DNA of 64,000 nt, taken from NCBI GenBank assembly GCA_963971535.1, contig OZ020594.1:114410418-114474417 (forward strand), written 5' to 3'. This document shows positions 1 to 64,000 of this stretch, one piece after another. A program made the position numbers and the translations under genes. How positions within the stretch are numbered: position 1 is the stretch's first letter; every line of letters begins with the position of its first letter. The notes below the pieces were generated by a model. The model ran no database searches, was not told the origin of the DNA, and saw only the letters and a program-made list of their open reading frames with translations. Origin of the DNA: Notolepis coatsorum. Taxonomy: Eukaryota; Chordata; Actinopteri; Aulopiformes; Paralepididae.

Positions 1-215
1 GCCAGACGTGATTCCTGCAACCAGCCTGGTCCCAGAGCTGAAGCCAGACGTGATTCCTGCAACCTGCCTGGTCCCAGAGCTGAAGCCAGACGTGATTCCT
101 GCAACCAGCCTGGTCCCAGAGCTGAAGCCAGACGTGATTCCTGCAACCAGCCTGGTCCCAGAGCTGAAGCCAGACGTGATTCCTGCAACCAGCCTGGTCC
201 CAGAGCTGAAGCCAG
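1..215. repeat. 42-bp minisatellite, about 5 copies
   Basis: A 42-bp unit starting gccagacgtgattcctgcaa is repeated head to tail about five times and is cut by the window edge, so the array may be longer. The unit is a multiple of three, so one plus frame stays open and reads a 14-residue repeat (PDVIPATSLVPELK). This could be the edge of a repeat-bearing exon, but no splice site or flanking coding sequence supports that. One unit differs by a single base (acctg for accag). Confidence 0.9.
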
Positions 216-268
216 GTGCCTGGAGAAGGAGGAGGAGGCAGGAGCTCAGGGCTCAGTATAGGGTGGTT

Positions 269-342
269 GATGAAGAGGAGCTCAGAGTAGGATGGTTTTA
301 TGATGAAGAGGAGCTCAGAGTAGGATGGTTTTATGATGAAGA
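269..342. repeat. 33-bp tandem repeat, about 2.3 copies
   Basis: The unit gatgaagaggagctcagagt plus aggatggttttat occurs twice and starts a third time. It lies between the 42-bp minisatellite and a LINE tail. No function is visible. Confidence 0.8.
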
Positions 343-344
343 TT

Positions 345-870
345 TTTTTATTTGATTTGATTTTATTAAGGATCCCCATTAGCTGGTGCCATAGCAACCA
401 GCTAGTCTTCCTGGGGTCCACACACAAAAAAACATACAAAAACAATTATTGTTGCAAGACAAAATTATTAAAAGTCAGTACTCAACAGACAATGCATAAT
501 GAGGCTAACAAATGAGATAGCTCAAATTACATGTGAGCAAAGAAACAGAAAACTAAAAAACAAAACTAAAATACTTTACAGTGTTAAATACAATTTCAGA
601 TTATTTTTAAAAGTTAATTTCCTGTAAATGCAGCAGAGGTTTTGAGGCAGGTTATTCCAAAGTGTCAATGATCTCAAAATAAAAGATCTCCTTAAAGCGT
701 TAGTTTTTGGACCTGGCAATTCAAGCTGTCCACTACTGGAAACTCTAGTGTAATGATCATGCACAGTATTACTAAAAACAATCTGTTTATGTATAAAAAC
801 AGGAGTTTTACTGCTCATGACCGACTTGAACAGCACAAGTGTATTAAAAGACAACCTATTGTCAGTGGTG
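345..870 (-). mobile_element. LINE 3' fragment (jockey/CR1-like superfamily)
   Basis: On the minus strand a 92-codon frame (854 to 576) ends in residues typical of the last part of fish LINE reverse transcriptase proteins (LTLWNNLPQNLC, then KLTFKNNLKLYLTL). It is followed by a 3' UTR containing ggaccccaggaagactagct and aatggggatccttaataaaa, and the element ends in a gattt-type simple tail near 345. Only the C-terminus and 3' UTR remain, so this is a 5'-truncated, dead copy. The exact clade is not certain. Confidence 0.7.
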
Positions 871-1090
871 TCGCGTGGGTAAAATAACAGAGGATGCCAA
901 AAAAAAAATTATAATTTCTTTTTTTATTAATAGATTTTTTTATAAATTGTTTTCATATTTAAGCCAAATAATATATATAATATATTTCTCCCTCCCTTGC
1001 TCTCTCTCCCTCTCTGAATATTACACACACAACACAAATATATATACACACACACAGTGGTTGCCTGCAGGAGGTCTGGTTTGATTATGA

Positions 1091-1203
<113 letters not shown>

Positions 1204-1280
1204 TCAGGTCTCCTCAATGAATTAATCCGAGAGAGGAATCCGAATTTCAATCAATCAAACAATGCTGTTTGTTTAGACAT

Positions 1281-1486
1281 AACTTACGGTTATGCATATA
1301 ACCATAGTTATATGAGCATAGTGAGGCTCAGCGTCTATTGCAATACTCTTCATATCCAGTATTGAACTGAAATAAATTCTCACATGTACCTTTACATACC
1401 ATCATCTGTCTGGCCACACCCCCATCCGCTACCTACATAAGCAGGGGTGTGGCCATACCATCAGCTCCTTCCCAATCTTTCACCAC
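1281..1486. repeat. DIRS copy 1 inverted terminal repeat, 3' side
   Basis: It matches the reverse complement of 6396-6572 through the segments ctggccacacccccatccgc, taagcaggggtgtggccata and the final caccac. The outermost ~50 bp (aacttacggttatgcatata and on) are unique to this end, as is normal for DIRS, where the two ends differ and are both copied in the internal complementary region. Confidence 0.85.
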
Positions 1487-1517
1487 AAGGCAAGATCAAG
1501 GGGTCTTCAGTGAGTCC

Positions 1518-1608
1518 GACGCTGAGCGTCACTATGCTCATATAACTATGGTTATATGCATAACCGTAAGTTATATATCGCATAGCTCTGCTCAGCGTCT
1601 ATTGCAAC
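1518..1608. repeat. DIRS copy 1 internal complementary region
   Basis: The first half (to the aaccgtaagttat joint near 1573) is the complement of the left outer end. The second half (atatatcgcatagctctgct and on) is the complement of the right outer end. In the DIRS model this segment templates the circle junction. Confidence 0.85.
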
Positions 1609-1864
1609 ACAGGAGCTGAGCAGAGCTGAGCTCGACAAATGTACCCGCTGAGGCCCCCCACAACCATCAGAACCGGGGAGGACCCGAGCCCCCCGAACCC
1701 CCCTAGCGGAGGACGGGAGGGTGTCGGATCCGACTGCACGAAGAGGAGACTTCAGCAACTCAACGCACAGGGCGAGCAGACCGTGGGGCGTACCCACGAC
1801 TACACAAACGCACAACACGCATGCCACTAGGGAACGAACGGAAGGAACAAACCCCTGTTACCAC

Positions 1865-2249
1865 TAGGGTTGGGCATCGTTTGGATTTGAACGATTCCGG
1901 TTCCGATTCCGATTCTCCATATCGATTCCTGTTCTAAACGATTCTCGATTCCGATTCTTTGAGGTGCAGGTCAAAACAGGTCACAGCTTATTTCGAAGGA
2001 GATTTTTTATTTATTTTTTTTTCAAAAAGAAAATCAAACTATTCACATTTTCAGTTGACTTGATACAGTTTAATTTGGTTGCTGTACTGTAACTAGGGTA
2101 TTAAAGTAAAAAAAAAAAAAAAAAAAAAAAAGGAAAAAAAAGGAAAAAATCGAAATTTAGAATCGAAATTCAAATATGTTACTTCCGGTTCCAGAACCGG
2201 AAGTTAGGAACCGGTTCCTATTAGAACCGGTTTTCGGTGCCCAACCCTA
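1865..2249. mobile_element. hAT-type MITE, 385 bp, inside DIRS copy 1
   Basis: Terminal inverted repeats tagggttgggcatcg and cggtgcccaaccc(ta) are flanked by a perfect 8-bp target-site duplication GTTACCAC (1857-1864 and 2250-2257), the hAT signature. The interior is A/T-rich with short gattccgattc repeats and an A-run near 2110-2130. It has no coding capacity. It inserted after the DIRS copy was in place. Confidence 0.92.
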
Positions 2250-2510
2250 GTTACCACCCCTAATATCACAGGGTCAAGAGCAAAGCCCAACCCCGTGGCA
2301 AGGCCGTAGCAGTGGAGCGCGAAGGAGGACCCAGACCCAGAAGGGACTGGAACCCCCGGAAAAAAGGGGGCCTGGAGAGGCCAATGACGCCACAGCATCG
2401 AGACCCCACCAGGCGGTCACTAGTGACACCGCCCCCCACACCGCCAGCGTATTCGGACAGGGCCCATCCAAGAGCAGGCCCTTCCCCCCTACAGCACGCC
2501 GCCTAGCTCA

Positions 2511-2622
2511 CTGATCCTGGTATACCCAAGCAGTCACCCATCCAAGTACAACCCAGGCCTGAACCTACACAGCCTCCGAAATCGAACAAGATCGGGCGTG
2601 TCCAGGTTGGCATGGCTGTAAG
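2511..2622 (-). pseudogene. 5S rRNA-derived segment in DIRS copy 1
   Basis: The reverse complement aligns with vertebrate 5S rRNA over nearly its whole length: gcttacagccatgccaacct, then acacgcccgatcttgttcga, then ggcctgggttgtacttggat and gggtataccagg. The internal promoter area is altered but recognisable. It sits in the non-coding core between the gag ORF and the internal complementary region. No canonical 5S gene flank is seen. Whether it is transcribed by RNA polymerase III is unknown. Confidence 0.85.
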
Positions 2623-2859
2623 CTCGAAGCACTCAAGAGGCTACACCCACAGCGGGAGCAGGCAGCGCACCGGGTAGACAACCCCCAAAAAAGGTCGATC
2701 CCTCAATCCAGGCAACAGGCACTCGACCTGAGCCTGGAGCACTGCGGACTAGACAGGCGCCAAAAGGGGTCTGCTGAACACCCCCCCCCCGCGGAAGGGG
2801 TGTATGCTAGCATTGTTGTGCACCATGTCACAGCCTCCATAAAACCCCCCCGACTCTAG

Positions 2860-3830
2860 AGGGGCAGAGGCAGAGAAGGCTGACACGATTGGCAGACATC
2901 ATGAAACGTGCAGGGGCACACTCAAGCGGCCTACCCCGAGAGTTGACTCCGCTATCAACACACCAGGGAACCAACCACCCCCTTGGTTCAAACATGAGGT
3001 GGTTGTTCCTATAACCCCTCAAGAAAAAACTCCAAAACACAACTGCGGGTATACACTGGCTATACCGCAGTACAAGTGTTTCAGTTTTCAAAAAGGGGTT
3101 ATCCCAGGCCTACGGGTCGACGAAACAATTTCGGACCGGGCCCGGCACAGGGATGCCAGAGGAGTTCCATAAGAATCATTTCAACAGCCCCCTCCCAGCC
3201 ATGCTAAGAGAAGAGAGGGGCAAAAAGAATGGAGAAGGACCAGGCCCCCTTAGCGCAGCGCAAGGTACAACACAACATGGACCAAGCAACAGTGAGGGGT
3301 AACACGTAGTAACACAACCACGAACATCTCCATAACGTCAAACCCTGCAACACCCGGGCCGACCCGGCATTTTTCCCCCCGAAAAAAGCCAAGTCCCTCA
3401 GGGTACCAGAACAGCAGATCTGCGTCCCCGGTGGACAACGGGTTAACTGACCTGGACCGGCGCGACCAGAATCAGTCCTGTGCCCTAATCACGCCGCCAT
3501 CCCCAACCCTAGGAGGGGAGTAGGTACGCGTGTCGATCTAAAACATTATAGAGGGCGCCACCCAGACAGTCCCTTTCGTACCGCGCTCGGTGGCCCACCC
3601 CAAGGGCGTGAGACCCCTCTACCTATGCTTTGATCTATTCCGTTAAAATCCCCCAGATATGAACGAGAATTCGTCGAGACAACACTGGCGCTCGGAAGAG
3701 ACAAAACTCCATCCCAGTTGCCCCATAAAAATGCAGTTTTAATGATGAGCAACCAAGGCGCGCAAGCCCATGCGTGATTCCTATCAGAAGCACCCAGGGC
3801 CAGCACTATGTACACGTCGAGACCCAAAAC
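2860..3830 (-). other. Non-coding core shared by both DIRS copies
   Basis: Blocks here match the plus strand of DIRS copy 2 in the same order. 2860-3010 pairs with about 12345-12490, 3370-3440 with 11840-11900, and 3595-3690 with 11590-11700. Reading frames are short and broken in both copies, so the conservation is of DNA, not of an obvious protein. Between the blocks the copies differ by indels. Confidence 0.75.
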
Positions 3831-4504
3831 ACATCAATGGATAGTCTAACAAGACACCAGATACCGTTCCTCCAAGCCGCCAGGGAGAACGTCAAGAAGC
3901 CGCTTTTTTATTTTTCTACAGAAAAGAAAAAAATACGGACATGGGTCCCATGCGACCCGGCTGAGGGAAAACAACACCCCGTCAACCATACTTCATAAGA
4001 GGGGACGGGGAGCAACGTACCCTATGACGGGGGTAAACCCATGACTCAACAGACCTTTAAGGCGAGGAGTCAGGGAATCCCTAAACAATACCCTGTCAAC
4101 CTACTCCATAAGGAGGAGATGGGAACCCCCAGAGAGACTTCCCACGCGAGCAACAACTTGAAAAGTTTATGTAACATTGAGCCACGTGACCAAAAGGCTC
4201 AAGCTACATATATATTGAGCGTAGCAGAACTCTTAAGTTCCTACGCACCGCAACACCAACTTGACAATAACAGAGAACCACACATGGGGCCTGTAAAGAA
4301 CTCACGGAATCCCATGACTCAACCGACCATGATAGGTGAGGAGTCAGGGAATTCCCTACCCCCCCGCCACCCGACCAATCAGAAAAGAGGGAAGGAGGGG
4401 TTTATCCGGTTACCCCCTCACAAACCCATACCCCGTATACGATAATAATAAACAGCCATGATGATACCTTATGTAGCCAGCATGCTAATGAAACAGCGTA
4501 TATC

Positions 4505-6268
4505 CTAACAGGATAAGGTAACCCAACGCACGCTAGCCGCAGACGACAAACGTCTGCGAACAGGGTTTACAACAAGGCCAAGGTTTATGTGTGAACACGA
4601 CACCAGTGTTTTATGTTTCAAGAAAACACAGAGCCCACGGGGAGCCCTAGCCCCGGAGGGACGGTACTGGGGTGCCTGGTCTCGACGATCCCTACCGTCA
4701 CCTCCGGGCGTGGGTTGGCTGGCTGCGGTGGTCGAGGCACCCTCTCTCCTCCTGGCCTTCTTGGCCGAAGGACCAGCAGTGGCGGTGGTAGTGGCGGTGG
4801 CGACGGTCGCGGGTCCCCGACGACGTGGCCTCAGTGGAACTCCACCGGCGACATCGGGTGGGGGGAAATGGGGCTGGAGCACCGCACGCTCCTCCTCCAT
4901 ATCCCTGCAGGCCTCCGTCATGAGCTGCATCGCCGACCCGAAGAGCCCAGCATCGGAGAGGGGGGCCGTGAGCAGGGGAAGCCTCTTCCTGTCCGGCACT
5001 CGCGCCTGCTCCAGCCAAAGATGGTGCTGGGACAGAGTGGCCAGGGCGCGTATCTTCCCGGTGGCAATTGCCTGCAGATGCATGATGGCTCCAGCCGCCT
5101 GGGCGTGCAGGACTTGTTGTTGGTCGTCCAGCACCGTACCGCCCGTCATCATCCCGGACATAAAACTTGCTAGCTGTGCGATGTTGGATGTCGCAGCTAG
5201 GGTTTGAGTCCCGGCGATAAACGACTGGTCACTCCAGTTGGCCAACTGCCTAGCCGATTTCCCGTGGGGAACTGGCTTCCGCAACGGCTCCCACACCACC
5301 TCAGGACAAAGGAGCGACGCCATCGGTCTATCAAGCCGAGGCACCCCTTCCTTCATTCCCTTGACCAAACCCGCCACCCGCGTGACTTGCACGTAGGCGG
5401 GGGTAAGACCAGTGATGTGGGAGACCACCTGTCCCTGATGCACGTAGGCCTCCATTGAGGGGAAAAATGGGCAGACAACGCCCGTCTCCCTCACAGGACG
5501 ACGTTGCCATAGATGACCTATCAAGTCATCGGGGACAGGGGCAGGCAGTGGCTGCGGCAGCGGCACACCATTAGCGACGGCGGCTGCCGCCATGAGCTCC
5601 GGGAACAAGGTACGTAATTCCCCATGCGCACCTTCCTCCACTGAGCTCGCGTCCCTCACATACGAGAGGCTACCACTCATTGTAGTGCCACCATCCGATG
5701 TGGCTGATAGCAGGGCATCTCGTCGCTGAGTCGGAGGTTCTAACCCAACACCAGAATACGAGGGACCCCAAGGAGACATACCACCCCCTGCCACACACTG
5801 AGGGGGAGAGTGATGCGTCCCCACCAGGGCGTCAAATAAGAGCGCCTCTGCTCCCACCATGAAATCCTCCGTTTCCATCGGCCACGGAGAAGCAGAAGCA
5901 CCCTCATCTGGCTCCAGCAGCTCACCAAAAGCAGGCCGTTCGCCCCTGCAAGCCATCCTCCTACGACGGGAGCGAGCAGAGGTGAAGAGCTTGCGTCTCA
6001 GATCCTCTGCTACCAGAGGAGCCGTCGGCCCATCGGCCGACGGCCCCCCGGCGGCGGAGGAACCAGAGCAGGAACCAGGCCATCTCACAGGAGATGCCCT
6101 TGGTACACCAGCTCCTCGGAAAGGCAAACTATCCACCGGACGCCGATCGGGCGAGACTGACTGCCACGACCGCGGAGTCAATCCCGCCCCAAGACGCACG
6201 GCGGAGGCGGCAATGGCGAACCTCTGGTGAAGGGTGACGTTGCTAGTGCTACCTCCCGAAGAAAACAT
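4505..6268 (-). CDS. DIRS gag-like ORF1 (587 codons)
   Basis: A long open frame starts 128 bp inside the right inverted repeat. The N-terminal half is low-complexity and rich in S, P, G and A. A basic stretch (RSRRRR, about residues 100-105) precedes an acidic part. Residues about 350-470 resemble the ORF1 (gag) of fish DIRS elements: a run of A, Q and H residues with TQTLAATSNIAQLASF, then HHLWLEQARVPDRKRLPL and LSDAGLFGSAMQLM. After this comes a basic, PTPGG-type tail. The last ~45 residues look less protein-like and may be read-through. ORF1 of DIRS is thought to form a gag-like particle protein. The family call rests on remembered motif resemblance, not a search. Confidence 0.75.
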   Translation of the reverse strand: MFSSGGSTSNVTLHQRFAIAASAVRLGAGLTPRSWQSVSPDRRPVDSLPFRGAGVPRASPVRWPGSCSGSSAAGGPSADGPTAPLVAEDLRRKLFTSARSRRRRMACRGERPAFGELLEPDEGASASPWPMETEDFMVGAEALLFDALVGTHHSPPQCVAGGGMSPWGPSYSGVGLEPPTQRRDALLSATSDGGTTMSGSLSYVRDASSVEEGAHGELRTLFPELMAAAAVANGVPLPQPLPAPVPDDLIGHLWQRRPVRETGVVCPFFPSMEAYVHQGQVVSHITGLTPAYVQVTRVAGLVKGMKEGVPRLDRPMASLLCPEVVWEPLRKPVPHGKSARQLANWSDQSFIAGTQTLAATSNIAQLASFMSGMMTGGTVLDDQQQVLHAQAAGAIMHLQAIATGKIRALATLSQHHLWLEQARVPDRKRLPLLTAPLSDAGLFGSAMQLMTEACRDMEEERAVLQPHFPPPDVAGGVPLRPRRRGPATVATATTTATAGPSAKKARRREGASTTAASQPTPGGDGRDRRDQAPQYRPSGARAPRGLCVFLKHKTLVSCSHINLGLVVNPVRRRLSSAASVRWVTLSC

Positions 6269-6395
6269 TACAACTTAGCTATTTTTCTACTTAAATTGTG
6301 AGAGAGAGAAAAAAACAAGAGATAATGTTAACGCAGCTCCAACTTTCTTCAAAACAAATCCAGCAAACTCAAAGTGGTGTATACAGGCACTTAAC

Positions 6396-6572
6396 GTGGT
6401 GAAAATTGAAGAAGGAGTTGATGGTATGGCCACACCCCTGCTTATGTAGGTAGCGGATGGGGGTGTGGCCAGACAGATGTATGTAAAGGTACATGTGAGA
6501 ATTTATTTCAGTTCAATACTGGATATGAAGAGTATTGCAATAGACACTGAGCAGAGCTATGCGATATATAAC
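6396..6572. repeat. DIRS copy 1 inverted terminal repeat, 5' side
   Basis: It begins gtggtgaaaattgaagaagg and continues through the block shared with the other end, then has its own outer end (ctgagcagagctatgcgata) up to the ATAACT joint at 6568-6573. Confidence 0.85.
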
Positions 6573-8137
6573 TCACATAACGTTAGCTAGCTATCTCCGG
6601 GGTTCCCTCGTATTGTTGTTTTGATTCGAACGTGGCCGCGAGGCGTGTATATTTTTCCCAACGCAGTTTCACAGAGGCGATGACGTTGTCGCGTTTAGCT
6701 TTTAATGTGATTTGATTGGTCAATCGGTGGAAACGTTCTGGACTGGCCCGCCTCCAGATTTGAATTTGAAGACGCTAGAGTACTTCGCTGTCAAACGGCC
6801 CTGTGTTAAGGTGTGGGAACCCCTTTATTAAGCTTGAATCTTATTGGCTAATAATTGGTTCTGGAGTCCACAACCATGAATCACAAGGTGGAAGCTTGAA
6901 AAAGACACCTCCCCCCTCCCCTCCGTTCGATATTCTGTCTGAGCTGCAGTGACTGAGCACAGCGTGACTGCCAGCCTGCCTCAGTGAGTCTGACAGTGTT
7001 AGAGAGAGTGAGAAGGAGAAGTGGGAGAAAAAGAAAAAAAAAATATATATATAACAGAGATGAAAAATAATTATTTTTTATTATTATTGTAAACTATTTA
7101 AAAAAATATTATGTTTATTTTTTATTTTTTATTTTTCATATTCCATATTTCATATTCATATTTTTCTGGGGAAGCATGGCTTCCCTTGGCTTCCAGGAAG
7201 ATTCGCCACTGGTAGTTCAGTCTTAGTATTAATGGTATTTTACTATCAAATGCTGCATGAGAGGAGAAGCCAGACAAATCCAGGCAACCTGAGGCAGCGA
7301 CATTGAAATGTCAACAGTATATTGTTTGATTAAGTTAATTAATGTTTAATAATATCACATGTTTTATAAAAACAAATAGATTAGATTAAGATGTATTATG
7401 TGTTAATAAGACTATATACGTGTTAGTATTAGCATCCTAAACACATTTATTGTTAGATTACAAGACAGTTATAAAAGAAAAAAAAGTTTGTGACACCTAC
7501 CTGACTGCCAAGGTGTTAAAAATGCAGCCAAACTTTAGATTGGATTTTCTCTGTTTCTCTGTGAGACTTGAGGTTTAACTAGATTCAAATAAGCATAATC
7601 TTCTTCAGATATGTTCAGATTTCTTCTGTACATTCTGTACTTTCATAATCTAAATACCTGAAAAATGACAGAGGGAGACTTGTGCCACGAACTGCTGGGC
7701 TCGGTCACAATTTAGACTGCTTAAGAACATTAATAAAATCCTTATGATTTATTATATATATATTATATAATAGCATTACAAACAAATGTATTGAGCCTTA
7801 CTAACTTACCTATTCTGACATTGTTAACCTTTGCTAAGCTTTTTTGTTGCTTTATTAAGATTTAAAATATATTTTTTCTTCATTTATTAGCAGTTAACTA
7901 TGTACTTATGAACACTGGGACTACTGGAACTAAAGTGACAACCATGTCTTATTAAGGTTAATAAATAATTTATTTTGCACTTATTAACATGTTTTACACA
8001 GCTCCCCCATCTGGAATGAGCACTATATGTTGAATAGGAAATTACATATAAATACAATGTGAAGCACACAAACACACGTTTGAACAGCTCTTTAAAAAAC
8101 ATTTGATTTATAATTTTTTGTTTCCATCACTAATATT
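6573..8137. other. Unassigned region between DIRS copy 1 and a hairpin
   Basis: No credible coding sequence. It starts with cacataacgttagctagcta, a sequence style common in fish DNA, then a GC-richer part to about 7010. From there A/T-rich DNA has several tatata runs. A segment at 7950-7990 (cttattaaggttaataaata) reappears inverted at 13670-13715 on the far side of DIRS copy 2, which suggests a shared older repeat family. I cannot name an element. Confidence 0.5.
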
Positions 8138-8294
8138 ATATTGTAAAAAATATTCTGAAAACATTATATAAAACATCACTAATCACATCAACAAAAAAGA
8201 AATAGTGCAATTGTAACATATTCCATTTATTTGCATTGTGTTGATGTGATTAGTGATGTTTTATATAATGTTTTCAGAATATTTTTTACAATAT
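8138..8294. repeat. Perfect 56-bp inverted repeat with 45-bp spacer
   Basis: The arm 8138-8193 (atattgtaaaaaatattctg ... cacatcaaca) is repeated as an exact reverse complement at 8239-8294. The transcript or single strand could fold into a long hairpin. No target-site duplication was found, so it may be a local inverted duplication or part of a larger repeat. Confidence 0.93.
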
Positions 8295-8465
8295 ACAATT
8301 TACATGACATGCTCCTCCCTGTTGATGTTGAGCACCACACACAGCATTCTGGTGTAGCTCCATCCAGGGACTTCTGCAGGGTGGGCTTCAGGGTCCAGCA
8401 TTCACTGCCATATAGGAGAACAGACTCCACTTTTGCATAAAAGAAGATGACCTTAATAAGGCATT
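8295..8465 (-). pseudogene. LINE reverse-transcriptase scrap
   Basis: The minus strand reads LLYGSECWTLKPTLQKSLDG, a stretch typical of the region after the reverse transcriptase core in several LINE clades (VLLYGxExWTLT). Only about 45 residues remain. The right end is cut by DIRS copy 2. Confidence 0.6.
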
Positions 8466-8649
8466 GTTCTGTATCGTTAGTGGCTTAGCTTGGCTTCGCC
8501 TTCTGCACTATCTCGCGTACGTGCACGCGTACTGAATAAACCACAAATGTACCTCTAATACCAGTATTAGTCTGACCACACCCCTCATCAGCTTACCTTC
8601 ATAAGCAGGTGTGTGGTCACCTGCTCTCCTTCTCGCTTTCACCACAAGG
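8466..8649. repeat. DIRS copy 2 inverted terminal repeat, 5' side
   Basis: It matches the reverse complement of 13422-13634 (caggtgtgtggtcacctgct, taccagtattagtctgacca, cgcgtacgtgcacgcgtact). The outermost gttctgtatcgttagtggct is specific to this end. Confidence 0.88.
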
Positions 8650-11500
8650 AAGAGGTGCCTCGGTAGATCCCCACACTTGACACCATGATGGAAGAAATTG
8701 GATTAGGAACAGCTTGGGAAACAAGGATACGTTGACATCATATCTTTATTTTCTCTCTCACTATTTTCGAGAAAATACGGCGATATTGTCTTCGTACTGG
8801 AGTGTCTAGAAGATGATGATCATTCTACAAACCCTCCACCGGTTTTCGTATTGGGAGCACGCCGCTGCATGCTTCTCAACTGCAGTTCCTTGCTGTGTTT
8901 GTTGGGGTGAAACCTGTCAGGCCACAGCTGAACTGTCGGACATGCCGCTGTTGTGAGGAGCGGTGCGTTCCAGGTTGGGTGAGTAGTGTTTGCTGGCGGG
9001 CTCCACTTGTCTGTTAGTGCTATGGGGGCTACTAGACAAAGTTTATGGAAACCGGCCCCAGGCTAGGGTCCTTTGTTTAGCCGTCTAGGCGACAGAAGGC
9101 CTTGGTCTGGCGACCATTATAGTTTTAACTAGTGGGCCGCGACCATTGACACTGGTGATCCCTGTGTGTTCTGGACGAGTGGATTCTCTCTGTCACCGTG
9201 TTAAGACCCCATCTTTCATATCCAAATGAGAGTATTCCTTCACGAGGGGATATGTGCATGTAATGTGCGATAGCGGCAGATTCATGTTCAAAGTCAGCTA
9301 TACAGGCCAGTTGGTACTGTGCTGATTCCGCCGGACGTGTTAATGTCACCGTTGTGAAGCGGTGTTGACGTCTTGTTTTCTCTTTTCTCTTAAAAAGTGA
9401 GGAGGGTTCAGAACGGCGGCCTGTCTGGGTGAGTGTTATGTCATTGTTTACATGTTCATAGCTTACGGTTAGCCGGTCGGTGGCCTGGCGCGGGGTAGCT
9501 TAGGCTTCTCGCGCGCCGCCGGGAGCTCGCTCCTGATCGCGTGCGTCGTAGATCGGCGTCTCGCGAGCGGAAGCGATAGCACCAGAACGGTTGGAGCAGC
9601 CGTTAGCTTGATGCTATTCTGTTGAACGTGCTTTGATTTTTAACATGTTTTACACTCTTGACCACGACGTCATCTTTGACAGGGGATGTTCGTCAACCCT
9701 GCCTGAGCCTAGACGGGGATTGCGTCAACAAAGAGGGCTGTGTTCTACGGTGGCTTATGACTGCACTTCGCTGATCTGCGTTCCGGGCAGGTACGGGGTT
9801 GGCCAGACCCTCATAACACGTCTTCTGGTTTTACCTTGCTAAATGTATTGTGAATGACGGTGTTTTTTCCCAAAACGTGTGTTGTTGCAATGCATTTGAG
9901 ATACGTTGCGGGTTGTGTGTGAGCTGTTTTTGTCACTGGCAGTAGCTTCTCCGTGCAGGTCGTGATGTATTGATCTGGTTGTTGTGTGAGAAACATCATG
10001 GTGTTTATGTGTACCGTGTACTCACTACTAAGGCAACTAACCTATGAAGCTATGCTTGGTGACGAGTGAGTAAAAGAATGTTCTTTCTCAGACTGTAATG
10101 ACAATGGACAGTGAGTTCACACATTAACAGGTTTTCCTGTTTTAACTGGCCGTGTTGAGGGTAAAATAGGAGGATTGTGTTTTTCCCCCCCCGGTTCCCT
10201 GGGGACTTTATCACCTCCTATCAGACATGTTGTGCATTAATTGTGTCTTTTGTGTGGTAGGGATACGATGTAACTCTCAGCTTGATTGCTGAGGTTGTGC
10301 TAAATCTGCTGGAGAAACTTATTTCCTAAAGGGAAATTGGTTTGGTTGCTGTCGTGTGCTTAGCAAGGCCTGTGGTCGATACTAATCAAGAATGATGTAT
10401 TCTCTCATTGTGATGATGATGGGTTGTGTGTGTCATGTGACCTACAACTGGGTTGTACTGGCCACAGAAGCACATGTGTATGTTGGACCGGGGTTCTTAG
10501 AGCCCTCTCTATTCTGTGTTTTTCCTTAGTAAAAATCAGATAGCAGGTTAGCTCGTGCGCTGTGTGGAGCTGTGAAACGCTTCATAGAGCTGACTATGAC
10601 TGTGTCATATTCTCTTTTTGTCGTTACGTCGTATCATGGGTGTGGGGTCGTAAAGGGGTGAACTGGTAACCTTTCCTCTCCCCATTGTTCTGTCGGTCAG
10701 GGGTACACCCCCTGTCCTTCAAGGTTCCCGTCACGTGGCGGTTCGGCACGTTACGGGGGGGGGGGGGGGGGGGGGGGGGGAGGGAGTTCCTGGTCCCACG
10801 GCCTGGTATATTGGGCGTGTGCACCGCAGGAATTCCCCCGCCATAGAGTACGTCACCGTGCGCGTCTCTGTTGGTAGGACTTCCGTGTGCTGTTCAGGTC
10901 CATGTGATGGATCTGTTTTCAGGGGGGGTGGTCAGGGCTCCTCCTCACCAAGCGCCTACTCAGGCCTTCTGTGAGTTCGGACTCCTTCTTCCATGTGATC
11001 CATGTGAGGAAGCCTCCATCAGAGTACAGAGCCTTCCTCCTCAGATTGTCAAAGTGAGTGGACCCTCTAGAAGGGTCCTTTTCTATTGTATGTATATTCG
11101 ATTCAATTCGTTTATTGAGTGTGTATGGGTTCGGTGCCTCTTCCCCGGAGGCCCTAAAACCAGTTTTTTACATGGCTCAAGGTGCAATATATTCTTTTCA
11201 ATCTGTACAGCTCGCGTGGGAAGTCTCTCTGGGGATCCCCGTCTCTTTCCTATGGGAGGGTGGTGGGATGTAAAAATTTGAACATTTTTTACCCCGGCTG
11301 TGTAGACTGGGATACATACTGTTGATGCTTCCTTCTTTCTATTCCAGAAGTGTTGGAGTTAGGGAGTGTCACACCCCTCTTGTCGTTCCCCTGGGCGCCT
11401 TGGGGATTCAATGGCAGGTCTAAATAGCCTGTTCATTGATGGGGGTGTGTCCCGACGCACGTATAGTGCTAGCTCGCTGTAAACAGGCGATTGACTGGCA
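8650..11500. other. Non-coding 5' half of DIRS copy 2
   Basis: About 2.85 kb without a credible ORF. It is rich in G and T on the plus strand. A CpG-rich patch lies at 9470-9600 and several gtgagt donor-like motifs occur (for example near 8979 and 9428). A run of 26 G occurs at 10755-10780. It could be a 5' leader or captured foreign DNA. Confidence 0.5.
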
Positions 11501-11985
11501 CGCCTTAGTTGCTTGTGGTTGAAACAGCGTTTTTATAAAGCAACTGAGATGGGGGTTTTTCCTCTTCCGGCGACCACATCCCATGACCTGGGTGGGTTGT
11601 CGACGGATCCTCGTTCATGTCTGGGGGATGATGACGGGATGGATCTGAACATATGTAGTGGGGTCTCACGCCCTTGGGGTGGGCCACCAGGCGCGGTTCG
11701 TCCCGACGTCTGGGTGGCGCCTTCTTTTCATGTTAAGATCAACACGCATATCTGCCCTTTTCCTGGGGCATGTCGGCGTGGTTAGGGCACGGGACTGGTT
11801 CTGGTCACGCTGGTCCAGATCAGTTGAACCCGTTGTCCGCCGGGGATGCAGATCTGCTGTTCTGGTACCCTGAGGGACTTGGGCTTTTTTCAGGGGGAAA
11901 AATGCCAGGTCGGTCTGGGTGTCACAGGGTTAAGCGCTATGGAGACCCTGGTTGGGTATGTTTTTTACTCAGCACTGTCGTCATG

Positions 11986-12105
11986 GCTTACAGCCATGCC
12001 ATTCTGTACGCGCTCGATCTCGTCGGATCTCGGCCGCTACACAGGTTGGTCCTGGTTAGTACTTGGTTGGGAGACCGCCGGGGAATACCAGGTACGGTGT
12101 GCTTA
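11986..12105 (+). pseudogene. 5S rRNA-derived segment A in DIRS copy 2
   Basis: About 120 bp, the full length of 5S rRNA. It begins gcttacagccatgccattct, continues gctcgatctcgtcggatctc, then cctggttagtacttggttgg, gagaccgccggggaatacca and ggtacggtgtgctt. The internal control region (box A/C part) is well kept. A T-run (ttttt, near 12123) follows, which could act as an RNA polymerase III stop. This is the best-preserved of the three copies. Confidence 0.88.
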
Positions 12106-12685
12106 GGGGCTGGTTCTCCATTGTTTTTCGCTCCTCTCTCACGCATGGCGAAGAGGGGCCTGTGGGGGTGGTTTTTTGACCTCCTCTGGTGACCCTGTGC
12201 TTCCTGTACCGCCAGGCCCGGTCCGAAGTGATGTTTGCGACCCGTAGGCCTGGGTTAACCCTTTTTGGAAACTGAAACACTTGTACTGCGGTATAGCCGG
12301 TGTATACCCGCAGGTGTGTTTTGGAGTTTTTTCTTGAGGGGTTATAGGAACAACCACCGCATTGGGTAACACCGAGGTGGTTGGTTCCCTGGTGTGTTGG
12401 AGCAGTGTCAACTCCCGGGTTCACCGGTTGAGGGTGCCCCTGCACGTTCATGACGTCTGCCAATCGTGTCAGCCTTCTCTGCCTCGACCCCTCTGGGTGG
12501 GGGTTGTTAAATGGAGGCGTGGTCATGCAACACCGCCAGCTTACGCTCCTTCCGCCGGGGCGGCTGTGTTCAGCTGTCCCCTCTGGCGCCTGTCTCGTCC
12601 GCAGTCTCCAGGCTAGGGTTAACAGCCTGTTGCCTGGTTTTTCCCCGGTGCGCTGCCTGCTTCCGTTGGTTAACCTTTTTTGTGT

Positions 12686-12812
12686 GCTTACGGCCATGCT
12701 GACTGCCTATTCTGCAGGGTCAGTGTGCCAGGCGGTGTACTATTGGGGGGACGGGGCCCGCTCGGCTTACTGGCCTGGTTGGTTCCGCCTGGGAATACCA
12801 GGTGCAGTAACT
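12686..12812 (+). pseudogene. 5S rRNA-derived segment B in DIRS copy 2 (degenerate)
   Basis: It begins gcttacggccatgctgactg and ends tggttccgcctgggaatacc aggtgcagt, matching both ends of 5S rRNA. The middle is diverged and partly replaced. By order within the core it corresponds to the 5S-like segment at 2511-2622 of copy 1. Confidence 0.65.
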
Positions 12813-13300
12813 GAGGGGCCTTTGTCCGAATACGCTGGCGATGTGGGGGGCGGGGCACTACGTGCCCACCTGGTGGGGTCTTGATGCTGGCATCATGGAC
12901 TTCTCCGGGCCCCCATTCCAGGGAGTCCAGTCCTTTTGGTGGGTCTGGGTCTTCCTTCGTGCTCCGCTGCTACGGCCTTGCCACGGGGTTGGGTTTGCCC
13001 TTGACCCCGTGATTCTGGGGGCAGTAACGAGGTTGTTCCTCCGTTCGTTCCCGGGTGGCATGCGGGTTGTGCGTGTGTGTAGTCGTGGGTCAAGCCACGG
13101 TCTGCTCACCCTGTGCGTTGAGTTGCTTGAGTGCCTCTTCGCACGGTCGGGTCCGTCGCCCTCCCGTGACGTCCCTAATAGGGGGGCTACCCTCCATTAG
13201 GGGGGGTCGGGGGGGCTCGGCCCTCCCTGTTCTGATGGTTTTGGGGGGCTGTCAGCGGGGTGTATTTGTCAGCCAAGTGGCTCCGCTTGGCCTCCCTTGT

Positions 13301-13395
13301 GCAGAAGGCGAAGCCAAGCTAAGCCACTAACGATACAGAACGTTAGGTTATGACTATAACCAAGTTCTGTTAGTTAGGGGCGATGCTTGGCTTCG
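13301..13395. repeat. DIRS copy 2 internal complementary region
   Basis: Its left half (gcagaaggcgaagccaagct, aagccactaacgatacag) is the complement of 8469-8505. Its right half (ttaggttatgactataacca, agttctgttagttaggggcg) is the complement of 13580-13631. Confidence 0.9.
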
Positions 13396-13421
13396 GACGG
13401 CCGCTGCAGCCCTTGACCTCA

Positions 13422-13634
13422 CCTTGTGGTGAAAGCTTGGGAAGGAGGAGAGCAGGTGACCACACACCTGCTTATGAAGGTAAGCTGATGAGGGGTGTGG
13501 TCAGACTAATACTGGTATTAGAGGTACATTTGTGGTTTATTCAGTACGCGTGCACGTACGCGAGATAGTGCAGAAGGCGAAGCCAAGCATCGCCCCTAAC
13601 TAACAGAACTTGGTTATAGTCATAACCTAACGTT
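13422..13634. repeat. DIRS copy 2 inverted terminal repeat, 3' side
   Basis: It begins ccttgtggtgaaagcttggg. It carries the shared block and then the end-specific ccaagcatcgcccctaacta up to GTT at 13632-13634. Confidence 0.88.
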
Positions 13635-14000
13635 ATTGCTTTACATCCAGTAGCTGCAAAAAGCATAGTAACTGTTAATAAGTGCAGAATGCTTTATTAA
13701 CCTTAATGAGACATGGTTCTCTCTTTAGATGATGTTTATTTGTATATGTAGTAATGATGGTGTTTATTTGCGTATTGGCGTGTTCCCATTTTGAGCCTTA
13801 TCTCTGCTGTGTCATGATAGTGCACTGTGTCAAGGGTCCGAGGAGGCAAATTCACGTCCGTCAGTGAGTGATTCAACACTCCTAACAAAAGTGTATCCAC
13901 TCTGCTGAAAATGCGTTCTACATTAATTTCCCCTCTAGTTCCCACTAATCTGCTCTGAAGGCTCTTCAACCAGGAAATGTCCAAGTGAAGTTCAGACTTC
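13635..14000 (-). other. Unassigned region with a 94-codon frame
   Basis: A minus-strand frame (14020-13736) contains INVERIFSRVDTLLLGVLNHS and LPPRTLDTVHYHDTAEIRLK. It reads like real protein but I cannot assign a family, and its N-terminal codons run into the neighbouring minisatellite. It may be a scrap of a transposon gene. Confidence 0.35.
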
Positions 14001-14205
14001 ATGGAGATTAATCTATCCATTACTTTTTAGACTGTATGGAGATTAATCTATCCATGACTTTTCAGATAGTATGGAGATTAATCTATCCAAGACTTTTCAG
14101 ACTGTATGGAGATTAATTTATCCATGACGTTTTAGACTGTATGGAGATTAATCTATCCATGCCTTTTTAGACTGTATGGAGATTAATCTATCCATGACTT
14201 TTTAG
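14001..14205. repeat. 35-bp minisatellite, about 6 copies
   Basis: The unit tggagattaatctatccatg plus actttttagactgta is repeated six times with one to three changes per copy. Confidence 0.93.
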
Positions 14206-14325
14206 AATAAGCGTGTGGTAAATATTTTGTTGATAAATGCTATATTTGTATTGGGTTAGGGAAGTGACATGTTCCACCTTGTTGTTCCAAGAGGTCAATA
14301 TTCACCAAACAGAATCATTGTTGAG

Positions 14326-14590
<265 letters not shown>

Positions 14591-14699
14591 GTTGTAACTG
14601 CACCAAGCAGCCAGTCTGCACCACAACAACACTTTGGGACAGAATCTTGTTACTTTACTTAATGTTCCTTCATGTGCTCAGTGAGTTTCAGAGTGATAT

Positions 14700-14912
14700 C
14701 CCTCTTGGCAAGGTGGTAGCATGGGCTCTTCACCAGCCTGAGGTCACAGGTTTGATTCCTGGACCTGCCTACATTACTGCATGTACCCTGAACATACATT
14801 GTACGTTTTCATCCTACGGCACATTATATACAGTTACATTTTAATCCCATTTCATCTTGCTTTTCTTTTTACGTCTCTGTAACATAAAATAACTCAATAA
14901 AGACAAAAAATA
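14700..14912 (+). mobile_element. tRNA-derived SINE
   Basis: It has a box A-like stretch (tggtagcatgggctcttcac) and a box B (ggtttgattcc at 14749-14759) about 30 bp downstream, the split RNA polymerase III promoter of tRNA-derived SINEs. The 3' end near 14895 has aataaag and a short A-rich tail. No clear target-site duplication was found. The next 14913-15229 holds short imperfect gatacagaacag and cctatgact repeats and no gene. Confidence 0.65.
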
Positions 14913-15428
14913 CTTGAGGAAAATGAACCTGCCTCTCCTGAATCTTTTCCACTCTGCATGGAGTAGAGAGGATGAAACATTAAAATATAACATCAAATCT
15001 ACTCCACATAGAAACAGAACAGTTAGATACTGATATATAGATACAGAACAGCTAGATACAGCAGATATATAGAGACAGAACAGATAGATACAGTAGATGA
15101 CTATAGTTTAGTTGTCAAGTCCTATGACTATTTATAGGTTAGTCATCAAGTCCTATGACTTTATCGATTAAGAATTTGTTGAGTCGAGGACAGTCTTAGT
15201 ATTTATCCAGACATAATTCTGTATTTAATTAGTGAAGGAGATTTAAAGGCTTGCTGGCTTAGCGTTAGCAAAGGGTCGAGAAACGAAGAGGAACAAAGAG
15301 GAGTTTTCCTGGAGTTCTTCACCGAGGGATCCACCCAGTGCTAAGTACACCATAATCCTATATTTCCCTCCCACTCTGCTATTTCCCTACTATCTCGCTT
15401 CCTCCCTACAATCTTCTTCCTGCCACTC

Positions 15429-17455
15429 TTGACACCACAATGTGCCTCATACCTATATCCACAATCTGCTCCTCCAGAACAGATTCAACCCATCCACTGC
15501 AGTTTGCTAGCAACCCGGCTAATCTCTCCTACCCTCCTACAGTCACTAATACACCTGTCACAGTACGGGGAGGCTTATGGAATTGTCAATCAGCAGTCAA
15601 GAAAGCTGACTTCATTACTGCCTACGCCCATAGTCAAAATCTGCAGCTCCTGGCTCTAACTGAGACCTGGATAACCCCCAATAACTCATCAACACCTGCA
15701 GCATTATCTACAAACCATAACTTCACTCACACACCTCGACCCTCCAGACGGGGTGGAGGCACATGACATCTCCTTCATGGGCTACAAACTTAACACCACT
15801 CCCAGAACTGTCACTCTCCTCCCTCGAATATCATGCAGTATCTGTCTCTAATCCTTTCAATCTCACCATTGTTACACTCTATCGCCCTCCAGGTCCCCTC
15901 GATCACTTCACAGATGAGCTGGACATGCTTCTAAGCTCCTTACCGGAAGATGGTACCCCTCTCCTTCTATTGGGCGACTTCAACCTGCCTGACTCATCTC
16001 AGTCGGTCCCAGTGGTCTCCCTCCAACGACTCCCAATGCCATGCCTCCCACCCACAAAGGAGGCAACTCCTTAGATCTCATATTTTCCCGTAACTCCAGC
16101 ATCATTAACACCACAGTAACTCCCCTACATGTATCTGACCATTCCTTCATATCCTTCTCACTAACTCATGCTTAACCGAAAGGTCTTCACCCCAACTCAA
16201 ACCATCTCACTCAGACGCAACCTGCCCTCCCTATCCCCCTCCACCCTCTCCTCTGACATAATATCCGCTCTACCTTTGAGTGACACCTTCTCTGCTCTCC
16301 CCACAGAGATGGCAACCTCCACCCTCCTCTCAGCCCTTGCAACCTCCTTCGACAAGCTCTGTCCCCTCGTTGACAAACCTGCCGCCGTTCCCCACCCAGT
16401 CCATGGCTGACGGATGCAGTGAGAGAACAAAGACAGATCCTGAGAGCGGCTGAGAGGAAGTATAGAAAGTCACGCCTCACTGCTGACATCGACACATATC
16501 ACAACCTCTTGTTAACATTCTCCAAAACCATTACTAATGCCAAAGCTTCTTTCTTTCACCATAGGATCGAGGCCTCTGCCAAGAATCTTCGCAAACTGCA
16601 TGCTACCATGTCCTCCCTCCTCACCCCCCCCCCCCCCCCACCCCCTCTCTCATCTTTTTCTGCTGAAGACTTTGCAATCTTCTTTGAGGAAAAAGTGGAG
16701 AACATCCGCAGCTCCTTCTCCCAACCCCCACCCATTCCAAACACTGAATCGAGAACCTCATCCTCCACTCTATCATCTTTCTCTCCCATTACAGAAGCCG
16801 AGACCCTGACACTGGTAACGTTGAACCGTCCGACTACATGCCAGCTGGACCAGCTACCCTCCCCACTCCTCCAGAACATAGCACCGGACATCCTCCCATT
16901 CCTAACTGCAACCATCAACTCCTCACTCAACTCGGGGGTGGTCCCCACCTCCCTAAAACAAGCCAGAGTCACGCCCCTCATAAAAAAAACCAACCCTGAA
17001 CCCCACCGTCATAGGCAACTATCGTCCTGTCTCTCTTCTCTCCTTCCTTTCTAAAACACATGAACGTGCTGTATCCAACCAACTTACTGCTTATCTCTTA
17101 CAGAATTACCTCCTAGACCCTAATCAGTCTGGCTTCCGGACTGGCCACTCCACAGAAACGGCCCTCATTGCGGTCACAGAGGCACTTCACTTAGCAAAAG
17201 CGAAAGGCCTCTCCTCTGTCCTGATTCTCCTAGATCTATCTGCAGCCTTCGACACAGTCAACCATCAGATCCTCCTTGCGGCCCTCGCAGGAATGGGAGT
17301 GGCTGGATCTGCGCTGACATGGCTGACATTATACCTCAATGACCGCTCCTACCAAGTGTCATGGAGAGGGACTCTGTCGGCCACCCGCCCCCTGCGGACG
17401 GGTGTCCCCCAGGGCTCGGTCCTAGGACCCCTTCTCTTCTCCCTCTACACTAGAT
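15429..17455 (+). pseudogene. L2 LINE ORF, 5' part: APE endonuclease and N-terminal reverse transcriptase
   Basis: The endonuclease begins at GLWNCQSAVKKADFITAYA, has LLALTETWI (catalytic glutamate) and LLLLGDFNLP (catalytic aspartate), then the ISDHSF-like stretch near 16135. The reverse transcriptase follows from about 17020: LLDPNQSGFRTGHSTETALI, LILLDLSAAFDTVNH (first catalytic Asp) and GVPQGSVLGPLLFSLY. The frame changes several times (for example near 15765, 16070 and 16995) and a C-run occurs at 16625-16640. The protein would nick target DNA and copy the LINE RNA there. The frame is cut at 17455 by the hAT element. Confidence 0.88.
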
Positions 17456-18750
17456 CAGGGGTTCCCAAACTTTTCAGGCCGCGGCCCAGAAAATAAGGCG
17501 TCAGAGAGCCGCGGCCCAATGCACATCGTCAGGCTTTTTTTTTTTTTTTTTTTTGCCAGGCGACCGATTTTTTAAGCCAAATATCACTTCAATCCTATTA
17601 AGTTAGTTCAAGTTAGTTATTCATTTATATGTGCAATTTATGAGAGGGCTAACTTGTTGCAAAATAATAATGATAATAATAATAATAGCCTCATTAAAAT
17701 ACTATTTTGCTTCGGTTGTTTTCAGCGTTTTATGTGCATAATCTGTTATTTAGTTTGAAATGTTCGTTGAAATAAGTAGATTTTTCGTTTTTGTTTATTT
17801 ATTAAGTTAATATAAAACCATATAGTCACATTTTAGAATGTGTAAATGCATGCTTTTAATGTTTTTTAAGTGGCGAGTGACTTTTTTTGTTATTGCAGTC
17901 GCTCCCCTTCCGTCTGCTTTGGGATAGGACTCAGGAGCAGAGGTGGTTGAAACGCGCAAACTTCACACGCACTAATAAGCATTGGAGGCTATTAACAGTT
18001 TCACTATTAACAAGTTTCACCTGAAGAAGGCAAACGCGAAACATTGGTGACAATAAACAGCAAAGAGGAGACAAAATAGTGTGCAACTTTCTTTATCGTT
18101 TTCAGTACGTTCTGTCAGTCTGCACCTCTTAAACGTTTTTGGGTGTGCTCCACCTTGTGCTATTAACATGCACAATAACTACACACAATAACAAAAACAA
18201 CACAATAACCAAACAACCATGAAATGAATATAGGCCCTACATATAGATTCTATGATTATGAAAAACGTGTAGGCCTATGTACTTCAGAAAATGAACTATT
18301 TAAAAGCATCACAGTAGTTTGCCATATATAAAGAGATTATTATCACTTGTAGACTGCAGACTGATTGTCACAGATTCAACTAATATTATTTTATCATTCA
18401 TCATGCTGCATATTTATTGCGTGTACTTGGGCTGTCTCTAACAAAGTGTGATGCCATGCTGTCATGCAGTCTGTCAATCCTCTCTCCTGTGGTGCGTTTA
18501 TGGACGCCTGCATCACACCTGAATGAGAATGAGAAAGTATAACAACGATGTTATGGTTCTGACCGTTTCCCCCCTGCTCACAGACATAGGAGGTGGTTGT
18601 GAAACATGCAAACGTTACGCAGTAATAAGCATTGGATGCTTTTAACACGCACAATAACTATACACAAAATAACACAATAATCAAACAACTATAAAATTAA
18701 TACATATAGCGTGTTTAATTTAGTATAGGCGCCGCTAATGTTCAACTCAC

Positions 18751-20715
18751 CTAATGAGATGGATGGGCACTATGCTTGGAGCACAACAAGTCCAGTCTGG
18801 GCTTGATTTTGGAGACAGCGACTCGGAGATCATCCTCCACATTCAGACGTGATCTGTACTTGTTTTTTATATAGGTCAGGGCAGAGAATGTTTTTTCGCA
18901 TAGGTATGTCGATCCAAATGGCAACAATACATCCATTGCGGCATTGGATAGCTGTGCGTATTCCCCCTCAGCGGATATCCAGAACTCAGCCAGTGGCTTG
19001 GACTGAAACTCCGTCTTTAAAGTTCGGTCGCTTTACAGTTCAACAAGCGCGTCCTCCAGGTCGGATGGCAGGTGTGATGCTGTTACTGTGAATGGGGATC
19101 TTATCCAGTCATGCTGTTCTGGTGCTGTTTCCTCGGGGAAATACTTTTTAAATCGTTCAAGAAGGGCTTTGAGGTGACTGGTTATGGACATCTTCACTGT
19201 GTTCACACTGAGTTCATTTTCCTCCATAAACTCATCCAGCTCTGGAAACATATCAATCCTGCCCATTGCTACCCGTGCAATCCAACGCTCGAGTTTCCTC
19301 ATGAACGCCAGTATTTTGTCATTGAGCGACAGGATGCTTGTATTTTCACCCTGTAGTGAGAGATTAAGTCCATTCATTTTATCAAATATGCCAGACAGAT
19401 AGGCTAGCCTTGTTATCCAGCCAGGATCGGAGAGGTGGGCAGCGAGCTGGGGCGCATTCTCCGCCAGAAACAAGCGCACCTCATCCTGCAGCTCAAACAG
19501 GCGCGTGAGGACATTTCCTCGTGAAAGCCACCGCACCTCAGTATGGAACAGCAGGCCTTCATGCTCAGAGCCCATTTCGTTGCAGAGAGATGCAAACAGC
19601 CTGGTGTTGAGTGGACGAGATTTTATATAGTTGACTATTTTTATGGCTGTGTCAAGAACACCTTTAAGCTCTGCATCGAGCGTTTTGCCCGCAAGAGCTT
19701 CTCTGTGAATGATACAGTGTGTGAACTTCACGTGAGGTGCCACTTGCAAGACTCTGGCTTTCAGTCCTTTATTTTTCCCCACCATCGCCCCAGCGCCGTC
19801 GGTACACACACCAACACACTCCTTCCAAGACAGTCCCTCCTCTTTCAGTTTCTCATCCAGTTTTAGGAAAACATCCTCACCTGTGCATGTTCCCTCCAGT
19901 GCAGTGCACACAAGCATGTCCTCCAGCTTCCCATCAAATTTGTACCTCACAAATACAAGCAACTGGGCACAGTTCGAGATATCTGTCGATTCGTCTAGTT
20001 GCAAAGCATATTTGCCTTGCTTCACTCTGTCAATAAGCTGACACTTGATGTCCTGGGCCATATCTGTGATTCGCCGGGCAATTGTGCCGTTCGAGAGCGG
20101 CACGGATTCAATTTCACGAGCCAGTTTATCCCCATGCATATTCCGACTCAAAGCTATAGCAGCGGGTTTGATGAGAGTTTCCCCGATTGTGTGTGGCTTT
20201 TTTGCCCGAGCAATTAAATATGCCACCTCATTTGAGGCCTTTTGCGCTTTCGCAGGGACTGATGTTTGTGTATATATCACCTTGTTTTGGCCTAGCAACT
20301 CTCGCTCTTTTCGGCGAAAAAAATCAACGTGTTTTTCAGCGAGGGAGGGATGCTTTGTTTTTAAATGCCGTATCATTTTGGAAGGCTTTAAGCTTTCATT
20401 TGAAAGGACGTCGGCACACACGACACATTGAGGAAGTTGCACCTCGTTCACAACTTTACATATGAATCCATGTTGGATATATTCCTCACGATATTTTCGA
20501 TATCTATAGGTAGGCTGTCGCTGGTCCAACTTTGGGTGGGTGCTTCTTTGTGTCGCACTTGGCCCTGGTCCCACATCATCCACATGGCTACTTTGACTAT
20601 CACCTCCTCCCAATCCTGTGTCAGTTGATGGCCTTTCTGGCGGTGGAACTGCTTCTCGACTCTCCTCCGCTGGCTTCTCTGCTTCTCTGCTTTTTGCCGC
20701 AATTAACCAACGTTT
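18751..20715 (-). pseudogene. hAT transposase (ZBED5/FAM200-like), one premature stop
   Basis: The cut-and-paste transposase of the surrounding element. Order: a BED-type zinc finger at about 20480-20340 (CVVCADVLSNESLKPSKMIR, then LKTKHPS), a long central DDE domain interrupted by the hAT helical insertion (LQLDESTDIS, VCTDGAGAMVG, HTEVRWLSRGNVL), and the C-terminal dimerisation region (YLCEKTFSALTYIKNKYRSR). The frame is open from the 5' end to 19036. A TAA at 19033-19035 stands where relatives have a coding codon, and the same frame resumes to 18751. The expected start before KRWLIAAKSREAEK reads ATA rather than ATG. With one stop and a changed start, this is a recent death. Confidence 0.9.
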
Positions 20716-20814
20716 TATTTTGAATTTGAGCTAGCTAGCAACAAGTATACATTTGCCAATCTCCGACCGAAATTCAAATAACCACAGTGTGTGTCGCTAG
20801 TGTCTCGCCGTACC

Positions 20815-20935
20815 TCAAGTCAATCAAGAGTTTTATTTGTCACGCATACGAGTATACAAGGTGGTCTTGCCCGCAACGATTGTGCATAATAATATATAAT
20901 AGAATCCAATAATACCTGTCACGTGCATTATGTAT
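20815..20935 (-). mobile_element. LINE 3' tail fragment inside the hAT element
   Basis: Segments such as gtggtcttgcccgcaacgat and taatagaatccaataa match the 3' end of the LINE at 61435-61560 in the same orientation. This is a short 5'-truncated insertion, or part of the original cargo of the hAT element. Confidence 0.65.
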
Positions 20936-21126
20936 ACGGACCATGGAAATTCATAGGCTGAATATTATTTATTATCATTTATTAGCATTTATTTTTACCA
21001 GTAATGTAATTTTTTTTTTTTTTTTTTTTTATATTATTATGGAACATTCTGGAAATCATCTCGCGGCCCTCCCGTGGCTGCTCGCGGCCCACCTTTGGGT
21101 CGCGACCCCGACTTTGGGAACCACTG

Positions 21127-22005
21127 CACTAGATCACTGGGTAACATTATCACATCTCATGGCTTCTCATATCATTGTTATGCCGATGATACTCAACTCT
21201 TCCTCTCCTTCCCTCCCTCAGATATCCACGTCTCTGAGCGGATCTCGGCCTGTCTGTCCGACATCTCCGCCTGGATGACGACCAATAACCTCAAACTGAA
21301 CCTAAGCAAAACAGAATTGCTCCACCTGGCGGCCAAATCCTCCCCCCTGACCGACCTCTCCATCACAGTCGAGAATGCAGCTGTGACCGCGTCCCCGACC
21401 GCCAAGAACCTTGGTGTTGTCCTCGACGACCAGTTGAACTTCTCTGCTCACATCGCAGCGACAACCAGAACCTGCAGATTCCTCCTGAGCAACGTCAGAA
21501 GGATCCGCCCCTTCCTGACAAAAGAAGCCATCCAACTCCTCGTCCAATCAACAGTCATCTCCCGACTACTGCTGGCCTCCCGGCCACTGCCACCAAGCCT
21601 CTTAAACTCATTCAAAACGCAGCGGCTCGCCTGATCTCAAACCTACCGAAGTCGGCCCATGTCACCCCACTTCTTAGGGACCTGCACTGGCTCCCCATTG
21701 CTGCACGTATCCGCTTCAAGGCCCTCGACCTAGCATACCATGCGGCAAAGGGAACCGCTCCCGCCTACCTCCGGTCAATGGTCTCTAACTACACACCCTC
21801 AAGACCCCTACGCTCTGCATCTTCTGGCCGCCTCAGACCTACTCCTATCCAAGCTTCGGGAGGGTCATCAAAGAGAAGCCGCCTATTCTCAGTCCTTGGC
21901 CCACAATGGTGGAATGAACTACCCACCCCAGTTAGGACAGCCGAATCCCGTCCAATCTTTCGCCGTCGGCTAAAGACGCACTTCTTCAACCATTATCTGA
22001 AATAA
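21127..22005 (+). pseudogene. L2 LINE ORF, 3' part: rest of reverse transcriptase and C-terminus
   Basis: It resumes right after the target-site duplication. Reverse transcriptase motif YADDTQLFLSF carries the catalytic Asp pair, followed by LKLNLSKTELLHL, KNLGVVLDDQLNFSAHI and the C-terminal block LHWLPIAARIRFKALDLAYH, QWWNELPTPVR and FRRRLKTHFFNHYLK. Frame breaks lie near 21590 and 21800. Confidence 0.88.
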
Positions 22006-22195
22006 TAAAAAATAAAAAAAATAAAAAAAATCTAACCCTAACTAACCTTACTGTCATGCACTTGTCCTAATAAACTAACCTACACTGTAACACGCAAAGC
22101 TGATAGAGTTGTACCCTTCCTGATGACCTGTCATACAGAACTTGTAAGTCGCTTTGGATAAAAGTGTCAGCTAAATGACTAAATGTAAATGTAAA

Positions 22196-22500
22196 TGTAT
22201 TTATGTTGTGTTCAGTGTATCTGATATAGATATAGATGATCTACTGATGAGCAGATAATAGAGTGACTACATGAATATTAACCCTTGCACGAGATCATGC
22301 AATCAAGCAAACACATTAAAAAAAAAAAAAAATTATTGTGTTTTTGGTAGATTTTTGTATTGTTTTTTTTACTACCGGGCAGTCCGGTAGAGAGAGAGGA
22401 AGAATGGGAGACAGACGGGGGAAGACATTCGGCCAATGTCCGGGAGCGCAGTACGTGGTGTGCTACTTGAGCACCCCCACATTTATTTTATTATAAAATG
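22196..22500. other. Unassigned spacer
   Basis: A/T-rich, with an A-run at 22318-22332 and a T-run at 22362-22370. I see no gene and no clear element ends. Confidence 0.4.
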
Positions 22501-22877
22501 TATTTGTAATGTACTTGAAAGACTTTTCAAAATCCACACTAATTGATCTTGTATTTTCCAATAGAATTGACAAAATTGTGGCCACTGGTGTTTTTGATCT
22601 GGGTAATAGTGATCACTGTCCTGCTGCATGTGTGAGCAGTACGAAAATTTACAAAAACTAGGTCATATACGGTCATGAAAAGGAATTTAAAATGTTTAAA
22701 TGAACAAGCTTTCATGAATGATTATGCATAGCAACATCCTCTTCATCCGCCAATGTTCAAGTGACCCTTGACCTCTTCACAAATACTCTTATTTCTCTGA
22801 TCAATAAACATGCTCCTCTCAAGAGAATTAAAGCTAGAATAGCACCCTGGTTCTTGCATGAATTGTCAACTGCTTAA

Positions 22878-23728
22878 CACAATGGCGCCCGACCACGGAG
22901 ATCTCTGTGTTTCGATTCGACCCTACTCTTTGAATTCGACAAAGTGCAATACCGGCCAGATTCTCTTAGGGGCGCTATCACGATAATGCAGTGTGCCCTG
23001 TGGCTGAACGGATCATTATTTTTTTTTGACTTTCAATGGAGATTTCAGTTAGCAGGATTCTGGATGTGCAGCATGTAGCTTGGATTACGTTTTGGATTGC
23101 TGATTTCACTATGCAATAAGGGGATTTATCATCAGCCAATGGACATATCGATCTACCAGATGGCGATCGATAACGGGGAAATGCTCGGGGGGATTCCACC
23201 GGCCCACGGTAAGATCTTTTTCACGTAAAGTACATCCCGATCGGGCCTTGGTTTGATAGCCATCCATCCGATCAATGAATGAGGCTAATGAGGCTAACGC
23301 GGTTATTGGTAATCAATAATCAGAACCGACGTCCCCCGCCCCCCGCCCCCCCCTTTCATGCATACATGCTTGAGGATCGTGCCGATCATATGCAGTTTGA
23401 GTTATTTCTGTAGCATATGTATAACGGAAATGCCATTGGATATAGCGTTAGTAGCTATTAGCCCTTTATCTCGCCTCCCAGGAAATATCCTAGCCGAAAT
23501 CCCGTATAACGCTTATATTCACGGCGCTATAAAATGAGAACGTATTGATGAAATAATTTTTTCTTTAAGCCATTTTGAAGGGACGGTTTATGGTCTCAAT
23601 TAACAATGAGAATGGACAGATAGCAATACTATAAAGTATAGATTTAGCTCTACAAACAGCCCCACGTCTGTTTACATTTGCCAGTCCTCTAGAGATTTAT
23701 TAGATGCATCCCAATGGCCCTGAATGTG
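22878..23728. mobile_element. piggyBac-like non-autonomous element, 851 bp
   Basis: Flanked by TTAA on both sides (22874-22877 and 23729-23732). Ends cacaatggcgcccgacc and ccaatggccctgaatgtg give short inverted ends CACAwTs. Setting the element and one TTAA aside restores a continuous LINE reading (HELSTAL then MAGIRPG). No transposase remains. C-runs occur near 23335-23352. Confidence 0.75.
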
Positions 23729-23844
23729 TTAATGGCAGGAATAAGGCCTGGTCACGTGCTGGACGCTAAGGTGATCCACAACACTGGCTTGTCTTCAAAC
23801 AGCTCAAACACATGTACCACAGCTATGAGAAAGTCTAAATCAGA

Positions 23845-24167
23845 AATTTCTACAGCAAGAATTTTAGGTGTCAGTGAAACCAACATTGCAATCTGGTTAG
23901 AAGTGGTGGAGAGAATAAAAGCTAGCATATGAATTGTAGTGCCTGGTTAGAAACAAATGCAAATGGATGGATTATCCAAGTGGGGGTCCGGGGGGGGTGA
24001 GCGAGCAAGAGCATGTAGGGTATTAGATAGCAAGTATTAGGTATATATCTTGTAAACTACATTTATAATGATTCAAATGGTGATTTCATTGGATGTTTAC
24101 TGTTAATGCGTGTGTGTCTAATTTGATGTTATGTTTAAAAAATAATAAAAAAATATATATAAAAAAA
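23845..24167 (+). mobile_element. Short retroposed sequence with A-rich tail and 15-bp target-site duplication
   Basis: The 15-bp duplication aaagtctaaatcaga (23830-23844 and 24168-24182) flanks about 320 bp that ends in an A-rich tail (ataaaaaaatatatataaaa...). These are the marks of LINE-driven retroposition. The content does not show RNA polymerase III boxes. It could be the 3' end of an mRNA or a truncated LINE tail. Confidence 0.8.
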
Positions 24168-24500
24168 AAAGTCTAAATCAGATTACTACTTAGATTTAAT
24201 TACAAGTTCCTATGCAAACCTGGCTCAGTTTTGGAAGGCAGTTAACTTAAGAAAAACAAGACCTCTATTTCACTACCCACTCATATTAGTGTTGACGATT
24301 GTGTTATTTCCAGCCAAAACTCAATTGGTCTTGCATTTAATTGCAAATAAACACTTTGTAGTTGCTGGGAACCTGTTTGAGAGAATATATCAGACTTCTT
24401 CCTGTTGATCTTAATGTTGATATAAACACTGATGTGTGAGTTCCGTGGATCACACCCCTCAATTCTCCTTTTCATACGATGAAGTATTAGACACTCCAAT

Positions 24501-24854
24501 CCATAGAGCTCTGTCCTCTATATTTTCATATCATTACTACAGTAAGACACTAGGCCTCTATATTTTCATATCATTACAGAAATAATTTAGAGGGGGTAGA
24601 AAACAATATAAGTGCTGTAAGATCGAAAGATTCATGCAAATAAAATCATATTGCTGTAAAATAAAACCTGTGAACACACAATAATAAGAGACCCCTCTCT
24701 AAATAAGAATTCAGGAGAAATTATATCAATAGCATATCTCAAAAGGAGGCAGATAGATGTGTTGTCCCTCTCCAGGTGGACGAAGGCCTTCTATAGTACG
24801 TGCCCTCAACTCTTTCATGGACTACATCCGTCCTCCTGGCGGTCGGAGAAGAGG
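24501..24854. other. Unassigned spacer
   Basis: A short duplication (tctatattttcatatcatta at about 24517 and 24557). No gene is seen. Confidence 0.4.
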
Positions 24855-25870
24855 TGTATCGCAATGGGTTCCTCATGTTTTCCCCTGGTGCAGTGGTCAA
24901 TGGAAAAGGTCACGTAATTCATCAGAAGTGCTATGAAAAGTGCTCATATTGAAGTTCATAAAAACAGTCATAAAGATATAGATGCATGTTATTAATTATT
25001 CCACCCCACACTAAATAAGTCCACACTACAAAGCAGAAAGCAAATCATATTTCAAAATATCAAACAAGAAAAACAATGAAAACAAGACCACTGACCCTAT
25101 ATAATCAACTATTTTAGCTAATTCTGGTGCGCTTTGGATGTATTTTTCTCTGGTGAGCTGTCAATCACCAGACACCAGTTGATTGCCATGCGGCATGGCA
25201 GGTGTGTGGGCTTGATTGATCGCAATGGGTTCCTCATGTTTTTCCATGGAGTAGTGGTCAATTGAAAGGTCATGTAATTCATCAGAAGTGCTATAAAAAG
25301 CAGATGTGTGGGATGCTGACGGCAATCTGGAGAGGCCTCCTAAAAAAATTGGAAAGCAACTAAAAAGTCTAATACTTAAGTTCAGGCCCAGAGGATCAAT
25401 GGTGTTAATTTCTTGATCCATCTGCGTTCTGCCCTTTGTCTCTGTTGTTTAGACCATTTTAAGTTGTTTTCCAGTCCTAAGATCTGGACTTTTCCTACAG
25501 CATGTGTCTGAAAGTGCTGCTAGAGGAGAGTAGTCCTACTTCCCTTCCTTATATGGTAACTGTTGTTTAAGTCTCTCCTAAAGTGTTTTGGGTTTCACCT
25601 AGATAGATAAATGGACAGACTTTACAAGTAATAGCATAAATAATATTTGCAATCTGTAATCCCAAATTCTGCCAGATGGGGGCCCCAGAGCCTGAAAGGG
25701 TGTTGGAGAGATATTTAGGATGTATTACAAAATACTTTTGGGGTCTCCTTCAGCTTAGATTGAACTAGTATGTCTTTGAGGTTCTTATTTCTTAGCTGAG
25801 ATTACCCTAAACAACTCCAAGGCTCTATTCTCTCCCTTCGCCTGTTCAAAGTGATGCTTCAACTGGGAGT
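24855..25870 (-). mobile_element. Penelope-like element fragment with GIY-YIG endonuclease
   Basis: On the minus strand, 25720-25580 reads IANIIYAITCKVCPFIYLGE, then TQNTL. This is the GIY-YIG nuclease core as seen in Penelope-like elements (IVYAITCxxCxxxYVGET). Further on, RTQMDQEINTIDPLGLNLS (about 25430-25370) matches the usual C-terminal WIxKLxTLxPxGLN block. The reverse transcriptase part is missing. Direct repeats at 24855-24950 and 25215-25310 (atcgcaatgggttcctcatg ... catcagaagtgctat) cover the C-terminal and 3' region. Penelope-like elements often have such tandem ends. The fragment is dead. Confidence 0.7.
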
Positions 25871-25880
25871 TGAGGTTTAA

Positions 25881-26394
25881 CACATTGCCCGCCGGGCATT
25901 GTGCCCATCTCATACCCCTCTCTGCCACCGTTAAAAGCAAATAACATTATATTCCCCTTACCGTGGGCCTATGAGACTGGCGGTGAAAGATCCCAATTTT
26001 TCGACGCCGATCGCCTGGGTCCATTTCCGGTTTGTATGGCGCAATAAACGCCGAAATCATATCGATTATTAAGTTTAGAAAGCGATCCATATGTACTATA
26101 GTGTCTGTCGGGAGTCCCGTAACGAGATGTGACTGCCGGAGGACTTTCCTCGATGCACCGATGGCACTTCCGGTTTTTGCGAGAGTGTAACTCGCCCAAC
26201 CATTCACCAGGCGGCGGTATTGAGCCGTTGCAGTCACATCTAGGGTCCAGCTAGGGCATCGGGGGTTGGGTGGATGAATTATGAATGCCATGGCGAAAAA
26301 ATTAAATATTGATCTAAAAAACGCTGTACAGCGATCTTGGCAGACAACGCATGGCGGGCAATACCGCTGGAAAGCGATTTTGGTGACCAATGTG
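25881..26394. mobile_element. piggyBac-like non-autonomous element, 514 bp
   Basis: TTAA on both sides (25877-25880 and 26395-26398). Ends cacattgcccgccgggcatt and gtgaccaatgtg share CACATTG. Subterminal gcccgcc and ggcgggcaat repeats are arranged in inverse. No transposase frame is present. The outer bases are like those of the element at 22878-23728, so the two may use the same transposase source. Confidence 0.75.
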
Positions 26395-26402
26395 TTAAAG
26401 AA

Positions 26403-26595
26403 GACGTGTCCGGCCCGCGTGAATACTTTACCCAAGGCAGTTGTCCTTCCGCGTTCGGTTTGCACGCCCTGATTGGCCTCTCAGCGCACAATCGCGTTAG
26501 CCCTAGCATTGCCGCACTGCTCGCTCGCTATACTACTAAGTTCCACAGCCCATTTCCTCGTATTGTATTGTTCTCGCTACCGCCGAAGAGTCTCA
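26403..26595. repeat. Left arm of a ~190-bp inverted repeat flanking a hAT element
   Basis: The segment containing acccaaggcagttgtccttc, tgattggcctctcagcgc and agccctagcattgccgcact reappears as its reverse complement at 29277-29465, with about 90% or better match by eye. Confidence 0.85.
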
Positions 26596-26611
26596 CAATA
26601 TACTAACTAAA

Positions 26612-26710
26612 GTATTCACGCGTACAGTACAGCTCAATACATACAATTGTTAAGGGGATGCAGACCAGAGAAAGACTTTCATCTTGTTTACATCAGGGTC
26701 CCCCATTTTC
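26612..26710 (-). mobile_element. LINE 3' end fragment
   Basis: It matches the tails at 59280-59385 and 59510-59605 (ttaaggggatgcagaccaga, gaaagactttcatcttgttt, acatcagggtccccc). It is a short 5'-truncated piece. Confidence 0.65.
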
Positions 26711-26754
26711 ATAATATATGACACACACGACATATAGATAGACAGTACTGCTAC

Positions 26755-29243
26755 CAGGGCCGCCTCAGGGGGTGTGCAAGCAGTGTGGTCGCACAGGGCC
26801 TTGCGGGAAGGGGGGCCTCGCAAAATAAAAAATAATAAAAAGAAATATTTTTTATTTATTTTTTATTTTATTTTTTATTTTTATTTTTATTTTATTTTTT
26901 TGCGAGGCCCCCCTTCCCGCGAGGCCCTTTTTCATCACAGACCTAAAATCTAGTTTTGCTTATATGCTTATATATTTCACATTAGACACGTTTGTAGAAT
27001 GTGTCTGACTTGTTCCTGCCTCTGCGGCTCTGCAGACTGCAGTGTTCCGGTTTCTGCGGCTTTGCTGCTCTACAGATTTTAGGATAGTGTTTCCGGGCTC
27101 TTCTCGGACACACGAGGTACAGGGATGATCTAATTCAGCGCTATTCAGAGGAGCGAGTGGATGTCTTTTCAAAAGCAGCATGGATCAGAAGAAATTACAC
27201 CGTGGGCCAAGAAAGTCTCCTTCCAACTTTACCATTGATACTGCGTTATGGTGAGTTCATGCAACCTATTATATTCCCGCCGTGGATCTCTCTCTCTCTC
27301 TCTCTCTCTCTGGAGCCAAACTGGTCGACTAGCTGTTGACTGTTGTAGTATGGAGTTAGTAGCTAACGGTGTGTGGCCTGGTGTCAGCGCCTGTATTGCT
27401 TTTCTCATGTTGTAGTTTCAGTGGTAACAGCATAGCTTGCTTCTGCGTTAGCTAATGGTTAGCGATAGCCGTGTTAGCCAGTTAGCTGTTTAGCTACGAC
27501 GTTAGCTGCCGGCTGCGCACGTAACGTTAGTTTGATGCTATCAGTTAGCCTAGGCTAGAGTTAGCTGTTAGCTTGTGCTACGACCATTGACATTAGCCGT
27601 GAGAATAGCAGGGGGTTCTGGCTTATTTTTGTCCCGCCAGCGAGAGGCCTTTGAAATGTCATGACATTACCCCACTCTTCCTTCCTTCCCCTCCCGAATG
27701 TTTTGTTAATAACGATGTTTTTTTCCAGGCAAAACATATGCTACTTCACAACATTTGGAGATACGACATGTGCTGTGTGTGAATGTCTTGGTCGTTTGTG
27801 TAGCTTGGGTAGCGTTGGGCCGTTGGCCAACGCTGTGTGTGGCCTGGTGTCACAGTACCTGGCTAGCCTATTTAGCTGATGTCGGCCATTGGCTCCTTGC
27901 TGCTTTGGTTTCTCTGGTATAGACCCTCTTCTCTTTGGATTTAAGTGTTGATCTTTGTCCTTTTGGATCTCTCATACATGCTCTCTCTCTAACACACACA
28001 CACATGACAAACACACATGCTCTCTCTCTCTCTCTCTCTTTCTAACACACACAGTCTGCCTATGGCGGCCTTTCTCGATGGCTAGGCTGTGCTCGCTGAG
28101 TCTGTACATAGTCAAGGATCTTCAGTCACAGTGCTCAGGTATTCTGCCACTGTGTACTCTCTGTTTAGGGCCAAATAGCATTTCAATTTCTTTCCAATGT
28201 GTCTCTCTCTCTCTCTCTCTTTGGATTTAAGTGTTGATCTTTGTCCTTTTGGATATCTCATACATGCTCTCTCTCTAACACACACACACATGACAAACAC
28301 ACATGCTCTCTCTCTCTCTTTCTAACACACACAGTCTGCCTATGGCGGCCTTTCTCGATGGCTAGGCTGTGCTCGCTGAGTCTGTACATAGTCAAGGATC
28401 TTCAGTCACAGTGCTCAGGTATTCTGCCACTGTGTACTCTCTGTTTAGGGCCAAATAGCATTTCAATTTCTTTCCAATGTGTCTCTCTCTCTCTCTCTTT
28501 GGATTTAAGTGTTGATCTTTGTCCTTTTGGATCTCTCATACATGCTCTCTCTCTAACACACACACACACGACAAACACACATGCTCTCTCTCTCTCTCTT
28601 TCTAACACACACAGTCTGCCTATGGCGGCCTTTCTCGATGGCTAGGCTGTGCTCGCTGAGTCTGTACCTAGTCAAGGATCTTCAGTCACAGTGCTCAGGT
28701 ATTCTGCCACTGTGTACTCTCTGTTTAGGGCCAAATAGCATTTCAATTTCTTTCCAATGTGTCTCTCTCTCTCTCTCTCTCTCTCTTTGGATTTAAGTGT
28801 TGATCTTTGTCCTTTTGGATATCTCATACATGCTCTCTCTCTAACACACACACACATGACAAACACACATGCTCTCTCTCTCTCTCTCTCTTTCTAACAC
28901 ACACAGTCTGCCTATGGCGGCCTTTCTCGATGGCTAGGCTGTGCTCGCTGAGTCTGTACATAGTCAAGGATCTTCAGTCACAGTGCTCAGGTATTCTGCC
29001 ACTGTGTACTCTCTGTTTAGGGCCAAATAGTCTCTCTCTCTCTCTCTCTACACTGTATATTGACTGTAGAACGGGAGCTCTCTCTCGCTCTCTCTCTTGC
29101 TATATGTTGACTGTATCATGCCCTGCCTCGGGCAGCGCTATTATTTAAGAATATGTTGACTGTATGAAAAAAAATAAAAAATTAACCTTTTGGGGGGGGG
29201 GGGGGGGGGGGGGGGGGCCTCGCATTTCTCCCAGGCGGCCCTG
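26755..29243. mobile_element. Non-autonomous hAT element, 2.5 kb
   Basis: Ends cagggccgcct and aggcggccctg, with a perfect 8-bp duplication ACTGCTAC (26747-26754 and 29244-29251). A subterminal inverted repeat (gcctcgcaaaataaaa and its complement) lies at 26816-26935. The interior has a CpG-rich part with a possible first exon (about 27170-27253, ending at a gtgagt donor), the tandem array at 27934-29033 and a 25-G run near 29193. No transposase core remains. Confidence 0.9.
27934..29033. repeat. ~285-bp tandem repeat, 4 copies, inside the hAT element
   Basis: Copies start at 27934, 28220, 28498 and 28786 with tttggatttaagtgttgatc. Each carries the same (TC)n and (AC)n microsatellites, whose lengths account for most of the period changes (278-288 bp). 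The fourth copy is cut near ggccaaatag. The non-microsatellite parts are almost identical, which suggests recent expansion or homogenisation. Confidence 0.95.
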
Positions 29244-29276
29244 ACTGCTACAGTTGAGTAATAGTTAGTTTTAGTA

Positions 29277-29465
29277 TGATGCACGGCGGAGATGAAAACA
29301 ATACAATACGAGGAAATGGGCTGTGGAACATAGTAGTATAGCGAGCGAGTAGTGCGGCGATGCTAGGGCTAACGCGATTGGGCGCTGAGAGGCCAATCAG
29401 GGCGCGCAAACCGAACACGGAAGGACAACTGCCTTGGGTAAAGTATTCACGCGTCCGGCCCATGT
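29277..29465. repeat. Right arm of the ~190-bp inverted repeat
   Basis: Reverse complement of 26403-26595 (see that entry). A gattt-type tail (aaatttgatttgatttgatt) follows at 29498-29520, typical of a LINE end. Confidence 0.85.
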
Positions 29466-29797
29466 GGACATTAACGTGTGTTGTCGGGCCTTACAAATAA
29501 ATTTGATTTGATTTGATTTAAATGATACTGGATGAACGATTGGGCTAGGTGTAGGTCATATACAGGGCCGGATTAATGACCGGGCCGTCTGGGCCGCGGA
29601 CCGTGGGCCTCTAGTGACGAGGGGCCTCAAAAAAAAGTTTTTGATTTAAAAAATTTTGGAGGCCCCTCGTCACTAGAGGCCCGAACATTTTTTTTATTTC
29701 TTTTTAACTTTATTTTAAAAAAATGTTGGAAGCCCCTCGTTACTAGAGGCCTTTTGGAGGCCCCTCGTCACAAGAGGCCCCAAATTATTATATATTT

Positions 29798-32700
29798 TGC
29801 GCGCCGGTACGGAGAGACGCATCTGGAGTGCGTCTGCGTGGAAGAGCGCGCCAGGCTCGGAGGTCTGGATGATGTCTGGGCGTCTGCAGCGCGGAGGTCT
29901 GGATGTGCGTCAGGACGACTGCTGCGCGGAGGTCTGAAGTGGATCACTGGGATACCTCCCGTGGAAGTCTAGGGAGCGCAGTCCAGTCTCTCCCTCAGGC
30001 AACGGCGACAGGAGGCGAAGGCTGGAGCACATCTTTACGCCGGAGATAAAAACAGCATCGACAGAACAGAGGACCTCCCGAAGGAGTCTTGATGAAAGAG
30101 AATATGATACCGAATGATACGGCATGTTACAACACGACCCCACGAGGAACAGAGGGGAAGAGCCCTGTACTTAAAGCCCACAGGGGAACTAATTAGAATG
30201 CACCACAGGTGCGGGAGGTAATTGATAATCGAACTAGAAGTGTGAGTTCGGCACCAGACCAATCAAACACATAATGACAGGTAGTACAAGGGTGTGGCCG
30301 CTGAGAGCAAACGAGAGTAAAGAACGAGAGGGTGGGGGCTAGTGAGAGTGAGTGAGAAGGGAATTCCTAAACAGTAGGCTTAAAGGAACAGAGAGAGTAG
30401 GTGAGCAGCGGACAAAACCTCACAGTACCCCCCCCTCAACGGGAGCCACCCGGCGACCCAAAAATACAGACAGAGCGGCAGGGGGCAAAACAAGGCAAAA
30501 AAAACAAAAGGTACTGGGCCAAGCCAGCAGGGGAAGCCACAACAAAAGTGGGGCTAGCAAAAGAACAGGGTAGCCGAGGGGTAACTAGGGTAGCAGAGGG
30601 GCAACGTAGGGTAGCCGAGGGGTAACCAGAGGAGCTGAGGGGCAACTAGAGGAGCTGAGCGGTAACCAAGAGGAGCACCGGGAAAAGGGCTAGCAGAGGG
30701 AAGGTTAGCTGCCAGGGCACTGATAGCTACAGGGCCTATGCTAGCTGTACTGCTACATCAACATAGAGGCTGCGCAAGCTGCCGGAGCTAGGCTAGCAGA
30801 GGGAAAGGGTAGCTGCCAGGGCACTGATAGCTACAGGGCCTATGCTAGCTGTACTGCTACATCAACATAGAGGCTGCGCTAGCTGCCGAGCTAGGCTAGC
30901 AGGGGGAAAGGGTAGCTGCCAGGGCACTGATAGCTACAGGGCCTATGCTAGCTGTACTGCTACATCAACATAGAGGCTGCGCTAGCTGCCGAGGCTGGCA
31001 GACAGGGCTGGACCAGCATGAGAGAACAAGCTAGCTGGAAGGACAGTCCTAGCTGTGGGGAACCGACCTTGCTAGCTGAAGGGGCAGACCTAGCAGTGGG
31101 ATAAAACTGACCCTGCTAGCTGAAGGGGCAGTCCTAGCAGTGGGAGCAAACTGACCTTGCTAGCTGAAAGGGCAGCCCTAGCAGTGGGATAAACTGACCT
31201 TGCTAGCTGAAAAGGCAGTCCTAGCAGTGTGAGAAAAACTGACCATGCTAGCTGAAAGGGCAGTCCTAGCAGTGGGATAAACTGACCTTGCTAGCTGAAA
31301 GGGCAGTCCTAGCAGTGGGAATACTGACCTTGCTAGCTGAAAGGGCAGTCCTAGCAGTGGGAGAAAACTACACAAAAAGTGGAGGCCATGCAGAGGGACC
31401 GGGTTAGCTGCCTGGGCCCGGCTAGCTACAGGGCCTATGCTAGCTGCAAGGGCTGCATTAACATAGAGGCTGTGCTAACAGCCGGGGCCAAGCAAGCAGA
31501 CTAGGGCCATGCAGAGGGACCGGGTTAGCTGCCAGGGCATGGCTAGCTACAGGGCCTATGCCAGCAGCAAGGGCTGCATTAACATAGAGGCTGTGCTAGC
31601 AGCCGGGGCAAAGCTAGCAGACAGAGGCCATGCTGGTAGTAGAGGCCTAACAAGCTGCAGGGGAGCCAAACAGGGCTAACAGGGGAGCTAACCGGGGAGA
31701 CTAACAAGCTAACAGGGGAGCAAGAGGGAACAAGAAAAAAAAAAGGCAAACTCAACATACACCGTCTGTGCTGGCTGGGGTCGTCGATTTGGTGGGGTCG
31801 TACTGTTATGGTTTGTAACCGACCCCAATCGCACAACACAAGACAGGTATGAGAGTAAGCCAAGAAACAGGCATTTATTGAACAGAAGGAAAAACCGGCA
31901 CTGTCCCTTTAAGGGAGAAACACAAAATACTGGAATAACAAGAAGGGAAAGGTACAGTGCCTTTAAGAGGCGAGCTGGCTAAGGGGAAGGCAAGGGAAGG
32001 CTAAAGGAAAACAGGGCGGAACTAGGAGGACCGGACGGGAAGGACTAGGAGGACTAGAGAGGGGAGAAAGGGACAGAGGCCCGCGGAGGCGGGCTGGGGA
32101 CAGGGAGGACTGGGAAAGCAGGTGGGAACATCAGAGCCGCTCTGCAGACTTCTCTCGGCAGATCTCCGAGGTGGGTAAACGGGGCCGAGAGGGAGAGAGG
32201 AGAGGGTTAGAGTACAATGGGGAAAACAGAGCAGGTGCAGGAGAGGTGACTAGTCCAAATACAAAAGTTATCCAAGTGAACTAATCTTCGTGTAAAATAC
32301 ACACAGTGAGCAAAGTTCCAAAACACAATCCCAAGTGAAATATCTTCGGTGCAAAAAATAGACACTGAGAGTGAAGTCCAAAAAACAATCCAATGTGAAT
32401 AATATCTTCGGTGTGAACAAACACACAGTGGGAGATGTAAAGTCCAAAAATATTATCCCAGTGAAAACAACAAAAGGCGATCGCTGGGTGAGTGACTGTC
32501 TGATTAAAAAGGTGGTAATCTTCAGTGTTATAGAAACACACGAAAACGAAATTTGATCAAGACAGTCAGTAAAAACTCACCCAGACGTAGTGCGTAATGA
32601 GCGCTGGAACAGCAGCGGGGCGAGAGCGTCGCCACCGGGGAGCCGATTGTCCAAGCGGAGGGCAGAGTGGTGCGCGACTGCTTGGAGTGCGCGCCGGGAC

Positions 32701-33472
32701 AGAGGACGCATCTGGAGTGCGTCAGCGCGGAGGAGCGTGCCAAGCTCGGAGGTCTGGAAGGTGCGCATCTGCCTTGAGTACGCGCCGGTACGGAGGGCGC
32801 ATTTGCTGCGCCGAGGTCTGGAGTGGAGAGCGCGTCTGCGCGGAATGCGCGCCGGTACGGAGAGACGCATCTGGAGTGCGTCTGCGTGGAAGAGCGCGCC
32901 AGGCTCGGAGGTCTGGATGATGTCTGGGCGTCTGCAGCGCGGAGGTCTGGATATGCGTCAGGACGACTGCTGCGCGGAGGTCTGAAGTGGATCACTGGGA
33001 TACCTGCCGTGGAAGTCTAGGGAGCGCAGTCCAGTCTCTCCCTCAGGCAACGGCGACAGGAGGCGAAGGCTGGAGCACATCTTTACGCCGGAGATAAAAA
33101 CAGCATCGACAGAACAGAGGACCTCCCGAAGGAGTCTTGATGAAAGAGAATATGATACCGAATGATACGGCATGTTACAACACGACCCCACGAGGAACAG
33201 AGGGGAAGAGCCCTGTACTTAAAGCCCACAGGGGAACTAATTAGAATGCACCACAGGTGCGGGAGGTAATTGATAATCGAACTAGAAGTGTGAGTTCGGC
33301 ACCAGACCAATCAAACACATAATGACAGGTAGTACAAGGGTGTGGCCGCTGAGAGCAAACGAGAGTAAAGAACGAGAGGGTGGGGGTTAGTGAGAGTGAG
33401 TGAGAAGGGAATTCCTAAACAGTAGGCTTAAAGGAACAGAGAGAGTAGGTGAGCAGCGGACAAAACCTCACA
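29798..33472 (-). mobile_element. Non-autonomous LTR retroelement (fossil), LTR copy A
   Basis: Read on the minus strand. The 5' LTR is 33472-31804 (about 1.67 kb), starting TGTGAGGTTT and ending CCATAACA, with AATAAA near its end. The internal domain is 31803-30425. The 3' LTR is partial (30424-29798). A purine-rich tract (ttgaggggggggtac) stands just before the 3' LTR. The internal domain has no coding frame and consists largely of GCTAGC-rich tandem repeats. The two LTR parts match over 627 bp without an indel and with about three differences, so the insertion is young. It is broken: the outer part of one LTR is missing. Confidence 0.75.
30425..31803. repeat. GCTAGC-rich tandem repeats forming the LTR element's interior
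   Basis: Two repeat types. A ~105-bp unit (ggctagcagagggaaagggt ... catcaacatagaggctgcgc) occurs three times at 30690-31000 and again, diverged, at 31390-31620. A ~45-55-bp unit (ctgaccttgctagctgaaag ... cctagcagtggg) occurs about seven times at 31060-31370. No ORF is present. Confidence 0.88.
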
Positions 33473-33479
33473 CCAATAT

Positions 33480-35538
33480 TGTGAGGTTTGGTCCGCTCCC
33501 CACGACACGCTCCGTTCCTTTAAGGTACTATGTTGATTGATGCATTCCCCGCCACACGCTCCGTTCCTTTAAGGTGCCGTGTTGATTGGTGCATTCCCCG
33601 CCACACGCTTTTGGAGCAAGTATCAATCTCATCCCGCAGCTGTCACAGTTTGTAATTAGCGCCCCTGAAGGCTTTATATACACAGACCTCCTTGCTATCG
33701 AGGTTGGGTCGTTCTGGAATACAACTGCATATACCTGCCTTTCCCCGTCGCTGTTCCTGTCTTCTTTCTCTCCAGGACTTTTTTGTGGAGAACCGCTGTG
33801 GAGAACCTGGTTCCCCGTTTGGAGCTGCGCCTCGTTATCTGCCCGCTTTACGCGTTGCGCTCTGGTGAGTTTTTGGAAAACAGTTGTAGTAACTTCCTAG
33901 CTTATTCCTCTATCTACCTGCTCTGCGTTGTGTTAAACCTTAAAAAGCCCTTGAAGTACTATATCTACAAATGCAGTAAACCAGGTAATGGTTTTGCTGC
34001 TGCGGCACGGCCGGAGGCGGTGAAGACGATTTGAGAAAGTGAGATCTGAGCAGTTTGATACTTGAAGAATCCGTTGTTTAATAAAAAGGATTTCAATCAA
34101 TACAAATCAAAGATTTGAAAGAACAATTGCAATAAAACCTGAATGGAAGACCTCACTATGCCGAGGTTCATTAGGCTTTAGACTAAATATTCTATATCTA
34201 TGGGCTCGACGTCTTATTCTCGTTCTTCGTCTGCTCCAGGGCCGTCTCGCCGCGGTCTTCTTTGTCCAGTGGAGGAAGAGTCTGGATTCGCTGTTGTTTC
34301 CTGTCTGTTCGTGGGGGAGTTGTGACGCTCTCTCTCCAGAGCATGTCATCTTAAAGTCTAGATCTCCACCCCCAACATTACGTCATGAGGACGGGTCCTT
34401 CTGAGCATTACCGAGCTCCCTTATTGGAAGATCAGTAGCCCTGTCTGTCAATAGGCTAGCCACCCTTGAGTAGCGACAGAACGGAATTCCTTAGTAGGCG
34501 TTCCCTAGCAGTTTCAAACCGAAGGGGTGTGAAGGCTTGGTTTCAAATGGGGAACCTTCTGATCTAATCTAGTTCCGACTCTCTTTTGTTCACAGGGGTA
34601 GAATGCAAAACACCTCCGTGTTTTTCCCTTCCCCTCCACAAAAGGCTTCTTCTGAGCTTATTATACTTGTAGACCATCTGTCTGGCTCTAATCAACATTA
34701 TCTCTAAATCTTCCAAGAAGGCTCTTTGATCTTAAGGCTTTGTAAACAGCCACCTATCGTAGGAATGTCAGTAGGCATTGTAAACACGGGTAGATGCTAA
34801 TTCACTCAACTGCTTATTCACCTCCTCTCCAGGAGATCAAAATAAGGACAGTTTTAGAGCAATGGAGGGGGTAGCTTTGAATTAGTTATGTGTAATGTTG
34901 CAATTTTACCTCCATCCAATTTGCCATTCTGAGTTCCATGGTGTACAGTACAATTTTACACAGTTTTGTTGAGAAACTACCACACAGTCCTTTTGGATTA
35001 TCAGTTTTTTGTGTGTTTGGTGAACACTGAAGAAATGCCGTTTTTGTTTTGTACTGGACTCAGCTAATTTGTGTGTTAGGATAACACTGAAGAATTCCGT
35101 TTTGTTTTGCACTGGACTCAGCTAATTTGTGTGTTAGAATAACACTGAAGAATACCGTGTTGTTTTTCACTGGACTCAGCTAACTTGTGTGTGGTACACC
35201 GAAGATCAAGTCACTTGGGATTAATACTGGACTCAGTCACCTCTCTGCCTCTGTGTGTTCGTTGGGCTGTTTCTGATTTCTCTCTCTCTCCGTTTTCCAC
35301 CGTGAGTGAAAGCTGGGAGGATCTGCAGAGCCGCTACAACGTCACATGCCAGTTCCTCACCACTATCTACTGGGAGTATCTGCAGAGCCGCTACATCGTC
35401 ACATGCCAGATCCCCGTTTGTTTGATTACTGTACCTCATCCATCTTGTGACTCTGTAAATAAATACGCCCTAGCTTTTGGCTAACTCTGAACTTCCTGTC
35501 TGTGCCGTTGCGTTTGAGGTCGGTTACAAACCATAACA
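33480..35538 (+). mobile_element. Solo LTR B (fossil), related family, opposite orientation
   Basis: Starts TGTGAGGTTTGGTCCGCTCC and ends ACAAACCATAACA, with a perfect 5-bp duplication AATAT (33475-33479 and 35539-35543). It shares with LTR A the tccgttcctttaag block, a splice-donor-like tggtgagttttt (near 33862), ~60-bp repeats (35000-35180) with cactgaagaa, and AATAAA followed by tttggctaactct. A ~1-kb stretch (about 33990-35000) looks foreign to the LTR and may be a nested element that I cannot name. Confidence 0.8.
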
Positions 35539-36050
35539 AATATTCCTTAGGTACGGTTTTGAGGTGTGTGTTCAACAGAATGTAGTATCAAAAACACATT
35601 TACAAAAAGTATGGGTTACTGAATGCTGAACTGCACTGTTATAATCACTAAGCCATTGTAAGACCTTACCTGTGTCCCTGTATCACTTGTCTCTGCTGCC
35701 CTTTGATAAGAAAACGTCTCTATGTCCATTTTCCTTTTTTTTGGCATATTTCAGTTAGTCACAGTAAAAGTCACCTAGTAAGTGAGATCATTGACAATAT
35801 CAAAACATGCTAGGGCTGTACCGAATAGTTCCATTTTTCCAAGTTTCATTCATAATGTTGACATTCGAATTCTAAATCAATATAAAAAATTGTAATACAA
35901 TTTTATTTATTTATTTTTTATAATTTGTTTTGCCAAGGTATGGCGAGTGCCATACCTTGCCATACCAGAACGACGCCCCTGCATGACAGACAGCAGAGAC
36001 CCACCGGTGCTGATAGCGGATATCATCGAGCTCCCCCTAGTGACTAGGGG

Positions 36051-36329
36051 GCGTTATTTCTAAACTTAGCCGCATTTCTGGCAGACGCTCTCTGATTGGC
36101 ACTGACTGACGCTCTCTGACATGTTTTCCCAATCGCGTGACGAGCTGTGTCTTTGCCCATTTCCGCGTCGAACAGCCTGCAAACTACCTGGTGTTCTATC
36201 GCCATGCTCTAAGACAAACTCTAACCTTAACCAACTTCGAAAGAGTGCCTAAGCTTAACCAGTGTAGAAACTGGCGTCGGCCAATCAGAGAGCGTCTTGC
36301 CAGAATGCGGCTAGGTTTAGAAATAACGC
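36051..36329. mobile_element. MULE-like MITE, 279 bp, foldback type
   Basis: Long terminal inverted repeats of about 49 bp (gcgttatttctaaacttagc ... ctctctgattgg and its complement). A perfect 9-bp duplication GACTAGGGG (36042-36050 and 36330-36338) is the size typical of Mutator-like elements. The interior (36100-36280) is unique. Confidence 0.9.
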
Positions 36330-36688
36330 GACTAGGGGCCTCCACTACACACTAGTAAAAAAAATAAAAGAGATACGAAAGAAATATATATATAATCAGA
36401 TCCTCATCCAGCGTTTACTTTCAGAGCATCTATAGTGACTACTAGTATCATCTCATCTCTTCTCTATCTATTTTTATTACATTTTTTGTATTGCAAATAA
36501 AAATATGATTGATTGTTTGATAATGAGGGGTGAGAGACGTTGAGTCTATACGTGACACTGACGTCCAGGTCCAGGGGTCACTGTCAGGTCAGGTCAGGTG
36601 ACCACTGACCGTGAGAATTGCACTTGCAAGTTGATCAAGTAGGCTAAGACTCGAGTAGTACTGTATGATCATATGACACTCAAAAAAC

Positions 36689-37132
36689 ATGGATAAAAAA
36701 GTTAAACGGTGGGAAAGCGGAGCTGCTAAGTTAAAATCTAAACAGGAAAGGGACAGAAAGAGCGCGTTACTTCGGCAAAGCATACCAACTATCTCTACTT
36801 TTTTCACCCCGTCAGGTAAGGAGGACCCCTCCCCCCTGGCTAGCACTAGTAGTAGCAGCAACGTCGTTAAAGAGGCTGAGCCAGGCGCCGCGGGCAGAGA
36901 GGTCGAGAATGCTAACATTATTATTGATGCTAGCGACAGAGAAGAGGCAGCGGCAGCCTCTAGTTCAGCCGGCCCACCACCACCAGTGGCTGCCACCTGT
37001 TTGTATACGCCCGCCGCATCTCCACAGCCCAGCCCCAACACCAACACAAATGACTCTGACTCTGAGGCAGATCGCGATCCAGGAGGATTGGTTGGACAAT
37101 GTTACGGATCCAGCTTTATTTTTATTTTTTAA
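36689..37132 (+). pseudogene. N-terminal exon of a zf-MYM/TTF-type hAT transposase
   Basis: The frame begins MDKKVKRWESGAAKLKSKQE and has the short basic, Gly/Ala/Lys start followed by SIPTISTFFTPS and an S/P/A-rich acidic linker. Zinc-finger MYM-type protein 1-like hAT transposases begin this way (KRKLSGAxKRKxK...ISxFF). The zinc finger and catalytic domain are missing. The frame runs into the transposon's 3' end. The link to the family is by resemblance only. Confidence 0.6.
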
Positions 37133-38090
37133 GTGACATATAAAATGCCACTGGGGCCTCTGAAGTCTTAATCTGGCCATGGTCATATTGTTTTATTTCC
37201 GAACCTAGTCGTATCCCATACCTTATTGTGTACGATAGTGCATTGCACACAAGGTGGTAAAAGGATAACCCTCTGCCTTGATTAACTCAATACTAGTGCT
37301 GTCATCTAATTAATTACAGGATTTGTAATTTATTAATCTAATTAATCGCATAACCATTTTATGCCTGATATTCTATATTCTACAATCATATTTCAAATTG
37401 CATGTGTCCGGATGGCAGAATTCAGTACTGTATCTACAAAACCTTCTGTTTAATCATCTTCCATTTATTAATTTGCTTAGATTTTTCAGGCCTGGTCAAT
37501 TTTTGCATGGTGTTATTCACAGTCAAAGATAAAACAAATTATTGATATTCTCATTTGGTTCATTACAATTTACTCAAGCCTAGTAACAGACACAGTATTT
37601 CTGACACTGGGAATACATTCCCTGAGATCCATAGATGTCCCTAGAATCAGATACCAAGAACATGCAAATGGACCATATTCAATAAAAGTCTTTATACAAC
37701 GGCATGCAAATTTCTCGATTCTGATTGGCCATTTACACGTCTTTATTGGCAACAATCCACGGTCCTGGGCTCAGGACCCGCCCACAACCGAATCACATAT
37801 CACTCCCCGGCTCACTCCGGGAGAAAACAAGATCGCGGACAACAAATGGTTATGTTGAAAGCACCATAACGACTAAATATGAAGCGATTCTGTCAAGGGG
37901 AATGTGTTAGTCCTTTAAACAATGTTGGATGATGTAATTGATGGGTCTTGAGTCAATCTAGAACAAAAGAAAAATCGCGGATTGATTGATTGATTAATTG
38001 ATTGATTTAAATTTCTTCCTTCCTACTTTCTACTGACTGCAGCGTTCTCTCTCACACTGTCCGACGCTGGCGTACCCACAAACACACACA

Positions 38091-38122
<32 letters not shown>

Positions 38123-38540
38123 TACACACACACGCACGCACACACACACACACTGTGACACACACACACACACACACGCACACACACACACACACACACT
38201 CCTGTCTGCAACAGCGGGGGAGTCAGACTGAGAGAGAAGCAGCGCTGTTTTAAGTGAGCATGGTCTATTGAATTGATTGATTGGTTGATTGCTAATTTTA
38301 TTACTGTACCCCTGGTTTCCAACTGGTTAAGTTTAGGCTAAAAGAAATAAATAAAAAAATAGGGCGAAGAAAACGTTTTTTTCCTATAGGGCAAAGAAAA
38401 CGTTTTAATTTGTTTTACCTACTTTATATAGAAGCATCTAAGAATGAAGTTCTATGGAAAGTAGGTCTGCATTCCCTTAACAATTGTGTGTATTGAGCCG
38501 TACTGTATTGTACCCATTCTGCATCTGGTAATAAAATTTT

Positions 38541-38705
38541 CAATCAATCATTCCAATAATACACAGTTGGATGTGTTAGTTGGTTGGATGCACTTCAAGC
38601 TGCTTCCACATGAGGCAACTTCTCTCAATCATTCCAATAATACACAGTTGGATGTGTTAGTTTGGTTGGATGCACTTCAAGCTGCTTCCACATGGAGGCA
38701 ACTTG
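38541..38705. repeat. ~85-bp tandem duplication
   Basis: tcaatcattccaataataca ... ggttggatgcacttcaagct gcttccacatg occurs twice head to tail with two single-base indels. Confidence 0.92.
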
Positions 38706-38846
38706 TCTTTTTTGTAGTTGTGGGAACTACTTTTTCTGGCGGATGGTTTTTTCAATAAATCTTCGATTAATGTGTGTTTATTGTATAGAAATAAGGTTGG
38801 ATGAATCTGGCAGTTGTATAAAAGCTTTACACCACTTGTAGTCGTG

Positions 38847-38945
38847 ATTTGTGACCAATAAACCATGCCTAGGGGGGTCTAACGACCCTCGGCTGCGCCT
38901 CGGGCCTAACGACCACCCCTAGGCATGGTTTATTGGTCACAAACC
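38847..38945. repeat. Palindrome around ctcggctgcgcctcggg
   Basis: ttgtgaccaataaaccatgc ctagggg and its exact complement flank a GC-rich centre with its own inverted pieces (aacgacc and ggtcgtt-like). It is a stable cruciform or hairpin candidate. Confidence 0.88.
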
Positions 38946-39167
38946 ACTCCTGCGCGTGATGTAATGCTTAAGTAAATGTGTATTCTACGTTCTTATGGAA
39001 TGAATGAGATCAAAAAAAGAATTATATAAAAAAAAAAATGTTAGTTCATTTTCATAACGCGATAATTTTCTGTGTAATTAATTAATCTAATTAATGCGAT
39101 AAACTGACAGCCCTACTCAATACAGATCATTTTTTATGCTGTTATACATTGATTACAATTCACCAAG

Positions 39168-40744
39168 ATGGCAAATACAGATCCAGGACCGTCTAAATTC
39201 CATACTGACTGGAGCAAGTGTTGTCTTTGCCAGAAGAAGAATAGTGAAGAGCTTAAGTCACCACGTGCACAACAACCACAACAAGACGATGGCTACACTA
39301 TGATTGCAACAAATATTCCCCTCTTTCACGCAATTCATGAGATGCCTATTGTTCTGGTACCAGCCAGACTTGATGATGGTGGTGGTATTGAAGGAACTCT
39401 GAGGAGGAACAAGGCACAGTATCATCACATCAAAGTTGTCGCCTTAAGTTCAACAACACAAAAGAGAGAGCCACAAAAAGAAGAGTAGAGAGTGCTCAGC
39501 AAGCGCAATGCCAGACCAAGCTGCATAGAACCAGCCTTAAAAGCCAAACATGTTTCATATGTGATGAAGAAGCCCCATCCTCTGAACTCTGACAAGTCAT
39601 GACAATGAATCTCAATAAGAGATTTTCTGAATGTGCCCAAACTTTGAATGACGGAAAACTTCTTGCAAGAATCAGCGGTGGAGATGCTATTGCACAGGAG
39701 TTCCAATACCATGTTGCATGCTTGGCAGACCTGTACAATAGAGAGAGGTCGTACCTCCGGGCCACCAAGAGACTGGAACAGGAATGTGCCCCCGAAGAGG
39801 ATGCCCACCAACAGGCATTGTCAGAGCTAGTTACATATCTAGTGGAGACCACCAGATCTGGTGAGGGTCCTGCAGTCTTCCGTCTTGCAGACATAGTTTG
39901 CCTGTATGGCGAGCGTGTGGAACAGCTGGGTGTTGACACCTAAGCACACTTTATATGTATCAGTAAAGAATTTGCACTACAACCCTCATACCTAATACCT
40001 CATTACACCTTTCTGTAAATTATATTGTACCTAAATTGTACCTCATCCCACTTCTGCTTTGCACTGTATAGTATATTGTATATGGTAACTCAGTTACTTC
40101 TACTCTACATAGAGCATTGTATATATGTATATACTGAACATTTCTGTCTACGTACTTGACTTTTATTTTATACTTTTATACTGCTATACTTATTTTATTA
40201 TCTATTTTTGCCTAGCACAGTCTCTGGAGCGAAACAGAAAGAAGCATTTTGTATAAAACTATTCTGTACTTCTATATGACAACTAATAAAGAAACTTGAA
40301 ACTAAACTTGTTGATGCACCTGCTGTCAACTCCACAAGACTGAAGGAAAAACTGCTGTCAGAAATACCTGAGCTGGAAGCTAACAAGCATGGAAGGGATG
40401 GTCTTCTGGTTTTTCAGAAAGATGTGGGTGTTGTCTTGTCAGAAGCCTCTGACTATTATAGGGAAGCTATTATCCTTGGCAAAGCAGCTAACATCTTGCG
40501 AAAATATATGCTGGACAAGTCCACATTTGATGGAACCTTCCATGAGGGGTGTATCGAGGAGGCCATTCCACCCACTCTTCTTCAGTTTGTGGCCATGCTG
40601 GAACACGGAGCAGAGATCAAATCTCAACTGAGGTTTGGAGCATCAAAGACTGATCAAGCAATTGCTCAGTTGCTTCAGTACAACTGCTATGCGAAATACA
40701 AAGAAGGAGCTGCAACTCAGAGACACTCCAAAGACAGAGTGTGA
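39168..40744 (+). pseudogene. Multi-copy transposase-like gene, 5' part (broken)
   Basis: Protein stretches in order: KFHTDWSKCCLCQKKNSEEL (CxxC finger start), DGYTMIATNIPLFHAIHEMP, a second finger near 39545-39570 (CFICDEEAP), MNLNKRFSECAQTLNDGKLL, HVACLADLYNRERSYLRATK, then after 40310 LQYNCYAKYKEGAATQRHSK. I recognise this order from long uncharacterised proteins present in many copies in fish and cnidarian genomes. I infer a transposon origin but cannot name the superfamily. About four to six disruptions by eye, plus an insertion at 39945-40310. The 3' part continues at 50190. Confidence 0.65.
39945..40310 (+). mobile_element. Probable LINE 3' UTR insertion in the gene
   Basis: A/T-rich with tgcactgtatagtatattgt, then cacagtctctggagc and aataaagaaacttgaaacta at the end. 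This is the style of fish LINE 3' UTRs that finish with an AATAAA-like repeat. It has no reading frame and separates two parts of the gene. Confidence 0.5.
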
Positions 40745-41151
40745 GAATGTGGTCTGGAACACAGCCCAATTGCTGAACACACAGGAGAGGAGAATGGAGC
40801 GTTTCAAGGGTTTTAATGCAAGCAGTTGAACAGGAATTGGGGGGGAATAGAACGGGGTTATTGTTCTTGTCTTGGGGCTGCAGCTGCGGCAGCGAGAGCG
40901 AGCAAGTGGTCCTCCTCGGGGACAGGGAACGTCCAGGCAGGACGGCGCACAGGAACAGTGGTCCTGGGGCACAGGAGAAACGGGTTAGAGCAAGGCAATA
41001 CAAAGGTAGATTCCAGCAGAGCTTTAGGTAGAGACGTCGTACCTGGGTTGTGGTGTTTAACACCACAACGACTTCTGGTCAGTGTCGTGGAGTAGAAGTA
41101 GGCACCTCGTCAACGGGGGATAGGATGCAGCTGTGAGGAGTGAGGTGCCTG
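40745..41151. other. Sequence between gene part 1 and the gypsy LTR
   Basis: It has no match to the gene family as I recall it. It begins agtgtgagaatg, like a damaged splice donor, and may be intron. It has cgggttagagcaagg and CAG-type runs. The counterpart on the far side is 49982-50190. Confidence 0.4.
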
Positions 41152-41978
41152 TGTAACAAGTGCCTTGTTGCCTTGTATAGATAATTACACCCCATCACAA
41201 AATACACTTTAATACATTCCACTAATACTCCTAAACGTTTTATTTTATTGATTTAAGTTGATTTTATTCCTTTCGTTTTGTTTTATTGCACTTTTGGGAG
41301 TTAAGGCTTTTATTTTGAAATCGACACCCTTACTTTTCCGGTCCTCTGGGACACACATCTTGCCTGCTTTCTGGTGGCGAGCTAGTTCCACCCGGAGTTC
41401 TGTGGGGTGAGCACTACTTCTTATGTTCAGTAAAAGACTTCGGTCTAAAAGTTGTTAAATATTGTATGTTACATTCCTAAAACTGTGAAACGAGTTTGTA
41501 ATGTAACTACTGTTGTTAATATGTACCTGTGCAGTTGTTTTGTGGGAGGTTTGACTGGGTAAAATGCACTTTAATAGCATGTAGGAAGTTTGCACACACG
41601 TGCGCTGGTAACATGGAGTTAATGGAGTCACGTCTTTTCTCAACCATAGCTCGTGCTGCAGATGTCGATGTGTTCCTAATGCTGCTGCATATTGTTGCCT
41701 TTGTAACCTAACAGGTATGTGTGTACAGTAGCTCCCATGTGTCCGTTTTGTATTCAATTGTGTATATTTTTCCAATATAATTGTATGTATTAAAATGTGT
41801 CATTCTTATAAGAGAGTTCCACCCGGAGTTCTGTGGGCTCGTGCTGCAGATGTCGATGTGTTCCTAATGCTGCTGCATATTGTTGCCTTTGTAACCTAAC
41901 AGGAGGGAAATAAAGACCGTCAACAGTCATCCATGTCTGTCGTCCTTAACACAACGCCGTCAGAGTACACCGGTCACA
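41152..41978 (+). repeat. 5' LTR of the gypsy element
   Basis: About 827 bp. It carries an internal duplication: agttccacccggagttctgt occurs twice, and gatgtcgatgtgttcctaat ... gcctttgtaacctaacag occurs twice (about 41658 and 41847). The polyadenylation signal is in ggaaataaagaccg near 41910. Confidence 0.92.
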
Positions 41979-42584
41979 CTTGGTGCCGTTCGACCTCGGA
42001 CAACGGACAACGCTCGTCTGTCCACCGGGGACGCTGTCTGCACGCCGCTTCTTCATTCAACTGGCTGTGCTGAGTACAACGTCGAACGTTAACGTGTGCG
42101 CATAGGATAAGCGCACATGTGATATTGGTTGTTTTTGTTTGATAATAATATGCTATAGATTGTAATTGTAAATATTATTGTAATGATACAGTAATTGGAA
42201 ACGACACTAGTTGTACAAGACCATTGTATTTTTTGTTTCTTTCTTTTTCTTTCATCTGTTATGTATTGTGAATAGATAGCCTATGGTCTAATGTTCAAAG
42301 TTTGAGCAGTAACAAGTGTTGCTATCTAACACATGCCCATTGTAAATATAATTAGGAACTAATTTGTTTATATGGTTGGCTGGTAATGAGATATATATAT
42401 ATATATATATTTTTTTCCCCCCATCTGTTCTGGTAAATTGTGAATGGATAGCCATACAGTAGCCTACATGTATTCGTGTGTAGTCTAGTGTTCAAAGTCT
42501 GAGCAGTAACGAGCGGCCATTTAACACATTCCCACATACTTTTCTTTTGTTTATAGCCCTCTAAAGCATTTTTATTTTTAATTC

Positions 42585-44410
42585 TTGAACATGTCCGAGG
42601 CATTGGCACCAGATCTGGAGATGGTGGGTATGATGCCTGTATATGGCAGGGGTCAGTCAGCTCTTATGTATGGGAGGGGAAGACCAGTGGGTCCTACAGA
42701 ACTGGGTCAGTCAGCTCTTATGTATGGGAGAGGAAGACCAGTGGGTCCTACAGAACTAGGTCAGTCAGCTCTTATGTGTGGGAGGGGAAGACCTGTGGAA
42801 CTGAGTCAGTCTACAGTTCGCCAGTCAGTGTTTGAAGCAGTGGGGCCAGTGGTCACATCTACTCCAATCACGCATGGCAATGACGCAGCCCCGCAACTCG
42901 CTAGGTCAGAGGATTTAGGCAGCCTCGTCAAAGACCTTGCCATACAGATAGGAGAACAAATTGCATCTACTCTGCATGCCATGCACCAGACCAGTTATCA
43001 GCCCCAGGTCCCCGTCCCTGAGCCCCAGGTCCCCGCCCCTGAGCCCAAGGTCCCCGCACCCCAACCACAATGTTTTTCTGGGTGTGCAGACATGTCAAGG
43101 ATGAAAGTAATAGTGCAGGCGGAGACTAAACCACCTCCGTTCTTCAGAGGTGATCGCACTGAGCCAGTCTCCATACATGAGTGGGAAGACATGATGCTAG
43201 TGTATCTGTCTAGAACGAGTTGTAAAACCGACAGAGAATTGTGTGATCTAGTGATGGGCAGGTTGACTGGTAAAGCTAGAGACATAGTGAAGGTGTCACT
43301 GCGTAGCCGGCCTGAGTTGTCTGCCAATATGACCCCTGCAGCTGTGTTTGACATTTTAAAGCGTAACTTCAGCGAGCTGACATACTCCAGTATGCCCATG
43401 GCCGACTTCTATGCCATGGTTCCCAGGCCTAGTGAGGGAGTGATGGATTACTGGGTCCGGCTGAATAAAGCAATCGATGTTGCAGATGAGTGTCTACGTC
43501 GCCGGGGTCGGTGTGTTGATGATGCGAGCGCCGAGGTCGTGATGATGTTGATCACGCACTGCCCAGATCCCAGTCTAGCTATGTCCTTCCAGCTGAAGCC
43601 TGTGGAGCAGTGGACTGCAGCTGAGGTCCAGGAGCGTCTAGATGGTTACCAGAGAGACCAAAGGAGATCCAGTTCACGGGCACAGCAGGTTAACATCTCG
43701 GCATGCAGTCAGAGCCCCATGGCTGGTGGCCCATCCCCTCCTGTCCTGTATGGTGGGGCCCAGCAGTCTTCGGTTGTTGTGCAGTCACAGCAGCCTCCCT
43801 CCTTTGGCTCTTCTCATGAACAGCTTGGTGAGCCCCACAGGGTCTTAGCCGCAGCGCAGGCCCTCAGCCCTCCTACACCCATCTTAATGACTCCTGCCCC
43901 GGCGAGTCCCTCCTCTGTAGACCCTTCATCAGTTGGTTGACTTGTTAGACCGTGTGCTCTCACTGTGTTCGGCCTCGCTGGCCCCAGCAGTACAGGCTCA
44001 GCCTGGTCAGCCGTCTCGCTCCCACATCGAGCCAAGTAATGGGCAGACGTACCACTCACGCAACCAGGCCAGACCGAGTCAGCAGAGTTACTCGCGCAAC
44101 CAGGCCAGACCGAGTCAGCAGAGTTACTCGCGCAACCAGGCCAGACCGAGTCAGCAGGGTTATTCGCGCAACCAGGCCAGACCGAATCAGCAGAGTTACC
44201 CGCACAACCAGCACGACCCATGCGAAGTGTGTCAAGACAGCAGGCATAACACTTATCAACACTGTATGCTCTATCGGCTGTGCCACCGCTGTTTCCGCCC
44301 TGGTCACTATGAGGACTCATGCCCTGGCATCTCCCAGCCATCAGCTGGATCAGCATCTCCCTCCAACAGACCCGCTCAGACCCATCCTGTCAATGCTGCC
44401 CCTTTAAACT
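42585..44410 (+). pseudogene. gypsy gag region (fossil)
   Basis: Capsid-like sequence: PPPFFRGDRTEPVSIHEWED, RELCDLVMGRLTGKARDIVK and FSELTYSSMPMADFYAMVPR, all typical of Ty3/gypsy gag. Near the end is a cysteine/histidine knuckle (CHRCFRPGHYEDSC). Two internal repeats are notable: an 18-residue unit GQSALMYGRGRPVGPTEL (three copies, from about 42650) and a 12-residue unit with RNQARPSQQ (about five copies, 44055-44210) just before the knuckle. Gag would form the particle that packages the element's RNA. Confidence 0.88.
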
Positions 44411-44429
44411 AGCCAGCCCATGCAGTGAG

Positions 44430-47400
44430 AGGGATAGTATGGGCAAAGTGAATGAAACCCTCGAGAGAGAACCAGACTTAGAAGCCATCTATGTAAACAG
44501 CTGCAGATTACTTCCAGAAAACGAAACAGCCATCTTTGTTGGGTCACAGAGAGTGAACGGAGCTAGTGAACTGTTTTATGCTCCAGTGTTAGTCAGTGAC
44601 AAGTACACATTGAGGGGGATGTTGGATTCTGGTAGTATGTCATGCACGCTCAGTGAGGAGGGTCCGGCCCAGACCCGCCCGGGGTGATAGGCACAGTGAA
44701 GCTATGCCATGCGGTTACCCTCCTCCCTCAGCAAGGAGTATCTAGTGTGGGGGAAGCTACCAGCCAGTGCACATGTGTCTCCCGGGAGTACAGTCATTGT
44801 GGAGCCCACCTCAGCGAGGTCGGCCCCTCGCAACATCATAGTGGGGAGAGTGGTGACTCCCATGTGGGGCAACCGCTGGGTCCCCATGAAGGTCTTGAAC
44901 CCGACACAGAGCCCCATCACGCTCCGTCGTAATGCCAAACTGGCTGATGTCTCACCTTGTCTTGCTGTTGAAGATCTGTCCATCACTCAGGGCCTGTGTC
45001 AGCAGCAGTCTGGTGTCTCCAGCTCCTCTGCCTCTCCTGGCTCCTCGTTAGATGCTGAGCAGATGTTGGCCGACTGTGGACTGGAGGACGTGAACATCAA
45101 GTCATGTGAGGTGTCTCCTGATGGGAAGAAGAGGCTAGCTGACCTACTGGTGACGTATCAAGATGTCTTCTCCAAGGACAAGCTGGACTGTGGAGAGGTC
45201 AAAGACTTTGTGCACCGTATCCACCTCTCGGACGACCGTCCGTTCCGCCTGCCCTTTAGGCGTGTCCCCCCAGCTGACTATCACAAACTGAGAGAGGTGT
45301 TGACTGAGATGGAGGTGAAGGGGATAATCTCCAAGTCGATGAGCGAGTATGCCTCACCTCTGGTCATGGTGTGGAAGAAGAATGGAGACCTCAGGATCTG
45401 TACGGATTTCCGCTGGCTCAACGCAAAGACCGTCAAAGATGCTCATCCGTTGCCCCATCAGTCCGACTGCCTTGCTGCCCTTGGTGGGAACGCTTTCTTT
45501 AGCACCATGGATCTGACCTCAGGGTTCTACAACGTCCCTCTCCATGTGTCTGACCGGCGGTACACTGCCTTCACAACACCACTGGGCTTGTACGAGTACA
45601 ACAGACTCCCACAAGGCCTGTGCAACAGTCCGGCATCTTTCATGCGTATGATGCTCGGCATCTTTGGCGACCTCAACTACTCCAGCCTCTTGTGCTACTT
45701 GGACGACCTGCTGGTGTTTGCGCCGTCTGAGGAGGAGGCGTTGAAGCGATTGGAGGTGGTCTTCTGCAGACTCAGAGTGAACAACCTCAAGCTCTCACAG
45801 AAGAAATGTAACTTCTTACAGAGGTCGGTCAGGTTCCTGGGTCATGTGGTCGATGCCAGTGGAGTCTCTGTCGACCAAGAGAAGGTCTCCGTCATCTCTG
45901 GCTTCCAGAGAGAGGATCTGATGGAGTCGGATGGCCGCACTCCCGCTCAGAAGAGAGTGAGATCCTTCCTCGGCATGGTGTTGTATTACCAAAATGTCAT
46001 ACATGGCTGCTCCAGTATAGCCAAGCCCCTCTTTGCCTTGACAGCTGGCCAGAAGAGAAAAGGGAAGACCAGTGCTGGTCGTACGAGAGCCGGTACGTTC
46101 CGGAAGCTGACTCCTGAGGACTGGACTCCCGCCTGTGAGACTGCGTTTGAGGAGCTCAAGAGGGCGCTCGTCGAATGTGTAGTGCTGGCTCACCCGGACT
46201 TTGAGAGGCCGTTCATCCTCTCCACTGACGCGTCGTTGGACGGTATTGGAGCAGTGCTCTCTCAAGTCCCTGTCGGGGAGGAGAAGGCCAGACCAATCGC
46301 CTTTGCGAGCAAGTCGCTCAGCCGCAGTCAAGCGAACTATCCTGCCCACAGACTGGAGTTCCTGGCCCTCAAATGGTCAGTGTGTGACAAATTCAGTCAC
46401 TGGCTCAAGGGTCACAAGTTCACTGTGTGGACTGATAATAATCCACTCACGTACATCATGACCAAGCCTAAACTTGACGCATGCGAGCAGCGCTGGGTGT
46501 CCAAGCTGGCCCCTTACTGCTTCGACATCAAGCATGTGCCTGGGAGGCTGAATACAGTGGCCGATGCGCTGAGCAGAGATCCCTTCGTGAGGCCGCTCAG
46601 CCGGCGTCTCTTGACCGAGCCTTACTCCGCTCTTCTGGAGCAGGTGTGTGATGTGGAGAACAGGGGGGTGCAGGATATCTTCCGTCTGACATGCCAGCCC
46701 CAAGCTCTAGTGACCCCTTCTGGATGTGCAGTTGCTGATGTGTCCATGTCGGCGGATGAGACCTCCACAGTGCTTTCCTCCCAGGAAGACTGGGACTCTG
46801 CGCCAAGACACAGGGCAGTATCTATGGCGGGTCACCTGTCCACTGTTGTCACTTCCGACCACGACGCAGTCTCCTCCTTGTCGTTGGCCGATCTGCAGGC
46901 CCGCCAGCGAAAAGACGCCACCGTCTCCAGAGTCATCTTTTACGTTGAAAGGGGCCGCAGACCCTCCAGACGCGAGCGCTGCTATGAAGATCAGCCCGCC
47001 TTGAGGATGCTGAAGCAGTGGGAGAGGCTCGCTATGCACAACGGCATATTGTACAGGGTTACGAAGGACCACATGACCAGGCACAAGAGGTTCCAGTATG
47101 TTCTGCCTGAGTCCTTGAAGTCGGAGGCGCTGTCTGGAGTGCATGACTTGGCTGGTCACCAAGGTCAACCTAGAACGCTGTCTCTCGTACATCAGCGTTT
47201 CTACTGGTATGACATGGAGAAGGATGTGCGGGGCCATGTGAGGAACTGTCCCAGATGCGTACTCAGCAAGACTCCAGAGCCGGCGGCCAGAGCCCCTCTG
47301 GAGAGCATAATAACCTCTGCACCACTGGAGCTGGTGTGCATCGACTTCTGGTCAGCTGAAGATAATAACAACAAGTCTGCGGATGTTCTGGTCATAACTG

Positions 47401-48680
47401 ACCACTTTACAAAGCTGGCCCACGCCTTCCTCTGCAAAGACCAAACCGCGAAGAAGGTTGCTAAAAAGCTGTGGGACAACTATTTCTGTGTGTATGGCTT
47501 CCCACAGCGCCTGCATTCGGACCAAGGAGCGAACTTCCAGAGTGAGTTGATGGCGGAGCTGCTGGAGTTAGCAGGGGTCACGCAGTCCCGGACCACTCCG
47601 TATCACCCTATGGGGAATGATGGCACTGAGAGATTCAATCGGACCCTGGGTGGAATGCTGCGCTCCCTGCCATCGGAGTCTAAGCACAGATGGCCCCAGA
47701 TGGTCCAGAGCCTGACCTTCGCCTACAATTGTACACAGCATGAGACGACTGGCTTTGCCCCCTTTTACCTGATGTTCGGGAGGGTCCCGCGTCTGCCAGT
47801 TGATCTGCTGTTTAAGAATGTGCTCCAGGACGAGGTGGTCTGTGACTATGATGCCTATGTGAAGTCCCTGGCGGCCGATCTCCAGTCTGCTATGCTGTTG
47901 GCCCAGAGGCACACCTCAGTGGAACAGGGGCATCAGGCTGACCAGTACAACAAAAAGATGAAGGGCTTGCCCCTCTCGGTGGGTGATCGGGTCCTGGTGG
48001 CGAACAAGGGCGCCAGAGGGAAGCGGAAGCTGGCGGACAAATGGGAGCCGGACGTCTACACCGTCATCGCTTCCAGACCACAGTGCCACATATATCGGAT
48101 CAGAGACCGGACTGGACGGGAGAAGACAGTCCACAGGAACCTCCTGCTTCAGGTCAACTTCCTCCCCTTGGACGGGTCATTTGATGATGAGGGTCTAGCC
48201 GCGGACAGCGACACCTGTGCGCCTGGTGAAGCCTCCCTCTCAGTCATGCCTGAAGCTAGCGCCTCAGACGCGGACAGTGTGGCGGCAGAGCCTTCCATGG
48301 GAGATGGACCTTCCATGGGAGATGGACCTGATGGGGGTCGCACCGCATCATGGGTGCAAGAGGAAGCCTCCCTCTCAGTCATGTCTGAAGCTAGCGCCTC
48401 AGACGCGGACAGTGTGGCGGCAGAGCCTTCCATGGGAGATGGACCTTCCATGGGAGATGGACCTGATGGGGATCGCACCGCATCATGGGTGCAAGAGCAG
48501 TCTTCAGTGGAGAGTGAGGATGACGGGCTACATCCGTATTCCCCCCAGGGGATGTCCCCTGCTCTGAGTGAGCTTCCAGTGGCAAGTGCCGCCAGTCCCC
48601 CACTGTTGCTTGCTCCACCGAGCTCCAGTATGAGGGCAGTGTTGTGTCCACACAACCAGGGCGTACTCCTGAGCTAATGA
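44430..48680 (+). pseudogene. gypsy protease and pol region (fossil)
   Basis: In order: an aspartic protease trace (GMLDSGSMSC), reverse transcriptase (LRICTDFRWLNAKTV, STMDLTSGFYNVPL, LCYLDDLLVFAPS with the catalytic Asp pair), RNase H (FILSTDASLDGIGAVLSQ, VWTDNNPLTYIM), integrase zinc-binding part (HDLAGHQGQPRTLSLVHQRF, CPRC), integrase core (ELVCIDFWSA, LHSDQGANFQSEL, TPYHPMGNDGTERFNRTLGG) and a C-terminal chromo-like or GPF-type part (DLLFKN ... PHRNLL-like). Near the end, two 45-residue repeats (48228-48497, PSMGDGP motif) enlarge the tail. The domain order with integrase after RNase H defines Ty3/gypsy. Confidence 0.92.
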
Positions 48681-49163
48681 GTGTCAGTGTGCCTGGTCAG
48701 AGCCAGGGTCCACAGACCACTGAACACTACATGTCCAGGTTCGGTAGGGTCATCAAGCCAGTCTTTCGGCTGATAGAGACAATGGTCCAACTTGAGAGTA
48801 TGATGGGCTTCGAGCCACAAGCCTCTATCAAACATGTGTGAGGTTAGCTGCAGTGTTGTGTATAGCGCTTACAGCCTGATACAGTGTCCTTTGTGGTGAT
48901 AAGGAGTAACAGTTTTGTTTATGTGTATGTGCCCTCGTCATGGTATGGTCAAGTGTAGCTGGATGGTGTATAAGGCACCGTCGTTATCCCTGGAGGTATG
49001 GTGGGAGTTGGCCACTCCTAGTGCCCTCCTGGCCTTTTATTAGGTGACAGGTATCGTTGGATTGTTCCGCAGTGTGTGGTTCTCATAGTAAGCTTGTGAC
49101 TAGTGTGACACGAGGTAGGCACAGTTTTTTTCCTTCGATGTAGGTGTAATTCTGTGGGGTGAA

Positions 49164-49981
49164 TGTAACAAGTGCCTTGTTGCCTTGTATAGATAATTAC
49201 ACCCCATCACAAAATACACTTTAATACATTCCACTAATACTCCTAAACGTTTTATTTTATTGATTTAAGTTGATTTCATTCCTTTCGTTTTGTTTTATTG
49301 CACTTTTGGGAGTTAAGGCTTTTATTTTGAAATCGACACCCTTACTTTTCCGGTCCTCCCGGACACACATCTTGCCTGCTTTCTGGTGGCGAGCTAGTTC
49401 CACCCGGAGTTCTGTGGGGTGAGCACTACTTCTTATGTTCAGTGAAAGACTTCGGTCTAAAAGTTGTTAAATATTGTATGTTACATTCCTAAAACTGTGA
49501 AACGAGTTTGTAATGTAACTACTGTTGTTAATATGTACCTGTGCAGTTGTTTTGTGGGAGGTTTGACTGGGTAAAATGCACTTTAATAGCATGTAGGAAG
49601 TTTGCACACACGTGCGCTGGTAACATGGAGTTAATGGAGTCACGTCTTTTCTCAACCATAGCTCATGTCGATGTGTTCCTAATGCTGCTGCATATTGTTG
49701 CCTTTGTAACCTAACAGGTATGTGTGTACAGTAGCTCCCATGTGTCCGTTTTGTATTCAATTGTGTATATTTTTCCAATGTAATTGTATGTATTAAAATG
49801 TGTCATTCTTATAAGAGAGTTCCACCCGGAGTTCTGTGGGCTCGTGCTGCAGATGTCGATGTGTTCCTAATGTTGCTGCATATTGTTGCCTTTGTAACCT
49901 AACAGGAGGGAAATAAAGACCGTCAACAGTCATCCATGTCTGTCGTCCTTAACACAACGCCGTCAGAGTACACCGGTCACA
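49164..49981 (+). repeat. 3' LTR of the gypsy element
   Basis: About 818 bp and almost identical to the 5' LTR, including the internal duplication. Confidence 0.92.
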
Positions 49982-50189
49982 CTTGACAGCGTGTGAATCA
50001 GGGGGATGAGGTGCAGCTGGGCTAGGTGACATGAAGTGAAGTGATGCTGGTCGTATAAGGGTGAATGGAGGGGTGAATGGAGAAAGAGAGGATGAGGAGG
50101 AGTGCGTGGTGGATGGAGAGGGGGATGAAGAGGAGTGTGTGGTGAACGTGAGGGGAAAAGGAGGGGGAGTGAAGTATGCCCGTGCTGTG

Positions 50190-51690
50190 ATTATAACACA
50201 GAGAGACCCCATTCCCTGTTTACATGGGGATGTCCATCTACGCAAAGACCAGAACGAGGAAGTTGGTGGAAATGCTTAGCAAGCATGGCATCTGCATTTC
50301 ATATGACAGGGTGCTAGAGATATCAGCACAGCTGGGAGATACAAATACGTGGAGGATGGGGTGGTCTGTCCACCAGTTCTTCGAAAAGGGCTGTTCACCA
50401 CCTCAGCCATGGACAACATAGACCACAATCCCACTGCAACTACAGCAACTTCTTCTTTCCATGGAACCAGTGTCTCTGTTTTCCAGCACCCAGGCAAAGG
50501 AGACAAAGGTGAAGAGCGTGGACAGCTGAAGTTCAGAGAGGAGAAAGTAAAGACAGTTCCAGAACTTCCAGACTCCTTCACGAATGTCCGGCCTGCTTTC
50601 TTCACCAAGGAGAAGCCCTCTCCTCCCAAGAGTGGTGTGACATACTCAGACACCAATTTTCGGAAGATTCAACTGGCAATGGAGTATGAGTGGCTGGAGA
50701 AAGTCACTGTGACAGATAGGCCACTGGCGGTGACTTGGTCTGCCCATCATGCTTCACAGAAGAGAGGAAAGCCATTTGAGATCAGTATTACGTCACTTTT
50801 GCCTCTGCTACGAGATCAGGCCCACTCGGTTGCTACAGTTAAGCATGTGATGGACAAGATCACGGAGGTAGTAATATTACTGAACCCCGGTCAGGTACCA
50901 ATCATTGCTGCTGACCAGCCCATATATGCAGTGGCCAAGCAGGTTGAGTGGAACTGGCCTGAAAACTACGGTGAGGACAAGTTTGTCATAATGTTCAGAG
51001 GCTTGCATATTGAGATGGCAGCACTAAAGTCCATTGGAACCCTTCTCCAGAACAGTGGTTGGACAGGAGCCCTCTTGGAGGCAGGGATCACATCTCCTGG
51101 AACAGCAGAGTCATTTCTGACAGCCTCAAACATCACTAGGACATGACAGATGCACAAGATCACAGCATGCAGTCTGTACAAGCTTCTGAAGGCAGCCTAC
51201 ACAGACTACTTGAATGAGACTGATGAACAACCCAAAGAGGTGCTTAGCTTTGAAGCTTGGTGTGAGGAACGCAAACTGCAAAGTCCCCAGTTTAATTTCT
51301 GGTATATGGTGCTGTCAATGGAACTGGCGATCCTCTTGTTGATCTGATCATTCAGGGAAGCCAACTTCTTCTTGTACTGCCAGTCGCTGGCTGAGCTGAT
51401 ACCATATTTCTTTGCAAATAACAACATCAACTTGACTCAACTATGCACGGTGGCTTCCGATCCACTACAGAGACATGGTGACTCTGGGACAGAAGCATCT
51501 TCAGCTAGCTCAGGAGTTCCAAAGTGGAAACTTTGTTGTACATAAATCGAGCCGAGAGTTCTCAGCGATGCCTATTGACCAAGCTCACGAGCAGGCCAAC
51601 GCTGTCATCAAGGCCGATGGGGGTGCAATCGGCAAACTGAAGACCCAGCAGCACTTAGAAGATGGATGATAGCTGGCCTGAAGTCAGCCA
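50190..51690 (+). pseudogene. Multi-copy transposase-like gene, 3' part (broken)
   Basis: It continues the gene of 39168-40744. GMSIYAKTRTRKLVEMLSKH, LEISAQLGDT, DGVVCPPVLRKGLFTTSAMD, NIDHNPTATTATSSFHGTSV, FVIMFRGLHIEMAALKSIGT, NSGWTGALLEAGITSPGTAE, then FQSGNFVVHKSSREFSAMPI and DQAHEQANAVIKADGG. The conserved acidic residues in DNIDHNP, in ADQPIYA and in DQAHEQ could be a DDE-type catalytic set. This is inference. A few disruptions lie near the 3' end. The core 50349-51146 is open for 265 codons. Confidence 0.65.
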
Positions 51691-51699
51691 CTTGGTTGC

Positions 51700-52290
51700 A
51701 AAATGTAGCAATACTGTATATTGCCATCTTGAAAAAGGGCCACCATCTTGAATTTTTAGGTGGCTGCTTATATGTTATTAAAATAATGGTATATGAGCCC
51801 ATTTTGGTGCTTGCTTCTAAGCTATTTTACTTCTAAATGTAATTTTACTGTATATAGCCTACTGTACAATGGTGGCCATCTTGAATTCTTACATGGGTAA
51901 CAGGTTTCATCAAAAGAGCAATACCCAAAGAGTGTGTGTGCCAATTTTGGTGCATATCTATGACATTTTATTGTGAAATTACTGCGAATTACTGTATATT
52001 TAATGGTGGCCATCTTGTAAAATAGCCACCATCTTAAAATCTTTGGGTGGCTAACATGTTTTTATCAAAAGAGCATTACCCAAAGAGTATGTTTGCCAAT
52101 TTTGGTGCTTGTATTTATGTGATTTTGTTGGGAAATGTAATATTACTGTATATTCAATGGTGGCCATCTCGAATTGTCAGGTGGCTAACGGGTTTTATCA
52201 AAACAGTACTATCCAAGGAGTATGTGTACCAATTTTGGCGCTTATATCCAGAAGTGAACGATTATTTCACTAATCTGCCCCACTACTCAA
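51700..52290. repeat. Diverged ~150-bp repeats rich in GCCATCTTG
   Basis: Four to five diverged copies of a block that reads aatggtggccatcttgaatt, ggtggctaacaggtt-like, catcaaaagagcaatacccaaag and ccaattttggtgc. The core ATGGTGGCCATCTTG or its complement recurs at about 51721, 51745, 51868, 52002, 52024 and 52156. Period and order vary, so it is old. Confidence 0.8.
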
Positions 52291-52399
52291 AACCCCCGTT
52301 TGATTACTGACAATATAACGCGGTCAATGGCGACATCTTGAGGTTGGGCATGAAATGGCACTTCAGCTAAAGTAAACACGACCTTCTATATTATTTATG

Positions 52400-53690
52400 T
52401 TTCACTTGATGGTGGAATGAACTACCCACGCGGACCGGTCGTAATCGGGGTCGATAGCCGTTTCCCGATCGAGGGGGTGTCATTGATCCTCGGTAATACG
52501 CTGGCAGCCTATTCTTTAATCCCAGCCGAAGAGTGCTTCCGCATTTTCCCTGATTGGCCGCGACACGGCCCGCGGCAGCGGCATTATGCAGCCGTAATCC
52601 CTGCTGTTTTTCCATCGACACTTAGCTCACCTCGTTCGCCGCCTTGCTCTGCAGCCTGCGGTGCGGTTGGTGACAAGTAAGTTTGAATCCCTTCAATTTT
52701 TTTTTTTTTTACGTTTATCATCTCTCGCTATAAACGTGCATTCTTTCGCTGGTTAAGTTTAGGCATTCTTTCGGAGTTGGTTAAGGTTAGGGTTAAGTTA
52801 AGGTTAGGGTTAAGGTTAGGCATTATTTCGGAGTTGGTTAAGGTTAGGGTTTGTCGCAGAGCATGGCAATAGAATGCCTGTCTGTCTTTCTTGACGTGGA
52901 GGCAGCAGCCTATTTCCGCTCTACCGCTCTGCCGCGCGCCGCGGTCACATGGGCATCATGGCCAATCAGAGAAACGCGACGCACTCTTCGGCTGGGATTA
53001 ATATAGACGCGACCTGGCAGGGGGTAAGATGTTAATAACATCAGATGTCATTTGCGTTTCAGCGGGGCCTGTTGGTGCGGACGTTCTGGCGTGTGTGCAT
53101 ACGGGAGTTGGTCCATCAGATGCACGTACGACGGCCATGACGGGTGGTGCTGATTTATTATTTGACCATTCCATCCCTATCTTTTTTCCCATGCCTAGAA
53201 CGCCGGTGCTAGCCTCATTAGTGGCTGCACCTGTTATTGTGCCCTCTACGTCGGCGTCGGCTTGTGTGTTGGCCCCATCTAGTGTTGATGTGAGGGATGA
53301 CAATGTGAGTGATGGCAATGTGAGTGATGACGCTGCTGTGAGTCTTCGGTGTCCAGTGGGAGCGAGGCTGGACGTGCCTCCGCGCGGGAGCTGTCTGGTG
53401 GCTTATTGTGTTTCTCTTTGTTCATTTTGTTCTGTTTTCCAGGGGGCGGGCTGGTGAGGAGTGGGGCTGGGGCTGCCCGTTCGTCCTGCCTGATTGCCTG
53501 ATCGATCGAGGACGTTATTGACAGATTGCAGAGTGCAGTGCCGATCGATGTTTAAATTAAAAAAAAATATTCTAATGTTCTTGTGCAGAGGCAATATCGT
53601 AGTCTGTGAAGTTTATCTGAGACGTGTTTAGAAGTGGCCTTTTGTTTGTTTCCCCCGGGTCCCAGACATTGGAGTGTGACCACAGCTATA
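52400..53690 (+). other. Fragments resembling gypsy-type LTR elements, plus simple repeats (fossil)
   Basis: 52408-52425 echoes the end of an L2 ORF (ggtggaatgaactaccca). 52430-52510 reads RGPVVIGVDSRFPIEGVSLI, like a protease-to-reverse-transcriptase linker in some gypsy elements. 53040-53455 has an open 142-codon frame of unclear origin. 52695-52710 is a T-run and 53690-53710 an (AAT)n. The fragments are short, and the family call is weak. Confidence 0.35.
52755..52855. repeat. gttaaggttaggg tandem motif
   Basis: Irregular repeats of ggttaaggttaggg, with two copies of aggcattmtttcggagttgg. It resembles a telomere-like hexamer in places but is not a clean TTAGGG array. Confidence 0.75.
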
Positions 53691-53692
53691 AT

Positions 53693-54700
53693 AATAATAA
53701 TAATAATAATACTTCGTTTTATATAGCGCCTTTCAGAGGACCCAAGGTCGCTTTACATAAGGGGGGGGGGGGGGGGGAGATAACAAGTCAACAAACATAG
53801 TGGACAGACACAACACATACATATAAAGTGAGAAAGTTAGGGGTTGAAGGCCAGGTTGAAGAGGTGGGTTTTGAGCAGTTTTTTAAATGAGTCCAGAGTT
53901 GGGGTGGTGCGGAGTTCTGCGGGGAGGGAGTTCCAGAGGGTGGGAGCTGCCACACTGAAAGCTCTGTCCCCGAACGTCCGCAGTCTGGTTCGAGGGATGG
54001 AGAGCTGACCAGTGTCCGTGGATCGCAGGGACCGTGACTGAGTGTAGGGGTGGAGGAGGTCAGTGAGGTACTGAGGTGCCAGGGCGTGAAGGGATTTGTA
54101 GGTGAGCAGGAGGGTTTTGTAGGTGATGCGGGATTTGATGGGGAGCCAGTGGAGCTGGATGAGGATGGGGGTGATGTGCTGCCAGGGTTTGGTGCAGGTT
54201 AGAACCCTGGCAGCTGAATTTTGAACATACTGGAGCCTGTCCAGGGTTTTGCTTGGGACCCCGGACAGGACCCCGTTGCAGTAGTCCAGGCGGGAGGTGA
54301 CGAAGGCGTGGATGAGGGTCTCAGCTGTGGTGTCGGAAAGTGATGGTCGGAGTCTGGAAATGTTTCGGAGGTGAAAGAAGGCGGATTTGGTGAGGGAATT
54401 TACATGGGATTGATAGGAAAGGGTGGAGTCCAGGATAACGCCCAGGTTGCGGACCTTAGGGGATGGGGAGATGGAGCAGCCGTCAATGTTGAGGGTGAGA
54501 TCCCCAACCTTCCGGAGCAGGGCCTTGGGTGCCACAACCATGAGCTCGGTTTTATTGTTGTTGAGCTTGAGGAAATTTGATGACATCCAGGTTTGGATGT
54601 CTATGGGTTGGCAGACCTCTGGGATGCCGAGTCTGTCCACGCAGGTCTGCAGGGGTTCATCGCCTCCGGATGGAGCGGGGTTGAAATTGCCCTTGGAAAT
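53693..54700 (-). mobile_element. L2/CR1-like LINE, 5'-truncated
   Basis: The 3' end at 53693-53755 has the LINE tail tgtaaagcgaccttgggtcc ... ggcgctatataaaacgaagt followed by (ATT)n. A run of 17 G is at 53761-53777. The 5' end is cut near 54640-54700. The copy lacks the endonuclease and the reverse transcriptase core. Confidence 0.85.
53837..54640 (-). CDS. LINE ORF2 C-terminal part (267 codons)
   Basis: Open frame with the region after the reverse transcriptase core: SNFLKLNNNKTELMVVAPKA, NLGVILDSTLSYQSHVNSLT, SRLDYCNGVLSGVPSKTLDR, LQYVQNSAARVLTCTKPWQH, LHWLPIKSRITYKTLLLTYK, and LWNSLPAELRTTPTLDSFKK near the end. There is no stop, so the copy is young, but it is not functional without the missing N-terminal domains. 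Confidence 0.85.
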   Translation of the reverse strand: MDRLGIPEVCQPIDIQTWMSSNFLKLNNNKTELMVVAPKALLRKVGDLTLNIDGCSISPSPKVRNLGVILDSTLSYQSHVNSLTKSAFFHLRNISRLRPSLSDTTAETLIHAFVTSRLDYCNGVLSGVPSKTLDRLQYVQNSAARVLTCTKPWQHITPILIQLHWLPIKSRITYKTLLLTYKSLHALAPQYLTDLLHPYTQSRSLRSTDTGQLSIPRTRLRTFGDRAFSVAAPTLWNSLPAELRTTPTLDSFKKLLKTHLFNLAFNP

Positions 54701-54912
54701 CTGCTGTGAATGAAATAGGTCGCCTATTAGCTTGTAATCCTACGAGGTTTATAGTGTGTAGTCCCCATTGTTTTTCCCCCAGGTGTATCCAATTACCATT
54801 AACCCAGGTGTGTGTCGTCTCGTCATCCCCTTGTGTATAAGTAGTTTGTCATCCTTTCCGTCTGGTGCTGATCCTGTCTGTATAGTTCTGTGTTTGTTTG
54901 TCTTTATCCTAT

Positions 54913-55431
54913 TGTAACAAGTGTCAATTGAACATTGTTTATTATTTTATTAAGGATTGAAATGTCACCAAATCCTGTTTACAAATGTTTACAAGTGGTT
55001 ACTAGTGTTTATTAATTATTATTTCTTTATACCAAAGACACTTTTATCTGAACGTAACTTGGAAAGTTCAGATTAGATTCTGTAACAAGCACCCAACGTG
55101 AAAGACGTGACTGAGAGAACATTGTGTGACGCTGTTTCTTTGTGGCATTTCCACCACTCGTTCATGCAGGTATGTGCCTTAAGATGTTGATTTATTGTGC
55201 AAATATAATTGTTTAGAGTCTGTAACAAGCACCCAACGTGAAAGACGTGACTGAGAGAACATTGTGTGACGCTGTTTCTTTGTGGCATTTCCACCACTCG
55301 TTCATGCAGGTTGGTGGCTCCATTGCAGACCACCAAATAAAAGACTGAACAGTTGTCCATGTGTGCTGACTCCTCACTTCGCATCACAACCAGAACACAA
55401 CGCAGGAGACACGGGCAGAACATCCGTTACA
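54913..55431 (+). mobile_element. Solo LTR (fossil), 519 bp
   Basis: Starts TGTAACAAGTGTC and ends CCGTTACA, with a 4-bp duplication CTAT (54909-54912 and 55432-55435) and AATAAA at about 55335. Its first bases match the LTR of the gypsy element at 41152. A ~95-bp block (tgtaacaagcacccaacgtg ... cactcgttcatgcagg) is present twice inside, 141 bp apart. The flanks (54720-54908 and 55436 on) may belong to another LTR. Confidence 0.75.
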
Positions 55432-55567
55432 CTATGTTCTTTTCTTTGCCAAAAACCATGGTAATTATATATTAAATATTTCTTTATTAAGTTACTATGG
55501 CTGCCGTCTCCTTATTATGTACCATTGACCAGACAACGAGCCTTCCTGTCGTCAATGGTTACGTAAT

Positions 55568-57207
55568 AGTCAGTAACATGGGTCTCTCAGTCCCTCCACT
55601 CTGCAGTAAACAGCCATCACTGATACAGAGTGTCTGGTCAGTAACATGGGTCTCCCAGTCCCTCCACTCTGCAGTAAACAGCCATTACTGATATAGTGTC
55701 TGGTCAGTAACATGGGTCTCCCAGTCCCTCCACTCTGCAGTAAACAGCCATCACTGATATAGTGTGTCTGGTCAGTAACATGGGTCTCCCAGTCCCTCCA
55801 CTCTGCAGTAAACAGCCATTACTGATATAGTGTCTGGTCAGTAACATGGGTCTCCCAGTCCCTCCACTCTGCAGTAAACAGTCATTACTGATATAGTGTC
55901 TGGTCAGTAACATGGGTCTGTGCCAGTCCCTCCACTCTGCAGTAAACAGCCATCACTGATACAGAGTGTCTGGTCAGTAACATGGGTTTCTCAGTCCCTC
56001 CACTCTGCAGTAAACAGCCATCACTGATATAGAGTGTGGTCAGTAACATGGGTATCCCAGTCCCTCTTCTCTGCAGTAAACAGCCATCACTGATATAGAG
56101 TGTCTGGTCAGTAACATGGGTCTCTCAGTCCCTCCACTCTGCAGTAAACAGCCATCACTGATATAGTGTCTGGTCAGTAACATGGGTCTCCCAGTCCCTC
56201 CACTCTGCAGTAAACAGCCATCACTGATATAGAGTGTCTGGTCAGTAACATGGGTCTCCCAGTCCCTCCACTCTGCAGTAAACAGCCATCACTGATATAG
56301 TGTCTGGTCAGTAACATGGGTCTCCCAGTCCCTCCGGTCTGCAGTAAACAGCCATCACTGATATAGTGTCGGTCAGTAACATGGGTCTCCCAGTCCCTCT
56401 TCTCTGCAGTAAACAGCCATCACTGGTATAGTGTCTGGTCAGTAACATGGGTCTCCCAGTCCCTCCACTCTGCAGTAAACAGCCATCACTGATATAGTGT
56501 CTGGTCAGTAACATGGGTCTCCCAGTCCCTCCGCTCTGCAGTAAACAGCCATCACTGATATAGTGTCGGTCAGTAACATGGGTCTCCCAGTCCCTCTTCT
56601 CTGCAGTAAACAGCCATCACTGGTATAGTGTCTGGTCAGTAACATGGGTCTCCCAGTCCCTCCACTCTGCAGTAAACAGTCATCACTGATACAGTGTCTG
56701 GTCAGTAACATGGGTCTCCCAGTCCCTCCACTCTGCAGTAAACAGACATCACTGATATAGAGTGTCTGGTCAGTAACATGGGTCTCCCAGTCCCTCCACT
56801 GTGCAGTAAACAGCCATCACTGATATAGTGTCTGGTCAGTAACATGGGTCTCCCAGTCCCTCCACTCTGCAGTAAACAGCCATCACTGATATAGAGTGTC
56901 TGGTCAGTAACATGGGTCTCCCAGTCTCTCCACTCTGCAGTAAACAGCCATCACTGATACAGAGTGTCTGGTCAGTAACATGGGTCTCCCAGTCCCTCCA
57001 CTCTGCAGTAAACAGCCATCACTGATATAGTGTCTGGTCAGTAACATGGGTCTCCCAGTCCCTGCACTCTGCAGTAAACAGCCATCACTGATACAGAGTG
57101 TCTGGTCAGTAACATGGGTCTCCCAGTCCCTCCACTCTGCAGTAAACAGCCATCACTGATACAGAGTGTCTGGTCAGTAACATGGGTCTCCCAGTCCCTC
57201 CACTCTC
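55568..57207. repeat. ~66-68-bp satellite array, about 25 copies
   Basis: The unit gtcagtaacatgggtctccc agtccctccactctgcagta aacagccatcactgatatag tgtctg is repeated head to tail without foreign DNA. Variants: tatagt or tatagagt (2-bp length change), tctcag for tcccag, and ttctct for ccactc. The array ends abruptly near 57207 (ctctctcctgattgg). Confidence 0.97.
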
Positions 57208-57482
57208 TCTCCTGATTGGATAAAGTGAAAAGGGATACCAGAAAATGTTGTGGTAAATATTGACCTTGAATTCCATAACTAATATGTGTGAATAAAAGAA
57301 ATTAATCCATAATGTAAAAACAGGGCTTAGCCAAAAGTGCAGTCCAAACAAACCCCCGATCAGGGGGAAGACTGGAGTGGAGAGAACGACAGTTGCCGGT
57401 CATAAAAGGCCACAGGGGAAGTCACACCCCACAGTAAACAGGCTCACTTTAAATAGCAGAGGAACAAGTGGTATTACACTCT
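57208..57482. other. Unassigned spacer
   Basis: Unique sequence with no frame of note and no element ends that I can define. Confidence 0.4.
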
Positions 57483-58356
57483 TGTTATGGAAGCCTGATA
57501 TATCTATCACAGATAGACAGAGTGTCAGTCTGGTGAATAAAGGTTTTGTGGTTTTATAGGATGTCTTGTATCAGTCTGAGAAAGCACTGACTGTACTTGG
57601 ATGATATTAGACATCTATAGTCATTTAGAGGAGATTTGGCCACACCAAGGAGTTGGGGGGCCATCAAGACCCCCCTTCTGTCTCCAACAGGAAGACCATG
57701 ACGGGGGCCATCAGCAGAACCCCTCGGTACTCAGCAAAAGACCACACCAAGGAGGGGGGGGGCCATCAAGACCCCCCCTTCTGTTCACTGAGGGAAGACG
57801 ACACCAACCCACCCGGGGACAAGAACCAACCCCCCACAGAAGACGCCTGATTGGACCAACTGTATTAGTAAAATGTGCTATTAGTGGCCAGAAATTATAG
57901 TATATAAGAGCGAACATATTGGTAGTTCAGGAGCCCAGACCACCCCAACCCCATGGGTCTGCGGCTCCACCCCTCCCGACCAGAGAGACGACTGTGCTGT
58001 TTTTTATGTAAGTAAGCCGGATGGAACCATTATGTTTGGTTAGAATAGAATGTAACTTAGCTTAGAAACCAGGCTTACTTATATACAAAAAGGGCTTACA
58101 GTATTGTCAATGTATGTTCAAATTATGTTAACAAATGACTGTTTTATGTACCTGTTGGGGTTTGAGATGCAAACCTTGTTGATTCCTGTACACAGCAGAC
58201 ATGTTAATGTTTTCTGATAATCCTTGTATGTGAAAGATAACCTTTTATTCACTCTTGGCCCTGGGTCAAATAAATCAGTTGAGTTGAACTAGAGTTCCGG
58301 TTGTCTGGCTTACACGTTTATTCCTCATCTGCTTAAGTCAGATGAGGAGACCAACA
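57483..58356 (+). mobile_element. Probable solo LTR (fossil)
   Basis: A TATA-like gtatataagagcgaac at about 57898 and AATAAA at about 58268, followed by ttgagttgaactagagttcc ggttgtctggctt, look like LTR promoter, polyadenylation and U5 parts. Proposed ends are TGTTATGG and CCAACA, with imperfect 5-bp flanks (actct and attct). The part 57640-57850 holds two diverged copies of ggccatcaagacccccc. The borders are uncertain. Confidence 0.4.
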
Positions 58357-58469
58357 ATTCTATCACGTATGATCCTTTCTCCTCCTTCCAGATAGCAATC
58401 TCATTGTACTGTACAATAACCTTAGATTATTGTAGGATTCTATAGAAATATACTACAATGTATTTAGTG

Positions 58470-58537
58470 TTTACTGCAGAGAGGAGGGACTGGGAGACTC
58501 ATGTTACTGACCTGACTCTACATCAGTGATGGCTGTT
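58470..58537. repeat. Single inverted monomer of the 66-bp satellite
   Basis: The reverse complement reads aacagccatcactgatgtag ... caggtcagtaacatgagtct cccagtccctcctctctgca. This is one diverged satellite unit about 1.26 kb beyond the array and in the opposite orientation. Confidence 0.9.
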
Positions 58538-58539
58538 GG

Positions 58540-59238
58540 AATGGAGAGCTATTATTTTAATGTACCGAAGACCACTTAACAATAAAATACCACGTACAGT
58601 ACCTTTAACCTTGCCATGCAATGCAATGCCACAAATGTAAATCAACCACTGGGTCTCAGACACTGGTCTTTCATGTCTTTGAAAGCGTAATGTGTGTCGC
58701 CTCGAAACTTCTAATTTACAAACGTCAACTGTGTTGCAGTTGTCTTGCTCTTTTCTTTGGCCTTATAAGATTAACTGTTGTACAGTCTGACCTCATTTAT
58801 AAATTTTTCTTAGAAAGTATTCTATTTTCATACGTAAGCACAGAATTTAGAATGTGTGCAAGCACAAAAAAAACGGGATTTATCAACCGTGCGTACACAG
58901 GTCCTACGCTCCTCTGTGTTGATAAATACCTCTTTGTTCTACTGTCAATGCTCATGCATGATTATCCATATATGGTCATGAAAGTGATGAAACACCCCCC
59001 ATGGGATGTGAAATAATGGACTGACCCGAGCGGAACTCTGAGAAACTTCACGGAGATTGTTCACTGAGGCGCTGTCGAACCAAGAAGACACAACGCGTGT
59101 TATGGGATAAATAAAAGGCTGACTTGTAAACGGTGGTGTCAGATATCAACGGCTCCCTAAGACCATTGCTGCAAATCTGCCTGGACAGCTCAAAATACTA
59201 ATAAAGACCGTTCGTTGACCACTGTTTGGCGTTGGTGG
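58540..59238. other. Unassigned region
   Basis: A 131-codon frame (58621-59016) does not resemble a family known to me. The piece acgggatttatcaaccgtgc gtac resembles the interior of some fish DNA transposons, but no ends are found. Confidence 0.35.
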
Positions 59239-59385
59239 TTTGATTGATTGATTGAAAAGTTTATTAACAGATTGCAGAATGGGTACAGTAGCCTACAGTA
59301 CAGCTCAATACATACAATTATTAAGGGGATGCAGACCAGAGAAAGACTTTCGTCTTGTTTACATCAGGGTCCCCCATTTTCAATT
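59239..59385 (-). mobile_element. LINE 3' end fragment
   Basis: It begins (on plus) with (TTGA)n, then ttattaacagattgcagaat and the block shared with 26612-26710 and 59510-59605. The simple-repeat end marks the 3' terminus of a minus-strand LINE. Confidence 0.7.
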
Positions 59386-59450
59386 CATCATGTCATTATA
59401 ACCGTGCTGTAATATGAATGCCTTTATTAGTTGTGTTCGATTGGCTATAA

Positions 59451-59669
59451 TATGATTTTTAGAGGCATCTATTTTGAATGAATGAATGAATGAAAACTTT
59501 ATTTAACAGATTGCAGAATGGGTACAATACAGTACGGCTCAAAACAATTGTTAAGGGGATGCAGACCAGAGAAAGACGTTTGTCTTGTTTACATCAGGGT
59601 CCCCCCCTGTTGTTGTCGGTATTAGCCTAATAATACCGACAACAAAATAGATGCCTCTAAAAATCATAT
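59451..59669. repeat. Hairpin element split by a LINE 3' fragment
   Basis: The outer arm tatgatttttagaggcatct attttg (59451-59476) pairs with caaaatagatgcctctaaaa atcata (59644-59669). The inner arm tgttgtcggtatta (59611-59624) pairs with taataccgacaaca (59630-59643). The DNA between the two left-arm pieces (59477-59610) is a LINE tail: (AATG)n, then acagattgcagaatgggtac, then cagaccagagaaagacg. With that piece set aside, the arms form one hairpin of about 40 bp. Confidence 0.85.
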
Positions 59670-59859
59670 ACTATTAGGTAGCCTATATGAATTACATATA
59701 ATAGCAGCCATAGCCTACATTATGCAACAGTAACTTGCGCATACCAGTGTATGCGACGGACCAGTGTATACCTTATATCAGGGAGGGGCAACTGGCGGCC
59801 CTCACCGACGTTCCATGCGGCCCCAGGCCAATATTAAAAAAATAAAAATAAAATTATAA

Positions 59860-59984
59860 TATTTTTTTATTTTTTAATTTTTTAATTTTTTTGTATTGTA
59901 TTCGACTAAGAAGAGTTGGCAGTCAACTATGGCTCCTTTCGATCGATTAGTCGACTATTTGACTAATAGGGGTCAGCCCTAGTG
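59860..59984. mobile_element. One end of a different hAT MITE
   Basis: cgattagtcgactatttgac taataggggtcagccct ends in AGGGGTCAGCCCT, a familiar hAT inverted-repeat end when read reversed (agggctgacccctattagtc). The matching other end is not seen. Confidence 0.5.
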
Positions 59985-59989
59985 TGCAC

Positions 59990-60886
59990 ATATTCAACGC
60001 TGTTGAAAGTGCCGTGCAGCAATATGGGGGGTTTGATAAACTGTCCGCTGTTGTTACCGATGGATTCGCCGGGCTTCTAAGGCAGAGTGGCGTTGAGTGT
60101 CCAATGCTGCACTGCATTATACATCAGGTAAGTTCGCTAACATAATTTCCATCTATTGTGCGTCACTATAATGACCAATGCGAGTCGAGTGTAGTCAAAT
60201 TATATGCGAGAGTCGTTAAATCGTTTTTCTTTTTTTTTATCTGATATAGGAGGCTCTCTGTGCCAAGAAGCTTGAATACAGCCATGTTATGGATTTGGTT
60301 ACCAAGGTTACCAATCTAATTCGTGGAGGCAACAGGTCACTAAACCATAGAAAGTTTGTCTCCTTTTTGGAGATGGACACTGATTATGGCGACTTGCAGC
60401 TACACACAGAAATCCGATGGCTGAGCCGTCGGAAAGTACAGGAGTGACATTGAAACACTGCAAATGCAATTCAATGATCGGTTTGAAGATTTCAACGGCA
60501 TGCAGTCACGGATAGCGCTGTTTGCCGGCCCCCTCACCGCTACGGTGTCAGAGCAGCCCCCACCGTTGCAGCTTGAACTGTGCGAGCTACAGTCAGATCC
60601 TTTTTTTCAAGCAAAGAGAAATGAGAGGGGAATTTCGTTTTGGAAACTGCTACCTGAGCCCCGCTTCCCACTCCTCAGGGACTTTGCCCTCTCTATGGCC
60701 AGTATGTTTGGGAGCACATACATACGTGAGAGCAATTTCTCAAACATGAAGCACATCAAGTCAAAGGAGAGAAACAGGCTGTCGGATGAAACATTATTTC
60801 ATCTGATACAGATTGCATGCACAAACATTGAAGTTGACATTCCTGCTATTGTGCGCCAAATGGAGAGACCACAAGTGTCTCATTAA
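59990..60886 (+). pseudogene. hAT transposase remnant, GTF2IRD2-like, with intron
   Basis: Exon-like part 59990-60128: FNAVESAVQQYGGFDKLSAV, TDGFAGLLRQSGVECPMLHC and IIHQ. Then an intron (60129-60249; CAG, GTAAGT at its start, a T-rich tract, ATATAG at its end), then EALCAKKLEYSHVMDLVTKV and LQLHTEIRWLSRRKVQE with a stop near 60447. The C-terminal dimerisation part follows (FALSMASMFGSTYIRESNFS, NMKHIKSKERNRLSDETLFH). Joining the exons across HQ and EAL restores the typical HCIIHQEALC motif. This is dead: the first part of the transposase is gone. Confidence 0.8.
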
Positions 60887-60889
60887 AGA

Positions 60890-61056
60890 CAGGGGGGGGA
60901 GGAGATGATGAAGAGGTGTAGAGGGGGGGAAGGAGATGATGAAGAGGTGTAGAGAGGGGGGGAGAGGTGATGAAGAGGTGTAGAGAGTGGGGGGGGGGGA
61001 TGATGGAGAGGTGTAGAGAGGGGACCATTATTATTATTATTATTATTATTATTATA
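60890..61056. repeat. G-rich minisatellite and (ATT)n
   Basis: About four copies of a ~32-38-bp unit with gatgatgaagaggtgtagag and variable G-runs, then (ATT)n at 61027-61056. Confidence 0.88.
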
Positions 61057-61403
61057 ACCATTATTGACCCACTGTGGGGCGAGGGTGAATGTCATGCCAG
61101 TTTGATAAAGGGTCAATGGGAGGCATGTAGTATTGCACTTTACTTTACTTGCACTTTACTTGTTTACTTTTGTAGTGTTCAGATAACACTAATAACACAA
61201 ACACAAAGCAGCATTCCTGCTGCATTTCACTACAACAGTAAATCAAAAGTGCAATAATAAATGATTTTGTTAAATGTATAAACTTGTATCCTGCTACTAA
61301 ACAAAACATTCCTGAGTGCTTCATATCCATAACATGCATTTCAGTGTTATAATGTTTTGTTTAGTAGCAGGATAAACGTTTATACATTTAACAAAATAAT
61401 TTA

Positions 61404-63738
61404 GATTCAAGATTCAAGATTCAAGATTCAAGAGTTTTAATTGTCACGGCATACAGGTATACAATGAAATGCGGCTGGTCTTGCCCGCGACGATGTGCAA
61501 TACAGTGGTACAACATATAATAGAATCCAATAAAAATACAGTGGTACAACATATTAATAGAATCCAATAAAACAGTGCAATAAACAGGTACATGGTGTGC
61601 CATCTCGGTATCTGTACATTAGTATTTACAGAGCATATAGGACATGCTAGTTAGCTTTAGTAGTGCAATACACTGTTCCTGAAGTTATACTACTTTAAGT
61701 GGCCTTTCCTCTGGCCATAAGTGTGCGTGTGTGCGGCATGAGTGTTAAAGTGGCTGCTAGTGTGTGAGCGTGCTCAGCGTGCGTGTCGTGTATGTACTTG
61801 TGTGTGGATAGTTCAGTTTCTGTGTCTCTCAGTGTTCATTGTTCAAGGCTCTGATGGCCTGGGGGAAGAAGCTTAGCCTAAGCCTCTCCGTCTTAGTCTC
61901 TAGAATTCGCAGGCGTCTGCCTGACCTCAGCAGCTGGAACAGGCTGTTATTGGGGTGGTGGGGGTCTTTCATTATCCTGCAGGCTCTGGATTTGCACCTC
62001 TTGTTGTATAGAGCCTGCAGGGGAGGTAGCGCAATACCCGTGGTACGCTCGGCTGAGCGCACCACACTCTGTAGGGCCTTCTTGTCCTGTGCCGTGCTGT
62101 TCCCATACCAGGCAGTGATGTTTCCGGTCAAGATGCTCTCTACAGCTCCTGAGTAGAAGGACTGGAGTATCTTCCCCGATACTCTGAACTTCCTTAACTG
62201 TCTCAGGTGGTAGAGGCGCTGCTTCGCTTTCTTTACTACTGTGCCTATGTGTGTTGACCATGTCAGGTCCTCTGAGATGTGGACCCCCAGGTACTTGAAG
62301 CTGCTCACCCTGTCCACGGTAGCCCCGTTAATCCTCAGTGGTGTGTGTGTCTCCCGCTGTCCTCTCCTATAATCCACGATCAGCTCCTTGGTTTTACCAA
62401 TGTTCAGGAGCAGGCTGTTGTCCTGGCACCAACGTTCCAGTACCTCAACCTCCTCCCGGTAGGCCTTCTCGTCGTTGTCCGAGATCAGCCCCACCACCAC
62501 CGTGTCGTCGGCGAACTTCACAATGGAGTTGGAGCTGAACTTGGCCACACAGTCGTGTGTGTAGAGTGAGTACAGCAGGGGGCTTAGAACACAGCCCTGG
62601 GGGGACCCGATGCTCAGGGTGATGGTGTTGGAGGTCTGACCCCCCACCCTGACCGCCTGGGGTCTTTCACTCAGAAAGTCCAGTACCCAGGCGCTCAGGG
62701 CGGAGCTCAGGCCTAGCTCGATCAGCTTGTCCACCAGTCTGGTGGGGACTATGGTGTTGAACGCTGAGCTGTAGTCAATGAACAACAGTCTCACATAGCC
62801 CCCCTTCTGACGGTCAAGGTGGGAGAGAGTGCTGTGCAGTACCTGGGAGACCGCGTCATCAGTGGACCTGTTTGTCCTGTATGCAAATTGCATAGGGTCC
62901 ATATCACTGGGGAGAGAGGCACAAATGTGGTCCTTGACCAGCCTCTCGAAACATTTCATGACCACAGAGGTGAGTGCCACCGGTCTGTAATCATTTGGAC
63001 ATGTTGGGGAGGGTTTCTTCGGTACAGGGATGATGGTAGACATCTTGAAGCAGGCAGGGACTACTGACTCCGCCAGGGATTGATTAAATATGGCGGTGAA
63101 CACCGGGGCAAGCTGGTTTGCACAGGACTTAAGTATGCGTCCTGTTATACCATCTGGGCCTGCAGCCTTCCTGGTGTTCACCTGCATAAATGCTCTTCTC
63201 ACACTGTGTTCCGACAACGAGAGAGCGCCCCCGCCCCCCCGCGGTTGCCCCCCCCCCTCCACAACAGCCGGTGCGCCAGTGACGTCACTAGCCAGAGGGC
63301 TAGCGGCGACACTGTCTACACCGAACCGAGCGTAGAAGGAGTTGAGTTTGTCCGCTAGAGAGGCGTCGTCGCTCCCCATTGCGGGGGCGCTGACTTTGTA
63401 GTCAGTTATTGTCTTCAGTCCCCTCCACAAGCCTCTTGTGTCGTTTTGTGCCATTTGTGTCTCCAGTTTCTCAGCATATGTCCTCTTAGCAAGTTTAACA
63501 GCCTTGCGCAGAGTGTAGACTGAAGCCTTGTATTCTTCCATATTTCCTGACTCTCTGCCCAGGTTATAAGCCGTGGTGCGTGAGTTTAGGGCTGTTCTTA
63601 TAGTGCTGTCCACCCAAGGTTTCTGGTTTGGGAAAACCCGCGCCGTCTTTGTGGGGACAATGCCGTCTGCCACTGTAGTTATGTAGCTTACAACGGTATC
63701 AGCATACTCGCTGACGTCACTGGCGCTTCCTTCAAACA
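61404..63738 (-). mobile_element. LINE (jockey/CR1 superfamily), 5'-truncated, young
   Basis: The 3' end has four to five gattcaa-type heptamers (61404-61435). It has a 390-bp 3' UTR with ttgcccgcgacgatgtgcaa and one long open frame. It is truncated just upstream of the reverse transcriptase, so it lacks the endonuclease. Insertion with little or no duplication fits an abortive event. Confidence 0.88.
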
Positions 63739-63739
63739 T
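61829..63739 (-). CDS. LINE reverse transcriptase (636 codons, open)
   Basis: The linker region (FPNQKPWVDSTIRTAL) is followed by the reverse transcriptase core: NTRKAAGPDGITGRILKSCA, STIIPVPKKPSPTCPNDYRP, LLFIDYSSAFNTIVPTRLVD (first Asp), GSPQGCVLSPLLYSLYTHDC and IVKFADDTVVVGLISDNDEK (Asp pair), then SKTKELIVDYRR-like and FKYLGVHISEDLTWSTHIGT, and the C-terminal AWYGNSTAQDKKALQSVVRS. The frame has no stop. The first codon is made at the junction with the palindrome, so it is not a true start; in a full LINE an endonuclease would precede it. The exact clade (Rex1-like or other) is not certain. Confidence 0.88.
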   Translation of the reverse strand: MFEGSASDVSEYADTVVSYITTVADGIVPTKTARVFPNQKPWVDSTIRTALNSRTTAYNLGRESGNMEEYKASVYTLRKAVKLAKRTYAEKLETQMAQNDTRGLWRGLKTITDYKVSAPAMGSDDASLADKLNSFYARFGVDSVAASPLASDVTGAPAVVEGGGQPRGGGGALSLSEHSVRRAFMQVNTRKAAGPDGITGRILKSCANQLAPVFTAIFNQSLAESVVPACFKMSTIIPVPKKPSPTCPNDYRPVALTSVVMKCFERLVKDHICASLPSDMDPMQFAYRTNRSTDDAVSQVLHSTLSHLDRQKGGYVRLLFIDYSSAFNTIVPTRLVDKLIELGLSSALSAWVLDFLSERPQAVRVGGQTSNTITLSIGSPQGCVLSPLLYSLYTHDCVAKFSSNSIVKFADDTVVVGLISDNDEKAYREEVEVLERWCQDNSLLLNIGKTKELIVDYRRGQRETHTPLRINGATVDRVSSFKYLGVHISEDLTWSTHIGTVVKKAKQRLYHLRQLRKFRVSGKILQSFYSGAVESILTGNITAWYGNSTAQDKKALQSVVRSAERTTGIALPPLQALYNKRCKSRACRIMKDPHHPNNSLFQLLRSGRRLRILETKTERLRLSFFPQAIRALNNEH

Positions 63740-63801
63740 TATTGCACTTTTGATTTACTGTTGTAGTGAAATGCAGCAGGAATGCTGCTTTGTGTTTGTT
63801 G

Positions 63802-64000
63802 AGCAGTGGGCTTTAAGTTCATACATTTATTTTATTAGAAGCCTTAATTATAATTGATCATTTTTGTATATATTTGGGGTTACAGCAATACTTTTAAATT
63901 CAGCTGTTTATAAATTCATAAAGTTGAAATTGCATTACTAAATGCATTTGAAATGGAATAAAAACAAAGTTACAACAAATTATAATTGTTTATATACCTT
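63802..64000. other. A/T-rich end of the window
   Basis: No frame, repeat or element end can be defined. Confidence 0.5.

Follow-up and report, generated by a model that had tools for sequence, protein, structure and literature searches.

The 64,000-nt stretch of Notolepis coatsorum DNA analysed here (the window) contains two elements with the architecture of DIRS1-like retrotransposons. Copy 1 occupies positions 1279–6576 on the minus strand (window position = 6701 − position in copy 1). Its left inverted terminal repeat (6396–6573, minus strand) corresponds to a right repeat at 1306–1486 (91.3% over 183 bp), and its internal complementary region (1518–1610, minus strand), like the repeats found by self-comparison, matches the element ends at 93% over 45 and 98% over 57 positions. 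Copy 2 (5.17 kb; 8466–13634, plus strand) has a left inverted terminal repeat at 8466–8649 (plus strand) and a right repeat at 13422–13609 (93.1% over 189 bp), and self-comparison placed its internal complementary region at 13299–13395 (plus strand), with 100% matches to the element ends over 43 and 57 positions. The direction of copy 2 was inferred from where this internal complementary region sits. The first-pass annotation of this DNA had called the two hosts DIRS-type, and the presence of inverted repeats and an internal complementary region in both copies bears this out.

The main coding feature of copy 1 is a 589-aa open reading frame (ORF) (4505–6274, minus strand) that has no Pfam match and is inferred to be gag-like from its place in the element; its relatives share 77–100% identity (best 74 scored of 18,118 first-look candidates). 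A tblastn search for gag in copy 2 gave no match (best E 0.16). Of the 15 plus-strand stop-free stretches of 80 aa or longer that lie outside the gag-like ORF, the 10 tested had no Pfam match, whether to reverse transcriptase (RT)–RNase H, to tyrosine recombinase or to anything else. When the genome was searched with PF00589 for autonomous DIRS elements, 18 matches were returned, among which we found neither a locus resembling copy 1 or copy 2 nor an RT-bearing partner element; the ORF at one of these loci (L075) presumably resembles a domesticated recombinase gene. Because the tested pieces lack RT and recombinase matches, both elements look non-autonomous, and they are DIRS-like by structure only.

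Several other features of the window were recorded. An AT-rich palindrome at 8143–8289, which matched MIR6140 on both strands and MIR2599 on one strand under the gathering scores, is perhaps a small inverted-repeat transposon. A 565-aa ORF at 19033–20730 had only weak zinc-finger and DUF4371 matches below the cut-off. A 1,325-aa ORF at 44700–48677 carries RT, RNase H and integrase domains and is Gypsy-type by domains, and a nearby 452-aa ORF (42582–43940) gave a weak PNMA match (E 0.13). Finally, a 641-aa ORF at 61829–63754 with RVT_1 and ALKBH8_N matches is LINE-like.

Three segments within the two elements had been proposed to derive from 5S rRNA, and we examined them with the Rfam covariance model RF00001 (gathering score, 38). 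Two gave full-length matches: module B1 of copy 1, at 2505–2623 on the minus strand (60.0 bits, E 4.6e-10), which shows 21/119 differences from the commonest host 5S, and module A2 of copy 2, at 11986–12103 on the plus strand (66.6 bits, E 8.2e-12), which differs from host 5S by 20 substitutions and 1 deleted base. The 5S assignment is therefore secure for these two segments, and both are oriented in the sense direction of the host element, as had also been proposed. The third segment, B2 (12686–12812, plus strand), yielded nothing in Rfam, even with the E cut-off relaxed to 1 over the first 16 kb of the window, yet its ends are 5S-like: it keeps a 5S-like start, GCTTACGGCCATG, a run of 26 nt close to its end matches host 5S perfectly, and its alignment to host 5S, confined to the ends, reached a z of 7.8 against 300 letter shuffles. 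Since its middle is unrecognisable, we treat B2 as a 5S-derived remnant.

The full-length modules lie about 1.0 kb (copy 1) and 1.3 kb (copy 2) inside the nearer terminal repeat. Copies 1 and 2 have collinear blocks in common in their non-coding 3′ halves (73–82% identity for the longer blocks), and within these homologous flanks B1 and B2 stand at nearly equal positions (site B). The flanks of site A, occupied by A2, and those of site B are unrelated to each other, which indicates at least two capture events.

Genome-wide searches showed that the modules are regular parts of two element families. With copy 1 as query, 40 of 40 scored places (best 40 of 2,112 first-look candidates) matched at 95–100%, and in 30/30 loci, including the window copy (L009) and a segmental duplicate (L010), the element was the same and carried its module at an unchanged position. 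With copy 2 as query, all 40 scored places (best 40 of 1,346 candidates) matched at 100%, and the same element surrounded the module in 30/30 loci; the whole 3′ half was intact in 29 of these, L059 being without c2 4146–4342. Family-2 copies were 99.2–99.9% alike, and L088 and L089 were full length at 99.6 and 99.7%. An Rfam scan covered 39 of the 63 filled loci; these 39 stand for 37 places, since two pairs coincide (L087 and L088 with L018 and L039). It detected one 5S match each in 20/20 and 19/19 loci, all above the gathering score. Fixed positions in two DIRS-like families, with a module in 39/39 scanned loci, argue against two chance insertions, the outcome that would have undone the original proposal. 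Because every scanned filled locus passes the gathering score, routine Rfam annotation would probably label many such transposon pieces as 5S genes.

Copy 1 also holds a nested insertion with inverted ends (1864–2243, no strand assigned; ends CTAGGGTTGGGC and GCCCAACCCTAG) that is separate from the 5S module. It was missing in 28/30 family-1 loci, the two carriers being the window copy and L010 (G000 C29:114125541-114125791), which lies about 287 kb from copy 1. Because the nested insertion and the outside flank are common to both, copy 1 and L010 are probably the products of a segmental duplication rather than of two transpositions.

Exact words gave a further view of module A2. A 42-mer of its core occurs at 4,351 exact places genome-wide, versus 0 for the reversed control; the first 100 of these places, all on contig C1, were scattered with a median spacing of 0.52 Mb, and the exact junction stood at the fixed offset in 68 of them but not in the other 32. 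The junction word was counted 2,941 times, and a flank 42-mer at 12348–12389, in the non-coding half of copy 2, had 287 exact copies. These counts were set aside as a test of A2 conservation, because they involve a single control word from a stretch that also differs between both families.

Elements without a module were found at both sites. At site A, locus L090 lacks the module and any 5S match, and its flanks are 94.8% and 87.3% identical to copy 2; a joined-flank query of 240 bases aligned from end to end at 7/40 scored places, with 84–87% identity. L090 (G000 C13:123209910-123219923) also contains three gag matches at a fixed 4,182-bp step, and consists of partial DIRS-like units repeated in tandem. 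At site B, the joined-flank query matched at 40/40 scored places with 95–96% identity, and exact junction words numbered 254 for the empty and 188 for the filled state, counts of unequal strictness in that the words were 22 and 23 bases long and filled copies with TTCAA were missed. The site B junction reads TTCG-GGGCGG in two empty copies and TTCGA-[5S]-AGGCGG when filled; comparison of the filled letters with these two empty copies revealed neither a target-site duplication nor a tail. Duplication was judged at site B only, the divergence of the flanks at site A being too great for a clean junction reading.

The host 5S matches (best 47 scored of 112,738 candidates) map to C7 and C29, with one on C4, in repeats that step by about 232 bp. 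The modules match only the 5S gene part of these repeats, from end to end, and the spacer is absent. Among 30 family-1 modules, 24 had no indels and differed from the most frequent of the 34 host variants at 14–22 of 119 positions, forming a ladder of subfamilies; the remaining 6 had small insertions. The modules nearest to 5S thus carry 14/119 differences, as against approximately 10/240 between the empty flanks and copy 1 (Fisher P 0.012); similarly, A2 differs from host 5S at 21/119 positions, compared with 38/414 between the A2 flanks and L090 (P 0.013). Because the modules are farther from 5S than the filled flanks are from the empty ones, either an already diverged source was captured, or capture took place earlier and the empty sites are losses; probably, the source was not today's canonical 5S. 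Changes shared by A2 and the B1 module of L035 (G7A, A115G and A119T) were considered as proof of common origin and rejected (P 0.21).

We propose, with a probability of about 0.52, that a full-length 5S-like sequence was captured in sense at sites A and B of the DIRS1-like 3′ half and then amplified with the element. A 5S-like RNA may have been packaged together with the element RNA, and reverse transcriptase could then have switched template onto it, which would have led to capture, in sense orientation, at the two sites within the non-coding 3′ half. The module would subsequently have been amplified as part of the element and would have been a neutral passenger since. Template switching onto a 5S-like RNA fits the 5S ends, the missing spacer, and the absence of a tail and of a duplication. 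A precedent for such a route is available, since, in the portion used here of a review, particles of MLV are described as containing 5S rRNA, with recombination with host RNA occurring through template switching (PMC4997597). The natural filled and empty sites open 5S capture to study.

A tentative alternative, which we consider rather unlikely, is that the modules are old and were present in the common ancestor, and that the empty sites are later clean losses, produced by a polymerase that jumped across the base of the 5S hairpin. Such a history would account for the excess distance of the modules from 5S and agrees with the near co-position of B1 and B2 in homologous flanks; moreover, the best 40 empty copies (378–386 bits) are as near to copy 1 as are many filled ones (371–414 bits, with the segmental duplicate and one partial match excluded). 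A relic of the site A module in copy 1 would point the same way. The first-pass annotation had indeed described the module of copy 2 as decayed in copy 1, but this was not established: the only candidate is a weak, hand-picked 36-nt segment (P ~0.01 versus shuffles and 0.02–0.06 versus other 36-mers of the element), which was rejected. The gag sequences linked to the sites speak against losses. With the query and its duplicate excluded, identity to the gag of copy 1 was 88–94% in 5 filled and 81–88% in 4 empty elements (P 0.026), which places the empty copies outside the filled group, in a comparison of few rows where two of the five filled pairs were matched by eye and the filled rows were picked for likeness to copy 1, which favours this outcome. 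Furthermore, losses would have to be exact to the 5S ends at two sites.

Improbable in our view is a capture at the DNA level, either of a diverged 5S pseudogene or by transfer from another DIRS family. Either source would account for the surplus of differences from canonical 5S, but the modules have the 5S ends and no spacer.

We also weighed a functional role, in which the module is a 5S mimic that acts as a cis Pol III promoter or as a TFIIIA- or L5-binding RNA aiding export, packaging or translation. Each family carries one full-length sense module, family-2 copies are closely alike with the A2 word in 4,351 exact copies, and 5S promoters occur in the LTRs of Cassandra and Ajax, as far as the sections of these sources used here describe (PMC10853983, PMC10886601). 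The module is, however, missing from many close relatives, and the Rfam scores of family 1 fall from 73.4 to 50.7 bits. As for the promoter, the full-length copy had been described as retaining the internal control region and being followed by TTTTT. With box A, IE and box C at what we take to be their positions in the Xenopus numbering, IE (altered at 1/6 and 0/6 positions in the two modules) and box C (2/18) are mostly kept, but box A is altered at 4/15 positions in both B1 and A2, one of the four in A2 being the deleted base. TTTTT does occur at 12124, 20 bases past the end of A2, and the first TTTT after B1 is 139 bases off. The combination of intact boxes at these assumed positions with a terminal T-run, which would characterise a working 5S gene, is thus found in neither B1 nor A2.

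Selection on the module was likewise not apparent. Across 29 family-1 copies (L010 excluded), mean pairwise divergence was 0.036 in the module and 0.040 in the flanks, a ratio of 0.90 (bootstrap range of the per-site ratio, 0.49–1.37) that must be read with the choice of copies by similarity to a query including the module in mind, and the module ranked 188 among 408 windows of equal length. The modules, which on a functional view were expected to be more conserved than their flanks, therefore diverge like them in family 1. Compared with random placement of the same changes, no excess of 5S-fold pairs was kept (P 0.51 for the majority row, 0.18 for A2 and 0.32 for L033), and fold z-scores were weaker in all three modules (−1.1, −0.2 and −1.7) than in host 5S (−3.2). 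Paired bases did vary less than unpaired ones (0.025 versus 0.050), in the direction of a mimic, at P 0.087; structure conservation of the modules was not above chance. Taken together, flank-like divergence in family 1, pairing at chance level, altered box A and weaker folds leave the suggested maintained role as a Pol III promoter or a TFIIIA/L5-binding RNA without support, and we consider the mimic quite improbable. We give equally little credence to the related idea that DIRS-like elements took up 5S two or three times (A2, B1 and perhaps B2) because a mimic helps, for example through an L5/TFIIIA route. Most likely, the 5S copies were captured and travel with the elements as passengers, not as working components.

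SINE3 elements have a tail after the 5S head and a target-site duplication. Insertion of such a 5S-headed SINE by target-primed reverse transcription, the captured SINE of the earlier proposal, would share the 5S-derived head and has a counterpart in the SINE3 insertion from which Cassandra and Ajax have been proposed to derive (PMC10886601, in the part used), but it is highly improbable, since the modules here end tailless at the 5S end and site B has no duplication.

These data suggest that DIRS-type retrotransposons, beyond LTR elements and SINEs, can apparently acquire and disseminate 5S over its whole length. Among the titles and abstract beginnings searched, a coverage that excludes most subscription papers and Repbase, no report of 5S inside DIRS elements was found; "5S rRNA" has 0 occurrences in the main text of two DIRS papers (PMC3266345, PMC9210276), and the word DIRS is absent from the main text of PMC10886601 and PMC10853983. 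The comparisons that follow refer to the portions of these sources used here. DIRS1-like retrotransposons have inverted terminal repeats and an internal complementary region, as do the copies here (PMC3266345, PMC9210276), whereas in our copies no RT or tyrosine recombinase was recognised and 5S is carried. SINE3 is likewise a dispersed sequence derived from 5S (PMC10886601). The nearest cases found are the Cassandra and Ajax TRIMs, in which 5S lies inside long terminal repeats; in the present elements the modules are internal and the repeats inverted. Cassandra, in plants, is similarly a non-autonomous retrotransposon with a 5S-derived segment that has neat borders, but it is an LTR element with 5S in its LTRs and conserved promoter boxes (PMC10853983), whereas the elements described here are DIRS-like, with 5S internal and box A altered. 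Ajax, in nemerteans, is likewise an animal non-autonomous retrotransposon with a 5S-derived segment, but it carries only the promoter part of 5S, in its LTRs (PMC10886601), whereas the modules of N. coatsorum span the whole 5S length.
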